IMG/VR virus record: IMGVR_UViG_3300048839_001886
Location: 1-37,863 of that record
From: a virus
DNA length: 37,863 nucleotides
Strand: one strand, 5' to 3'
The translations under genes were made by a program, and so were the position numbers. Position 1 is the first letter of the stretch, and each line of letters opens with the position of its first letter. The notes beneath the pieces are model-generated. The model made no database searches, was not told the DNA's origin, and worked only from the letters and a program-made list of their open reading frames with translations. Below are positions 1-37,863 of this stretch, piece by piece.

Positions 1-225
1 TCAGGGATGCAAGGCTTCGTGAGGAGCCAATCCCCCACTGAGGCTGTCCACCATCAATTCGATCCGTTTCCAGGTCCGGTAAGCACCCATGTCGCCGTTG
101 CGCAGGGATTGCCCGGCCTGGATCTCGGCGACCAACGCGGCTTCGTGACCGTGCCGTTTGATCAGGCGCTCGGCCGACAGGACGACATCGGCGAGAGGCG
201 CATCTGGTATATTGGTGTGTCCCAT
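1..225 (-). CDS. Small hypothetical phage protein (74 aa)
   Basis: Small soluble protein with a heptad-like helical core (LIKRHGHEAALVAEIQAG, then YRTWKRIELMVDSL). This resembles short alphaproteobacterial phage proteins of the DUF6961 type, but the resemblance is from memory and weak. The ATG at 225 is preferred because AGGATTGGGG lies just upstream. An in-frame ATG at 285 would add 20 residues but has no ribosome-binding site. It is the last leftward gene in the window and lies beyond the lysis genes. Its function is unknown. Confidence 0.6.
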   Translation of the reverse strand: MGHTNIPDAPLADVVLSAERLIKRHGHEAALVAEIQAGQSLRNGDMGAYRTWKRIELMVDSLSGGLAPHEALHP

Positions 226-383
226 GACCCCAATCCTAGTGGGAACCGGTAAATATCCGGTTAAGCAACTATTCAATGATTTCAATGGTGTTTTGCACTT
301 TTGGCCCTTTTCGGTTTGCAGGCAATATCAATGCATTGCAGGGTAGGTGCAAAACATTTCCCCTGCACGTCGGGCAGCGCAAC
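226..383. other. AT-richer intergenic stretch upstream of the 74-aa gene
   Basis: About 160 bases with clearly more A and T than the surrounding late genes, especially 240-330. No convincing coding frame is seen. The composition suits a promoter for the leftward gene ending at 1, but no -35/-10 pair with good spacing was found. Confidence 0.3.
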
Positions 384-540
384 TCACCCCCGCGTCCCCT
401 CCAACATCTCCCGAATCATCCGCATCCGGCTCATGACGCCGATGGCGTCGGTCGGCGATGGCTTCCAGGCGGGCGCGGAGGGCGGCTTCGACCATCTCTT
501 GGCGTCAGGGGCCGTCGTTGCCTTCGTGCTCGTCGGTCAT
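384..540 (-). other. Possible small gene broken by frameshifts
   Basis: An ATG at 540 follows a good ribosome-binding site (AGGGGG) but reads only 11 residues (MTDEHEGNDGP) to a TGA at 505-507. Nine bases further on, an ATG at 495 opens MVEAALRARLEAIADR and then turns arginine/histidine-rich. A different frame immediately continues with DAIGVMSRMRMIREMLEGTRG and stops at 384. Dropping one C in the run near 449 would join the last two into a sensible 36-residue helical protein. It could be a decayed gene, a sequencing error or a recoded one. No homologue is recognised. Confidence 0.3.
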
Positions 541-547
541 TGGCCCC

Positions 548-625
548 CTACTGTGACATAGCGATCCAGAACGTGGTCACCATGACGGACAGCATGACCA
601 GTCCGAACACGGCGTCATTGCTCAT
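548..625 (-). CDS. Tiny membrane protein (25 aa), lysis cassette
   Basis: The whole product is one hydrophobic helix after a short polar N-terminus (MSNDAVFGLVMLSV, then MVTTFWIAMSQ). The start has a strong ribosome-binding site, GGAGGAGG, about six bases upstream. It overlaps the end of the preceding 30-aa gene by 11 bases and shares the MSND..GLV start with it, so the two look like tandem paralogues. Its position after endolysin and holin suggests a lysis role (accessory holin, pinholin or regulator), which is inference. It is short enough to be missed by automated callers. Confidence 0.6.
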   Translation of the reverse strand: MSNDAVFGLVMLSVMVTTFWIAMSQ

Positions 626-707
626 GGCCGCCTCCTCCCCTTCCGACTGCGAACGCGACCCACAGGGCGAGGGCCAGGACCAGCCCCAGGATGAAATCGT
701 TGCTCAT
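615..707 (-). CDS. Tiny membrane protein (30 aa), lysis cassette
   Basis: Single-helix membrane protein (MSNDFILGLVLALALWV, then AFAVGRGGGG and a polar tail). Its ATG overlaps the stop of the holin as ATGA, so translation is probably coupled. GGAAGGGTGG lies upstream. The N-terminus matches the next gene (MSND, then GLV), which suggests duplication. A lysis-related role is inferred from position only. Confidence 0.65.
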   Translation of the reverse strand: MSNDFILGLVLALALWVAFAVGRGGGGHEQ

Positions 708-1261
708 GGCGTCCACCCTTCCTGACGACGACGGTTCCACTCCAGGATCGCAGCGTTGGACATAGGCTTCGGGGCGGTCATCTCCGCCCGGAACTCGTCG
801 TTCGGCATTGGCGGGGGAAGCGCCAAGGCGCGGGTTTCCCGCATCCCCTCCAACACCGCCTTGACAGCCGCCGGCTTGACGGTGGGAGCCTTGATCCCTT
901 CCAGGGTCTTGCCGCCGAACCAGAAGACGACGATGGTCCCCATGATGATCCACATGGGCTCTGGGACCAGGCCGAGCGCCTGAACGCTGGCGGAGAATGC
1001 CACCGGATCGACCACGCACCAGACGAACAGCCCGATCATGCCGAAGGTCATCAACGGGCGCGGCAGTCGGTTCAGGCCGTCAACCAGGCTGTTCCACGGG
1101 CCGCGCCGTTCCGGCCCCTGGAATTCGGCCGCGAACTGCTGGCGCATGGCGGCTTGGTCGTCGGCCGCCTGCTGGTCGCGGGCCGCCCTGTCGCCGAAGA
1201 TCGTCTTGACCAGGCCGCCGACGCTTTCGATCAACCCGCCCCCCAAGAGCTTCATCAGCAT
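704..1261 (-). CDS. Phage holin, 3TM-type (185 aa)
   Basis: Likely forms the inner-membrane lesion that releases or activates the endolysin. An N-terminal amphipathic segment (MKLLGGGLIESVGGLVKTIF) is followed by a charged region, then two clear membrane helices (about residues 72-92 and 100-116, including GMIGLFVWCVVDPVAF and MWIIMGTIVVFWFGG) and a long charged C-terminus. This arrangement fits the Holin_3TM family. The ATG at 1261 overlaps the endolysin stop as ATGA and is preceded by GGAGGTG. An internal ATG at 1255 would give a two-residue-shorter form, reminiscent of dual-start holins, but that is speculative. Confidence 0.75.
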   Translation of the reverse strand: MLMKLLGGGLIESVGGLVKTIFGDRAARDQQAADDQAAMRQQFAAEFQGPERRGPWNSLVDGLNRLPRPLMTFGMIGLFVWCVVDPVAFSASVQALGLVPEPMWIIMGTIVVFWFGGKTLEGIKAPTVKPAAVKAVLEGMRETRALALPPPMPNDEFRAEMTAPKPMSNAAILEWNRRRQEGWTP

Positions 1262-1800
1262 CACGCCACCTCCTGCCGGAATTCTTCCGCCCGCGCCATC
1301 CAGCCGCGCTCGAATACCGCCTGCGACGGATCCCTGGCGATGATCGCCGCGTAGAATGCCTTGCGTTCCTCGACCAGGGCGTTGACCAGATAGGGACCCA
1401 TCTCGGCCGCCGCGCGATCGACCGCCTTGCGGGTCTGCGGACCAAGCGCCCCGTCCACATCCACCGGGCCGAATCCGGCCTCGTTGATGACCTGCTGCGC
1501 CATCATGATGGCGCGGCGGGGGCCGGAATTGACGGCCACGTCGAACAGGACCGGACGGACGGCCTCGGGGAGGCTGTCGATCCGGGGGCCATGGTAGTAT
1601 CGCTGCGCGTAGATTTCCCGCGCCGTGTCCTCGTCCAGGGCGCGCACGTCGTCCGCCGTCGCCGGGCGCCCGAGCCATGCCGCAAGCGTCGCCTGGGTGA
1701 TGCCGTACTTGGTCGGCCCGCCCCGGTCGGACGGGTGGTTGACGTACCCGCCCTCGCGGCGCAGCACGTCGGAAATCAAGTCGTCAACAGACTTTTTCAT
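1261..1800 (-). CDS. Endolysin, glycoside hydrolase 108 N-acetylmuramidase (179 aa)
   Basis: Cleaves the peptidoglycan glycan backbone at the end of infection. The N-terminal GH108 domain has the catalytic EGGY motif (Glu16) followed by DRGGPTKYGIT and an RYYHGPRIDSLP segment. The C-terminal part (about 100-170) contains GALGPQTRKAVD and matches the PG_binding_3 domain usually paired with GH108. No signal peptide is visible, so export through the holin downstream is expected. The start overlaps the preceding small membrane gene as ATGA. Length is normal for the family. Confidence 0.93.
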   Translation of the reverse strand: MKKSVDDLISDVLRREGGYVNHPSDRGGPTKYGITQATLAAWLGRPATADDVRALDEDTAREIYAQRYYHGPRIDSLPEAVRPVLFDVAVNSGPRRAIMMAQQVINEAGFGPVDVDGALGPQTRKAVDRAAAEMGPYLVNALVEERKAFYAAIIARDPSQAVFERGWMARAEEFRQEVA

Positions 1801-2015
1801 CGCAGCGCCTTCCCCAGGTGTTCGACGATCCAGGCCAGGCCAGCCAGGATTGCCACCGTGGCGCCGCCGAATTTCAGGGCGAGGAACCAGGCGCCGCGCC
1901 CCATGTTGGCTATCGCGAGCAACTGGTCCACCTTGCCGTCGATGTCACGGGTCCAGCTTTCCAGCGCCTTGACCCGTCCCATGAGTTCGCCGATGTCCTT
2001 GTCCGCGTCACCCAT
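1797..2015 (-). CDS. Small membrane-anchored protein upstream of endolysin (72 aa)
   Basis: A predicted helical N-terminus (IGELMGRVKALESWTRDI, then DGKVDQLLAI) is followed by one membrane helix near the C-terminus (FGGATVAILAGLAWIV). This layout resembles hemolysin XhlA-type phage proteins, which sit beside endolysin and holin and associate with the membrane. ATG at 2015 overlaps the previous stop. A GTG three bases upstream is an alternative. A role in lysis is inferred from context. Confidence 0.65.
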   Translation of the reverse strand: MGDADKDIGELMGRVKALESWTRDIDGKVDQLLAIANMGRGAWFLALKFGGATVAILAGLAWIVEHLGKALR

Positions 2016-2398
2016 CACGCATCACCCGGCCAGAGGGTGTCGGCGGCGATGTCCAGGCCCGGCGCGTCCGCAAGCTGGGCCTCGATGGCGTCGGATGCGG
2101 CGCGCACGGCCCCGATCCAGGTCTTCATGCTCTCGTATACGGCTCCGCCTTCCATGATCAGGTTTCTTTGCTTCCAGTCCGGATAACGGGCCAGGATGCG
2201 GCGGGATGCCTCCTTCTTTACGTCGGCCACGTTTGCCGGAGACGGGGTCCACTTGACGACAGCGGAACCGTCCCAGGTGTCCTGAGTTGTCGCGTCGTCG
2301 GGCACCTCCACCCAGGTCAGACCGGGCGCGACGAGGAATTCGTCGCCCTCCCCGACGATCTGGCAGATGCGGGTGCCATGGATGAGGGCTTTCTTCAT
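2015..2398 (-). CDS. Tail-fibre-associated hypothetical protein (127 aa)
   Basis: Lies directly after the tail-fibre gene (3 bases between them). The N-terminus (MKKALIHGTRICQIV) is beta-like. The C-terminal half (ASRRILARYPDWKQRNLI, later WIGAVRAASDAIEAQL) resembles the helical C-terminal region common in fibre-assembly or accessory proteins of siphoviruses. I infer a tail-fibre chaperone or accessory role. No catalytic motif is visible. Confidence 0.6.
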   Translation of the reverse strand: MKKALIHGTRICQIVGEGDEFLVAPGLTWVEVPDDATTQDTWDGSAVVKWTPSPANVADVKKEASRRILARYPDWKQRNLIMEGGAVYESMKTWIGAVRAASDAIEAQLADAPGLDIAADTLWPGDA

Positions 2399-2401
2399 GG
2401 C

Positions 2402-3538
2402 TCAGGCCTCCTTGAATTCGATCACGTAAACGAGCCCGGCGGTGCCGTTTCCCTGCGTACCGGACCCGCGGCTGCCAGCCCAGCCCCAGAAAGACCCTCC
2501 TCCGCCGGGATCGGTATCGGTGGCGTGGTAATACCCGTATTCCCCCGTCAGGTTGACGTCGCCTCCGCTCCCCGTCCCGCCGGCGACGCGCCAAGTCGTG
2601 ATGTTCCCGGTTCCGCCGGTCGCCGAACAGAGGGAGCCGAGCGAGCTTGTGCCGCCGTTCCCTCCACTTGGCGTCCCACCAGATCCAATCGTGACGGTTT
2701 CGGTCGATCCTATCGATGCCGCCGCAATCAACTTGATTGCCGTGCCACCGCCCCCGCCGCAGCCCTGGCTGATGTCATTGGCTCCCGCCCCGCCGCCGCC
2801 CGTCACGAAGACCAAGGCGTAGAGCAGCCCGGCCGGCTTGGTGTAGGTCCCGGACGCGGTAAATACTTGCGTCGACATGGCGATGCCGCCGCCCGCCAGG
2901 GCCGCGATGGCCTGGGCGACTCGCTCGGCAGACCAGGATCGCGGCGTGGTTGCGATCCCAGCTTCCGCCTCCGCCTGAGACGGCAAGGGCAGCAAAGCGG
3001 CAATGGCTTGCGCGACGCGCAGCGAGGTGGTTGCCTTGGCGTTGTCGGTGCCGGCCTCCGCCTCCGCCTGGGAGGCAAAATCAGCCGTGGCGACATCGCC
3101 AAGGCCAAGCATGGACAGCGCCCGCAGATCGTCCAGGTCGGCATTCGTGATTTCCGTCATGCCGGCGGTCCAGTTGATGCGCGCTACGGCGATCTTGCCG
3201 GACGGAACGGCCGGGTCGGAAGGGCTTGGGTCTTCCGTGCCGGCCGCTACCCCGACGACTCCGGTTTTCCGGTCGATATAGACGATATCCTTGCGGGGAT
3301 CCGACGACGGAGCCGTCAGGGTGCCGGTATCCTGTGCCGCGACTTCCGCCGGCAGTGCGCCGGCCGCCGGGATGGCCCCGGCATCAAGGTACACCTTCAT
3401 GTCCGGCGTGGATGCCGAGTGCGGCGCGAAGGGGCCGGCGATTCGGCTGTGAACATGCGCGGCGCCGTCGATGGCCGCCTTATAGGAGGAGCCGGACTGG
3501 GAGGAATAATCCGGCTGCGTGAAAGTCGAAACGGTCAT
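2402..3538 (-). CDS. Tail fibre / receptor-binding protein (378 aa)
   Basis: Likely contacts the host surface. The first 150 residues resemble a fibre shaft or attachment region. Two degenerate fibre repeats follow (ASQAEAEAGTDNAKATTSLR and PSQAEAEAGIATTPRSWSAE, each ending RVAQAIAAL), a pattern common in phage tail fibres. The last 150 residues are strongly glycine-rich (TGGGGAGAND, GCGGGGGTAI, GGTPSGGNGGTSS, DPGGGGSFWG), resembling the polyglycine-type adhesin tips of T-even gp38-like proteins. The start lies one base after the tail-tip gene's stop. Confidence 0.85.
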   Translation of the reverse strand: MTVSTFTQPDYSSQSGSSYKAAIDGAAHVHSRIAGPFAPHSASTPDMKVYLDAGAIPAAGALPAEVAAQDTGTLTAPSSDPRKDIVYIDRKTGVVGVAAGTEDPSPSDPAVPSGKIAVARINWTAGMTEITNADLDDLRALSMLGLGDVATADFASQAEAEAGTDNAKATTSLRVAQAIAALLPLPSQAEAEAGIATTPRSWSAERVAQAIAALAGGGIAMSTQVFTASGTYTKPAGLLYALVFVTGGGGAGANDISQGCGGGGGTAIKLIAAASIGSTETVTIGSGGTPSGGNGGTSSLGSLCSATGGTGNITTWRVAGGTGSGGDVNLTGEYGYYHATDTDPGGGGSFWGWAGSRGSGTQGNGTAGLVYVIEFKEA

Positions 3539-3539
3539 G

Positions 3540-6500
3540 TCATGGCCCCGTGGCTACGATGGTTGCCGTGCCGCCGACATCGGCGTCGGCGGTGTCGTGC
3601 AGATGGATGGTGACGCCGGATGCGGACAGCCCGGAATAGACGCCGATCCGGGCCGCCCCGCTTTCCTGACGTGCGGTAATTTCGATCCCCGGAACAGTCA
3701 GGAAGGGGGGGGAGAAAACGAGTGCGGTGCCTCCGGCGGAGATGGCTTGGGCGTCGAACCGCTGCTGTCTGGCTTCCGCGTCCACGGTGGCGGAAAATCC
3801 GGTGATCGCCGCCACGCCGGTTGCGGTATCGAGGCGAACACGGACCTTGAAATACCGTCCGTACACGGTCCCGGCGGACCAGTCCTGGAAGTCTCCGTAG
3901 GAGCCGCCGTCAGGCTTCGCGGCCACGGCAAGGATTGGATCTGACACGCCGCCTTCGCCAGGTCCGAGATTCGCCGTCGGGATGCCCCATAGCCGCACGG
4001 ATGCATCCTGCCCGATGTCGATTCCCGGGGCCTCGAAATAAGGATCGGCAACCGGATCGTGAACCATTCGGTCCCAAAGCTGGGAATCGGACATGTCGGC
4101 GGCCAGGGTCCCGCTGTCCGGAATCAGGGTCCCCGACACGTCGTGTCGGATGAAGCCGGACAGGGTTCCGACCCAGCGCGGATGCGCCATGCGTTCGGCG
4201 ATGACCGCATTGCCGTTGCTTACCGTGATCGTCGTCGTCGCGGCGGATGCGGAATAATTCCCCGAGGTGTCGACCGCCTTGACGCCGACAACCCACGATC
4301 CAGGCGGAAGGCCGGCGTTGGAAATCAGGGTGCCCTTGGTTTCCCTGGTCAGCACGAGCGCATCGTCCCAGACGAAGGGGGCTGCCATGTAGCGCAGTTC
4401 GTATCCGTTGCGGTCCAGATCGGTTATGGCCGGCCAGCGGAAGGTGACGACGTTGCCGTTCTGCTGCGCCGACAGGGCCGAAACGTTCGATGGCGCTTCG
4501 GCCTTGCCGGAGACGATATGGCCCGCAACGCTCGCTTGCCACGGATCGTCGGAATCCCTGTCCGACTTTACCCCGGCGGAATTGATGGCCCGCACCTCCA
4601 TGTCGTAGGACGTGCCGTCTTCCACCGGTTCGGCGAAGAGTTCCGTCACGGCGCCGGGCGCCATGGCGCCGTAGACCCAAACGGAAGAGGCGGAGGGCTT
4701 CCATCGTGCCTGGACGTGGCCGCCCTGGGTGACGAAGATATCGGCCGGCGAGGCGAAGGAGGCCTTGATGCGCGACACCACGGTGCCGTCGCCCTTGATG
4801 ACCAGGGCCGCCGTTCCGCTTTCCAGGGATAGGCCGGTCGGCGGCTGGACGGTCAGCACGGATGGCAGATTGGTGTTGGGCGCCAGATCCTCGATGGTTT
4901 CGTCTCCGGCGTTCCATTCCCATACCGCCGCCGCTTCTTCCTTCAGTCCTATCTGCAAGGAAAGATCGGCCCTTTCCTTCAGGGACATGACGCGGAATTC
5001 CTTGGCTGCCCAGCCGAAATGGTCGAGCGAGACGGATTCCACGTCCCAGACCGCCGTGCCGAACTTGAGCGGCTTCAAGGTCAGGTTGGCGACCATGCCC
5101 TGTCTTGCCCGTTCGACGGCGATCTTCAGGAGACGCTGCGCGGCGACCGGGTCATGCGTGAACTGCATCTCGAAATCGCGGTAGATGCGCTGCCCATTGT
5201 CTTCGGCCACATAGGCCGCGCTCGACCAGGGCACGATATCCTGCATGGTCCAGTAGCGATCCGGGTCGATGAAGGTCCCCCGCGCGCTGTTGAAGATGTC
5301 GCCGCCGTCCAGCATGGGGATGACCTCGATATCGCCGGTCCCGAGGGCGCTTTCGTCGATGGTGCCGGTGGATGCGGTGGCCGCGCCGGGAAAAATCTGG
5401 AACTTGCCTTCCTCGGAATAGACCACGACGCCGGAGGCCGCCGTCATCATGGCTTCCAGGGTATCCAGCGGGCCGGTATCCAGGGTTGCCACGCCGTTGC
5501 AGGTGTAGCGCGGCTGCGACTTGCGAGTGACGGTATGGGTTCCAGACCCGGAATCGGAGATATCGACGAAGACCCCGCGCCTGGCGTTTTCGAGCGTCGT
5601 CGCCAGCTTGATCGTGGTGGTATCGAGACGCCTGACATAGTAGGTCGTTCCCGCCGAAAGTCCGACCGGCAAGGCTCCCGTGCTGGACAGCATGACGCCG
5701 TCGCCGGTCCGCCAGCGGCAGGCCTCGCCAAGCGTCAGGCTGTCGCTGGAAGCGGTCGCCGTGAAGGTCTTTCCGTCGTCGGCGAGAGACACTTGCTCGT
5801 CGCAGATGTTGGCCGCCGCCGCCAACTGGTCCATGTCGATTTCGGCATCCGGCGTGTCCCATACGTCGCGCAATGCCATGTAGGACGCCACGCAGAGGGC
5901 CCAATTGTCCGACCATTCCATCCTGCTTGCCGTCCCTGTCGTGGCGGCCGCCGACAAAGCCAGGGCAATGCCGTCCTGATCGGTCAGGGTGAAATGCGTC
6001 GAATCGGGCACCGTGGCGACCTGGTGCATCTTTTCAACCGCAGTCCGTTCGTCTGAGCCGGTCGGAACGCGGGTGCCGTCGCAATCGCCGATCCAGACGT
6101 AATCGCCGACCGACAGGCCGTGCGCGCCGTCGGTGGAGAAGACCGCTGGATCGGCGGCCGTGGCTCCGACGATGACGATTGGGGTATCGCGGGGGTCGAA
6201 GACGAAGAGCCCGCGAACCTGGGCCTCAAGGTTGGAGAAGCCGTTCGGCCATGTATCGCTGTCCCATTCCAGGCGAGCCGCCGTGTAGGTCACGCCGCCG
6301 CCCTTGTCGGCGGAAGTCCAGCCCGACACCTCGGAGACCATGGCCGAATCGGCGGCCTGATCGAAGGAACCGAGGTGTCCGGTCAGTCGGATTTTTCCCT
6401 TGAACCGTCCGTCGGCGGGAATGCCGGATCCGTCCAGGGAGCCGACGGGTTCGTCATTGGCGAACCAGCCGACGATTTCCGCGCAAGGATGGGCCGCATG

Positions 6501-6836
6501 CGGGACCGCGACGTGCAGGTACTTGTTGTCGCTGCCACTGCTCTCGAAACAGACCAGCGGGCCGGCCACGCGCGCCTCGCCGAAAATCACGGAACGGGCA
6601 TCGGATGTCGTGCGGGCTACCTGCGTGCGGTCGCGGGTTTGCGCCTGGAAAGAGGGCCTGTCCGGCATTTTCGGCTTGCCCCCCAGGGCCCCCATGGCAA
6701 GCCCCATGACGAGGTTTGCGCCGGCCACCACGGCAAAGGCGGACCATCCGGAGAAGGCGATTCCGGCGATGGTGAATCCAGGCCCGGCCGCCGCCAGGGC
6801 GCCGGAAACGACGGCGGGAACGACGACGGCGGCCAT
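3540..6836 (-). CDS. Tail tip / host-specificity protein, TipJ-like megatron (1098 aa)
   Basis: Large tail-tip protein that probably forms the baseplate and contacts the cell. The N-terminus has two hydrophobic glycine/alanine-rich segments (VVVPAVVSGALAAAGPG; FAVVAGANLVMGLAMGALGG) followed by ARTTSDARSVIFGEARVAGP, a pattern typical of GpJ/TipJ tail-tip proteins. A central region includes repeated beta modules with ligand-like sequences. The last third includes fibronectin-III-like segments (VSALSAQQNGNVVTFRWPA, NGYELRYM). The ATG at 6836 follows GGAAGGT and starts one base after the preceding stop, which argues against upstream starts. Confidence 0.88.
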   Translation of the reverse strand: MAAVVVPAVVSGALAAAGPGFTIAGIAFSGWSAFAVVAGANLVMGLAMGALGGKPKMPDRPSFQAQTRDRTQVARTTSDARSVIFGEARVAGPLVCFESSGSDNKYLHVAVPHAAHPCAEIVGWFANDEPVGSLDGSGIPADGRFKGKIRLTGHLGSFDQAADSAMVSEVSGWTSADKGGGVTYTAARLEWDSDTWPNGFSNLEAQVRGLFVFDPRDTPIVIVGATAADPAVFSTDGAHGLSVGDYVWIGDCDGTRVPTGSDERTAVEKMHQVATVPDSTHFTLTDQDGIALALSAAATTGTASRMEWSDNWALCVASYMALRDVWDTPDAEIDMDQLAAAANICDEQVSLADDGKTFTATASSDSLTLGEACRWRTGDGVMLSSTGALPVGLSAGTTYYVRRLDTTTIKLATTLENARRGVFVDISDSGSGTHTVTRKSQPRYTCNGVATLDTGPLDTLEAMMTAASGVVVYSEEGKFQIFPGAATASTGTIDESALGTGDIEVIPMLDGGDIFNSARGTFIDPDRYWTMQDIVPWSSAAYVAEDNGQRIYRDFEMQFTHDPVAAQRLLKIAVERARQGMVANLTLKPLKFGTAVWDVESVSLDHFGWAAKEFRVMSLKERADLSLQIGLKEEAAAVWEWNAGDETIEDLAPNTNLPSVLTVQPPTGLSLESGTAALVIKGDGTVVSRIKASFASPADIFVTQGGHVQARWKPSASSVWVYGAMAPGAVTELFAEPVEDGTSYDMEVRAINSAGVKSDRDSDDPWQASVAGHIVSGKAEAPSNVSALSAQQNGNVVTFRWPAITDLDRNGYELRYMAAPFVWDDALVLTRETKGTLISNAGLPPGSWVVGVKAVDTSGNYSASAATTTITVSNGNAVIAERMAHPRWVGTLSGFIRHDVSGTLIPDSGTLAADMSDSQLWDRMVHDPVADPYFEAPGIDIGQDASVRLWGIPTANLGPGEGGVSDPILAVAAKPDGGSYGDFQDWSAGTVYGRYFKVRVRLDTATGVAAITGFSATVDAEARQQRFDAQAISAGGTALVFSPPFLTVPGIEITARQESGAARIGVYSGLSASGVTIHLHDTADADVGGTATIVATGP

Positions 6837-6837
6837 G

Positions 6838-7311
6838 TCAGACCTTCCACGCCCGGATCCAGGCGGCCATGGGCGGACGGGCCCACCCGCCATCGCGGGA
6901 TGCCGCCAGGGCGAAGCGTCCGGAAAGGTCGACGACAGCCAGGGCGGTACCGACACCGTCGACGGTGCCGACCCGCGCCAGAACCACATCGCCGCGCCCG
7001 GCCCGGCGAGGCTGGATTTCAGGATCCCCAAAGTTCCGGCCAATCCTTTCCGCCGTCGCCGCAAGAAGGGCATCCATATCCAGGTTCCGAAGCCCGGTGA
7101 AGCGGGAAAGCTTCAGCAGGGCGCCACGTTCCGTCCGGTAACCGCGAAGCGGCGCCATTACGTCGATTCCCGTCATGGCCAGGACAAGCCCGGCCGCACC
7201 CGTGCAGCAATCGAACTTTCCCCATTCGAAAGGAGCGTCTTCCCGTTCGTGGACGGCCGCCGCAAGGCGGACGATCCAATCGTCGCGGCGCCGCATCACG
7301 ATTTTCCCCAT
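6838..7311 (-). CDS. DUF6950 / NlpC-P60-like tail protein (157 aa)
   Basis: Occupies the position of the cysteine-peptidase-like protein next to the tail-tip protein in GTA-type tails. The N-terminal FEWGKFDCCTGAAGLVL has a Cys in the place expected for the nucleophile of NlpC/P60-like folds, and a GRGDVVLARV segment follows. It is shorter than secreted NlpC/P60 hydrolases and fits the DUF6950 phage family. It may locally cut peptidoglycan during DNA entry or act as a structural plug. ATG 7311 has GGAAG upstream. ATG 7296 would give an ATGA overlap with the previous gene. Confidence 0.75.
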   Translation of the reverse strand: MGKIVMRRRDDWIVRLAAAVHEREDAPFEWGKFDCCTGAAGLVLAMTGIDVMAPLRGYRTERGALLKLSRFTGLRNLDMDALLAATAERIGRNFGDPEIQPRRAGRGDVVLARVGTVDGVGTALAVVDLSGRFALAASRDGGWARPPMAAWIRAWKV

Positions 7312-7868
7312 ACGACTTCCTTGCCCTTGGAGATTTCGGCCATGCGCGAAAAGAACGTGTCCCCCGGCCGGCGCGACTGGTGATCGGCGTCGGTATACCT
7401 GGGGGAATTCAGGGGGAATTCCCAGCGCACGAACCGGCTGACCAGCTTCACGGAAACCGTCGCGATGCCGCCGGAAATCTTGATCGGCGCGTTGTCGATC
7501 AGGCCCCGGAAGCGCGGACGGGGGGCGTCAACCAACTGCCCGTCCGCGTCGAACAGCGCGCGGTAGATGGTGCCGTTGCGCCACCGGCTTTTCGTGATAT
7601 CCGTCAGGGCCACGGCAATGTCGGCCGGCCGGACGCCGGCCAGGGTCAGCGTGACGGCATTCACCTTGCCTTCGGTCGTTTCCTCGATATCCGAGATGCC
7701 GCCGACCTTGCCGGCGCCGATCCAGGTTTCCCCGCCGTAGTCGTAATCGTAGGGCAGCGAGGTGACGTAGAGGTGCCCGTCCCACAGGTCGAGATCGACG
7801 AAATGGGCCGGGCGGATCGGACTGGCGGCAACGGCGGACGCTTCGGCGGACGACAGGGAGCGGGGCAT
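7296..7868 (-). CDS. Minor tail / hub-region protein (190 aa)
   Basis: Lies between the distal-tail candidate and the peptidase-like protein, the slot of the hub protein (gp13) in gene transfer agents. Sequence features include PAHFVDLDLWDGHLYVTSLP near the N-terminus, YDYGGETWIGAG, and a C-terminal RFVRWEFPLNSPRYTDADHQ. These resemble short siphovirus tail proteins that precede the NlpC/P60-like gene. No enzymatic motif is visible. Role is inferred mainly from order. Confidence 0.65.
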   Translation of the reverse strand: MPRSLSSAEASAVAASPIRPAHFVDLDLWDGHLYVTSLPYDYDYGGETWIGAGKVGGISDIEETTEGKVNAVTLTLAGVRPADIAVALTDITKSRWRNGTIYRALFDADGQLVDAPRPRFRGLIDNAPIKISGGIATVSVKLVSRFVRWEFPLNSPRYTDADHQSRRPGDTFFSRMAEISKGKEVVWGKS

Positions 7869-7869
7869 A

Positions 7870-8496
7870 TCAGTAGGCCTCGATCGCTTCGAAGGAGATC
7901 GCGTACACCCCGCCCGGCGTCAGGCGCCACATGGCCTGTTCGTCGTCGATCAGGCGCATGATGCAGGTTGCGTCCGTCAAGACGACCGTCGCCCCGTCGG
8001 CGGGGCTTTCGCGCAGGGCCGGCCTGATCGACAGGGTGACCTTGCCGGTTCCGTCCGTCGCCGCGTCGGCCGTCACCTTGTGGAGGGAGCGCGAGCCGGA
8101 CGGGAGGTCGACAGCCAGGTAATCGCCCTTCCGGAGCCAATTGGATACCGAGTTGGGGCCGCCCTTGACCTTGAGGGAAGACCCGGTCTGTGCGGCCCCG
8201 TCCACCAGGGGCGTGCCGGGATTGGACGCGGCGGCCCCGCGCGGCGCCCGGCGCAGCGGATCGCCCGCATAGAACCGGCCCGCCTTGCCGCCAAGGTCGG
8301 TCAGGAAGGCCGTCCAGGGTTCCGCGTCGCCTTCGAGCATGGGCGGCAGAACGACGGAGAGCTTCCATTTGGCGCCGGGGAATTCCACGTCCTGCCCGGT
8401 CCCGTCCAGGTCGGAAACGTGGGAAATCGTGTGGGATACGATGCCGAAGGTGGCTTCCGCCATCTCGTCCAGGGCGGGCATGGAAAGAACCGTCAT
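7870..8496 (-). CDS. Distal-tail-like minor tail protein (208 aa)
   Basis: First gene after the tape measure, the position of distal tail (Dit) proteins. It has beta-rich composition with DVEFPGAKWKLSVVLPP and ends in RLTPGGVYAISFEAIEAY, consistent with a galectin-like or Dit-like tail protein. The start is adjacent to the tape-measure stop. Function inferred from order. Confidence 0.65.
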   Translation of the reverse strand: MTVLSMPALDEMAEATFGIVSHTISHVSDLDGTGQDVEFPGAKWKLSVVLPPMLEGDAEPWTAFLTDLGGKAGRFYAGDPLRRAPRGAAASNPGTPLVDGAAQTGSSLKVKGGPNSVSNWLRKGDYLAVDLPSGSRSLHKVTADAATDGTGKVTLSIRPALRESPADGATVVLTDATCIMRLIDDEQAMWRLTPGGVYAISFEAIEAY

Positions 8497-10716
8497 CTAC
8501 CCCTTCCTTCGTCCCGAGGCGAGGGCCATCCGGCCGCCGCCGTTCATCATGTCCATGACCGCCTGCACGGTTTCCCGCTTGATCTGGTCCTTGAAGGCGT
8601 GAGCCTTGGCGAACACCCCGGCATCGGACCCGCGCAGGTCGATGGACTGGTTGAGGATGATGGGCGGCGCCGATGGAACCTGTCCGCCGCCCGCCATGCG
8701 ACCTAGGGCACGCATCTGGCGCGGCGTGAACACGCCCTCGTCCTGCTTGATGATGGCCCGCATCTCGCCCGGCAGAAGGTTGGGAACCCGTCCGTCGTGA
8801 AAGCGCGGCGCGTGTGCATAAGCGGCCGGGCTGTCCATGCGGCGCACCATGGGATCGCCGTGGATGCCGCCGGAATGGATGGTAGCGACGGGAGTCATGA
8901 GGGTTCCGGCCCCACCGCCTCCGCCGAACAGGCCGCCGAAGCTCCCCAGGGTCGGCAGGCTGGAGCCGAAAAGCATATTCTTGAACGGGTTCATGATGGT
9001 GAGCTTCATGAACTCTTGATAGACCTCGGAAATCACGCCGCCGAGAACGTTCCGCCAACTGATCGCCGCGCTTTTCCCTTCCACGAACATGGTGGTGACG
9101 GCATTGCCGATCCGGTCGAAGGCGCGGTCGGCGAAGCCGGAAAGTTCGTCCATCGCGGCCTTGTGCTGTTCGGTCAAGTCCTTGGCGCGGATCTGGGCCG
9201 CCGTTTCCTGGTCCCAGAGAGCAAGAAGCTGCTGCCCGGTGCCGCTGGCGACCGTGCCGTATTCGGCCGTCAGGCGGTTGATTTCCCGCTGCCTGTCGGC
9301 CATCTCCTCCATCGCCTGGCGGGCATTCGGATCGGCGATTCCGGCCGCCGCCGCCCGCATTTCCGCCACCTGGACGTTGCCGCGCGCCTTGGCGATGGCG
9401 TCGATGTCGCGTTGCGCCTGGCGGCTGGCCGCCTGCCCGGCCCCGATTTCGTCGTTCAGGCGGCGCTGCTCGTCCCACAGGCCGCGCAGCTTCGCCGCGT
9501 TGCCGTCGTAGAGCGGCCCCAACTGCTGGCGCAGCTTGGTTTCCTCCCGCAGCCATTCGGCGGCTTCCTGCCGGCCGGCGGATTCCAGGCGCAGCGCGGC
9601 GGTTTCCGTTTCCATGCTGGTCACGGTGCGGGACAGGGCTTCCGCGAAGCGATCCACCTCCGGCCGGGTTTCCTTGAATTCTTCCTTCAGGGATTCCAGG
9701 GCGGCGGCCTGCTCGACATAGGCGTTGAAGCGGTCGGAACCGATGGTCATGCCCTTGTCGAGGGCGTCCTGGGCGAACTTCATCCGATCCAGTTCGAGCG
9801 CGCCCATGCGGACCATGTCGTTGAGCATGGATTGGGCGTCCGCCTGCCTGCGAAGCGAGGCCACGGCCAAGTCGCCTTCGGCCTTTTCCTTTTCGGCCAG
9901 CGCGTTGACGAGGTCCACCCGTTCGAGCATGAGCTTCATCAGGTCGTCGGCCGTCTTGCGCGCTTGCGCTGGATTGCCGGCGGATTCGACGATCTTCTTC
10001 CGCAGCGCGTCGGCCTGCATGTCGAGCTTCGTCAGGGATGCGTCCCGGAAGCTGCCGTTCAACTTTTCCTGAAGCTCGCGCACGTCCTCTTGCGCGGACG
10101 CGACGCTCTTCAAGGCGTCCTCGTAGGCATTGACGCCCTTGGCCGCCTTTTCCGATGCGTCCTTGGTCATCAGAAATGATACGGCCACTGCACCCAGGAT
10201 CGAGCCGGCCGCGCCGATCACCGCCCCCATGGGGCCGAACATCGACACCAACTGCGTGCCCTGCTGGATGAAGGCTCGCAAGGGGTCCTGACCGGACGCG
10301 ACCTGCACCGCGAAATCGCCCACCTGATAGCCGGCCTGCTGGACGGCCGCGCCCATGGAGCGCATCGAGCCCATGCCGCGCGTGCCGGCAGGAGCCACGT
10401 CGTTCAGGTGTTGGATCGTGCGCTGGTACTGGTCGTTAAGCTGCTTCTGGAGGTGAGCCGCCCGTTCCGTCGACACGGCCCCCTTCGCAAGCGCGTTCTG
10501 GACTTTCGCCGTGTCCCGTTCCAGGCGGGCCAAGGCCCTGGCCGCCGGATCGAGGGCGCCCTCCAATCGCTTGAAGGTGTCGGCGGCCCGCTTGGTCGCC
10601 TTGTCCATGCCGGCGGTGGTGGTTTCCACCAAGCGGCCGGCGCCGCGCATGGCTTGTTCGAAGCGGTCGAGTTCGGCCCGGATGCTTACGGCAAGGCCCG
10701 TTTCCTGGTCCGTCAT
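8497..10716 (-). CDS. Tail tape measure protein (739 aa)
   Basis: Sets tail length and is ejected with DNA. The N-terminal 300 residues are rich in long charged helices (FEQAMRGAGRLVETTTAGMD, ARALARLERDTAKVQNALAK). A hydrophobic stretch (GAVIGAAGSILGAVAVSFLM) lies around 160-180, followed by more coiled-coil-like sequence and a C-terminal GGLFGGGGGAGTLM segment. It lies just downstream of the frameshifted tail chaperone, which is diagnostic. ATG 10716 follows GGAAGGGGG. A GTG at 10734 would add six residues. Confidence 0.88.
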   Translation of the reverse strand: MTDQETGLAVSIRAELDRFEQAMRGAGRLVETTTAGMDKATKRAADTFKRLEGALDPAARALARLERDTAKVQNALAKGAVSTERAAHLQKQLNDQYQRTIQHLNDVAPAGTRGMGSMRSMGAAVQQAGYQVGDFAVQVASGQDPLRAFIQQGTQLVSMFGPMGAVIGAAGSILGAVAVSFLMTKDASEKAAKGVNAYEDALKSVASAQEDVRELQEKLNGSFRDASLTKLDMQADALRKKIVESAGNPAQARKTADDLMKLMLERVDLVNALAEKEKAEGDLAVASLRRQADAQSMLNDMVRMGALELDRMKFAQDALDKGMTIGSDRFNAYVEQAAALESLKEEFKETRPEVDRFAEALSRTVTSMETETAALRLESAGRQEAAEWLREETKLRQQLGPLYDGNAAKLRGLWDEQRRLNDEIGAGQAASRQAQRDIDAIAKARGNVQVAEMRAAAAGIADPNARQAMEEMADRQREINRLTAEYGTVASGTGQQLLALWDQETAAQIRAKDLTEQHKAAMDELSGFADRAFDRIGNAVTTMFVEGKSAAISWRNVLGGVISEVYQEFMKLTIMNPFKNMLFGSSLPTLGSFGGLFGGGGGAGTLMTPVATIHSGGIHGDPMVRRMDSPAAYAHAPRFHDGRVPNLLPGEMRAIIKQDEGVFTPRQMRALGRMAGGGQVPSAPPIILNQSIDLRGSDAGVFAKAHAFKDQIKRETVQAVMDMMNGGGRMALASGRRKG

Positions 10717-10734
10717 CGCCCCCTTCCTTTCCAC

Positions 10735-11372
10735 TCATTTCCTGGAAAACGCCCTGCGCAGCCTTTCTGCCACGTCCTTGCGACTTGGCTTCACCCAGCC
10801 GCGCCCATCCAACGTCTTGTCGTCGATCCGCTTCATGCCGGCGATTTCTCCCTGATCGCCGGAGGTTTTGTCAGCCATGCCGGGAATGGTGCGCCTGATG
10901 AAATCGACCTTGCCGGAAAGGGCCAGAAGGAGCCTGTGAATGGGCGTGCGCATCACCGCATCGTCCGTCCAGCCGAGCCAGCCCGTCGCCAGGCGGTAAA
11001 GCTCGTCCCAGTACTCCTCCAGGCCGATCAGTTTCCCCCGGCCTCCTCCGCTTCCCCATCGCCAGCCGCCTGCCCGCCGGCCAGAAGCAGGGCGAGGAAA
11101 TCGGAAAGCGTGCCGCCGATGGCCGCCTTGTCGGGGGATTTCCAGATGGCTTCCGCGAGGGCGTCGAATTCCTTCGGCTTCAGCGCCAACCCGGCCCCGG
11201 CGGCGACGACAACGGCCATGGCGTCGAAATTGATATCCGACACCCGCTGGAAGGCGGGCCGGAGACCGCCCAAGACGCCATTGATCGAGCGGACGGCGGA
11301 AAGGGTCGGCTCCAGACGGTATTCCTCGCCGCCCACCGTGACGGAAAGCGGCGCCTGCGTGGATTTTCCCAT
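10735..11372 (-). CDS. Tail assembly chaperone gpGT-type fusion via -1 frameshift
   Basis: The 114-residue gpG-like protein ends at a TGA (11028-11030). The slippery heptamer GGGAAAC lies immediately before this stop. A -1 slip continues into a second open frame to 10735, adding 98 residues that begin LIGLEEYWDELYRLATGWLG and continue MRTPIHRLLLALSGKVDF, a tail-chaperone-like segment. The order between major tail protein and tape measure is exactly where lambda G/GT and many siphoviruses encode this recoded pair. The long form should link the tail-tube protein to the tape measure during assembly. The second frame has no ribosome-binding site of its own. Confidence 0.85.
11028..11372 (-). CDS. 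Tail assembly chaperone gpG-like, short form (114 aa)
   Basis: Short product made without frameshifting. It opens with a beta-rich segment (PLSVTVGGEEYRLEPTLSAV), has a helical middle (ALKPKEFDALAEAIWKSP) and an acidic, glycine-rich end (AAGDGEAEEAGGN). This matches gene-transfer-agent and siphovirus tail chaperones. ATG 11372 has AAGGTGG upstream. An in-frame GTG at 11381 is an alternative. Confidence 0.82.
   Translation of the reverse strand: MGKSTQAPLSVTVGGEEYRLEPTLSAVRSINGVLGGLRPAFQRVSDINFDAMAVVVAAGAGLALKPKEFDALAEAIWKSPDKAAIGGTLSDFLALLLAGGQAAGDGEAEEAGGN
11031..11037 (-). promoter_or_regulatory. -1 programmed frameshift slippery heptamer
   Basis: Reads G GGA AAC on the minus strand, then TGA. 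Both tRNAs can re-pair in the -1 frame (GGG AAA). It has the X XXY YYZ form and differs only in the last base from lambda's GGGAAAG. Direct contact with the stop codon should favour slippage. Confidence 0.82.
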
Positions 11373-11382
11373 GTGCGCCACC

Positions 11383-11859
11383 TTAGACCGCCGCGACTTC
11401 GATCAGGTCGCTGTTGATGGCAAGCGGAATGTTCTTTCGCACCACGTTGTCGTTTTTGCCGACCACCAGCCGGTCACCGAGGACCTGGGCGCGGAAATAG
11501 AAGGTGGTGGGGGAGGACGGCGATCCGGTCCCGGCGTCGTTGAGGGTGATCTTGACCGTGTAGTTGTTCTTGGAGGCGAAGGCCGCCTTGACGGCCGCCT
11601 GTCCGGCATTGCCGGAAGAAAACCCGACCACCAGGTTGAGCGTGCCGGCATCCTTGGTGGTCTTGAAGCGGCGCACCCGACCGTCCGCCAGGGCGGCGAA
11701 TTCCGTGGTGTTCCACTGGTCGCCGAATTCGCCGATATCTTCCACCTCGCCGATTTCGGTCCAGGATTGGGCTTCGTATTCGGCCTGGGTATCGACGGAA
11801 TCGTTGGCGTCTTCCGAGCCGATGTAGAGCTTCGAGCCCTGAGCGGTATTGACGGCCAT
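11383..11859 (-). CDS. Major tail (tube) protein (158 aa)
   Basis: Likely polymerises into the tail tube. The N-terminus MAVNTAQGSKLYIG and the following SWTEIGEVEDIGEFGD are typical of GTA/HK97-like tail tube proteins. The C-terminal half is beta-rich (VKITLNDAGTG, FYFRAQVLGDRLVVG, NIPLAINSDLIEV). It precedes the gpG/gpGT gene. ATG 11859 has AGAAGGA upstream. Confidence 0.88.
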   Translation of the reverse strand: MAVNTAQGSKLYIGSEDANDSVDTQAEYEAQSWTEIGEVEDIGEFGDQWNTTEFAALADGRVRRFKTTKDAGTLNLVVGFSSGNAGQAAVKAAFASKNNYTVKITLNDAGTGSPSSPTTFYFRAQVLGDRLVVGKNDNVVRKNIPLAINSDLIEVAAV

Positions 11860-11882
11860 GGCGCGTATCCTTCTGTTGCTGA

Positions 11883-12272
11883 TTAGAACTCGTAGAGAAC
11901 GCGGAGGGTGACGGAGCCCATGAAGGTTTCCCCGTCGATATCGGGGGCGATGCGCTTGCGGACGACACGGACCCGGATCATGCGGCCGTGCTCCATCGCC
12001 AGCTTCTTTTCGTGCAAGGCGGCGTCGATATCGGCGACGATGCCGGAGACTTCCTTCTTGCCTCGGTACCTCGACCAGACGGACAGGGTAACGAAGGCTT
12101 CCGTCCGACGGCCGGACAGGCTGTCCGCCGGCTGCTCGATCACGTCGCCGACGGTCACGTAGGGCAAGGCGCATGAATGCGGGGCCTTGCCGTCATACAC
12201 CGGCACGGACAGGGCGGCGTCGAGTGCGGCATAGAGCGCCTTTTGCATCGCCCACTGGTAATCGGTCGCCAT
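11883..12272 (-). CDS. DUF3168 tail completion protein (129 aa)
   Basis: Tail terminator or completion protein of the DUF3168/gp17 type. It has the hallmark opening (MQKALYAALDAALSVPVYD, then PYVTVGDVIEQPAD) and the middle SGRRTEAFVTLSVWSRYRGK, ending in a beta strand (FMGSVTLRVLYEF). It lies between the HK97 gp10-like protein and the tail tube protein, the usual order. Confidence 0.9.
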   Translation of the reverse strand: MATDYQWAMQKALYAALDAALSVPVYDGKAPHSCALPYVTVGDVIEQPADSLSGRRTEAFVTLSVWSRYRGKKEVSGIVADIDAALHEKKLAMEHGRMIRVRVVRKRIAPDIDGETFMGSVTLRVLYEF

Positions 12273-12275
12273 GCT

Positions 12276-12719
12276 TCAGCCCCCCGCCTTCGCCCGTTCC
12301 ATGCCGCGCGTCACGGCGTCGCGGATCAACGCTTCGATTTGTTCCCGGTTCAGGTCGAGGGCCGGAGCCATGAAGGGTCTTGGCGCGCGCGCAGGCACGC
12401 GCATGACGTAGGACTTGGAACTGCCGCGACGGCGATAGTTCACCTCTCCCCCCTTGGTGCCGAATTCCAGGAACCGGGCGTAGTAGAAATCGGAAGCCAA
12501 CACGTCCGTCGGCAGGCCGATCCGGGCGGAAAGACCGCTTTCGCCGATGGCCTTGGTGAGCGCGGCGGCCAGGGCGCCCGTATCCTTCGGCGCCAGGGCC
12601 TGCATGTCCCTGATGACCAGATCGGCTGCCTGGGAGATGGCGGCTTCCACTTCTTCCCGCACGGCGGCGGGAATGCGGCGGATGGCGGCAACCACCTTCG
12701 CGGTTCCTGTCACGGGCAT
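12276..12719 (-). CDS. HK97 gp10-like tail completion protein (147 aa)
   Basis: Minor head-tail joining protein. Diagnostic features are a helical N-terminus (VREEVEAAISQAADLVIRDM), APKDTGALAAALTKAIGE, then DFYYARFLEFGTKG and the C-terminal RPFMAPALDLNREQIEALI, all typical of HK97-gp10_like. Position between head-tail adaptor and DUF3168 protein fits. Confidence 0.92.
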   Translation of the reverse strand: MPVTGTAKVVAAIRRIPAAVREEVEAAISQAADLVIRDMQALAPKDTGALAAALTKAIGESGLSARIGLPTDVLASDFYYARFLEFGTKGGEVNYRRRGSSKSYVMRVPARAPRPFMAPALDLNREQIEALIRDAVTRGMERAKAGG

Positions 12720-12723
12720 GGCG

Positions 12724-13056
12724 TCAGCCGTTCGTCACGCCGGATTCCGCCTCGACCGTGCGGAACGGTTCGCGCCCGGCCATGGGCGCGGCGCGGACGT
12801 TGAGGGTCAGCGAGTCCCATGTCAGGCGGTCGGCTTCCGTCACGCCGGACCAGATGCCGGAATTCCGGGCCGTGATGCGCCATGTCTGCACGCCCGCCTG
12901 CCGGTCGGCGATGACACGTTCCTGTCCGCGCACCGGGTCCACCCGCGCCCATACCGTTCCGAGCGTGGTCGCGACGACGGACGCCCCGCCGCCACCGTCC
13001 GCCGTTTCGGTCATCCGGACCACGGAAACCCGCTGATCGAGCCTTCCGGCGTGCAT
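12724..13056 (-). CDS. Phage head-tail adaptor / closure protein (110 aa)
   Basis: Belongs to the Phage_H_T_join family (SPP1 gp16, HK97 gp9-like). Visible signature: AGRLDQRVSVVR near the N-terminus, TVWARVDPVRGQERVIADRQ, and TWRITARNSGIWSGVTEADR toward the end. The ATG at 13056 overlaps the preceding stop as ATGA. Upstream in-frame sequence belongs to the antisense-frame shadow of the connector gene, so longer starts are rejected. Confidence 0.9.
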   Translation of the reverse strand: MHAGRLDQRVSVVRMTETADGGGGASVVATTLGTVWARVDPVRGQERVIADRQAGVQTWRITARNSGIWSGVTEADRLTWDSLTLNVRAAPMAGREPFRTVEAESGVTNG

Positions 13057-13655
13057 CAGCACCCCCATACCCTGTAGGGGATCAACAGGGCATCGACCGC
13101 CCGCGGGAGCGACGCGACCTGAAGGCCGTTTTCCGCCAGCACGTCGGAGCGATGCTCGAACCAATGCCCGATCAGCAGCAGCATCGCCAGCTTGATCGAC
13201 TGCGGCACGTTGGCGACCAGGTCGGGCGGGCTGTTGCCGTCGTCCGGATAGCCGGCGACGAAACGTACCGTCACGGCCCCGGTGACGGGATAGGTGGAGG
13301 GCCAGGATTGTCCATATGACGGCGTGATCCGGGCCGGCTCGGAAGCGGCATCGACCAGGTAGTACGCGCCCGCCAAGGTCTGGCTTGCCCCGGCATCGTC
13401 CAGGTAGGAAATCGACGCGACGGAACGCAGGGGTGGCAACGGCACCTCGATCAAGCATGGGAAGCGGTCAAGCTTCAGGTCCCATGTCTGTTGCACCAGA
13501 ACCCGGCCGGTGGCGGCCTCGCAATGCTCGCGCGCCGCCAGGATCAGGGCGGAAATCAGGGCGTCCTCGTCCGTTCCGTCGACCCGAAGATGCGCCTTCG
13601 CTTCGGCGAGCGTCACCGGTTCGACCGCTGGGGTTGAAACGAGAACGAGGGCCAT
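13056..13655 (-). CDS. Head-tail connector, gp6-like (199 aa)
   Basis: Member of the phage connector family (HK97 gp6 / phiE125 gp8-like) attached to the portal. The N-terminus has the typical PAVEPVTLAEAKAHLRVDGT and DALISALILAAREHCEAATG sequence, followed by VQQTWDLKLDRFP and VAS-rich strands. It continues with SIKLAMLLLIGHWFEHR. These match the conserved architecture of the family. Confidence 0.93.
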   Translation of the reverse strand: MALVLVSTPAVEPVTLAEAKAHLRVDGTDEDALISALILAAREHCEAATGRVLVQQTWDLKLDRFPCLIEVPLPPLRSVASISYLDDAGASQTLAGAYYLVDAASEPARITPSYGQSWPSTYPVTGAVTVRFVAGYPDDGNSPPDLVANVPQSIKLAMLLLIGHWFEHRSDVLAENGLQVASLPRAVDALLIPYRVWGC

Positions 13656-13656
13656 G

Positions 13657-14427
13657 TCACCGGAACCTTTCGATCAGACCGGCGACCTGAGCCGGGGTTA
13701 TGCCGTCGAGCGCCGCCCGGCATTCCGGGCAGGGGTCGAATTTGCCGCAAGCCGCACCGCTGCCCAGATTGTGGTGGTCCGGGTAGCCGGTCACGGCCGG
13801 CGAGACGAATCCGCCGAAGACGATGACGGCGGGGGTTCCGAAAGCCGCCGCCGCGTGATGCAGACCCCCTTCCGGGCCGACATGCAGGGCGGCTCGCAGC
13901 ACGACCCCGGCCGCCTGCCGGAAATCGTCCGTCTTCAGGTGATGGACACCGTGGAGAGGACGGGAATCGGGGCCAAGGCATTGCACGAAGCGGACGCCTG
14001 GCAGGCGGTTGACGACCTCCTGCCACCGGTCGAACCCCCAATCCTTGTTGGGGCTGTTGATCGGGTTGATGTTGGGCTCGATCGTCATGTACCGCCCCCC
14101 GGCGCGCAACTCTTCGCCGATGGCAATTTCAGCTTGGGAAAGCACCAGGCGCGGCCGAAAGCCGTAGGGACGCCAGTCCGTCCGGAAGTGCCATCGCCGC
14201 GCCGCGTTGTCCCACCGGTCGATATAGGGACGCGCGCCGGGGCCGTTGACGATATCCACCCCAGCCGTTTCGCCTGGCTTGGCAACGAGGGGGTCGTCCT
14301 TCCAGGCATCGTGTTGCCGGCGGCGGCCGTCCACCCCCAGGATGGCGCAGCGCCCGGCGGACGGACCCGCTTCGCGCACCGCATGCGCCGCCAGCCCGGC
14401 CGCCATCAGTTCGTCGCCCCATCCCAT
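13657..14427 (-). CDS. Glycosyltransferase family 9-like protein (256 aa)
   Basis: Resembles ADP-heptose-type LPS heptosyltransferases (GT9). The N-terminus GWGDELMAAGLAAHAV fits the start of phage GT9-like proteins. The C-terminal half carries the donor-site-like block HVGPEGGLHHAAAAFGTP followed by AVIVFGGFVSP. A cysteine pair (FDPCPEC) lies near the end. It is shorter than cellular heptosyltransferases (about 330), missing much of the N-terminal domain. It lies within the head module beside three other carbohydrate-related genes. The acceptor could be virion protein or host glycan; I cannot tell. Confidence 0.75.
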   Translation of the reverse strand: MGWGDELMAAGLAAHAVREAGPSAGRCAILGVDGRRRQHDAWKDDPLVAKPGETAGVDIVNGPGARPYIDRWDNAARRWHFRTDWRPYGFRPRLVLSQAEIAIGEELRAGGRYMTIEPNINPINSPNKDWGFDRWQEVVNRLPGVRFVQCLGPDSRPLHGVHHLKTDDFRQAAGVVLRAALHVGPEGGLHHAAAAFGTPAVIVFGGFVSPAVTGYPDHHNLGSGAACGKFDPCPECRAALDGITPAQVAGLIERFR

Positions 14428-14436
14428 GACGAGGAC

Positions 14437-15114
14437 TCAGCCCCAGGTCAGGAAAAAATCGCCCTGCATTCCGCCGCGACGGCGGTAGCCGAGACTTTCC
14501 AGCCAGTCGATGGCCGCATGATCCGAAACGCCGAACTTGGCGCCGTGTCCTTCCTTCTGTTCGACGCAGATTGCCGGCCTGCAACGGCGCAGCATGGCTT
14601 CGCCGCCCTTAAGCGCGAAGACCTCGTATCCTTCGCAGTCCAGCTTGACGAAATCGATATCGTCAAGCCCCCCCAAGAGGTCGTCCAGGCGCCGCAACGG
14701 GACGCCGTCGGCTGCATCGCCATCAACCCAGGTATCCCCGGAACTGGATGGACCGGTACGCATCCGCACCGTCCCGGACCTGTCCCCCAGGGCCATGGGC
14801 CAAAGTTCCACGCGGACGCCAAGATTCGGGACGTTCTTGCGGAAGCATTCGCGATGCGCGGCCACGGGCTCGAAGGCCTGGACCGTCGCGAAACGTGCCT
14901 GGAGATGCATGGACCAGAGTCCGGAATGGGCGCCGATATCGACGGCCGTCCGGAAGGAACGGCAGAACTTCAGGGCCGCTTCCAGCTTGTGAAACTGGTA
15001 GGTCGGATAACCGCCTTCCACCCGCTTGACGGTGTCCATCCACTCCTGGAGGTGCCGTTCGCCGGGCGGAAGCCAGACGCCGCGTTCCGCCCAAGGGGGC
15101 AGGTAGAATTCCAT
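14437..15114 (-). CDS. FkbM-family methyltransferase (225 aa)
   Basis: SAM-dependent O-methyltransferase. Motif I is VDIGAHSGLWSMHL (from residue 58), followed by VQAFEPVAAHRECF and the FkbM-type DFVKLDCEGYEVFALKGGE block. Family members often methylate sugars or glycan-linked groups. ATG 15114 has AAGGG seven bases upstream. ATG 15120 would overlap the preceding stop as ATGA but is too close to the ribosome-binding site. It sits between a GT9-like and a capsule-synthesis-like gene, which supports action on a glycan. Confidence 0.82.
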   Translation of the reverse strand: MEFYLPPWAERGVWLPPGERHLQEWMDTVKRVEGGYPTYQFHKLEAALKFCRSFRTAVDIGAHSGLWSMHLQARFATVQAFEPVAAHRECFRKNVPNLGVRVELWPMALGDRSGTVRMRTGPSSSGDTWVDGDAADGVPLRRLDDLLGGLDDIDFVKLDCEGYEVFALKGGEAMLRRCRPAICVEQKEGHGAKFGVSDHAAIDWLESLGYRRRGGMQGDFFLTWG

Positions 15115-15116
15115 GG

Positions 15117-15857
15117 TCATTCCCTTCCGATGGCTTCCCAGCAGGAGCCGTGGGAGATCTCGTCCAGCGTCCATTGGTTTTCCGCCAATTTCCAGAGAAC
15201 CAGTTCCCGCAACGGCCGTTCCGGCGCCTCGATCCTGGACAGGTCGCCGGTTCCCAAGGCAAGCCCAGCGCACGGCGCGGTGCAGAAGACGTGGACGCCA
15301 TCCATTGCGGCCTCGACGGCCGCATTGCTGGAATGGGTAACCAGTGCCCAGCAGCCCTTCAGGTCGGCGGACAGAGGGCGCGAATTAGCCTGGCCCCGCG
15401 CCCGCGTCCGGATCGGCCTGTCGGTATGCCGTCGCAGTTCCGCCGCGACGTTTTCCGCCCACGCGGCCCCGGAGAATCCCAGGAGGCCGGCGAACAGGTC
15501 GTCCGGCGGGCACAGCAGGATATGCCCCCCTTCCGTCCGCCACGGCTTGATGGACAGTCCGAATGACGCGAAGCGGTCAGGCTGGGCGTCGCCCCATCCG
15601 TCGTGTTGCAGGTCGCCCCGCGTCACCCGGAAATATTCCCCGCGCCCGAAATATCCATGGTCGCCGTACCACCAGTCGCGACCCTCCGCCCTGGCCTGGG
15701 AAAGCAGGTCCCAAAGGGCAGGCGAGCCGAACAGCGCGACCGGGCCGGGCCGGAGCCCCCCATCATCCGCCACGGTCCCGCCGCAACCTTCGGCGAAGGC
15801 GCGGCAGAAGCGGGGCGAGGTCTTTTCCGTCGGCACGGCGTAGCTGATCGGCGTCAT
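15117..15857 (-). CDS. Capsule-polysaccharide-synthesis-like glycosyltransferase (246 aa)
   Basis: The C-terminal half has SADLKGCWALVTHSSNAAVE and DGVHVFCTAPCAGLALG, resembling the conserved donor-binding region of KpsC/KpsS-type Kdo transferases (VTxxSxxxxEAxxxGxPV). The N-terminal half contains DWWYGDHGYFGRGEYFRVTR, a motif I associate with phage-encoded relatives. A short C-terminal ENQWTLDEISHG ends the protein. Exact sugar and acceptor are unknown. It overlaps the next gene by four bases, indicating coupled translation within the cassette. Confidence 0.6.
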   Translation of the reverse strand: MTPISYAVPTEKTSPRFCRAFAEGCGGTVADDGGLRPGPVALFGSPALWDLLSQARAEGRDWWYGDHGYFGRGEYFRVTRGDLQHDGWGDAQPDRFASFGLSIKPWRTEGGHILLCPPDDLFAGLLGFSGAAWAENVAAELRRHTDRPIRTRARGQANSRPLSADLKGCWALVTHSSNAAVEAAMDGVHVFCTAPCAGLALGTGDLSRIEAPERPLRELVLWKLAENQWTLDEISHGSCWEAIGRE

Positions 15858-16471
15858 GACAGTACGTCCTTCAGATCAGCGATCGGGAAGCAGTCCAGGG
15901 CCGACCCTGGCGTGCAGTTGATGACTTCCACGCCGGACTTTTCCAGGTCGGGGAGCGTGGTGCGGAAATTCTCGATCCAGTCGCGGTAGGGGGAATCCTT
16001 CCGGAGCGCGCCGGGATGTTCCCCGAACCAGTGGCGCCGCCCGTCCGCCCCCGGCTTCATATCGAACCCGAGGAGCACGATGCGTTCAGCGCCCATCAGA
16101 ACCGCCAGGTTGAGGGCCTGGTATCCGGAATTGCCGCCCTGGTGGATCGTTCCCGGCGTCAGCGACAGTCCGGGATTCGGCAGGCTTTCCCACCATGAAA
16201 GCCCGTATCGTTCCGCCGTCTTCAGGTCGGCCGGACGATTGCCGTAGGGACCCAACTGCGTCCAGCGCATGCCGGAAAATTCGGGAACGCCGTCGTGATG
16301 TTCCCACCATGCGGCATCGGCGGCATAGAGGGCATCGGCGAAAGGCGCAAGACGCCAGGCGTCGTTGACGGCGATCACCCGGCACCTTCCCGCAAGCAGG
16401 CCAACGCGGTCCGGGGACAGGCTGGGACCGGACGCGACGATCCCGACCGTTTCCCCGGACCAGTCCGGCAT
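15854..16471 (-). CDS. DUF115-like / sugar-transfer-associated Rossmann protein (205 aa)
   Basis: An N-terminal glycine-rich nucleotide-binding-like motif (ETVGIVASGPSLSPDRVGLL) is followed by VIAVNDAWRLAPFADALYAA and a central GNSGYQALNLAVLMGAERIV then LLGFDMK. This pattern resembles DUF115/MAF-like and phage sialyltransferase-like proteins that handle nucleotide-linked sugars. It begins the four-gene carbohydrate cassette and lies directly after the capsid-adjacent gene with no gap. Enzymatic activity is inferred. Confidence 0.6.
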   Translation of the reverse strand: MPDWSGETVGIVASGPSLSPDRVGLLAGRCRVIAVNDAWRLAPFADALYAADAAWWEHHDGVPEFSGMRWTQLGPYGNRPADLKTAERYGLSWWESLPNPGLSLTPGTIHQGGNSGYQALNLAVLMGAERIVLLGFDMKPGADGRRHWFGEHPGALRKDSPYRDWIENFRTTLPDLEKSGVEVINCTPGSALDCFPIADLKDVLS

Positions 16472-16942
16472 TTAGCTCACCACCTCGGAAACCGTGGTGG
16501 CGTCGCTCGCCGGAGCATAGCGGGCGTTGTGCCCCAGGATCACGGCGAAGATATCGCTCTTCGCCGATGCCGGGGAATTGACCGCGTCGCCGACCGTCAC
16601 CGAAAGGCGGACGTGGGTGAAGGCGTTCGCCACGTCCAGTTCTTCCGAGCGCAGGTTGATGATGGCCTGGTGGTCGTTCTTGGACCCGGCCTTGGTCAAC
16701 TGGGTGATCGCCTTGCCGGAGATGTCCTTGGCCCCGGTGCCGCTGGCGTCGGTGGCCTGTTGCAGCACGGCGTCCACCGTGCCGCCGGTTTCCATGTCCC
16801 CCACGCCCACGATGGCCTGAAGACTTTCGTAGGTCGCCATGGAAACCCACCCGGTGGTTGCCGTGCCGGGGCTGGTCTGGTCGGGGTCGATCACCGCCGC
16901 CAGGACGGCCCGATTGGAAGGGAGAATGTTCGGATTGCTCAT
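16472..16942 (-). CDS. Capsid-adjacent structural protein, possible head decoration (156 aa)
   Basis: Immediately follows the major capsid gene. The sequence is rich in Ala, Thr, Ser and Asp with beta-like stretches (TATTGWVSMATYESLQAIVG, FTHVRLSVTVGDAVN). No family is recognised. Position suggests a head decoration or minor structural protein. If the virion is glycosylated, the many Ser/Thr residues would make it a candidate acceptor, but that is speculation. Confidence 0.55.
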   Translation of the reverse strand: MSNPNILPSNRAVLAAVIDPDQTSPGTATTGWVSMATYESLQAIVGVGDMETGGTVDAVLQQATDASGTGAKDISGKAITQLTKAGSKNDHQAIINLRSEELDVANAFTHVRLSVTVGDAVNSPASAKSDIFAVILGHNARYAPASDATTVSEVVS

Positions 16943-16963
16943 GGTCTGCTGCCTTGTCCTGGA

Positions 16964-18244
16964 TTACGAGCGGGTCGCGAGTCTGACGAAATGGCTGAGC
17001 GTCGCGCTTCCCTTGTTGGGCGTGACGGCGGCGGAAAGATAGGGCTGCCCGCCGAAACGGAAGGTCCAGCGGAAAGCCTGGATCCCATAGTCGAAGTAGA
17101 GATGCATCGAAGACGCGGCCTTGATGCCGGAGGCCTTGTAGGCCGCGTAGTAGCCCTTCGGATCGACGAACTGGAGGTCGCCGGCCGTGCCCAGGGCCTC
17201 GCAATGATGCGAGAACCGCACCGGACGCCCCAACAGGAAGCCGCCGGGGGCGCCGACGAAGCCGGAGGAAGGCGGCATCCAAATCGGCTGCTGGCCAAGG
17301 GTCATGGTCATCAACTGCGGCAAAGCCGACTGGTTGACATACCAGGTGGCCCCGGCCGGATTGATGTTCCGGGAGAACATATTCGCCACGTTGGCGGCCA
17401 CCACCGTGGCGGCCGTCTGGCCGCTTTCCTTGGCGACCGTGACCAGGGCGCTCGACTTGGTCCAGCCGAGCGGCTGCCCGGCCCCGGTGCCTTCGAACAT
17501 CGCCTTGTTGATCTTCCAGCGCAGCGCCTGAGCGGCCTTCGCGGTCAGGCGGGCGTTCAAACGCGGCGCGTCTTCAAGCAATTCCTCGGTGGCGAGCACG
17601 AAACTGTAGAGTTCGTGGAGCTTGGTTTCGCGCTGCTCGGTCGCCAGACGGGAGGACGACATCTGGGAGCCCTCGGAACGCCACGAGGCCGAAACGCCGG
17701 ACGCCCCCCACGGAGTGGTTTCGTCGGCAAACATCTGCACCGCGTTGGAGTTGGTCGGCTCGGAATCGACCTCGGAAAGCAGGTCGTCCTCGGCGAACAT
17801 CAGGGACCAGATTTCCTGACGCAGGGCCGGAGGCACCATGTAGCCGTCGGAAGACCCGCCTTCCCGGTGGAAATCGGCCGGGGCCGCCATCATGGCGGAA
17901 AGGCGCGGGTCGACCTGGATCACGCCGCCGGGACGGGGAGACGCCATCCGCACCGCCGCGGCGAAATCGGCCAGCGAGGTGAAGCCATGCCGGCCATCCC
18001 CGGCGGGGGCAGCGCCGGACGATCCGGTGTCGGGGGAGCCGGCGGCCTGACGCTGGGAATCCAGATGGCGTTCCAGGCGCGAAATCTGGTCGTTTACGTC
18101 GCTCAGTTCGGCGTGAATGGCGTCGTCGCGGGCCTTTTCGTCGGCGGACAGGTCCCGCTTTTCGTCTTCGGCGGCCTTGAAAATCCGGCCGGCTTCGGCC
18201 AGCAGGGCGGCCTTCTTGTCCTTGAGGTCACGCATGGTCGGCAT
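16964..18244 (-). CDS. HK97-family major capsid protein (426 aa)
   Basis: Forms the icosahedral head. The N-terminal 75 residues are a charged coiled-coil delta/scaffold domain (MRDLKDKKAALLAEAG, HAELSDVNDQISRLERHLD), probably removed by the S49 protease. The mature shell domain follows, including GSSDGYMVPPALRQEIWSL, SWRSEGSQ, ALRWKINKAMFEGTGAGQPL, ATWYVNQSALPQLM and a C-terminal YGIQAFRWTFRFGGQPYLSA. Length is typical. A ribosome-binding site (AAGGGA) lies six bases before the ATG. Confidence 0.96.
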   Translation of the reverse strand: MPTMRDLKDKKAALLAEAGRIFKAAEDEKRDLSADEKARDDAIHAELSDVNDQISRLERHLDSQRQAAGSPDTGSSGAAPAGDGRHGFTSLADFAAAVRMASPRPGGVIQVDPRLSAMMAAPADFHREGGSSDGYMVPPALRQEIWSLMFAEDDLLSEVDSEPTNSNAVQMFADETTPWGASGVSASWRSEGSQMSSSRLATEQRETKLHELYSFVLATEELLEDAPRLNARLTAKAAQALRWKINKAMFEGTGAGQPLGWTKSSALVTVAKESGQTAATVVAANVANMFSRNINPAGATWYVNQSALPQLMTMTLGQQPIWMPPSSGFVGAPGGFLLGRPVRFSHHCEALGTAGDLQFVDPKGYYAAYKASGIKAASSMHLYFDYGIQAFRWTFRFGGQPYLSAAVTPNKGSATLSHFVRLATRS

Positions 18245-18346
18245 GGGAAGTCCCTTTCGCGGGCCGGGAATGATGAAGCACCGCCCGCGCCCCGGCGGCG
18301 CACGGAACGGATCGGCCGCCCTGCGGCCGGGATCGTCTTGAATCGG
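18245..18346 (-). other. Protease-capsid intergenic region with a GC hairpin
   Basis: About 100 bases between the head protease and capsid genes. The segment 18313-18329 is a perfect inverted repeat, CGGCCGC-CCT-GCGGCCG. No T-run follows on the minus strand, so it is a poor terminator. It could stabilise or process the mRNA ahead of the highly expressed capsid gene. Confidence 0.4.
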
Positions 18347-19312
18347 TCAGAGGGTCGAGGCCAGCCGCAGGCGGCGGCGGCGATAGTCGATTTCGCCGGC
18401 ATGCAAGGCATCGCATTCGGCTTCCGGTGACGGCTGGGCTTCGGCCACGCCGCCTTGCGGCGCGGGAACGTTGCCGCCAAGCCCGGCAAGGACGTTTCGT
18501 AGCGTGTCGATCCGGTCGACCATGCCGAGTTCCACGGCTTCGCGTGCCAGCACGGTACGGCCTTGGCCGAAGCCGGAAAGGACGGCATCGGGCTTCACGC
18601 CGCGCCCGGCGGCCACGTCGGCCACGAACATGGAATGGAACATGTCGACATCGGCCTGCATTCGGGCGCGCGCCTCGTCCGTCAGGGGCTCGAACGGATT
18701 GCCTTCCGTCTTGAATCGGCCAGCGGAAACCAGGGTGGTTTTCACGCCCATCGTCTTCATGGCCTCGGAAACATCCTGGTGCATGGCGTAGACGCCGATG
18801 GACCCGACCCGGCCGGACGGCGTGACCACGAAACGGTCCGCCTGGGACCCGAGCCAGTAGGCGGCGGAAGCCGCCATGGTGTCGGCGACCGCGACAATCG
18901 GCTTCGCCCCGCCCCGTGCCGCCCTGATTTCCGCCGCCGCTTCAGGTATCCCGGAAACCGAGCCGCCGGGGCTGTCGATCAGCAGCACGACGGCGCCAAC
19001 GCCGGGATCGGCGACGGCTTCGGCGAAGTCTGCCCGGAACATGCCGATGGAAGTGGTGCCGAACAGCATGTCGACGATGCTGGGACGATGGGCGATCAGG
19101 CCGACGAGCGGAACCACCGCGACAGAGCCGCTGCGCACGCGGCCGATCCTGGATCGGCGGGAAGCGGCAACAGCCCCTTCGATCTTCTCGGCATCGCGGC
19201 GGATATCGAGCAAGCCGTCCTGAATTTTCGCCAGCGCCTCGGGCATGACCGCCCAAGGGGTGTCGTTGACGGTGCCGAATAGGGAGAAATCGCGGTCGTC
19301 GATATCGGGCAT
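18347..19312 (-). CDS. S49-family head maturation protease (321 aa)
   Basis: SppA-like serine protease (ClpP/crotonase fold) that matures the prohead. The core has VVLLIDSPGGSVSG, DTMAASAAYWLGSQAD with the likely nucleophile Ser149, PSGRVGSIGVYAM, and SAGRFKTEGNPFEPL with the general base Lys201. It lies between portal and capsid, as in many GTA-like and HK97-like phages. The last 40 residues are low-complexity and could be a scaffold-binding tail. Confidence 0.94.
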   Translation of the reverse strand: MPDIDDRDFSLFGTVNDTPWAVMPEALAKIQDGLLDIRRDAEKIEGAVAASRRSRIGRVRSGSVAVVPLVGLIAHRPSIVDMLFGTTSIGMFRADFAEAVADPGVGAVVLLIDSPGGSVSGIPEAAAEIRAARGGAKPIVAVADTMAASAAYWLGSQADRFVVTPSGRVGSIGVYAMHQDVSEAMKTMGVKTTLVSAGRFKTEGNPFEPLTDEARARMQADVDMFHSMFVADVAAGRGVKPDAVLSGFGQGRTVLAREAVELGMVDRIDTLRNVLAGLGGNVPAPQGGVAEAQPSPEAECDALHAGEIDYRRRRLRLASTL

Positions 19313-19315
19313 GGA

Positions 19316-20569
19316 TCACCCCTCCTTGACGAGTTCGAGGCGGCCTGTCGCGGCCGGCGGTTTCTGGTCCGACGGGGGCGTTCCGGCAGGAACCATGTTG
19401 AGCGGCTGGAGGTATTGGTCCCCGTTGTCTACCGGGTCCTGGTTCTCCAGCTTGCGGATATCGTTGACGGACAGCCAACCCCATTGCCTGCCGATGGCGT
19501 AGGCCTGATACCTTGCCAGCGTGTCGCCGCGCAGCAGGCCGCGCACGTCGAATTCCGCGAACACCCCGTCTTCGGCGATCAGGCGCGAGGTAATGCTCTT
19601 TTCCCAGCGGGTCAGCCACGGAAGGAGGGTGTCCGTGACAAATTCGAGGCCCTGGTGCTCGATGTTCGAGAAGGTTGCGTTGTCCAGGATTCCCACCTTG
19701 TGGGGCGGCACCTTCCACAGGCGGCACAGGTCCTTGCCGAGTTCGCGCCTGGTTTCCAAGAACTGCGACTGCTCGTTGGTGTGCTGGAGCGGGACCGCCT
19801 TCATCCCGAATTCAAGGAGCGCCCACCGATGCGCGTTGCTTCGGGTAAAGGCGCGGCGCCACTTTTCCAGAAACGTCTTGCGACTTTCCCCATCCTTGAA
19901 GGAGCCGGGATGCTCGATGATGCCGCCCGGCCGGGCGTCGTTGGAGAAGAAGCGGGCGCCATAATCCTGCACGGCGATGGCCGCGCCGATCACTTCGCGC
20001 CCCGTTTCCGTGACTGGAATTCCCATCAATCCATCCGCCGTGAAGGGCGCCGCCTTCAGGTGCCAGATTTCGTCCGACGACAGGTTGCGGACGGTTCCGG
20101 TCTTGGCGTCGCTGACTTCGTACCAGACCGAGCCATCCTGCCCGAAGAAAGGCGTGACCAGAGACGGATGGATTGGCTTTAGGGTGTCCAGGTAGCCGCG
20201 CGGACCGGAAACGATTTCCGCATAGGCGTTGCGGTAGAGTCCGAGGTTCCATTGCATCAGCGATCGGAAGTCGTGTCCGGTCTGAAAACCGTTCGGGTCG
20301 GCGAAAACGGCGCTCACCGGATGATCGTGAAGCAGGGTCTTGGTTTCGTCGCCTTCCTTCCGGTAGACCTTCAGCGGGAGGCTCGCCAGAGGATCAGCGA
20401 GAGCCTGGAGGCAATCGATAACGACCGGGACCAGGAGAGCCTTTTCCGGGGTCACCGCAACGCCGGACCCCGCCATGACGAAGGAATTCAGGCCATACCA
20501 TTGATCGTCGGACGGATCTCGGGCCGGAGCGGAATCCGACATTCCCAGCAGCCGCCCCATCCATCCCAT
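19316..20569 (-). CDS. HK97-family portal protein (417 aa)
   Basis: Forms the dodecameric DNA entry channel. Signature segments include FVMAGSGVAVTPEKALLVPV, CLQALADPLASLPLKVYRK, the HPVSAVFADPNGFQTGHDFR region, VRNLSSDEIWHLKA, and near the C-terminus KVPPHKVGILDNATFSNIEH then FVTDTLLPWLTRWEKSITS. These match HK97/phage_portal. A typical length and position after terL support it. It stops four bases before the protease start. Confidence 0.96.
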   Translation of the reverse strand: MGWMGRLLGMSDSAPARDPSDDQWYGLNSFVMAGSGVAVTPEKALLVPVVIDCLQALADPLASLPLKVYRKEGDETKTLLHDHPVSAVFADPNGFQTGHDFRSLMQWNLGLYRNAYAEIVSGPRGYLDTLKPIHPSLVTPFFGQDGSVWYEVSDAKTGTVRNLSSDEIWHLKAAPFTADGLMGIPVTETGREVIGAAIAVQDYGARFFSNDARPGGIIEHPGSFKDGESRKTFLEKWRRAFTRSNAHRWALLEFGMKAVPLQHTNEQSQFLETRRELGKDLCRLWKVPPHKVGILDNATFSNIEHQGLEFVTDTLLPWLTRWEKSITSRLIAEDGVFAEFDVRGLLRGDTLARYQAYAIGRQWGWLSVNDIRKLENQDPVDNGDQYLQPLNMVPAGTPPSDQKPPAATGRLELVKEG

Positions 20570-20570
20570 G

Positions 20571-22103
20571 TCAGCACACCTCGTAATCGTCTGGTATTTC
20601 CGTCTGCGTTTCGGTCACGATGGCCGTGGCCGCCGCGCCCACCGCCATGGCGAGGGCGATCATGCCGTCTATCCGGCCCCGAGATCGGGCCTTGTCCAGT
20701 TTCCGGTTGCCGGCGGGGTCGCGTCGCACAACCGAGTTTGCCGCGCACATCGTCAGCACCGGGTGTCCGCCGTGCGATATGCGCCCGTTCAGCAGCAGGC
20801 TTTCCATGTCCCTGAGCGCGGGCGACATGGACTGGAATCCCTGGCCGAACTCAACGAAGCGCCCAAGCTCTTCCTCCGTGAATCCGGCCTTTTCGAGCCA
20901 TGGCTTCAGATGACGGAAGTTCCACCGGTCGAAGGCCATGGCCCGCACGTCGAACGCATCGAAAGTCCGCCGCAGGTCGTGGGCAACGAATTCGTAGTCG
21001 ACCGACGCGCCGGGGGTCGTTTCGAGCAGCCCGTCACGGTGCCAGATGTCGTATGGCACACGGTCTAGGCGCGATCTTTCTTCCAGCGTGGCGCCGGGGA
21101 GCCAGAACGTCGGACGCACCCCCCAGGTTCCGCCGCAATCGCAAATCAGCACCTTCGCCGTCAGGTCCGACGTTTCGGACAGGTCGAGGCCGCCGTAGAC
21201 GGGGCCTTTGAAATCGGGCACCTCGCCGCCGCATGATTCCCACACCGACCGGCTGACGAAGGGGTTCGTCGTTTCGACGCGCTGGTTCAGCACCAGATTG
21301 CGATATTGCGCCTCACGCGATGGCATGCGTCTGGCACTCTCCGCCATCGCCATGACTTCCGTCGCGTTCTGAAAATCTCCGAATGCAGGGTTGGCGAGAC
21401 GGATCGTCGCTTCCTCGAATGGGTCAAGGTCCGTCGGCGCCTCGTAAAGAAATAGCCTGGTTCGCGGATCGGCCCCGGTCTTCGCGTCGTCGATCAGCAG
21501 CGACAGAAGGTCGGAATCCGTTGGTGCCTGCGTCGAAATGACGATGGACAACGGCGATTCCTGTGCCCCGCAAGCGGTTTCCAGGGCCTCGAAAAGCTCG
21601 GAGCGCGGCCCCTTCACCTGGCCTAGCTCGTCATGCACCACGAAGACCGGAGAAAGCCCGTAAGCGGTGGAGGCATCGGCCGACAATGCCCTGTAGAGCG
21701 TTCCAAGCTCGCGGCACAGAAGCTGTTTCGCCGTGTCGCGCACCGCGACATGCGCGCTCAGGTCTGGCGACATGCGCACGACCTTTGCCGCCAGGCTGAA
21801 CAGGATGGCCGCCTGATCGCGCGATTGCGCCGCGCTGAAAAGCTGGCTGTTCGGCGTCGCCTCCGGCCCAACAAGGTGCAGCAGGAGAAGGAAGGCGCTC
21901 AAGGTCGTCTTCGCATTCTTGCGGCCGAACGAAATGATCGCCGTACGGGTTGGGCGGTCATAGATGCCCAGGATGATCCTGCGTTGCCAGTCGCGAAGCT
22001 TGACCGGTTGACCGACGAACTTGCCTTCCGGAATTCGGCATGCCGATTCGATCCAGGCGATATTCCGTTCGCCCCTGGTCAATCCGCCCCGTCGAATTCC
22101 CAT
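20571..22103 (-). CDS. terL: Terminase large subunit (510 aa)
   Basis: DNA-packaging ATPase and nuclease. The ATPase domain has a Walker A variant SFGRKNAKTT (residues 59-68), as in HK97-like terminases, and a Walker B FVVHDELGQ with Asp158 and Glu159. The nuclease domain has YGGLDLSETSD (Asp307) and ends with a DKARSRGRIDGMIALAMAVG block. The N-terminus WIESACRIPEGKFVGQPVKL is also typical. It overlaps terS by 25 bases. Confidence 0.96.
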   Translation of the reverse strand: MGIRRGGLTRGERNIAWIESACRIPEGKFVGQPVKLRDWQRRIILGIYDRPTRTAIISFGRKNAKTTLSAFLLLLHLVGPEATPNSQLFSAAQSRDQAAILFSLAAKVVRMSPDLSAHVAVRDTAKQLLCRELGTLYRALSADASTAYGLSPVFVVHDELGQVKGPRSELFEALETACGAQESPLSIVISTQAPTDSDLLSLLIDDAKTGADPRTRLFLYEAPTDLDPFEEATIRLANPAFGDFQNATEVMAMAESARRMPSREAQYRNLVLNQRVETTNPFVSRSVWESCGGEVPDFKGPVYGGLDLSETSDLTAKVLICDCGGTWGVRPTFWLPGATLEERSRLDRVPYDIWHRDGLLETTPGASVDYEFVAHDLRRTFDAFDVRAMAFDRWNFRHLKPWLEKAGFTEEELGRFVEFGQGFQSMSPALRDMESLLLNGRISHGGHPVLTMCAANSVVRRDPAGNRKLDKARSRGRIDGMIALAMAVGAAATAIVTETQTEIPDDYEVC

Positions 22104-22507
22104 GGCCGTTTCGTCCCAACGCTCCCTTTTTTCTTCTGCTTGTCGTAAGTCGTCTGTTGCGTCAGGCGCATCCGTGTCGCCAGGGACGACAGCGCGCGCC
22201 CCTCGCGCTCCTGCATCTTCAGAAGCTCGTCGTAACGCCCTACGTCGAATTCGCTATCGGAAGAGGTCTCCAGGGACTCAATCAGCTGCGCAACGCGACG
22301 AGCAGCCACGACATGGCGGCAGTACTGGACGAGAAGTCCGTGCGTTTCCCGGGGGAACCAGTCAGCGGGCAGCCTGTCGACGACAGCCCGCCACTCGTCC
22401 GCCTGCTCCGCCGTCAACTCGCGCGGCGGATCAGGGCGCGGCGAAACTGTCACAACCCCCGTTGATACCGACAGGGACGCTGCGGATTTCCTCCCTCTCT
22501 GCCTCAT
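22079..22507 (-). CDS. terS: Terminase small subunit, P27-like (142 aa)
   Basis: DNA-recognition partner of TerL. The sequence includes PPRELTAEQADEWRAVVDRL, PRETHGLLVQYCRHVVAARR and YDELLKMQEREGRALSSLAT then RMRLTQQTTYDK, matching P27-family small subunits. Its 3' end overlaps terL by 25 bases. The upstream region has only a weak ribosome-binding site (GGAAAG). Confidence 0.88.
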   Translation of the reverse strand: MRQRGRKSAASLSVSTGVVTVSPRPDPPRELTAEQADEWRAVVDRLPADWFPRETHGLLVQYCRHVVAARRVAQLIESLETSSDSEFDVGRYDELLKMQEREGRALSSLATRMRLTQQTTYDKQKKKGSVGTKRPWEFDGAD

Positions 22508-22671
22508 AAGCTTTCCGGATTTGAAACTTTATTTCAGGGAATTTAGCTCAGCGTGACCCCCGTGCCGGTCCCCAGGCCGTTTAGGGCAGGGATTGCCACC
22601 CCCCTACCCGTCACCTACCCGTTCGGGGGTGTGGCACAGGAGCAACGCGCGTGTCGTTTTTGCAACACAGG
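22508..22671. other. terS-HNH intergenic region
   Basis: About 160 bases with no supported gene. It contains a short AT-rich patch (22518-22545) and C-rich and G-rich runs. In HNH-terS-terL phages a cos site can lie near here, but no palindrome or repeated motif could be assigned to packaging. Confidence 0.25.
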
Positions 22672-22980
22672 TCAGCGGCGCCAGTGATCGCCCGGATCAA
22701 GCGGGTTGCCTGCCAGGTCGGCGCCACGGAGCCGGCCGGAGCGGTCAAGCGACTGCTTGGCACCGTCGTGGCACGACTTGCACAGGGATTGCAGGTTGGT
22801 CTGGTCGAGGGCCAGCCGGGCATCGCCACGATGCGGTATGACATGGTCGACCACGGTTGCCTGGGTGACTCGGCCGACGGCCTGGCACAGCGCACAGAGG
22901 GGGTGGAGGGAGAGCTGGGCCTCTCGCAGCTTGCGCCAGGAGGCGGAGCTATAGACCCAGCGCCAAGGGTGCTGCCCCAT
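22672..22980 (-). CDS. HNH endonuclease (102 aa)
   Basis: Small HNH nuclease found beside terminase genes of cos-packaging phages, where it assists packaging-site cleavage. Zinc-binding Cys29-x2-Cys32 and Cys67-x2-Cys70 flank the core DHVIPHRGD (Asp45, His46), and TNLQSLCKSCHDGAKQ closes the fold. ATG 22980 follows GGGGGGCGAG. A TTG 15 bases upstream is less likely. It is the first gene of the leftward late operon. Confidence 0.92.
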   Translation of the reverse strand: MGQHPWRWVYSSASWRKLREAQLSLHPLCALCQAVGRVTQATVVDHVIPHRGDARLALDQTNLQSLCKSCHDGAKQSLDRSGRLRGADLAGNPLDPGDHWRR

Positions 22981-23261
22981 CTCGCCCCCCCTCAACGCAA
23001 GACGCCCCAGCTATTGCCGGGGCGCGAAAATCCAATGGTGCCTAAGTAGGGCACAATCTATGACGCGGGTCAATGTAATTGTGGAGGCCACCAGGGCTCG
23101 CTGCACGAGGACGTGTCGATGACCGCGTCATCGCCCATCATCCCACCCCCCCCCACAAATTAGTTGTTGACACCACCAGCTAGGGGCCTTATTATGGGAC
23201 CCATCAGACAGGGGATTGACCCCAAGGGCGCACCGCCAAGCCAGGTGCAGGAGCAACGACA
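22981..23261. other. Divergent intergenic region between late operon and plus-strand island
   Basis: About 280 bases without a gene. It holds the strong rightward promoter at 23167-23195, a poly-C tract near 23145 and a short inverted repeat GTGCC/GGCAC around 23038-23055. The leftward late promoter is expected here but only weak candidates were seen. Confidence 0.55.
23167..23195 (+). promoter_or_regulatory. Near-consensus sigma70 promoter of the plus-strand island
   Basis: TTGACA (23167-23172), a 17-base spacer and TATTAT (23190-23195). This is a perfect -35 and a five-of-six -10 with ideal spacing. The start site would fall near 23202, giving about a 60-base leader before the ATG at 23262. 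No copy of the repressor palindrome is nearby, so it may escape lysogenic silencing. Confidence 0.75.
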
Positions 23262-23798
23262 ATGACCGACACCATCACTCTTACCCCGAGTGCCTTGCAC
23301 ACCATCCTTGCCGACTACAACGTCGAGCCGACCAAGGTCTACTGTGCCGCCGCTGGCGCGGATTACGGATCCGTCGAGTGTTGGGCCCTGCCGGACAGTC
23401 AGCACACCGACGGTCTCGGCTACCTGATCGCTTACGGCGATAACGGGGAGACGCAATATATCATCGATGACGATGTCGACGACCTCGCGGCTTGGCTGGA
23501 GTACGACGACCTGCAAGGCGTCGACTACTACGTGCAACGTGCCAATGTGCGCGGCATCGACGCAGTAGACGCCGCAGAGAGCGACGACGAGGGGACGTAC
23601 TACATCCTTGAGACGTGCTACAACTACGGCCCGTCGGAGGTGACGGACGTTGTCCGGTACGATGGCCGCCGGCAGGATCCCCTTGAGTTTGCCACGCTGG
23701 CGGAGGCGCAAGCCTGGATCGACGATGCCAACGATACCGCCTACACCATGTCGCACAACGAGTCTGGCCGTCCCTCGTACAAGATCATTGCCGCCTAA
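23262..23798 (+). CDS. Highly acidic hypothetical protein (178 aa)
   Basis: Unknown function. I count about 35 Asp/Glu against about 8 Lys/Arg, so the protein is very acidic, with clusters such as YIIDDDVDDLAAWLEYDDL and ESDDEGTYYILE. Three Cys are present. A C-terminal AEAQAWIDDANDTAYTMSHN segment looks like a small folded motif. No membrane segment. ATG follows CAGGAGCAACGACA. It is first behind a strong promoter. Acidic phage proteins include DNA mimics, but that is only one possibility. Confidence 0.72.
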   Translation: MTDTITLTPSALHTILADYNVEPTKVYCAAAGADYGSVECWALPDSQHTDGLGYLIAYGDNGETQYIIDDDVDDLAAWLEYDDLQGVDYYVQRANVRGIDAVDAAESDDEGTYYILETCYNYGPSEVTDVVRYDGRRQDPLEFATLAEAQAWIDDANDTAYTMSHNESGRPSYKIIAA

Positions 23799-23864
23799 CC
23801 CGTTTTCCAGGTGCGCCTTGCGGGGCGCACCGAGTAAGCGGGCTGGGAAAAAAGTGAGAACAAA
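23799..23864 (+). other. Intergenic hairpin before the 99-aa gene
   Basis: GGTGCGCC (23810-23817) pairs with GGCGCACC (23824-23831) around a six-base loop, and flanking TTTTCCAG/CTGGGAAAA can extend the stem imperfectly. It has no T-run on the plus strand. It may tune expression of the downstream gene or protect the mRNA. Confidence 0.45.
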
Positions 23865-24164
23865 ATGAAGATCAAACTCCACTTCCCCGCGGCATCGATC
23901 GCCGCAATCAAGACCATGGGTCTCCGGCAAATCAATCCGGAGGTCCTCAGGCTTGTGACGGACCACCCCGCCAGCAGCTACGGGATCGGCGTCATCCTGC
24001 GCGGCAAGTCCGGGATGATCCTGGACGGCCGCCAGTTTGCCCAATTGCACAGGGCGTTTGGCGCATGGATCGAGTGCGACAGCGCCGACACCAAGCGGCG
24101 CATCGAGAACGCCCTTGTCACGGCCGCGACCGAGCTTGACCACGCGATCAGGGTGACGGGATGA
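23865..24164 (+). CDS. Hypothetical protein (99 aa)
   Basis: Soluble protein with alternating hydrophobic segments (MKIKLHFPAASIAAIK, YGIGVILRGKSGMILDG) and a helical C-terminus (DTKRRIENALVTAATELDHA). No family recognised. Part of the small-gene island; the next gene begins six bases after its stop. Confidence 0.65.
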   Translation: MKIKLHFPAASIAAIKTMGLRQINPEVLRLVTDHPASSYGIGVILRGKSGMILDGRQFAQLHRAFGAWIECDSADTKRRIENALVTAATELDHAIRVTG

Positions 24165-24170
24165 TCCGAG

Positions 24171-24398
24171 ATGACGCCTGATGAGTTGAGGCAGCATGGC
24201 GAGGCCATGTACGGCCCGCGATGGCAGACGGAGACGGCAAGAGCCGCCGGGGTTGCGCCCCGGCGTCTGCGCGAGTGGATGGCGGGCACCCGCCCCATCC
24301 CACCCAGGGCCGAGGCGGCAATCAAGGAGGCTGCCCGACGGCGCGCCTCAAATCTGCTCGACCTACTCAGGGCTGGAGATGGGGTGGCATATGGCTGA
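24171..24398 (+). CDS. Small HTH DNA-binding protein (75 aa)
   Basis: Resembles short XRE-like phage proteins: MTPDELRQHGEAMYGPRWQT is followed by the helix-turn-helix ARAAGVAPRRLREWMAGTRP and a basic helix (RAEAAIKEAARRRASNLLDL). It is probably a local transcription regulator. The next gene overlaps its 3' end by eight bases. Confidence 0.72.
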   Translation: MTPDELRQHGEAMYGPRWQTETARAAGVAPRRLREWMAGTRPIPPRAEAAIKEAARRRASNLLDLLRAGDGVAYG

Positions 24399-24612
24399 CA
24401 ACATCATCTCGACGACCCACCTCCTCATATCATCCCTACCCATAGGCGATGTCGCCGCCATGATTGGCGTGGATATCGCCGTGGCGGAGGGGATGCGAGA
24501 GCAGGCGATGCGGATGTCGCAAGCCGACGGGAGGATGATCGGCAAGATGAGATACCGCGACGCCGTTGACAGGATCGTAATATCCGGCATGGGAGGGCAC
24601 GCCGCAAATTGA
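24391..24612 (+). CDS. Hypothetical small protein (73 aa)
   Basis: Unknown. Hydrophobic N-terminal part (NIISTTHLLISSLPIGDVAA) and a helical, methionine-rich middle (GMREQAMRMSQADGRMIGKM). Overlap with the preceding gene and a short gap to the next suggest an operon. ATG has GGGGTGG upstream. Confidence 0.55.
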   Translation: MADNIISTTHLLISSLPIGDVAAMIGVDIAVAEGMREQAMRMSQADGRMIGKMRYRDAVDRIVISGMGGHAAN

Positions 24613-24623
24613 CCGGAGAGGTC

Positions 24624-24752
24624 ATGTCAGACATCGCGTCGAGATACGCCGATGGAGAGTCGGCGCGGGAGATCGCCAAGAGGCACGGGGTCTCCCACCA
24701 GACGGTCTATAACGTGGCTCGGCGGCTTGGTGTATCCAGGTCTCTATGCTGA
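24624..24752 (+). CDS. Tiny HTH protein (42 aa)
   Basis: Almost entirely a helix-turn-helix of the resolvase/transposase type: SRYADGESAREIAKRHGVSH followed by QTVYNVARRLGVS. GGAGAGGTC precedes the ATG. It could act as a regulator of the island or be a remnant of a larger DNA-binding protein. Too short for many gene finders. Confidence 0.65.
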   Translation: MSDIASRYADGESAREIAKRHGVSHQTVYNVARRLGVSRSLC

Positions 24753-24794
24753 GTGGGGCAGGGCGGCGGGCAGGGCCACTCCCCGGGTGTGGGC

Positions 24795-25352
24795 CTACCC
24801 CCCTGGGTGGGGTGGGCTACCCCCACCCCGGTTTATGGGGGCCTTGCACCCCCACCCCGGTTTATGGGGGCCAACTTTATAAAATCTCTCAAGGGAATCA
24901 AGAGCGGAGAACAGCAGACCCTTTGCGAAGTGCTGGTTCATAGGGCGTCCCGCCCATGTCGAAATTCGGCAATATTCGCGAATGGTTTTTTCTTCTCCGA
25001 TCACGGCGCAAACGACAGGGCAGGAGATTTCACCGACGGCTTCAAGGGCTTCGGATACCCTCTTTGCCGCCGTCGCCATCCATTCGTGTGCTTCGCCTCG
25101 ACCTCCTCCGTCCACCCTGGCAATGGACATGACGGCATAATTTGGTCCCTTCCCGGCGGCTTGGAAATCGCGGTTGAATTGTTCTGCTGCCCGTAGTTGT
25201 TCATCGGTGATTTGGCCGTCGTCGCGCCAGCGCTCGAACTGCGTCAAGACGCGGACACGAAACACACCGGCTTCCATCGTCTCCTCGATCTTCCCGACCC
25301 TGCCGCCGGGAAGCCTTATCCGCTCACCTTGATTTGCCATCTTCCCCCACAT
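24795..25352 (-). CDS. DUF6456-like hypothetical protein (185 aa)
   Basis: Last gene of the leftward early operon. A central helical region (DGQITDEQLRAAEQFNRDFQ) and a C-terminal VCAVIGEEKTIREYCRISTW followed by ALDSLERFYKVG resemble the DUF6456 domain, which in alphaproteobacteria is tied to DNA-binding regulators. The last 25 residues are encoded by the two 25-bp repeats and look non-conserved. ATG 25352 has AGGA close by. ATG 25340 is an alternative. It overlaps the zinc-ribbon gene's 3' end. Confidence 0.65.
   Translation of the reverse strand: MWGKMANQGERIRLPGGRVGKIEETMEAGVFRVRVLTQFERWRDDGQITDEQLRAAEQFNRDFQAAGKGPNYAVMSIARVDGGGRGEAHEWMATAAKRVSEALEAVGEISCPVVCAVIGEEKTIREYCRISTWAGRPMNQHFAKGLLFSALDSLERFYKVGPHKPGWGCKAPINRGGGSPPHPGG
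24819..24872. repeat. Two identical 25-bp direct repeats, each with a hairpin
   Basis: Copies at 24819-24843 and 24848-24872 are identical and separated by TTGC, giving a 29-bp period. Each contains CCCCCA and TGGGGG, able to pair around a ten-base loop. They lie at the convergent ends of the plus-strand island and the leftward early operon. The period is not a multiple of three, so they are not protein repeats. Confidence 0.8.
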
Positions 25353-25500
25353 TTTCCTGTCTGCGAGCCGTAAGAAACGATGCCCTCAGGATGGCCATGC
25401 AGGCGGGGCAGATGGGTTGGAACGATGCCGCGCCGCACTTGATGCAGCGGCAGTCGCCGACCTGGACCGGACGCACTCCACCTGGCGCCTTGTCCGTCAT
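25324..25500 (-). CDS. Small zinc-ribbon protein (58 aa)
   Basis: Cys19-x2-Cys22 and Cys31-x2-Cys34 (CRCIKCGA, ICPACMAI) form a likely zinc ribbon, with Cys17 nearby. ATG 25500 overlaps the stop of the replication protein as ATGA. No catalytic residues. Probably a nucleic-acid or protein adaptor, but function is unknown. Confidence 0.68.
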   Translation of the reverse strand: MTDKAPGGVRPVQVGDCRCIKCGAASFQPICPACMAILRASFLTARRQENVGEDGKSR

Positions 25501-26603
25501 CCCACCCCCACGAAATCGACCCGCTTGACGCCCAGGGCGCCGGCCAGAAACTGGCCGAACTGTTCGGCGAGTCGGGACCGGCGGAACTTGCTCTCCTCGA
25601 CGAAGACAGCCACCCCGTCGGCAATGGTCGGCTCGGGCAATGTGGCGATCCAGCGTCCATAGGCCACGGCACCTCCCGGCATCAGACGCGCAACGCGCCG
25701 CCGCCATCCATCATCCACCTCGTCCAGGCTGACGGTCGGCTGCCAGTCGGTGGCCCCGGTCAGGCCGGGTTGCGCCTCGGCCGGAGCCTTTCCGGCCTTG
25801 GCCTGGGCGATGGCCTCCGGGATCGAGTGGCGGAAGAACCGGAGCGAGCGGACGGCACCCTTGCCCTGGTCCCTGGCCCTGGCCATCCCGGCGGCCATGA
25901 CGTCGACCAGCAGGGCGACGGTGGCCCCCTGGTCGAGGTATTCCCTGGCCTCCCGGCGCATCGACGCGGACGGCACCGCGACGGCTCCCGGCCAGGTTTC
26001 CGCGACGAGGCGACGGAACGCCTCGCAGACGGCCTCGGTATCCGGATCGGCGGCGGGAACGGCATCCCTGGGGGGTGGAGCGGCATCCTCCCCCTTGCCC
26101 GTCGATCCATCCATCGAACCGCCACCGCCGCCCTCGTGCGGGGCATCCTGGTAAGGCGGTGGTAAGGTAGTACTCTTATGGGTCTGGGTCTGGGTGCTAG
26201 GGCGCTGGGTTTCGTTTGGGTTAACCCAGGAAGAACCCATCGCTAGATCGGCATTGCGATTATTCAACGACTTAGCGCGACCGCCCTTGGATCCATTGGC
26301 GCGATTTTTCTCGATGAGTTTTTGCGTGAAAATCCACTCTTTTTCGAGCCGATTTTGCCGCCAGTAGCCCTCGGACAGGTCGAAGAAAGAGGCCAGGGAC
26401 GGGCGCAACTTGTCGCGCCAGCGGGCCGGCGTGACCCCCAGCATGCGGGCGATCCTGGCGTCGTCGTCGGGCAGTGGCTGGCCGTTGTTGCGCCAGGTGA
26501 TCATCAGCAGCTTGAGGTAAGCACCGTGCTCCTCCAGCGACAGGTGCATGGTGTCGCCCAGGTATGCGTCGCAGAACAGCGGCATGGCTGGGGCCTGGCT
26601 CAT
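25497..26603 (-). CDS. DUF1376 replication-type protein (368 aa)
   Basis: N-terminal DUF1376 domain (about 1-95): MPLFCDAYLGDTMHLSLEEH, GAYLKLLMITWRNNGQPLPD and DDARIARMLGVTPARWRDKL. Such proteins are common in phage replication modules and resemble initiators or primosomal factors. A low-complexity linker follows (about 145-185, including HEGGGGGSMDG), then a helical C-terminal domain. GGGGAGG lies upstream of the ATG. Its start overlaps the previous gene as ATGA. Confidence 0.82.
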   Translation of the reverse strand: MSQAPAMPLFCDAYLGDTMHLSLEEHGAYLKLLMITWRNNGQPLPDDDARIARMLGVTPARWRDKLRPSLASFFDLSEGYWRQNRLEKEWIFTQKLIEKNRANGSKGGRAKSLNNRNADLAMGSSWVNPNETQRPSTQTQTHKSTTLPPPYQDAPHEGGGGGSMDGSTGKGEDAAPPPRDAVPAADPDTEAVCEAFRRLVAETWPGAVAVPSASMRREAREYLDQGATVALLVDVMAAGMARARDQGKGAVRSLRFFRHSIPEAIAQAKAGKAPAEAQPGLTGATDWQPTVSLDEVDDGWRRRVARLMPGGAVAYGRWIATLPEPTIADGVAVFVEESKFRRSRLAEQFGQFLAGALGVKRVDFVGVG

Positions 26604-26827
26604 GCGGAATCCTCCCCGAACGCTTCCGGCGGAAGCTGCGCCGCATGGCAGCGATCGCGCTCCTTTTCCCGGTCGATCCAGCGGGCCAGGCGCTCGCGCA
26701 TCTCCGTCGGAAGGGCGCGCCAGAGGGCGCACCGGGAGGGCGTCCAGGCGCCGGGAGACCACCGCGCGCGGGGCTTGATCCGGCTGGTCACCTGGGGGCT
26801 GCTGAGCGCGGAACGAAAGTCCATCAT
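26600..26827 (-). CDS. Small basic hypothetical protein (75 aa)
   Basis: Arginine- and tryptophan-rich protein (SRIKPRARWSPGAWTPSRCA, EMRERLARWIDREKERDRCH) with no recognised family. Both ends overlap neighbours as ATGA, which argues that it is a real translated gene. ATG 26827 is chosen for its overlap with the methyltransferase stop. Confidence 0.65.
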   Translation of the reverse strand: MMDFRSALSSPQVTSRIKPRARWSPGAWTPSRCALWRALPTEMRERLARWIDREKERDRCHAAQLPPEAFGEDSA

Positions 26828-27447
26828 GCCCAGTCCTCCGGCCTCTCCAGGGACTTGCGGCAGGGCGAAATCCATGTCATTTCCGTGGGGCCGCTCCAGC
26901 CCTTGCGCCAGACGAGCCAGCAATAGGCCGTCGCGGTGGCCGCCTTCTTGTCGAGGCGCCCCTTGACCATCGGAACCCGTTCGGTGAATTGCGCCATCAT
27001 GGCCGGTGGGTGGGGCTTGAACAGCGTCTTGTGCCGCTCGATGCCCTCCAGGAAGGCGCTCCGCACCAGGACGGCCACTCCCTGGACGGCGACCTCCAGG
27101 CTGCGCACAATGAACTGGGCGGCCAATCGGAATGGCGGGTTGGTGACGATCCAGTCGGGGCGATGGAGCGGCGCCCCAGGCATCAGGAAATCATGAACCT
27201 GCCCGAAACCGTAGTCGTGAACGTCGGAGGCGTATACATCACGGAAGGTTTCGGCCAACGGACGGGCCATATGCCCATCGCCGCATGCCGGCTCCCAACA
27301 GGTTGCCGACTGTTGATTCGTGAACATGGGCAGGATGTTGTTGCAAAGCGCCCGCGTCGCCCAAGGCGGCGTCGGGAAATAGTCCAAGGAGTCATGCGGC
27401 TCCTTGCGCTGCGCCATGACGGCCGTGCTGGTGTTCCAGGCTCTCAT
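26824..27447 (-). CDS. DNA methyltransferase, N6-adenine type (207 aa)
   Basis: SAM-dependent DNA methyltransferase. An N-terminal LDYFPTPPWATRAL motif (residues 21-34), typical of phage Dam-like enzymes, is followed by motif I CWEPACGDGHMARPL (about 50-64), DVYASDVHDYG, and the catalytic NPPF (103-106). Likely protects phage DNA from restriction or marks replication. No restriction partner is visible, so it is probably an orphan enzyme. It starts six bases after the preceding stop. Confidence 0.88.
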   Translation of the reverse strand: MRAWNTSTAVMAQRKEPHDSLDYFPTPPWATRALCNNILPMFTNQQSATCWEPACGDGHMARPLAETFRDVYASDVHDYGFGQVHDFLMPGAPLHRPDWIVTNPPFRLAAQFIVRSLEVAVQGVAVLVRSAFLEGIERHKTLFKPHPPAMMAQFTERVPMVKGRLDKKAATATAYCWLVWRKGWSGPTEMTWISPCRKSLERPEDWA

Positions 27448-27452
27448 GCCGA

Positions 27453-27635
27453 TCACCAAACCGATGCGGCGATGATTGCGACAGGCAGCCCTATCGCGCC
27501 GCCTGCCAAGAAGCCGAGGAGGATGATCCTGGCGGAGAATGTCCACAGGTCTTCGACCTCTTCCAGCAGGTTCGGCCCATGATCGTCCGGGAGACGCCGT
27601 CCGTCGATCAGATCTCTGTTCAGACGCTCTTGCAT
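27453..27635 (-). CDS. Small membrane protein (60 aa)
   Basis: Polar N-terminus (MQERLNRDLIDGRRLPDDHG) then a hydrophobic C-terminal helix (IILLGFLAGGAIGLPVAIIA). One predicted membrane segment. AAGGAG lies upstream of ATG 27635. It overlaps the 3' end of the HTH gene by 16 bases. Function unknown. Confidence 0.65.
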   Translation of the reverse strand: MQERLNRDLIDGRRLPDDHGPNLLEEVEDLWTFSARIILLGFLAGGAIGLPVAIIAASVW

Positions 27636-27922
27636 GCCAGCCCACTCCTTACTGCGAACGGCTTGGTGATTTCCCAGTCGGCGGGCCAGGATCCCGTGAC
27701 CCGTGGCCACGATGCGTGATCGTTGTTTTCGATCCGCCGGCGCTCGACCCTCTTGGTTCTGGCCGGAAGCCTCATGCGGGCAGCAATCCGCACTACCGTC
27801 TGGATGGATCCCAGACCGTAAGCCCGCATCATGACGGTCAGCGAATTTCCCGCTCTCCAGTCGGCGGAAAACCTTTCCCGCATCTGGCCCGTCCAGCGAC
27901 TCTCCGTGTAATCGGTCATCAT
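27620..27922 (-). CDS. GcrA-like helix-turn-helix protein (100 aa)
   Basis: The N-terminal part (WTGQMRERFSADWRAGNSLT, then MRAYGLGSIQTVVRIAARMR) matches the short HTH layout of GcrA-type cell-cycle regulators of alphaproteobacteria, but is too divergent to name. It is followed by a basic stretch (LPARTKRVERRRIE). GcrA cooperates with DNA methylation in alphaproteobacteria, and a DNA methyltransferase is encoded two genes downstream. Start overlaps the previous stop as ATGA. Confidence 0.6.
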   Translation of the reverse strand: MMTDYTESRWTGQMRERFSADWRAGNSLTVMMRAYGLGSIQTVVRIAARMRLPARTKRVERRRIENNDHASWPRVTGSWPADWEITKPFAVRSGLACKSV

Positions 27923-28194
27923 GCCGCCACCTCGTCGCCTGTCGGGAAAAGGAGCAACTGGGCCGTCCTCTCCCCATCGTCTCGCCTGCCCGACCTGAAC
28001 GCGGCCTCGGCCCGTTCCGCGCATTCCGGGCAGGCGTCCAGACCTCCGAGACGCTGGACGACGGTTTCGTCGTAGGTCTTCCAGGCGCCTTCCGGCCCAT
28101 CCCAGCAGCGGCGCTCGATGTTCCTTGACACCGTGCGCTCGGGGCGGAAAATCGCGCCACCGCCGCCGCAGGTCCCGCATGTCGTCGTCACCAT
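27919..28194 (-). CDS. Zinc-ribbon protein (91 aa)
   Basis: CGTCGGGG near the N-terminus (Cys6, Cys9) and ACPECAER (Cys55, Cys58) form a likely zinc site like those in DnaJ-type and topoisomerase-type ribbons. Overlaps the helicase 3' end by seven bases and the HTH gene as ATGA. Possibly an accessory DNA-binding factor. No enzymatic motif. Confidence 0.68.
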   Translation of the reverse strand: MVTTTCGTCGGGGAIFRPERTVSRNIERRCWDGPEGAWKTYDETVVQRLGGLDACPECAERAEAAFRSGRRDDGERTAQLLLFPTGDEVAA

Positions 28195-30686
28195 CTGGCG
28201 CCTCCGAATGCCTGCTGTCCGCGCGGCTGGAACCGGCTCCTGTACTGGTTCCGTGTGCGCAACACGTTCTCCGCCCAGGCCACGGGGTGTTCCATCCGGC
28301 GGAGCCGGCCGTAGGCAACCAGGTCCGAACGGGTCTTGAGCGCCGCCACCGCGTCCTTGAACTTCATCCGCAGCAGCACGTCGGCCTGGATCCCGGCGAT
28401 GGGCGGGTGCGATTCGACGGCCGCCGAGGCGAACCCGGACACCACCTGGGTATTGCCGCAGGAACAGCGCATGTGGATGTGGCCCTCGGGACGCTCGTGC
28501 ATGCGGGAACATTTCCGGCAGCGCCACGTGGCCTGCACCGCCTTTTCCAGACCATTCAGGCCGCCCTTGAGGTCCCAGGGGCGGGGCGCGTCGTACATGC
28601 CGTGCCGGCCGCCGTTGCCCACCAGGTCGAGGATGACGGCATGGCTCTTGTCGGCGTGGGTGCGCAACGCGCGGCCACAGTTTCCGACGATCGCGACCTT
28701 TCCCCGCCGTCTGACAACGAGGGTTCCAAGCGCATTCGTGAGACACCAGACGGCCTCGCCAGCCCCAGGCCCCTCGGAAATCATCATCCCCGACCGCCCC
28801 GGTTCCGAATTTGAGCCTCCAACCACGGAACTCGTCTGCTTCCTGACGTGGAGAAGGTACGCCGGCTGACGATCTCCCCGGACTGGATTGTAAACGGCGA
28901 GATTGCACCGGTAGCCGCGCCGGACGGCCAACGACTGGAGCCGATCCGCAAGGGTGCGGTTTGCTCCGCAGGAAATGTCCATGGTCCGCTTTTCCCATGC
29001 GATGGCGGACGGATGGCACCCGTGGCCGGAGTTCATGGTCTCCAGAAGAATACCGAACTGACGTTCGTCCATGTCGTCGAGCGCCAGCGAGAAGTCACGG
29101 TCAATGTATTCTTCAAGATCTGCCCATCCGCGCAGGTGCTTATCTCTCCCGCGTGGCTGGCCTCGGGAGATGCTGTACCTGACCAAGCGACGATATTTTT
29201 TCATCTCCCCTTTCCGTTCCGGGGAGTAGACACCATATTTGAACCCGCACCCTTCGAGGCATTTCCGGATTTCGTCGTTTTCCTGCTTGCCTTCGGACTG
29301 GCAAATGGTGATGGCGTTCGTCTTCTTGTTGAGCCCTCCATTTGTCATGAACCAGCCGATGAAGCGGATTTCGGCATCCGACAACGGCAGCCCGTGCGCC
29401 TGTTGAGTTCCGGAAACCGGCAGACGGAACTGCCCTTTCATGCCGGCAAGGTCGGACGCCTCGCGGACTTGCCAGCGCATCGATGTCATGCTCTTGCATC
29501 GGTACACCATGCGATGCCCGCCGGTCACCCGGATGTCCAGGTGAGGCGAAATCACCTCGAACATCGACTCTCCATCCGCCAGGGGACGGACAACTTTGTC
29601 CTGGATGACACGCCATTCGATCCGGCCCGTTTCCATGTCGAAAGCGGCGACTTGGCCGTCGATGAACACCTCGTCGTGTCTTTTCCAGCCGGCCGGCGTC
29701 AGCACCTCGGTTTCGATGTCAAGGCACTGCTGGATGTAAAGGCTTGTCGATGCCGTGGGCCGCTCCATGATCGCCACCGAAATGGCCGGGATGTCCAAGC
29801 CCTCGCCGATCAGGGCGCAGCTGGTCAGGACCTGCACCGAGCCGTCGGCCAGGCCCTGGATCGCGGCCGCGCGTTCCCGGGGCGACATGGACCCGTCCAC
29901 CGAGCGGGCCAGCCATCCGGCGGCGCGGTAGGCTTCGGCCGAAGCCTCGGCGAGTTCCACGGTCGAGCAGAAGACCACGGCCGGCTGCCCCGGCGCGTGC
30001 TTGGCGTACCAGCGCCGGCCGATCACCGATATCCCCGACTTGGCCACCGCCTCGGCCACCTCGTTGACGGCGTAGTCGCCGGCCCGCACCTTGACGCCGG
30101 ACAGGTCGAGCTCCGTCTTCGGCGCGTAGACGATGGCCGGGGCCAGGTAGCCGGCGGCGGTCAGGTCGCGGATGCCCGGACAGCGAACCACATGATGGAA
30201 GTGCCCGTCCTCGCCCAGCCCCTTGCCGTCCAGGCGGAAGGGGGTGGCGGTCAGGCCGATGTTCTGGGCCCTCGCCATGGCATGGGCGATGCGCGTCCAG
30301 CCGGCGGCGGCGATGTGGTGCGCCTCGTCGAAGACGGCGATCTCGACCTTGGCCAGCCAGGGCGCCAGGGCCTCCATGCGGGCCAGCACCGTGTCGACGG
30401 ATGCGATGTGCAGCCGGTGTCCGGTCAGGTCGTGGCCGGGGCGCAGCATGCCATGCGGGATGCCCAGGGAATGGGCGCGTTGGGATGCCTGATCCAGCAG
30501 CTCGGCGCGATGGGCGAACCAGACCACCGGTTTCCCGGCGGCCAGCAGGGTGCGGAGGCCGTCCATGCCCATGGTGGTCTTGCCCGATCCGACGGGGGCC
30601 TCCAGCAGCACGCCGGGCGATCCCCGTTGCAGCCAAGCGAGGGTTTCGTTGACGGCCTTGGTCTGGTAGGGGCGGAGGACGGTCAC
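28188..30686 (-). CDS. RadD-like SF2 helicase with intein (832 aa precursor)
   Basis: DNA helicase for replication or recombination. Helicase motifs: LEAPVGSGKTT (Walker A, about 28-38), FDEAHH (119-124), LTATPF (145-150), EGLDIP (295-300), and motif VI, which is interrupted by an intein: host residues ...YIQQ (to 320) join CGRALR (from 670). Removing residues 321-669 leaves a 483-aa helicase with a zinc-binding C-terminus (RCRKCSRMH, MRCSCGN). GTG 30686 overlaps the resolvase stop as GTGA with AAGGAG upstream. It is similar in layout to RadD/YejH, but exact family is uncertain. Confidence 0.9.
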   Translation of the reverse strand: MTVLRPYQTKAVNETLAWLQRGSPGVLLEAPVGSGKTTMGMDGLRTLLAAGKPVVWFAHRAELLDQASQRAHSLGIPHGMLRPGHDLTGHRLHIASVDTVLARMEALAPWLAKVEIAVFDEAHHIAAAGWTRIAHAMARAQNIGLTATPFRLDGKGLGEDGHFHHVVRCPGIRDLTAAGYLAPAIVYAPKTELDLSGVKVRAGDYAVNEVAEAVAKSGISVIGRRWYAKHAPGQPAVVFCSTVELAEASAEAYRAAGWLARSVDGSMSPRERAAAIQGLADGSVQVLTSCALIGEGLDIPAISVAIMERPTASTSLYIQQCLDIETEVLTPAGWKRHDEVFIDGQVAAFDMETGRIEWRVIQDKVVRPLADGESMFEVISPHLDIRVTGGHRMVYRCKSMTSMRWQVREASDLAGMKGQFRLPVSGTQQAHGLPLSDAEIRFIGWFMTNGGLNKKTNAITICQSEGKQENDEIRKCLEGCGFKYGVYSPERKGEMKKYRRLVRYSISRGQPRGRDKHLRGWADLEEYIDRDFSLALDDMDERQFGILLETMNSGHGCHPSAIAWEKRTMDISCGANRTLADRLQSLAVRRGYRCNLAVYNPVRGDRQPAYLLHVRKQTSSVVGGSNSEPGRSGMMISEGPGAGEAVWCLTNALGTLVVRRRGKVAIVGNCGRALRTHADKSHAVILDLVGNGGRHGMYDAPRPWDLKGGLNGLEKAVQATWRCRKCSRMHERPEGHIHMRCSCGNTQVVSGFASAAVESHPPIAGIQADVLLRMKFKDAVAALKTRSDLVAYGRLRRMEHPVAWAENVLRTRNQYRSRFQPRGQQAFGGARW
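28680..29726 (-). mobile_element. Intein with degenerate LAGLIDADG endonuclease (349 aa)
   Basis: Starts with Cys (CLDIETEVLTPAGWKRHDEV, block A), has block B with RVTGGHRMVYR (His71), and ends with VWCLTNALGTLVVRRRGKVA then IVGN before Cys+1 (blocks F and G). It sits in helicase motif VI, an active-site position typical of inteins. The central domain has FIGWFMTNGG (122-131) and FGILLETMNSGHGC (224-237), positioned like the two LAGLIDADG/DOD motifs. Both usual acidic residues seem replaced (Asn129, His235), so the endonuclease is probably inactive. The penultimate residue is Gly, not the usual His. Confidence 0.88.
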
Positions 30687-31207
30687 TTCCCCATCTCCTT
30701 GCGGTAGAGGTGACAGCCCAGGTCCCAGATTGCCAGGGCATCGGCCTCGTTGTCGTCGGCGACCCACCAGCCGCGTTGCCGGCAGGCGGCGATCATGTCG
30801 TCCTTCTTGGCGTTTCCCTTGCCCGTCCAGTGCTTCTTGACGCTGGCCGGCTGGGCGACGGCCCGCCAGCGAATCCCGCGCTGGTCGGCCAGCATTTCGG
30901 CGATGCCCGCCATGGACATCAGCTTGCGGACGGTTTCATAACTGGTCATCTTGGGCATCAGGGGGGCCTCGATGATCAGCCCGGCCGGCCGCTTGTCGTA
31001 CAGCAGGCGGGTCAGGCGAAAATGGAATTCGGCCAGGAAATGCCCGACGCCTCCAGCCTCCGTCATCACGCGGAGGACGCCGGATTCCGGACGGGCTGGC
31101 GGGGAGGACGCCGCTTCAATCGCAGTCGCGCCCCGGAGCGGGACGCGCCCGTAGCACCAGCCGGTTTTGGTCGCGATATCGAGCGCGAGAAGTCCCCCCG
31201 CCGTCAT
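30683..31207 (-). CDS. RuvC-like Holliday junction resolvase (174 aa)
   Basis: Ribonuclease-H-fold nuclease resolving recombination or packaging junctions. The first acidic residue is in LLALDIATKTGW (Asp10), the second in GLIIEAPLMPKM (Glu80), and the C-terminal acidic cluster is VADDNEADALAIWDL (Glu154, Asp156). These match RuvC-type phage resolvases. A basic segment, ASVKKHWTGKGNAKKDDM, is also typical. It precedes the helicase, suggesting a recombination-replication module. Confidence 0.92.
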   Translation of the reverse strand: MTAGGLLALDIATKTGWCYGRVPLRGATAIEAASSPPARPESGVLRVMTEAGGVGHFLAEFHFRLTRLLYDKRPAGLIIEAPLMPKMTSYETVRKLMSMAGIAEMLADQRGIRWRAVAQPASVKKHWTGKGNAKKDDMIAACRQRGWWVADDNEADALAIWDLGCHLYRKEMGK

Positions 31208-31219
31208 GGCCGCCGCCCC

Positions 31220-31969
31220 TTAGTGCGCGATGGCGGGGAAGGCGTCCCCGGCGGTGCCGGGCGGCATGGCGCCGCGGGACTTGGCAAGGCGATCCGTGTT
31301 GCCCAGGATCCATCCCTTGTCGTAGATGCCGTGCGACGCCGAGCCGTCGGGGTGGGGATTGGATTCCCGCGTCAGGCCTTCCAGTCCCGCCCGGCGCCCC
31401 TCGGCGAAGGTAAAGCCGGCGCCGTCCATTTCCTCGTCGCTGCCCTCGATGACGACGGGCGGCTCCTCGGGTTCCGGTTCCGGTTCGGGGGCGGCCTTGG
31501 CCTTCTTGCCACGCCCCTTCTTGGCGCCGGCATCGGCCGCGACGGGTTCCGGAGCCCCATCATCGCCCTCGAACATGGTGCCACCGGGGGCCGGGGCGGG
31601 CTCTTCCTCTTCCTCGCCGTCCTCCAGGACGGACAGGAAGTCCAGCGTCTGGCCCGCCTGCAAGGCGGCATAGGCGCGCTTCAGGTTGGCGAGAATCCGC
31701 TCGCCTTCCGCCTCGTCCTCCATTTCGCTGGCCACCCGGGCCCGCTTCCAGAGCTTGTAGAACAGGTCAAGGTCCTTGCGGGCGATATCGCACCCGGCCT
31801 TCAGGTCGCGCCAGGCCTTGGTGCGGGCATCGGCGATCGGCTCGATATGGGTGGCCTTCAGGTCATCGATCCTGGAATCCAGATCGTGGATGGCGGCAAA
31901 GCCTGCCTTCAGGGCATCCGGCAGTTCGTCGGGCGACAGCAGGCGAATATCGTCATCGTGCTTTGGCAT
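31220..31969 (-). CDS. Hypothetical protein with acidic-proline linker (249 aa)
   Basis: N-terminal helical domain (about 1-110, including ATHIEPIADARTKAWRDLKA and LFYKLWKRARVASEMED). Low-complexity acidic and proline-rich segments follow (EDGEEEEEPAPAPGG, APEPEPEPEEPPVV) with a lysine-rich patch (AKKGRGKKAK). A conserved-looking C-terminus contains FAEGRRAGLEGLTRESNPHP. The layout suits a flexible DNA- or protein-binding factor. No family recognised. Confidence 0.62.
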   Translation of the reverse strand: MPKHDDDIRLLSPDELPDALKAGFAAIHDLDSRIDDLKATHIEPIADARTKAWRDLKAGCDIARKDLDLFYKLWKRARVASEMEDEAEGERILANLKRAYAALQAGQTLDFLSVLEDGEEEEEPAPAPGGTMFEGDDGAPEPVAADAGAKKGRGKKAKAAPEPEPEPEEPPVVIEGSDEEMDGAGFTFAEGRRAGLEGLTRESNPHPDGSASHGIYDKGWILGNTDRLAKSRGAMPPGTAGDAFPAIAH

Positions 31970-32212
31970 GGGCTAGTCCTTTCGTCTGTTTGGCGGTGAT
32001 CCCCAGGGGAGCCGCCGCCAGTCGGTTCGCCCCGCGCGGGCATGGGAAGGTGATGAACGCGGGACGCAAGCGGCGGCTCGCCTCGGGTCGCTGTCCGGAA
32101 AAGCGGCCGGAGGGGTTAGCGCCCCCTCCGGCCCAAGTCCAACAGGGAGGCATCACGTCGTGGGTCGGAGACTGGTCCGGGCGGATTCCCGCGGCCCGGT
32201 CCTGCGCGGATC
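31970..32212. other. Intergenic region downstream of the tRNAs
   Basis: About 240 bases with no convincing gene. It holds the GC-rich terminator-like hairpin at 32105-32133. AAAGGACT provides a ribosome-binding site for the gene starting at 31969. Open frames here are interrupted or overlap the tRNAs. Confidence 0.6.
32105..32133 (-). terminator. Possible terminator after the tRNA pair
   Basis: GGCCGGAGGGG (32105-32115) pairs perfectly with CCCCTCCGGCC (32123-32133) around seven bases. On the minus strand it is followed by GCTTTTCC, giving only four T residues. It could end or attenuate transcription after the tRNAs and before the gene at 31969. Confidence 0.5.
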
Positions 32213-32288
32213 TGGTCGGAGCGGCCGGACTCGAACCGGCGACAACCGGCTTCCAGGGCCGGAACTCTACCAATTGAGCTACACTCCG
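32213..32288 (-). tRNA. tRNA-Pro (TGG), CCA encoded
   Basis: Full cloverleaf on the minus strand. Acceptor stem CGGAGTG/CGCTCCG with the C1-G72 pair typical of tRNA-Pro, GCTC D stem, anticodon stem CCGGC/GCCGG with loop CCTGGAA (anticodon TGG), T stem GCCGG/CCGGC with TTCGAGT. A73 and CCA are encoded. Odd points: position 33 is C rather than U and position 37 is A rather than the G usual in tRNA-Pro. Confidence 0.85.
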
Positions 32289-32290
32289 AT

Positions 32291-32366
32291 TGGAGCCGCA
32301 GGCGGGGATCGAACCCGCGACATCCTGATTACGAATCAGGCGCTCTACCAACTGAGCTACTGCGAC
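32291..32366 (-). tRNA. tRNA-Thr (CGT), CCA encoded
   Basis: Acceptor GTCGCAG/CTGCGGC (one G-T pair), D arm GCTCAGTTGGTAGAGC, anticodon stem CCTGA/TCAGG with loop TTCGTAA (anticodon CGT), T arm GCGGG-TTCGATC-CCCGC, discriminator T and CCA encoded. Two bases separate it from tRNA-Pro and 11 bases from the upstream CII-like gene, so all are probably one transcript. Confidence 0.94.
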
Positions 32367-32377
32367 AGGGGCGTCCA

Positions 32378-32854
32378 TCAGGCCTGCTCCGCCATGTCGT
32401 CCAGCAGGGCCCGCAGGGCGGCGACGGCATTTTCCGCCGCCTTGGCGATCCGGACCCGCTCGTTGGCCGACACCTTGCCGTCCGCCAGGGCGTCCCGCAC
32501 CGCTTGGGCCACGTCGCCCACCTCGGCCATGATGGCCGTCAGGCGGTCGCGCGGATCGGCGGCCGGGCGCGGCTGGGCCCCCAGGCGCTCCAGGATCGCG
32601 GTATAGGCGGCGAGGATCGGGGGATGGCTCAACGCCTCCGGCAGGTCGGGGTGCTGCGCCGCCCAGTCCAGATAGGCGGCATCCAGGACGATGGCCTGGG
32701 ACAGCTTGGGCTCCTGGTCGTCGTCGGGATCTCCCCAGCGGTAGACGTGGCCGACCGACTTGCCGACGGCACTCGCCGCCCCGGCCGGCGTGATGGCGCC
32801 GAAGATCCGGCTGACGGCCTCCGCGACGGTGCCGGGCATGCGGGGTTTGGTCAT
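32378..32854 (-). CDS. CII-like phage regulatory protein (158 aa)
   Basis: Resembles the CII/CP76 family of phage regulators: PGTVAEAVSRIFGAITPAGA then SAVGKSVGHVYRWGDPDDDQ, with LSQAIVLDAAYLDWAAQH. The N-terminal region suggests helix-turn-helix DNA binding. The C-terminal half is helical and may oligomerise. It lies in the position expected for a cII-like activator in the leftward operon. ATG overlaps the previous stop as ATGA. Confidence 0.68.
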   Translation of the reverse strand: MTKPRMPGTVAEAVSRIFGAITPAGAASAVGKSVGHVYRWGDPDDDQEPKLSQAIVLDAAYLDWAAQHPDLPEALSHPPILAAYTAILERLGAQPRPAADPRDRLTAIMAEVGDVAQAVRDALADGKVSANERVRIAKAAENAVAALRALLDDMAEQA

Positions 32855-33063
32855 GCCGCCCTCCCGAGACCGAGCACCCGGGTCATCTTGGCCATGCGGC
32901 GGGACCGTTCGCGCTTGCCCTGGTGGGGGATGCGGCCCCGATCCTTCCGGATGGCCTCGTGCAGGGACAGGACGGTGCGCCGGCCGGGGCCGATGCGGAC
33001 CCTGCTGGGAACCGCCGCGAAGTGCCGGGCCGAATGAAGGATGAAATCGAGAATCTGGCGCAT
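32851..33063 (-). CDS. Small basic hypothetical protein (70 aa)
   Basis: Strongly basic (GRRTVLSLHEAIRKDRGRIP, KRERSRRMAKM) with no recognised family. GGAGGAG precedes ATG 33063. It lies between Cro-like and CII-like genes and may bind nucleic acid. Confidence 0.62.
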   Translation of the reverse strand: MRQILDFILHSARHFAAVPSRVRIGPGRRTVLSLHEAIRKDRGRIPHQGKRERSRRMAKMTRVLGLGRAA

Positions 33064-33088
33064 GCGAAACTCCTCCGTCTATTCGCCT

Positions 33089-33322
33089 TCAGGCGGCGGT
33101 GTCTGCCAGGGTATGGTGGGTGCAGATAAAATCCGCGTGGCTGTAGGGAACATCGTCCTCATCGCACGCCTTCATCAGGAGGGCCGTGACCTCGCCAGGG
33201 AGGCGACCTCGCCGAAGAGCCATGCGAAGAGCGTCTTTTGACTTGCCCCAGCCGAGGGCAGCGAGCCGCGCGAACGCCGCGTCAAGACCGCCCATCTTTT
33301 CGATGATCGGAAGGTTTGCCAT
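33089..33322 (-). CDS. Cro-like regulator (77 aa)
   Basis: First gene of the leftward operon, divergent from the CI-like repressor. It has a predicted DNA-binding helical region (GGLDAAFARLAALGWGKSKD then ALRMALRRGRLPGEVTALLM). The -10 element of PL ends six bases before ATG 33322, so the mRNA appears leaderless. A TTG six bases upstream would overlap the promoter. Cro role is inferred from position. Confidence 0.6.
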   Translation of the reverse strand: MANLPIIEKMGGLDAAFARLAALGWGKSKDALRMALRRGRLPGEVTALLMKACDEDDVPYSHADFICTHHTLADTAA

Positions 33323-33328
33323 GGCCAA

Positions 33329-33372
33329 GTATGAACATATCGTTCATGAGAAGTCAACGACAATTTGTTCAT
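33329..33372 (-). promoter_or_regulatory. PL promoter-operator module
   Basis: On the minus strand, TTGACT (33352-33357), a 17-base spacer and TCATAC (33329-33334). The spacer contains the palindrome ATGAAC-N5-GTTCAT (33331-33347), and a related half-site pair lies at 33356-33372. It aligns with 34985-35028 at identical spacing with about six mismatches over 44 bases. Best read as the repressor-controlled leftward promoter. Confidence 0.8.
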
Positions 33373-33399
33373 GGCTATTGTCGTCACCTTGGCGACAAT
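33358..33399 (+). promoter_or_regulatory. CGACAAT/ATTGTCG half-site cluster at repressor start
   Basis: CGACAAT at 33358-33364, ATTGTCG at 33377-33383 and CGACAAT at 33393-33399. The last two form a 7-bp inverted repeat with a nine-base centre overlapping the likely ATG at 33398. Could bind Cro or CI to autoregulate, or form an mRNA hairpin masking translation. Confidence 0.6.
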
Positions 33400-33862
33400 G
33401 AACCCCATGATCGGAAAGAAACTGAAGGAAGCCGCCAGGGCCAAGGGACTCGCCGACGCGAAGGTTGCCGAGATGCTTGGAATATCTCCGGAGCGGTATG
33501 GTAATTACGCCCTGGATAAACGAGAACCGGATTTCGACATCCTCATAAGAATATGTCAGGTGTTGGGGGTCACGCCGAATTACCTTTTCGGCTTCGATCC
33601 GCAGCTTCTCCAATCGCAGTCATCCGCCCCCGACCTTGACGCCCCCTTGCTCCGCGAGGCGGTGCGGGCCGCCCTCAAGGGCAAGGCCAGGGCGGCCGAG
33701 ATGGGCCAGGAAATCCCGGACGAATGGGTGGCCGACATGATCGAGGAGCTCTACGCCGAGGGTCTGCGGCACGGCGCCCAGGGGCAGGATGGGCAGGCCT
33801 GGGACATGGACTCCGTGGCGGCCGGCTTCCTCGCCGGCATGCGGGCCGCCGGGCGGAAGTGA
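33398..33862 (+). CDS. CI-like XRE repressor (154 aa)
   Basis: Probably maintains lysogeny. HTH_3 domain (about 4-65): IGKKLKEAARAKGLADAKVA, EMLGISPERYGNYALDKREP and ICQVLGVTPNYLFGFD. The C-terminal part (about 80-154) has no LexA-type Ser-Lys peptidase motif, so RecA-driven self-cleavage is not evident. It is shorter than lambda CI. Starts at 33371 and 33407 are also possible; none has a strong ribosome-binding site. Confidence 0.82.
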   Translation: MNPMIGKKLKEAARAKGLADAKVAEMLGISPERYGNYALDKREPDFDILIRICQVLGVTPNYLFGFDPQLLQSQSSAPDLDAPLLREAVRAALKGKARAAEMGQEIPDEWVADMIEELYAEGLRHGAQGQDGQAWDMDSVAAGFLAGMRAAGRK

Positions 33863-33936
33863 TCGCGGGCCAGGCGCCGGAACCACTCCCGCCGCGCCGC
33901 CTCGCTGATGAATGTCACCTTCTTTTCCCGGCTCAT
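33751..33936 (-). CDS. Possible small gene convergent with the repressor (61 aa)
   Basis: ATG 33936 follows AAGGGGGGGGCG and opens MSREKKVTFISEAARREWFR then RLARDHFRPAARMP, a plausible helical, basic N-terminus. The rest overlaps the repressor 3' end on the other strand and looks less protein-like. It may encode a small antisense-located regulator or be spurious. Confidence 0.35.
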   Translation of the reverse strand: MSREKKVTFISEAARREWFRRLARDHFRPAARMPARKPAATESMSQACPSCPWAPCRRPSA

Positions 33937-34030
33937 CGCCCCCCCCTTATCCGGTTGTGGGGTGGGCATGTAAGGCATGGGAAAAGCGCGTTCAAGCCAC
34001 GGACCCGCGTAGCTTACGCCTTCGATTGTG

Positions 34031-34633
34031 CTATGAAATTGCTGGGGGGACGCCTGGCCTGGCCGCCGCGCGCGTCTGCACGGCGGTTCCCGAGGCCACC
34101 AGCATGATCATGCCGCCGCCGCTGCCGCCGGATATTTCCTGCCAATCCAGATCGACGACGATCACCGCATCCGCGCCGACCATCAGGGCTTCCTTGCGAA
34201 GCTCCCGGAGCGCGGTACGCCGGGCGTCGCGCAGAACCTTCTGGGTCGCGACGCTGCGCCCGCCGAACAGGTCGCGGGCGGCGGCGAATAAATCGCGGAA
34301 GATATTCATGCCGAAGACGCATTCGGCGGTGACGATCTCGATTTCCCGTTCGATTTCCCGACCCGCCAGCAGGAACGAAGTGGTCAGGACGATTTCGCCC
34401 GCCAGGTTCGCGACGATGGCTTCGGGAACGGCGGACCAGTCGCCGGTTTCATGGGCCTTGGCGACCAAATCGGTCAGCCGCGCGGATTCCGCCGCCAGCG
34501 CCTGCCTCTCCCGGGCCTCCGCCTCGCGGGCAACGGATGCCTTCAGGGCGACCGGGATCGGACTGCCGCATTTCCAGCATTCGGACTCCGCGTCATCCAC
34601 CAGGACGCGGCATCCGGGACATTCCAGCTTCAT
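34031..34633 (-). CDS. Zinc-ribbon plus YbjQ/UPF0145-like protein (200 aa)
   Basis: N-terminal zinc ribbon (CPGCRVLVDDAESECWKCGS) is followed by a helical linker and a C-terminal YbjQ/UPF0145 domain: IEIVTAECVFGMNIFRDLFA, LREATRRAL-type helix (DARRTALRELRKEALMVG) and GADAVIVVDLDWQEISGG. Such proteins are bacterial and uncommon in phages, so it may be a moron gene. It overlaps the lipoprotein gene as ATGA. GGAAGGAA precedes the ATG. Confidence 0.82.
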   Translation of the reverse strand: MKLECPGCRVLVDDAESECWKCGSPIPVALKASVAREAEARERQALAAESARLTDLVAKAHETGDWSAVPEAIVANLAGEIVLTTSFLLAGREIEREIEIVTAECVFGMNIFRDLFAAARDLFGGRSVATQKVLRDARRTALRELRKEALMVGADAVIVVDLDWQEISGGSGGGMIMLVASGTAVQTRAAARPGVPPAIS

Positions 34634-34905
34634 TTCCTTCCGCCCGTCTCGTCGGAAAGGCATCGGACCTTCCAGTAGTACCAGCGGTTTTCCCGGTCGC
34701 CGGTCGCCCATTCGTCCAGCTTTCGGTAGCCGGAAGGGCACAGACCGTAGAGCCTGTTGTTGATCTGTCCCGATGCCACGAGTGGAGATCCGGAAAAGGG
34801 TTCCGACCACCCCAGTTCCATCGATCCGTCTTCCAGCTTCCGCATGGATTCGTTGGCGCACCCGGCCGTCAGGACGGCCATGGCGACCATCAGAGAGCGA
34901 CGCAA
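34630..34905 (-). CDS. Small lipoprotein (91 aa, TTG start)
   Basis: The TTG at 34905 has AAGGGAG seven bases upstream and yields a classic lipoprotein signal, RRSLMVAMAVLTAGC, with the lipid-attached Cys at residue 16. ATGs at 34950 and 34986 would put a long basic extension before the signal and lack good ribosome-binding sites. The mature part contains LYGLCPSGYRKLDEWATG and a WYYWKVRCL end, possibly disulfide-linked. It could serve superinfection exclusion, by analogy with phage lipoproteins. Confidence 0.7.
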   Translation of the reverse strand: MRRSLMVAMAVLTAGCANESMRKLEDGSMELGWSEPFSGSPLVASGQINNRLYGLCPSGYRKLDEWATGDRENRWYYWKVRCLSDETGGRK

Positions 34906-34984
34906 GGGCAATCTCCCTTTTCGCGCCCATGACGGGCGCCCGTTGACCATGCCGAGAGTGTAGCAAGGCTGGCGCTTTGATGGC

Positions 34985-35028
34985 ATGAACAAATTGTTGT
35001 TGACCGCCCATGAACATTATGTTCATAT
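34985..35028 (+). promoter_or_regulatory. PR promoter-operator module
   Basis: TTGACC (35000-35005), a 17-base spacer and TCATAT (35023-35028). The palindrome ATGAACATTATGTTCAT (35010-35026) is perfect and covers the spacer and -10. A second degenerate site starts at 34985 (ATGAACAAATTGTTGTT), 25 bases upstream. The same layout is found at 33329-33372. Drives the rightward operon starting at 35129 with about a 95-base leader. Confidence 0.82.
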
Positions 35029-35128
35029 CCTCCTGTCGCCACCCACGGCGACGACCCTCTCCCAGACCCCGGCGGCGGTCCCTCTAAGCCGCCGGGGAAG
35101 GGAAGGGGGAAACAGGAGGAGGAAGAAC

Positions 35129-36247
35129 GTGACCGCCAAGACGAAGCGCGCCAGGAAGACCAAGCCCCCCGTCGCTCCGGCGCCGGAGCCCGAAATCGTC
35201 GCCTACAAGGGCTTCGATAATGACTTCCGCTGCCGGGGCTATCAGTACGAAGTCGGAAAAACCTACGAGCACGCCGGCGAGGTGGGAGCGTGCAGAAGCG
35301 GCTTTCATGCCTGCGAGCATCCACTCGATGTCTTCCGTTACTACGCGCCGGCCGGCAGCCGCTTTGCCCTCGTGAAGCAGTCGGGCTCCCTGTCACGCCA
35401 CGACGAGGACACCAAGATTGCTTCCGCCCGGATCACCATCGATGCCGAGATCGACTTGACGGGCCTCATCCAGGCGGCGGTGAAATGGGTATTCGCCCGT
35501 GCCAAGTGGGTTGATGGGCCCGTGGCGACGGGGGACTACGAAGCGGCCACCGCCAGCGGCGATCATGGCGCGGCCACCGCCAGCGGCGATCATGGCGCGG
35601 CCACCGCCAGCGGCGATCATGGCGCGGCCACCGCCAGCGGCGATCATGGCGCGGCCACCGCCAGCGGCGATCAGGGCGCGGCCACCGCCAGCGGCCATCA
35701 TGGCGCGGCCACCGCCAGCGGCTATTATGGCGCGGCCACCTCAAGCGGTTATTATGGCGCGGCCACCTCAAGCGGCTATTATGGCGCGGCCACCTCAAGC
35801 TGCGATCATGGCGCGGCCACCGCCAGCGGCTATCATGGCGCGGCCACCGCCAGCGGCGATCGGGGCGCGGCCACCTCAAGCGGCTATTATGGCGCGGCCA
35901 CCGCCAGCGGCCATCATGGCGCGGCCACCGCCAGCGGCGATCAGGGCGCGGCCACCGCCAGCGGCCATCATGGCGCGGCCACCGCCAGCGGCGATCAGGG
36001 CGCGGCCACCGCCAGCGGCGATCATGGCGCGGCCACCGCCAGCGGCAATCATGGCGCGGCCACCGCCAGCGGCGATCAGGGCCGCGTGCGGGGCAAGGAT
36101 GGCAACGCCCTGTTCCTCGTGCACCGCGACGCGAGCGGCAACATCACCCACGCCTGGGCCGGGATTGTCGGCCGCAACGGCATCAAGCCGGACACTTGGT
36201 ACAGACTGGGCCCCGACGGCAACCCAGTGGAATGGGGCGAGGGCTGA
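35129..36247 (+). CDS. DUF7666 protein with twenty 9-residue repeats (372 aa)
   Basis: The N-terminal domain (about 25-135) has AYKGFDNDFRCRGYQYEVGK, GACRSGFHACEHPLDVFRYY and IASARITIDAEIDLTGLIQA, matching the phage DUF7666 domain. It is followed by twenty tandem repeats GAATASGDH-like that probably form a beta-solenoid, then a C-terminal RVRGKDGNALFLVHRDASGN and TWYRLGPDGNPVEWGEG. GTG 35129 follows GGAGGAGGAAG. First gene of the PR operon. Function unknown; the variable positions in the repeats suggest binding. Confidence 0.85.
   Translation: MTAKTKRARKTKPPVAPAPEPEIVAYKGFDNDFRCRGYQYEVGKTYEHAGEVGACRSGFHACEHPLDVFRYYAPAGSRFALVKQSGSLSRHDEDTKIASARITIDAEIDLTGLIQAAVKWVFARAKWVDGPVATGDYEAATASGDHGAATASGDHGAATASGDHGAATASGDHGAATASGDQGAATASGHHGAATASGYYGAATSSGYYGAATSSGYYGAATSSCDHGAATASGYHGAATASGDRGAATSSGYYGAATASGHHGAATASGDQGAATASGHHGAATASGDQGAATASGDHGAATASGNHGAATASGDQGRVRGKDGNALFLVHRDASGNITHAWAGIVGRNGIKPDTWYRLGPDGNPVEWGEG
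35543..36082 (+). repeat. Twenty tandem 27-bp coding repeats
   Basis: Each unit encodes AAT(A/S)SG-xx-G. Positions seven and eight vary (DH, DQ, HH, YY, YH, DR, NH), one unit has Cys in place of Gly, and others are nearly invariant at the DNA level. No stop occurs in several other frames across the array, so large shadow frames appear there. Confidence 0.93.
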
Positions 36248-36250
36248 GCC

Positions 36251-36487
36251 ATGAACCCCGATTTCCCCATCAACAACGACCAGGATATGGCGTGGGCGCT
36301 CGATGACCTGAACCGCGCCCGCGCCATCTTTCGGCTTCTGGAAGAGGCCGACATCATCGTGCGCCGGATCGAGAGCACGGGGCTCTACCGCGACGACCTG
36401 CCCGACCTTCAGCAGGCCACGGAAACCGCCGCCAACATGGTACGCCTCATGAAGAACGCCATCCATGGTTATGAGGAGGACGCATGA
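36251..36487 (+). CDS. Hypothetical protein (78 aa)
   Basis: Helical, acidic protein (WALDDLNRARAIFRLLEEAD, QQATETAANMVRLMKNAIHG). No family recognised. Starts four bases after the DUF7666 stop and overlaps the next gene as ATGA. Confidence 0.65.
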   Translation: MNPDFPINNDQDMAWALDDLNRARAIFRLLEEADIIVRRIESTGLYRDDLPDLQQATETAANMVRLMKNAIHGYEEDA

Positions 36488-36738
36488 CCGACATCGCCAA
36501 CGACATGCGGCGCCTGGACGAGTGGATGCGCGATCAGGACCTCGACATGAAGGTGCCCGACTACATCAAGTCGTCTCCGTTCGATGCCGCCGTGGAGATT
36601 GAGGAGATGGAGGAGATCAACAAGCTCCTGATTGAGGCCGCCGAACGGTTCGTGAGGGAGTGGCGGGACGGCCATGTGTCGGTAGGGGCTTTTGAGGACG
36701 CCGAGGCCGCCATCGCCAAGGCGCGCTGGGAGGCCTGA
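36484..36738 (+). CDS. Hypothetical protein (84 aa)
   Basis: Acidic helical protein (AVEIEEMEEINKLLIEAAER, FEDAEAAIAKARWEA). ATGA overlap with the preceding gene supports translation. Function unknown. Confidence 0.65.
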   Translation: MTDIANDMRRLDEWMRDQDLDMKVPDYIKSSPFDAAVEIEEMEEINKLLIEAAERFVREWRDGHVSVGAFEDAEAAIAKARWEA

Positions 36739-36741
36739 GCC

Positions 36742-36969
36742 ATGCAGGACATGCGCACCATCATCCGGCAGGTCCAGGACAATCCCAGGCTGATGGGCCA
36801 GTACGGCTACCTGTCCACCTCCGAGTGGCTGATGCTCCTCCTCGGGGTAGGGACCAAGTCCAGCATCGCCAAGCTGGCCGATACCTCCTGCCCCACCATC
36901 CCCGAGGCCTGGCAGCGCATCGGCCCCACTGGGCAGGCGGTCGTGCTGGAAGCCTGGAAGGAGGAATAG
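36742..36969 (+). CDS. Hypothetical protein (75 aa)
   Basis: Contains RTIIRQVQDNPRLMGQYGYL and STSEWLMLLLGVGTKSSIAK. The second half could be a degenerate helix-turn-helix, but this is not certain. Co-directional with close spacing to neighbours. Confidence 0.6.
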   Translation: MQDMRTIIRQVQDNPRLMGQYGYLSTSEWLMLLLGVGTKSSIAKLADTSCPTIPEAWQRIGPTGQAVVLEAWKEE

Positions 36970-36972
36970 ACC

Positions 36973-37065
36973 ATGCTCTCCGCCCTCCTCGCCTGGTTCG
37001 GCTTCCGCCGGCGCCGCCGGCCCGCCCCCGTCATCCGCAACGTCCGCAAGTGGAGGCCCTTCTGA
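36973..37065 (+). CDS. Tiny arginine-rich protein (30 aa)
   Basis: A hydrophobic N-terminus (MLSALLAWFGF) is followed by RRRRRPAPVIRNVRKWRPF. The ATG starts three bases after the preceding stop, and the stop overlaps the next ATG as TGATG. Could be a membrane-associated peptide or a coupling leader. Short enough to be missed. Confidence 0.5.
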   Translation: MLSALLAWFGFRRRRRPAPVIRNVRKWRPF

Positions 37066-37298
37066 TGATGCTGACCGCCGAGACCATCATCCGCCAGGAG
37101 GAGATGACCGTCGCCCTGATGGAGGACCAGGTAAAGGCCGAACTCAAGCAGGCCGAATACCATTGGTCCTGCGGCAACGTTTCCGCCGCCGCCTATCACG
37201 CTTCGAAGGCCGACCAGTGCGACGCCTGCGCCCACATCGCCCGGCAGAAGATCGCCGCGATCCGCGAGGCCATGGCGAGGGAGGAAGTCCATGCCTGA
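37065..37298 (+). CDS. Hypothetical protein (77 aa)
   Basis: Helical protein with MLTAETIIRQEEMTVALMED, QVKAELKQAEYHWSCGNVSA and a Cys/His-containing DQCDACAHIARQKI segment. GGAGG lies upstream. No family recognised. Overlaps the exonuclease start by eight bases. Confidence 0.65.
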   Translation: MMLTAETIIRQEEMTVALMEDQVKAELKQAEYHWSCGNVSAAAYHASKADQCDACAHIARQKIAAIREAMAREEVHA

Positions 37299-37863
37299 CG
37301 GCATCGTTTACCACCGGAACTTGGTTCAGGGCACCGACGAATGGATGGCCGCCCGCTGCGGCCTCCTGACCGCCTCCGAACTGCACCTGATCGTTACGCC
37401 AACCCTGAGGGTTGCCGCCAACGACAAGGTTCGGAAGCACCTCTACGAGCTGCTGGCACAGCGGGTTTCCGGCTTCGTCGAGCGCGGCTTCATCGCCGAC
37501 GCCATGGTGCGAGGCTGGGAAGACGAGGCGATGGCCCGCTACGTCTATTCGGAGAAGGTGGCGCCGGTCGAGGAAGTCGGCTTCGTCACCAATGACGAAT
37601 GGGGCTTCACGCTCGGCTATTCCCCTGATGGATTGGTCGGAGACGATGGCCTGATCGAATGCAAGTCCAGGTGCCAGAAGCACCAGGTCGAAACCATCAT
37701 CGCCGGTTGCATGCCTGACGACTACCTGATCCAGGCCCAGGCCGGGTTGCTGATCTCCGGCCGGAAGTGGCTCGATTTCATCAGCTACTCGGGCGGCCTG
37801 CCGATGGCGATTAGCCGCGTCCACCCGGACGAGAAGGTTCAGGCGGCAATCGTCGAAGCCGCC
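37291..37863 (+). CDS. YqaJ-like recombinase / lambda-type exonuclease, partial
   Basis: The first 191 residues before the window edge. It fits YqaJ-type viral exonucleases for double-strand-end processing: YHRNLVQGTDEWMAARCGLL and TASELHLIV near the start, GWEDEAMARYVYSEKVAPVE, then LGYSPDGLVGDDGLIECKSR carrying the catalytic Asp and the ECK motif, and DDYLIQAQAGLLISGRKWLD. The 3' end is beyond the window. A single-strand annealing protein partner would be expected outside. Confidence 0.9.
   Translation, partial: MPDGIVYHRNLVQGTDEWMAARCGLLTASELHLIVTPTLRVAANDKVRKHLYELLAQRVSGFVERGFIADAMVRGWEDEAMARYVYSEKVAPVEEVGFVTNDEWGFTLGYSPDGLVGDDGLIECKSRCQKHQVETIIAGCMPDDYLIQAQAGLLISGRKWLDFISYSGGLPMAISRVHPDEKVQAAIVEAA

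What the first reader, a model, noticed from the sequence alone, without database searches (positions are those of the whole stretch)
13657..16471. Four-gene carbohydrate-modification cassette embedded in the head module
A GT9-like glycosyltransferase, FkbM methyltransferase, KpsC/S-like transferase and DUF115-like protein lie between the capsid-adjacent protein and the head-tail connector, all co-directional with tight junctions (one overlap of four bases). Placement in the late structural operon suggests late expression and possibly virion glycosylation, or late alteration of host surface sugar. A dedicated capsid-glycan system in such a phage would be unusual.
Basis: partly seen in the sequence, partly recalled or inferred. 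Interest (0 to 1): 0.8.

Follow-up and report, generated by a model that had tools for sequence, protein, structure and literature searches.

The report
Phage head-gene sugar-modification cassette
A bacterial virus carries four sugar-handling enzymes in the middle of the genes that build its head, an arrangement found in many other phages, and the most likely role is to coat part of the virus particle with sugar, which has not been tested.

Summary
Four minus-strand genes at 13657-16471 (Maf/DUF115-like, KpsC-like, FkbM methyltransferase, GT9-like) lie tightly packed between a capsid-adjacent protein and the head-tail connector. Two junctions, not one, are 4-base ATGA overlaps. It is not a freak of one phage. 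Of the 80 best DUF115-like relatives kept out of 444 in IMG/VR, 56 lie between same-strand head and neck genes; where the contig has 3 kb on both sides, 37 of 40 do. A DNA-methyltransferase control gave 1 of 11. Eighteen fetched loci keep the order DUF115-KpsC-FkbM-GT9, and 12 of them lie MCP-[four genes]-connector. The closest head relatives have the slot empty (0 of 39 carry cassette genes). Predicted structures place the first enzyme nearest Maf flagellin O-glycosyltransferase (Z 15.6) and the second nearest KpsC beta-Kdo transferase (Z 11.6), although the KpsC catalytic Asp is not conserved. Best reading: a mobile, late-expressed cassette that puts a short, methylated nonulosonate/Kdo-type glycan on a virion protein. 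Acceptor and chemistry are untested, and late modification of host surface sugar remains possible. Capsid glycosylation is known in mycobacteriophages, so this is a new variant of a known kind.

The parts
16964..18244 (-). Major capsid protein (context, upstream boundary of the head slot)
   Evidence: PF05065 5.3e-42; phrog_10 4.9e-50
16472..16942 (-). Capsid-adjacent 156-aa protein of unknown function (P156; possible decoration protein and possible acceptor, untested)
   Evidence: phrog_28483 1.9e-54; stop directly abuts the DUF115 start
15854..16471 (-). Cassette gene 1: DUF115/MptE-like glycosyltransferase with Maf-like fold
   Evidence: phrog_4603 5e-46; PF01973 23.7 bits, below the cut-off 34.6; AF2 model pLDDT 90.4; VIA best 5mu5 Maf Z 15.6, 176 residues, 3.2 A
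15117..15857 (-). Cassette gene 2: KpsC-like (beta-Kdo transferase fold) glycosyltransferase
   Evidence: AF2 model pLDDT 95.5; all 21 Foldseek PDB hits at E<=1e-3 are Kdo transferases; VIA KpsC Z 11.6, 221 residues, 4.6 A
14437..15120 (-). Cassette gene 3: FkbM-family methyltransferase (ATG at 15120, overlapping the stop of gene 2)
   Evidence: PF05050 1.2e-17, 65 bits, cut-off 22.7; phrog_8156 3.6e-30; start read, translation
13657..14427 (-). Cassette gene 4: GT9-like (heptosyltransferase-like) glycosyltransferase
   Evidence: PF01075 20.4 bits, cut-off 22; 24 of 27 family members hit PF01075; profile hits WaaF 1psw 2.2e-4
15854..15857 (-). ATGA overlap of genes 1 and 2
15117..15120 (-). 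ATGA overlap of genes 2 and 3
13056..13655 (-). gp6-like head-tail connector (context, downstream boundary of the slot)
   Evidence: PF05135 2.1e-10; phrog_442 2.2e-32

Best explanation
A compact, horizontally moving glycan cassette sits in a permissive slot of the head operon and is made late, together with the capsid and connector. Proposed steps: (1) the Maf-like DUF115 enzyme puts a CMP-activated nonulosonate or Kdo-type sugar from the host pool on Ser/Thr of a virion protein (capsid or the capsid-adjacent protein 16472-16942 being the first candidates); (2) the KpsC-like and GT9-like enzymes extend it; (3) the FkbM enzyme O-methylates a sugar of the chain. The sugar coat would protect or retune the particle outside the cell. 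Shown here: the genes, their order, folds and families, the co-directional tight packing, and the repeated occupation of the same slot in other phages. Inferred: the donor, the acceptor, the order of steps, and the benefit.
For: Position: 56 of 80 DUF115-like relatives lie between same-strand head and neck genes, 37 of 40 with 3 kb on both sides, 28 of 31 at 70% clustering, and 0 of 80 have virion genes on the opposite strand. The control family gave 1 of 11. Eighteen loci have the order DUF115-KpsC-FkbM-GT9 and 12 have MCP-[4]-connector, several of them near-duplicates. Named phages: Psp6 (MCP, DUF115-like, a gene, methyltransferase, connector), phi1, Tetraselmis virus S20. In P1 the DUF115 homologue pmgO and the glycosyltransferase pmgQ lie downstream of an annotated late promoter. 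Fold: Maf is best for gene 1 and KpsC/WbbB for gene 2. A characterised Maf moves Neu5Ac and Kdo onto Ser/Thr of a protein (PMC11339370, abstract and passages). L034 carries a cytidylyltransferase (PF02348 4.5e-25) inside its cassette, fitting a CMP-sugar donor. Slot genes elsewhere are rich in methyltransferases and glycosyltransferases. The slot is empty in close head relatives: connector within 100 bases of P156 in 29 of 39, cassette genes in 0 of 39. The same four genes sit one gene further on in L081, between connector and gp10.
Against: No acceptor protein or modified particle is shown. The KpsC nucleophile Asp160 falls on a conserved Phe in the profile alignment, so the Kdo chemistry is doubtful. 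Foldseek alone gives no match at E<=1e-3 for gene 1; only the re-alignment ranks Maf first. Relatives outside the head slot exist: CcrColossus after tail genes and before lysis genes, Pelagibacter phage Mosig, L012 and L017, and 18 of the 35 GT9 loci are not bracketed, many being short contigs. Of 40 GT9 relatives in bacterial genomes 27 have no virion marker nearby and 16 have no cassette partner, so that family also serves hosts. The survey of 80 is the top of 444 and so favours close relatives.
Confidence: 0.55

Rival explanations
1. The cassette acts on host LPS or capsule late in infection: it alters the receptor so that progeny are not trapped on debris or on the producing cell, or so that sister phages are excluded.
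For: KpsC- and GT9-type enzymes normally build LPS or capsule (families named). None of the four proteins has a membrane-spanning stretch (maximum 19-residue hydropathy 1.63), compatible with peripheral cytosolic LPS enzymes. GT9 relatives occur in host chromosomes.
Against: Gene 1 is nearest to a protein O-glycosyltransferase. No flippase, ligase or membrane partner is in the cassette. The repeated tight fixing between MCP and connector is not needed for a host-surface function. No separate promoter was seen.
Confidence: 0.27
2. Passenger island: the MCP-connector gap is merely a permissive site, like other moron sites, and the enzymes serve mixed purposes.
For: Slots elsewhere also hold HNH, AP2, radical SAM and collagen-like genes; slot length runs from 730 to 9692 bases.
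Against: The same four families in the same order recur in phages with different head genes, which points to a working unit.
Confidence: 0.12
3. The enzymes glycosylate phage DNA (hypermodified bases) against restriction.
For: Phage glycosyltransferases with that role exist (cited in PMC12619734).
Against: In the 30 proteins of this window scanned against PHROGs no hydroxymethylase or TET-like enzyme was found, only a DNA methyltransferase and a weak thymidylate-synthase-family hit inside the helicase; the record may be incomplete. Folds point to Maf and KpsC, not to DNA glucosyltransferases.
Confidence: 0.04

Closest known systems
Virion glycosylation of mycobacteriophages (Che8, Corndog, Myrna; Freeman 2023, known here only through citing papers)
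   Same: Phage-encoded glycosyltransferases; in those phages capsid or tail-tube proteins carry glycans.
   Different: Other hosts; in the related phage Maravista the glycosyltransferase genes lie near the 3' end of the genome rather than in the head module; no Maf/KpsC/FkbM/GT9 set is described in the passages seen. Glycans are shown there and not here. The enzyme families were not compared here.
Maf flagellin O-glycosyltransferases (PF01973; 5mu5; CbMaf)
   Same: Fold of gene 1, Z 15.6 over 176 residues; partial PF01973 hit.
   Different: Only the central domain is present (205 aa against 632 aa); below the Pfam cut-off; genomic setting is a phage head operon.
KpsC/WbbB beta-Kdo transferases
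   Same: Fold of gene 2.
   Different: Shorter protein, about 9-11% identity, catalytic Asp not conserved in the profile alignment.
Phage P1 pmgO-pmgP-ppp-pmgQ region
   Same: DUF115 homologue (31% identity over the whole protein) with a glycosyltransferase downstream of an annotated late promoter.
   Different: Not between MCP and connector; no KpsC-like, FkbM or GT9 gene was labelled there.
Caulobacter jumbo phages (CcrColossus and relatives)
   Same: DUF115-like, KpsC-like and GT9-like genes together.
   Different: Between tail and lysis genes; the FkbM homologue is elsewhere in the genome.

Membership tests
FkbM methyltransferase (PF05050) | Score above Pfam gathering cut-off | tested here: met
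   65 bits against 22.7
GT9 (PF01075) | Score above Pfam gathering cut-off for this protein | tested here: not met
   20.4 against 22 bits; hence 'GT9-like'
GT9 (PF01075) | Profile homology of the family to solved heptosyltransferases | tested here: met
   WaaF 1psw 2.2e-4, WaaC 2gt1 3.3e-4; 24 of 27 members hit PF01075
GT9 (PF01075) | N-terminal Gly-x-Gly-Asp with catalytic-type Asp (motif role recalled) | tested here: met
   D5 in 27 of 27 rows
MptE-like/Maf (PF01973) | Score above Pfam gathering cut-off | tested here: not met
   23.7 against 34.6 bits
MptE-like/Maf (PF01973) | Fold of the central Maf domain | tested here: met
   5mu5 Z 15.6; Cst-I/II and MptE about 11.8; unrelated rows below 9
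MptE-like/Maf (PF01973) | Transfer of a nonulosonate to Ser/Thr of a protein | not testable with these tools
   needs biochemistry
KpsC beta-Kdo transferases | Kdo-transferase fold | tested here: met
KpsC beta-Kdo transferases | Catalytic Asp (KpsC D160) | tested here: not met
   aligned to a conserved Phe; identity is about 11%, so the alignment could be shifted
PHROG 4603 ('alpha-2,3-sialyltransferase') | Profile match over most of the protein | tested here: met
   5e-46, residues 12-204; the name is an annotation, not a tested activity
Phage virion glycosylation system | Glycan covalently on capsid or tail protein | not testable with these tools
   needs mass spectrometry of particles
Phage virion glycosylation system | Co-expression with virion genes | tested here: inconclusive
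   architecture agrees; no transcript data

The most novel reading that the evidence does not exclude
Many siphophage-like viruses, those tied to a host here being mostly of proteobacteria, share a hot slot between capsid and connector genes that holds exchangeable protein-glycosylation cassettes led by a Maf-type enzyme, so that their heads carry nonulosonate- or Kdo-based, often methylated glycans. Capsid glycosylation would then be a common and variable trait of tailed phages rather than a mycobacteriophage curiosity.
Probability: 0.45. Interest if true: 0.82.

Novelty: new variant of a known kind. Interest (0 to 1): 0.62.

Why it matters
If particles of such phages carry the predicted glycan, head glycosylation would be widespread in tailed phages and would vary by cassette exchange at one defined site. 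It would give phage biology a simple genomic marker (a DUF115/Maf-like gene after the capsid gene) for predicting a modified virion, and a family of small soluble protein glycosyltransferases to study. It would also correct annotations that call these proteins sialyltransferases or hypothetical proteins.

Tried and rejected
DNA glycosylation was considered and set aside: no hydroxymethylase or TET-like enzyme in the 30 scanned proteins. Recent foreign origin by composition: GC (0.64-0.69) and GC3 (0.76-0.81) of the cassette do not differ from neighbours (GC3 0.77-0.87). Own promoter or terminator: none on the minus strand inside the cassette; the seven terminator-like sites in the stretch are fewer than the shuffled mean of 9.8. 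Homology of genes 1 and 2 to each other: none. PDB sequence search with single proteins gave nothing useful, nor did the DUF115 profile. KpsC-like loci could not be fetched from the single sequence or from its alignment. KpsC-like genes are rare in bacteria: 4 of 385 genomes of the class of the L081 genome and 2 of 297 of the order of the M. jarvisii genome, the centres included. Of four further places read with wider flanks, L237 is a prophage with the cassette in the head slot, L238 lies beside tail genes, and L239 and L240 show no virion marker with my profiles.

Weaknesses of the survey: marker genes were called with profiles grown from the window's own proteins and retrained on the fetched loci, ORFs were mechanical, several loci are near-duplicates (61 clusters at 90%, 55 at 70% of 80), and the 80 are the best of 444. 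The slot ORF set is 144 ORFs from 39 of the 56 bracketed slots, after dereplication at 85% and after dropping ORFs labelled DUF115. The first FkbM coordinates I used (14437-15138) began 18 bases upstream of the ATG, at a codon that is no start; corrected to 15120.

Claims about print: searches in a library of open-licence papers returned no paper whose title or abstract start describes a Maf/KpsC-type cassette between capsid and connector genes; subscription papers and preprints are not covered. Freeman 2023 was not held and is known only through citing passages. The role of the WaaC-type Asp and the gene-name habits of phage annotation are recalled.
Full report
What is there. The window is an IMG/VR virus record of 37,863 bases. 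Its packaging, head and tail genes run on the minus strand: terminase small and large subunits, portal, S49 protease, major capsid protein, a 156-aa protein (P156, phrog_28483), the four cassette genes, a gp6-like connector, HK97-gp10-like protein, tail genes. The cassette is 16471-13657. Gene 1 (205 aa) begins directly after P156 ends. Genes 1 and 2, and 2 and 3, overlap by ATGA; genes 3 and 4 are 9 bases apart; one base separates gene 4 from the connector. A consensus scan found no minus-strand promoter in 11000-23300 and no minus-strand terminator in the cassette, so co-transcription with the head genes is likely, not shown.

What the enzymes are. Gene 3 is an FkbM methyltransferase by Pfam (65 bits, cut-off 22.7). 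Gene 4 falls just short of the GT9 cut-off by itself (20.4 of 22), but 24 of 27 of its relatives hit GT9 at E<=0.01 and the family profile finds WaaF and WaaC among solved structures. Gene 1 matches phrog_4603 (5e-46), named 'alpha-2,3-sialyltransferase', and only weakly the MptE/Maf Pfam family (23.7 of 34.6 bits). Its predicted structure (mean pLDDT 90.4) is closest to the Maf flagellin glycosyltransferase of Magnetospirillum (Z 15.6 over 176 residues, 3.2 A), then to Cst-I/Cst-II and an MptE-type enzyme (about 11.8). Foldseek alone gave no match at E<=1e-3. Gene 2 has a confident model (pLDDT 95.5). All 21 Foldseek matches at E<=1e-3 are KpsC or WbbB beta-Kdo transferases, with KpsC at Z 11.6. 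In the profile alignment the KpsC nucleophile Asp160 meets a conserved Phe, so I call gene 2 KpsC-like in fold and do not claim Kdo transfer.

Where relatives lie. A search with the DUF115 alignment found 444 relatives in IMG/VR, of which the best 80 were kept. In 56 of 80 the nearest virion genes on the same strand lie on both sides, mostly MCP, P156 or portal before and connector or gp10 after. With at least 3 kb on both sides it is 37 of 40 (exceptions L139, L153, L171). After clustering at 70% it is 28 of 31. No locus has virion genes on the other strand. The same procedure on relatives of the window's DNA methyltransferase gave 1 of 11 (18 loci fetched, 11 with enough flank). GT9-like relatives in IMG/VR (35 loci) have a KpsC-like gene within 8 kb in 33, FkbM in 30 and DUF115 in 21; 17 of 35 are bracketed by virion genes, 10 have a virion gene on one side only and 8 on neither; with 3 kb flanks it is 11 of 17. 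FkbM relatives (6 loci) carry all four genes in order in 4. Over all loci fetched by then (L002-L229), 18 show the order DUF115-KpsC-FkbM-GT9, 12 of them MCP-[four genes]-connector, with near-duplicates among the marine ones and unlabelled genes in some gaps; L224 has room for the four genes and no more between DUF115 and connector. Marine loci carry an extra gene of about 224 aa between genes 1 and 2.

Empty and filled slots. The closest relatives of the window's capsid and P156 (L037-L039; capsid 52-57% identity) lack the cassette, as does the best portal and protease relative L039, while the window's connector and cassette genes are closest to phages that have one. Among 39 P156 loci none has a cassette gene; in 29 the connector begins within 100 bases of P156; 10 could not be scored that way (8 without a called connector, some cut by the contig end, 2 with wider gaps). 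The Bradyrhizobium phage ppBdUSDA122-1 shows the same empty slot. Twelve of the 80 DUF115 loci do have P156. In L081, a bacterial MAG contig, the same four genes in the same order lie between connector and gp10 instead. So the cassette appears to move as a unit between neighbouring sites of the head-neck region; this is inference from order and presence, not from trees.

Named phages. Pseudomonas phage Psp6 has a DUF115-like gene, another gene and a methyltransferase between capsid and connector. Pseudomonas phage phi1 has an unannotated DUF115-like ORF there. Tetraselmis virus S20 has a long run of glycosyltransferase- and methyltransferase-annotated genes there. Exceptions to the slot: CcrColossus (between tail and lysis genes), Pelagibacter phage Mosig, Citrobacter phage phiNP (upstream of the terminase), Klebsiella phage Eowyn, and P1, where pmgO and pmgQ follow an annotated late promoter.

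Slot contents elsewhere. In 144 ORFs from 39 dereplicated slots, Pfam finds methyltransferases (up to 9 ORFs per family), GT2 (7), Glyco_trans_1_2 (4), FkbM (3), GT-D (1), sulfotransferase (2), radical SAM (5), B12-binding (3), collagen repeats (5) and one cytidylyltransferase. L034, outside that set, carries a cytidylyltransferase (4.5e-25) inside its cassette. That family includes CMP-Kdo and CMP-sialate synthetases (recalled), in line with a CMP-sugar donor.

How it probably works. Maf enzymes put nonulosonic acids on Ser/Thr of flagellin, and the C. botulinum enzyme also uses Neu5Ac and Kdo (PMC11339370, abstract and passages). By analogy gene 1 would prime a virion protein, genes 2 and 4 would extend, and gene 3 would methylate. 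The host would supply donors, as the cassette has no donor-making gene. This is inference. The host-surface reading stays open because KpsC- and GT9-type enzymes usually build surface polymers and because GT9-like relatives occur in bacterial chromosomes without the other partners (16 of 40).

Known or new. Glycosylation of capsid and tail-tube proteins is reported for mycobacteriophages Che8, Corndog and Myrna (passages in PMC12363180 and PMC12619734; the primary paper was not available). I found no paper in ten searches that describes this cassette or slot. I therefore rate it a new variant of a known kind, with a bolder reading (a common capsid-glycan slot in tailed phages) at 0.45.

Noticed in passing
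window 34985-36247 (+): 420-aa protein with many tandem repeats of a GAATASGDH type, with tail-fibre and collagen-like PHROG hits.
   Followed up: no
L034 5231-6139: Cytidylyltransferase (PF02348 4.5e-25) inside a head-neck cassette between DUF115-like and KpsC-like genes.
   Followed up: partly
L141 694-1545, L163 6206-6976, L172 8536-9885, L173 9310-9870, L198 9348-9977: Collagen-like proteins in the capsid-connector slot beside the sugar enzymes; possible head fibres and possible acceptors.
   Followed up: no
slot ORFs of 39 loci (alignment A6): Radical SAM in 5 and B12-binding domains in 3 of 144 slot ORFs, suggesting unusual sugar or peptide chemistry.
   Followed up: no
window 13657-14427 and relatives (alignment A2): The GT9-like subfamily has Cys227 and Cys236 in 27 of 27 and Cys233 in 26 of 27 rows, a possible metal site.
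   Followed up: no
L121 5956-6549 (Pseudomonas phage phi1): DUF115-like ORF left unannotated between capsid and connector in the public record.
   Followed up: partly
L013, L016, L019, L022, L027, L030, L031, L032: Marine loci have a shorter DUF115-like protein without the N-terminal part; start choice or real truncation not settled.
   Followed up: no
L096 and L102 (Mesorhizobium): Phage-like regions with a long island between capsid and portal holding DUF115-like, GT9-like and KpsC-like genes; in L096 also methyltransferase-like ORFs by eye.
   Followed up: partly
L237 (unnamed 4.6 Mb chromosome contig): Prophage with MCP, DUF115-like, two KpsC-like, GT9-like, FkbM and connector genes in that order.
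   Followed up: partly
window 23167-23195 (+): Promoter-like site matching 11 of 12 consensus positions just before the plus-strand ORF at 23262.
   Followed up: no

Follow-up and report, generated by a model that had tools for sequence, protein, structure and literature searches.

Can an intein that has lost both catalytic acids of its homing endonuclease still be a working intein, and if so, why is the dead endonuclease domain kept, not trimmed away? These questions are raised by a helicase gene in an IMG/VR virus record of 37,863 bases (the window), which also carries terminase, portal, head protease, major head protein and tail genes. Inteins usually insert into conserved catalytic motifs, and here 349 codons stand between the QQ and the CGRALR of helicase motif VI. 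An initial annotation, made from the sequence of the window, had drawn attention to the absence of the acids and to a Gly-Asn end, which was taken as a sign of altered or regulated splicing.

An intein in which neither LAGLIDADG active site survives is already known (PhoVMA, PMC8966425), and so is the penultimate Gly (PMC5050341). What is added here is a series of inteins at the same site of one phage helicase motif, in which the residues at the two acid positions go from D/D over D/N to N/H, together with a dead domain that is still conserved. Such a series makes the late homing cycle testable, and in particular the reason why a dead endonuclease domain is retained.

A class 1 intein in motif VI of a phage helicase

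The insert is a class 1 LAGLIDADG-bearing intein, which belongs to a large phage family and resides in motif VI of a phage SF2 helicase. Its coordinates, frame and length of 349 residues were exact as first annotated (Table 1). The helicase reading frame matches Pfam ResIII and Helicase_C and the PHROG DNA helicase family (9.5e-65), and is RadD-like by NCBIfam, at a score under the cut-off of that model. The frame is open from its upstream limit at 30767; counted from the GTG codon at 30686, the precursor has 832 residues and the joined exteins have 483, the length given earlier for the mature helicase. The closest relative, L017 (IMG/VR 3300048839_001720, the contig that also appears as L111), is 76% identical to the window in the intein and 92% in the N-extein.

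Table 1. Features of the helicase gene and its intein in the window
Feature	Position	Strand	Remarks
SF2 helicase gene with intein	28188..30686	minus	GTG start 30686, stop 28188; Pfam ResIII and Helicase_C; PHROG; start aligned with L017
N-extein, 320 aa, C-terminal end ...SLYIQQ	29727..30686	minus	92% identical in L017
Intein, 349 aa, C (29726) to N (28680)	28680..29726	minus	between ...SLYIQQ and CGRALR...
Cys1, splicing nucleophile, block A	29724..29726	minus	Cys in 73/73 family inteins
Block B, T68-G-G-H71	29514..29525	minus	
LAGLIDADG endonuclease domain, intein residues 113-285, approximate limits	28872..29390	minus	PI-PkoII profile match; model and structural match
Asn129 (AAT) at first catalytic acid position	29340..29342	minus	
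His235 (CAC) at second catalytic acid position	29022..29024	minus	
Cys328, block F position 4	28743..28745	minus	invariant in family
Gly348-Asn349, block G, C-terminal end	28680..28685	minus	Gly universal in family
C-extein, 163 aa and stop, begins CGRALR (Cys+1)	28188..28679	minus	

With a slash marking the junction between intein and extein, the insert has block A CLDIETEVLTPAGW, block B VTGGHRM (T68 to H71), block F VWCLT (C328) and the end VGN/C. The class 1 assignment follows from Cys1, from T68 and H71 in block B, from Asn349 with Cys+1 behind it, and from host homologues that lack the insert; the penultimate His, which is usual but not obligatory in this class, is absent, and Gly348 stands in its place. 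When the insert is used as a tblastn query, similar inteins are found in 237 phage records, with full-length alignments in unrelated host genes for a methylase, a portal, a terminase, a metallophosphoesterase, NAMPT and a nucleotidyltransferase. Motif VI is continuous, mostly as QQVGR, in about 45 helicases of viral contigs that are related to this one. From these observations it follows that the insert is an intein, as first proposed, and neither a chance resemblance nor a normal subdomain of the helicase.

An AlphaFold2 model of the intein, built on five same-site sequences (mean pLDDT 84, pTM 0.83), matches solved LAGLIDADG inteins (TliVMA, PI-PkoII, PhoVMA, PI-PfuI and PI-SceI) across about 300 residues, at Z scores of 20-22 (best 22.3). 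The fold with two LAGLIDADG motifs is present, both by the profile match to PI-PkoII and by the structural matches to TliVMA, PI-PfuI and PI-SceI; the endonuclease domain has no Pfam family match at E values up to 1. In an active LAGLIDADG endonuclease an acid ends each of the two helices, but in the window these positions are taken by Asn129 and His235.

A class 3 intein is rejected, since the WCT triplet (B:12, F:4, G:5) is absent (M73, C328, V347) and Cys1 is present; only the F:4 Cys is held in common with class 3 inteins, and it is found in other inteins too (PMC4031507). By sequence, the solved splicing domain that fits best (7e-12) is that of AceL NrdHF (PDB 6ZGQ; Z 18.6 and 2.0 A in structure), a naturally split class 3 intein. 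It resembles the window intein in having Met at B:12 and Cys at F:4 and in lacking an assisting His at F:13 and at G:6, but it is split, has no endonuclease, and carries Glu1 and Thr at G:5, where the window has Cys1 and Val. An intron is rejected as well, the only matches in an Rfam scan being two tRNAs. The same holds for an endonuclease gene in a second frame, like the one hidden in the ShiLan element (PMC11855218): the out-of-frame reading frames that were tested have no Pfam match, and the synonymous differences in the intein are not reduced.

The Gly-Asn end as a family-wide state

In a comparison of the window intein with 72 others from viral contigs, 69 of the 73 end in Gly-Asn and four (L151, L156, L182, L186) apparently in Gly-Gln, the matches of these four stopping ahead of the Gln. 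The penultimate Gly is present in all 73, where Cys1 and the F:4 Cys are likewise invariant and a T/S..His is kept, and Gly-Asn also ends distant relatives from cultured phages and phage MAGs.

Kelley et al. 2016 found the penultimate His to be often missing in class 1 mycobacteriophage inteins (PMC5050341). To exemplify, the Bethlehem RDF intein has Gly316 and splices completely, and exchange of this Gly for His makes splicing strongly slower (PMC5050341). The corresponding intein in the Euphoria phosphoesterase (L006) has 317 residues and ends in Gly316-Asn317, and from this length and from the host product the tested Bethlehem intein appears to belong to the family of the window intein. The intein of Bethlehem gp51 and Euphoria gp49, in an RDF/metallophosphoesterase, shares with that of the window full-length similarity, Cys1, the F:4 Cys, the penultimate Gly, the terminal Asn and LAGLIDADG motifs, but it has another host gene, is about 25% identical and has Asp at both acid positions; the endonuclease of the mycobacteriophage RDF intein has been reported to be toxic when expressed (PMC5050341). 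In the AceL NrdHF intein both assisting histidines are missing, and splicing takes place within minutes (PMC7891396).

Since the Gly is family-wide and since the Bethlehem and AceL NrdHF inteins splice as described, the Gly-Asn end gives no ground for expecting slow or regulated splicing, and the earlier proposal to this effect finds no support. A special defect is ruled out by the universality of the end in the family. The description "non-standard" is right in so far as the end differs from that of a textbook intein, but it is misleading for these phage inteins, where a penultimate Gly should not be taken as impaired splicing.

Splicing is proposed to proceed by the chemistry of the family. 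Assisted by T68 and H71, Cys1 would form the thioester, the N-extein would be accepted by Cys+1, which is a motif VI residue of the helicase itself, and Asn349 would cyclise without an adjoining His, so that the intein is freed and QQCGRALR restored. As motif VI is split in the precursor, the helicase is presumably inactive before splicing and would become active only thereafter.

Loss of both catalytic acids

Where relatives have Asp or Glu in the first LAGLIDADG-type motif and Asp in the second, the window has Asn129 (FIGWFMTNGG) and His235 (LLETMNSGHG), and the alignments show no intact acidic pair elsewhere in the domain. The residue pairs among the 73 inteins are D/D (48), E/D (7), D/N (13), D/A (2), S/D (1) and N/H (2); 70 of them have an acid at the first position and 56 at the second. 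The N/H pair is limited to the window and L017; no other member has lost both acids. Its AAT and CAC codons are identical in these two genomes, so the pair is neither a sequencing error nor of recent date, and by parsimony the loss of both acids would be older than the split between the window and L017.

More same-site inteins came from scans with a pattern and with a profile. Together the inteins at this motif VI point (Q[QM]/CGR, once QQ/CARSLR), 14 in number, form one clade with an SH-aLRT value of 99, in which five have D/D (L112, L113, L116=L034, L119=L033 and L123), seven have D/N (L114=L032, L117, L118 and L124-L127) and two, the window and L017, have N/H. The comparison of loci that was suggested at the outset has in this way supplied both uninterrupted homologues and same-site inteins that retain the acids, against which the absence of the acids from the window is established. 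Two of the D/D inteins, L033 and L034 (both from IMG/VR), share with the window the insertion point QQ/CGR, the Gly-Asn end and 42-43% identity, but have both LAGLIDADG acids intact. The L034 helicase (minus strand, 828-3818 of the reverse complement) is interrupted twice, in motif VI by the intein with both acids and in motif I by a mini-intein (GSGK/CYGRGTP...GHN/TLM).

Over the whole family the second acid has been lost repeatedly, with at least eight changes of this character on the tree. Besides the seven same-site inteins, D/N is found in L139, L146, L148, L158, L159 and L166; these enzymes, with the first acid kept and the second Asp changed to Asn, might be nickases or half-dead. In L143 the intein is shortened to 309 aa, its first LAGLIDADG motif being broken (FIGWFLAS) and its second retained.

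Judged from these sequences, the endonuclease of the window is very probably dead and descended from that of an active homing intein. That mobility has been lost with it is a reasonable inference, which goes beyond proof by sequence alone. PhoVMA (PDB 7QST) likewise has the full intein fold (Z 21.1) and lacks the active-site residues in both LAGLIDADG motifs (PMC8966425); its host is an archaeal ATPase and its second LAGLIDADG helix is truncated, whereas in the window the acids are changed and the domain has its full length.

It may be argued that the endonuclease still cuts or nicks through Asn and His or through other residues, and that the intein still homes. Asn or His could in principle hold the metal, and acids that are largely new to the window/L017 lineage are found at E145, E149, D220 and E221, with which a residual activity is conceivable. 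The purifying selection described below would suit such an enzyme, and so would an arrival by transfer, with which the lower third-position GC of the intein than of the extein in the window, L017, L032 and L033 is consistent. Against these points stand the high frequencies of acids at the two positions in the family and the placement of D220 and E221, which, judged by secondary structure only, would be where the second LAGLIDADG helix begins, away from the usual site at its end. PhoVMA, moreover, is without these residues and is reported to be inactive (PMC8966425). Continued cutting and homing we regard as very improbable, and the endonuclease is in the following treated as dead.

Purifying selection on the dead domain

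When the window and L017 are compared by the Nei-Gojobori method, the endonuclease has a dN/dS of 0.16 (bootstrap 0.09-0.26), the N-terminal splicing part one of 0.225, and the two exteins have values of 0.15 and 0.17. The synonymous divergence in the endonuclease domain is 0.65, and its 93 nucleotide differences amount to 31 amino-acid changes. When these differences are placed neutrally 2000 times, the mean number of amino-acid changes is 60 and the minimum is 49. On a fixed tree the tip lengths for endonuclease columns over those for splicing columns have ratios of 0.52 (window) and 0.48 (L017); elsewhere the ratio is mostly near 1, and it exceeds 1 at the D/N tips L118, L126 and L127. From the 31 changes against at least 49 under neutrality, the low dN/dS and the short tips it follows that the domain is not relaxed in the window/L017 lineage, and this one pair of genomes points to purifying selection since the acids were lost. 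A stronger constraint on the endonuclease than on the splicing part is more weakly indicated, the excess conservation being small (Fisher p 0.018, rising to 0.07 when the splicing core is drawn more narrowly) and dN/dS (0.16 vs 0.205) showing no clear difference.

Now consider a decaying relic, in which loss of the endonuclease is recent, the domain is disappearing, and its conservation reflects a short divergence time or is left over from codon selection. In the homing cycle, acids are usually lost once an intein has become fixed (PMC8966425), and the D/N relatives L118, L126 and L127 have dN/dS of 0.25-0.35 in the domain and 0.16-0.17 in the splicing part, as expected from such decay. In the lineage of the window, however, the loss appears to predate the split from L017, since which the domain has accumulated the synonymous divergence given above, the neutral null is rejected, and the domain has remained at full length without deletion. 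Decay is here a very unlikely account, and of the two descriptions in the initial annotation "apparently dead" stands, with both acids gone, while "relic" is weakened.

Why the domain is retained

In some inteins the splicing fold depends on the endonuclease scaffold (PMC8966425), and a dependence of this kind is the best explanation for the conservation of the dead domain. Normal splicing is most likely, with the domain retained for folding or splicing. The course of events that we consider likely is then the following. The ancestor of the same-site clade would have been an active homing intein, and in the lineage of the window and L017 both metal-binding acids would have been lost by changes from D to N and from D to H. 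As the loss of both acids implies, the intein would no longer drive its own homing and would now be inherited vertically, with the dead domain kept because the intein needs the endonuclease scaffold to fold and to splice.

The main rival to the scaffold explanation is DNA binding, by which the excised intein or the precursor would regulate at the old homing site or at another phage site, in the manner of WhiA, a transcription factor with a LAGLIDADG-type domain. The purifying selection would be accounted for, the second half of the domain contains 31 consecutive residues that are identical (KRTMDISC...RCNL), and WhiA structures are among the weaker Foldseek matches. The helix-turn-helix domain of WhiA is, on the other hand, missing in the window intein, a search for a regulatory role or target site was without success, and structural dependence accounts for the same conservation in a simpler way, which makes regulation by DNA binding unlikely. 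The wider proposal that the dead domain has been taken over for a selected new job, be it splicing dependence or that of a DNA-binding regulator tied to helicase maturation, is rather unlikely too, if somewhat less so. The scaffold explanation is the one preferred.

Insertion sites and genome context

The +1 residue is Cys in all intein bearers of the same-site clade, and the equivalent position in uninterrupted motif VI sites of the fetched loci is V, I, A or M in 63 of 64 (a number that includes overlapping loci of one contig), a pattern of residues that fits a chemical need for Cys. The remaining site, in L166, has Cys at the third position (QMCGRGLR); the intein of this helicase is in motif V, and QMCGRGLR could be a scar left by a former intein in motif VI.

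A viral-contig scan with the single intein sequence, a plasmid search and two bacterial-contig scans revealed no copy in a host or a prophage, the contig patterns being narrow and the result weak, and no standalone HNH or GIY-YIG gene was found among the larger reading frames of the phage. The helicase inteins that tblastn overlap suggested in Upyo and S-2L were dismissed, as the annotated proteins, of 547 and 421 aa, are too short for such a length.

The inteins of the family (the 72 aligned with that of the window, numbered within L111-L190) occupy several separate points of SF2 helicase cores, in motif V (EGFD/CP, VL/TEGWD) and in motif VI (Y/CQMxGR, LQ/CLGR, Q[QM]/CGR). A family intein in Salinibacter phage M31CC-1 (L001) is placed in motif V. 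Elsewhere in the window there is a pair of adjacent tRNA genes (32216-32366, minus strand), a match close to the head genes to a PHROG named alpha-2,3-sialyltransferase (15857-16471, minus strand), and a reading frame in which a DUF7666 domain is joined to collagen-like repeats and tail-fibre-like segments (34985-36244, plus strand).
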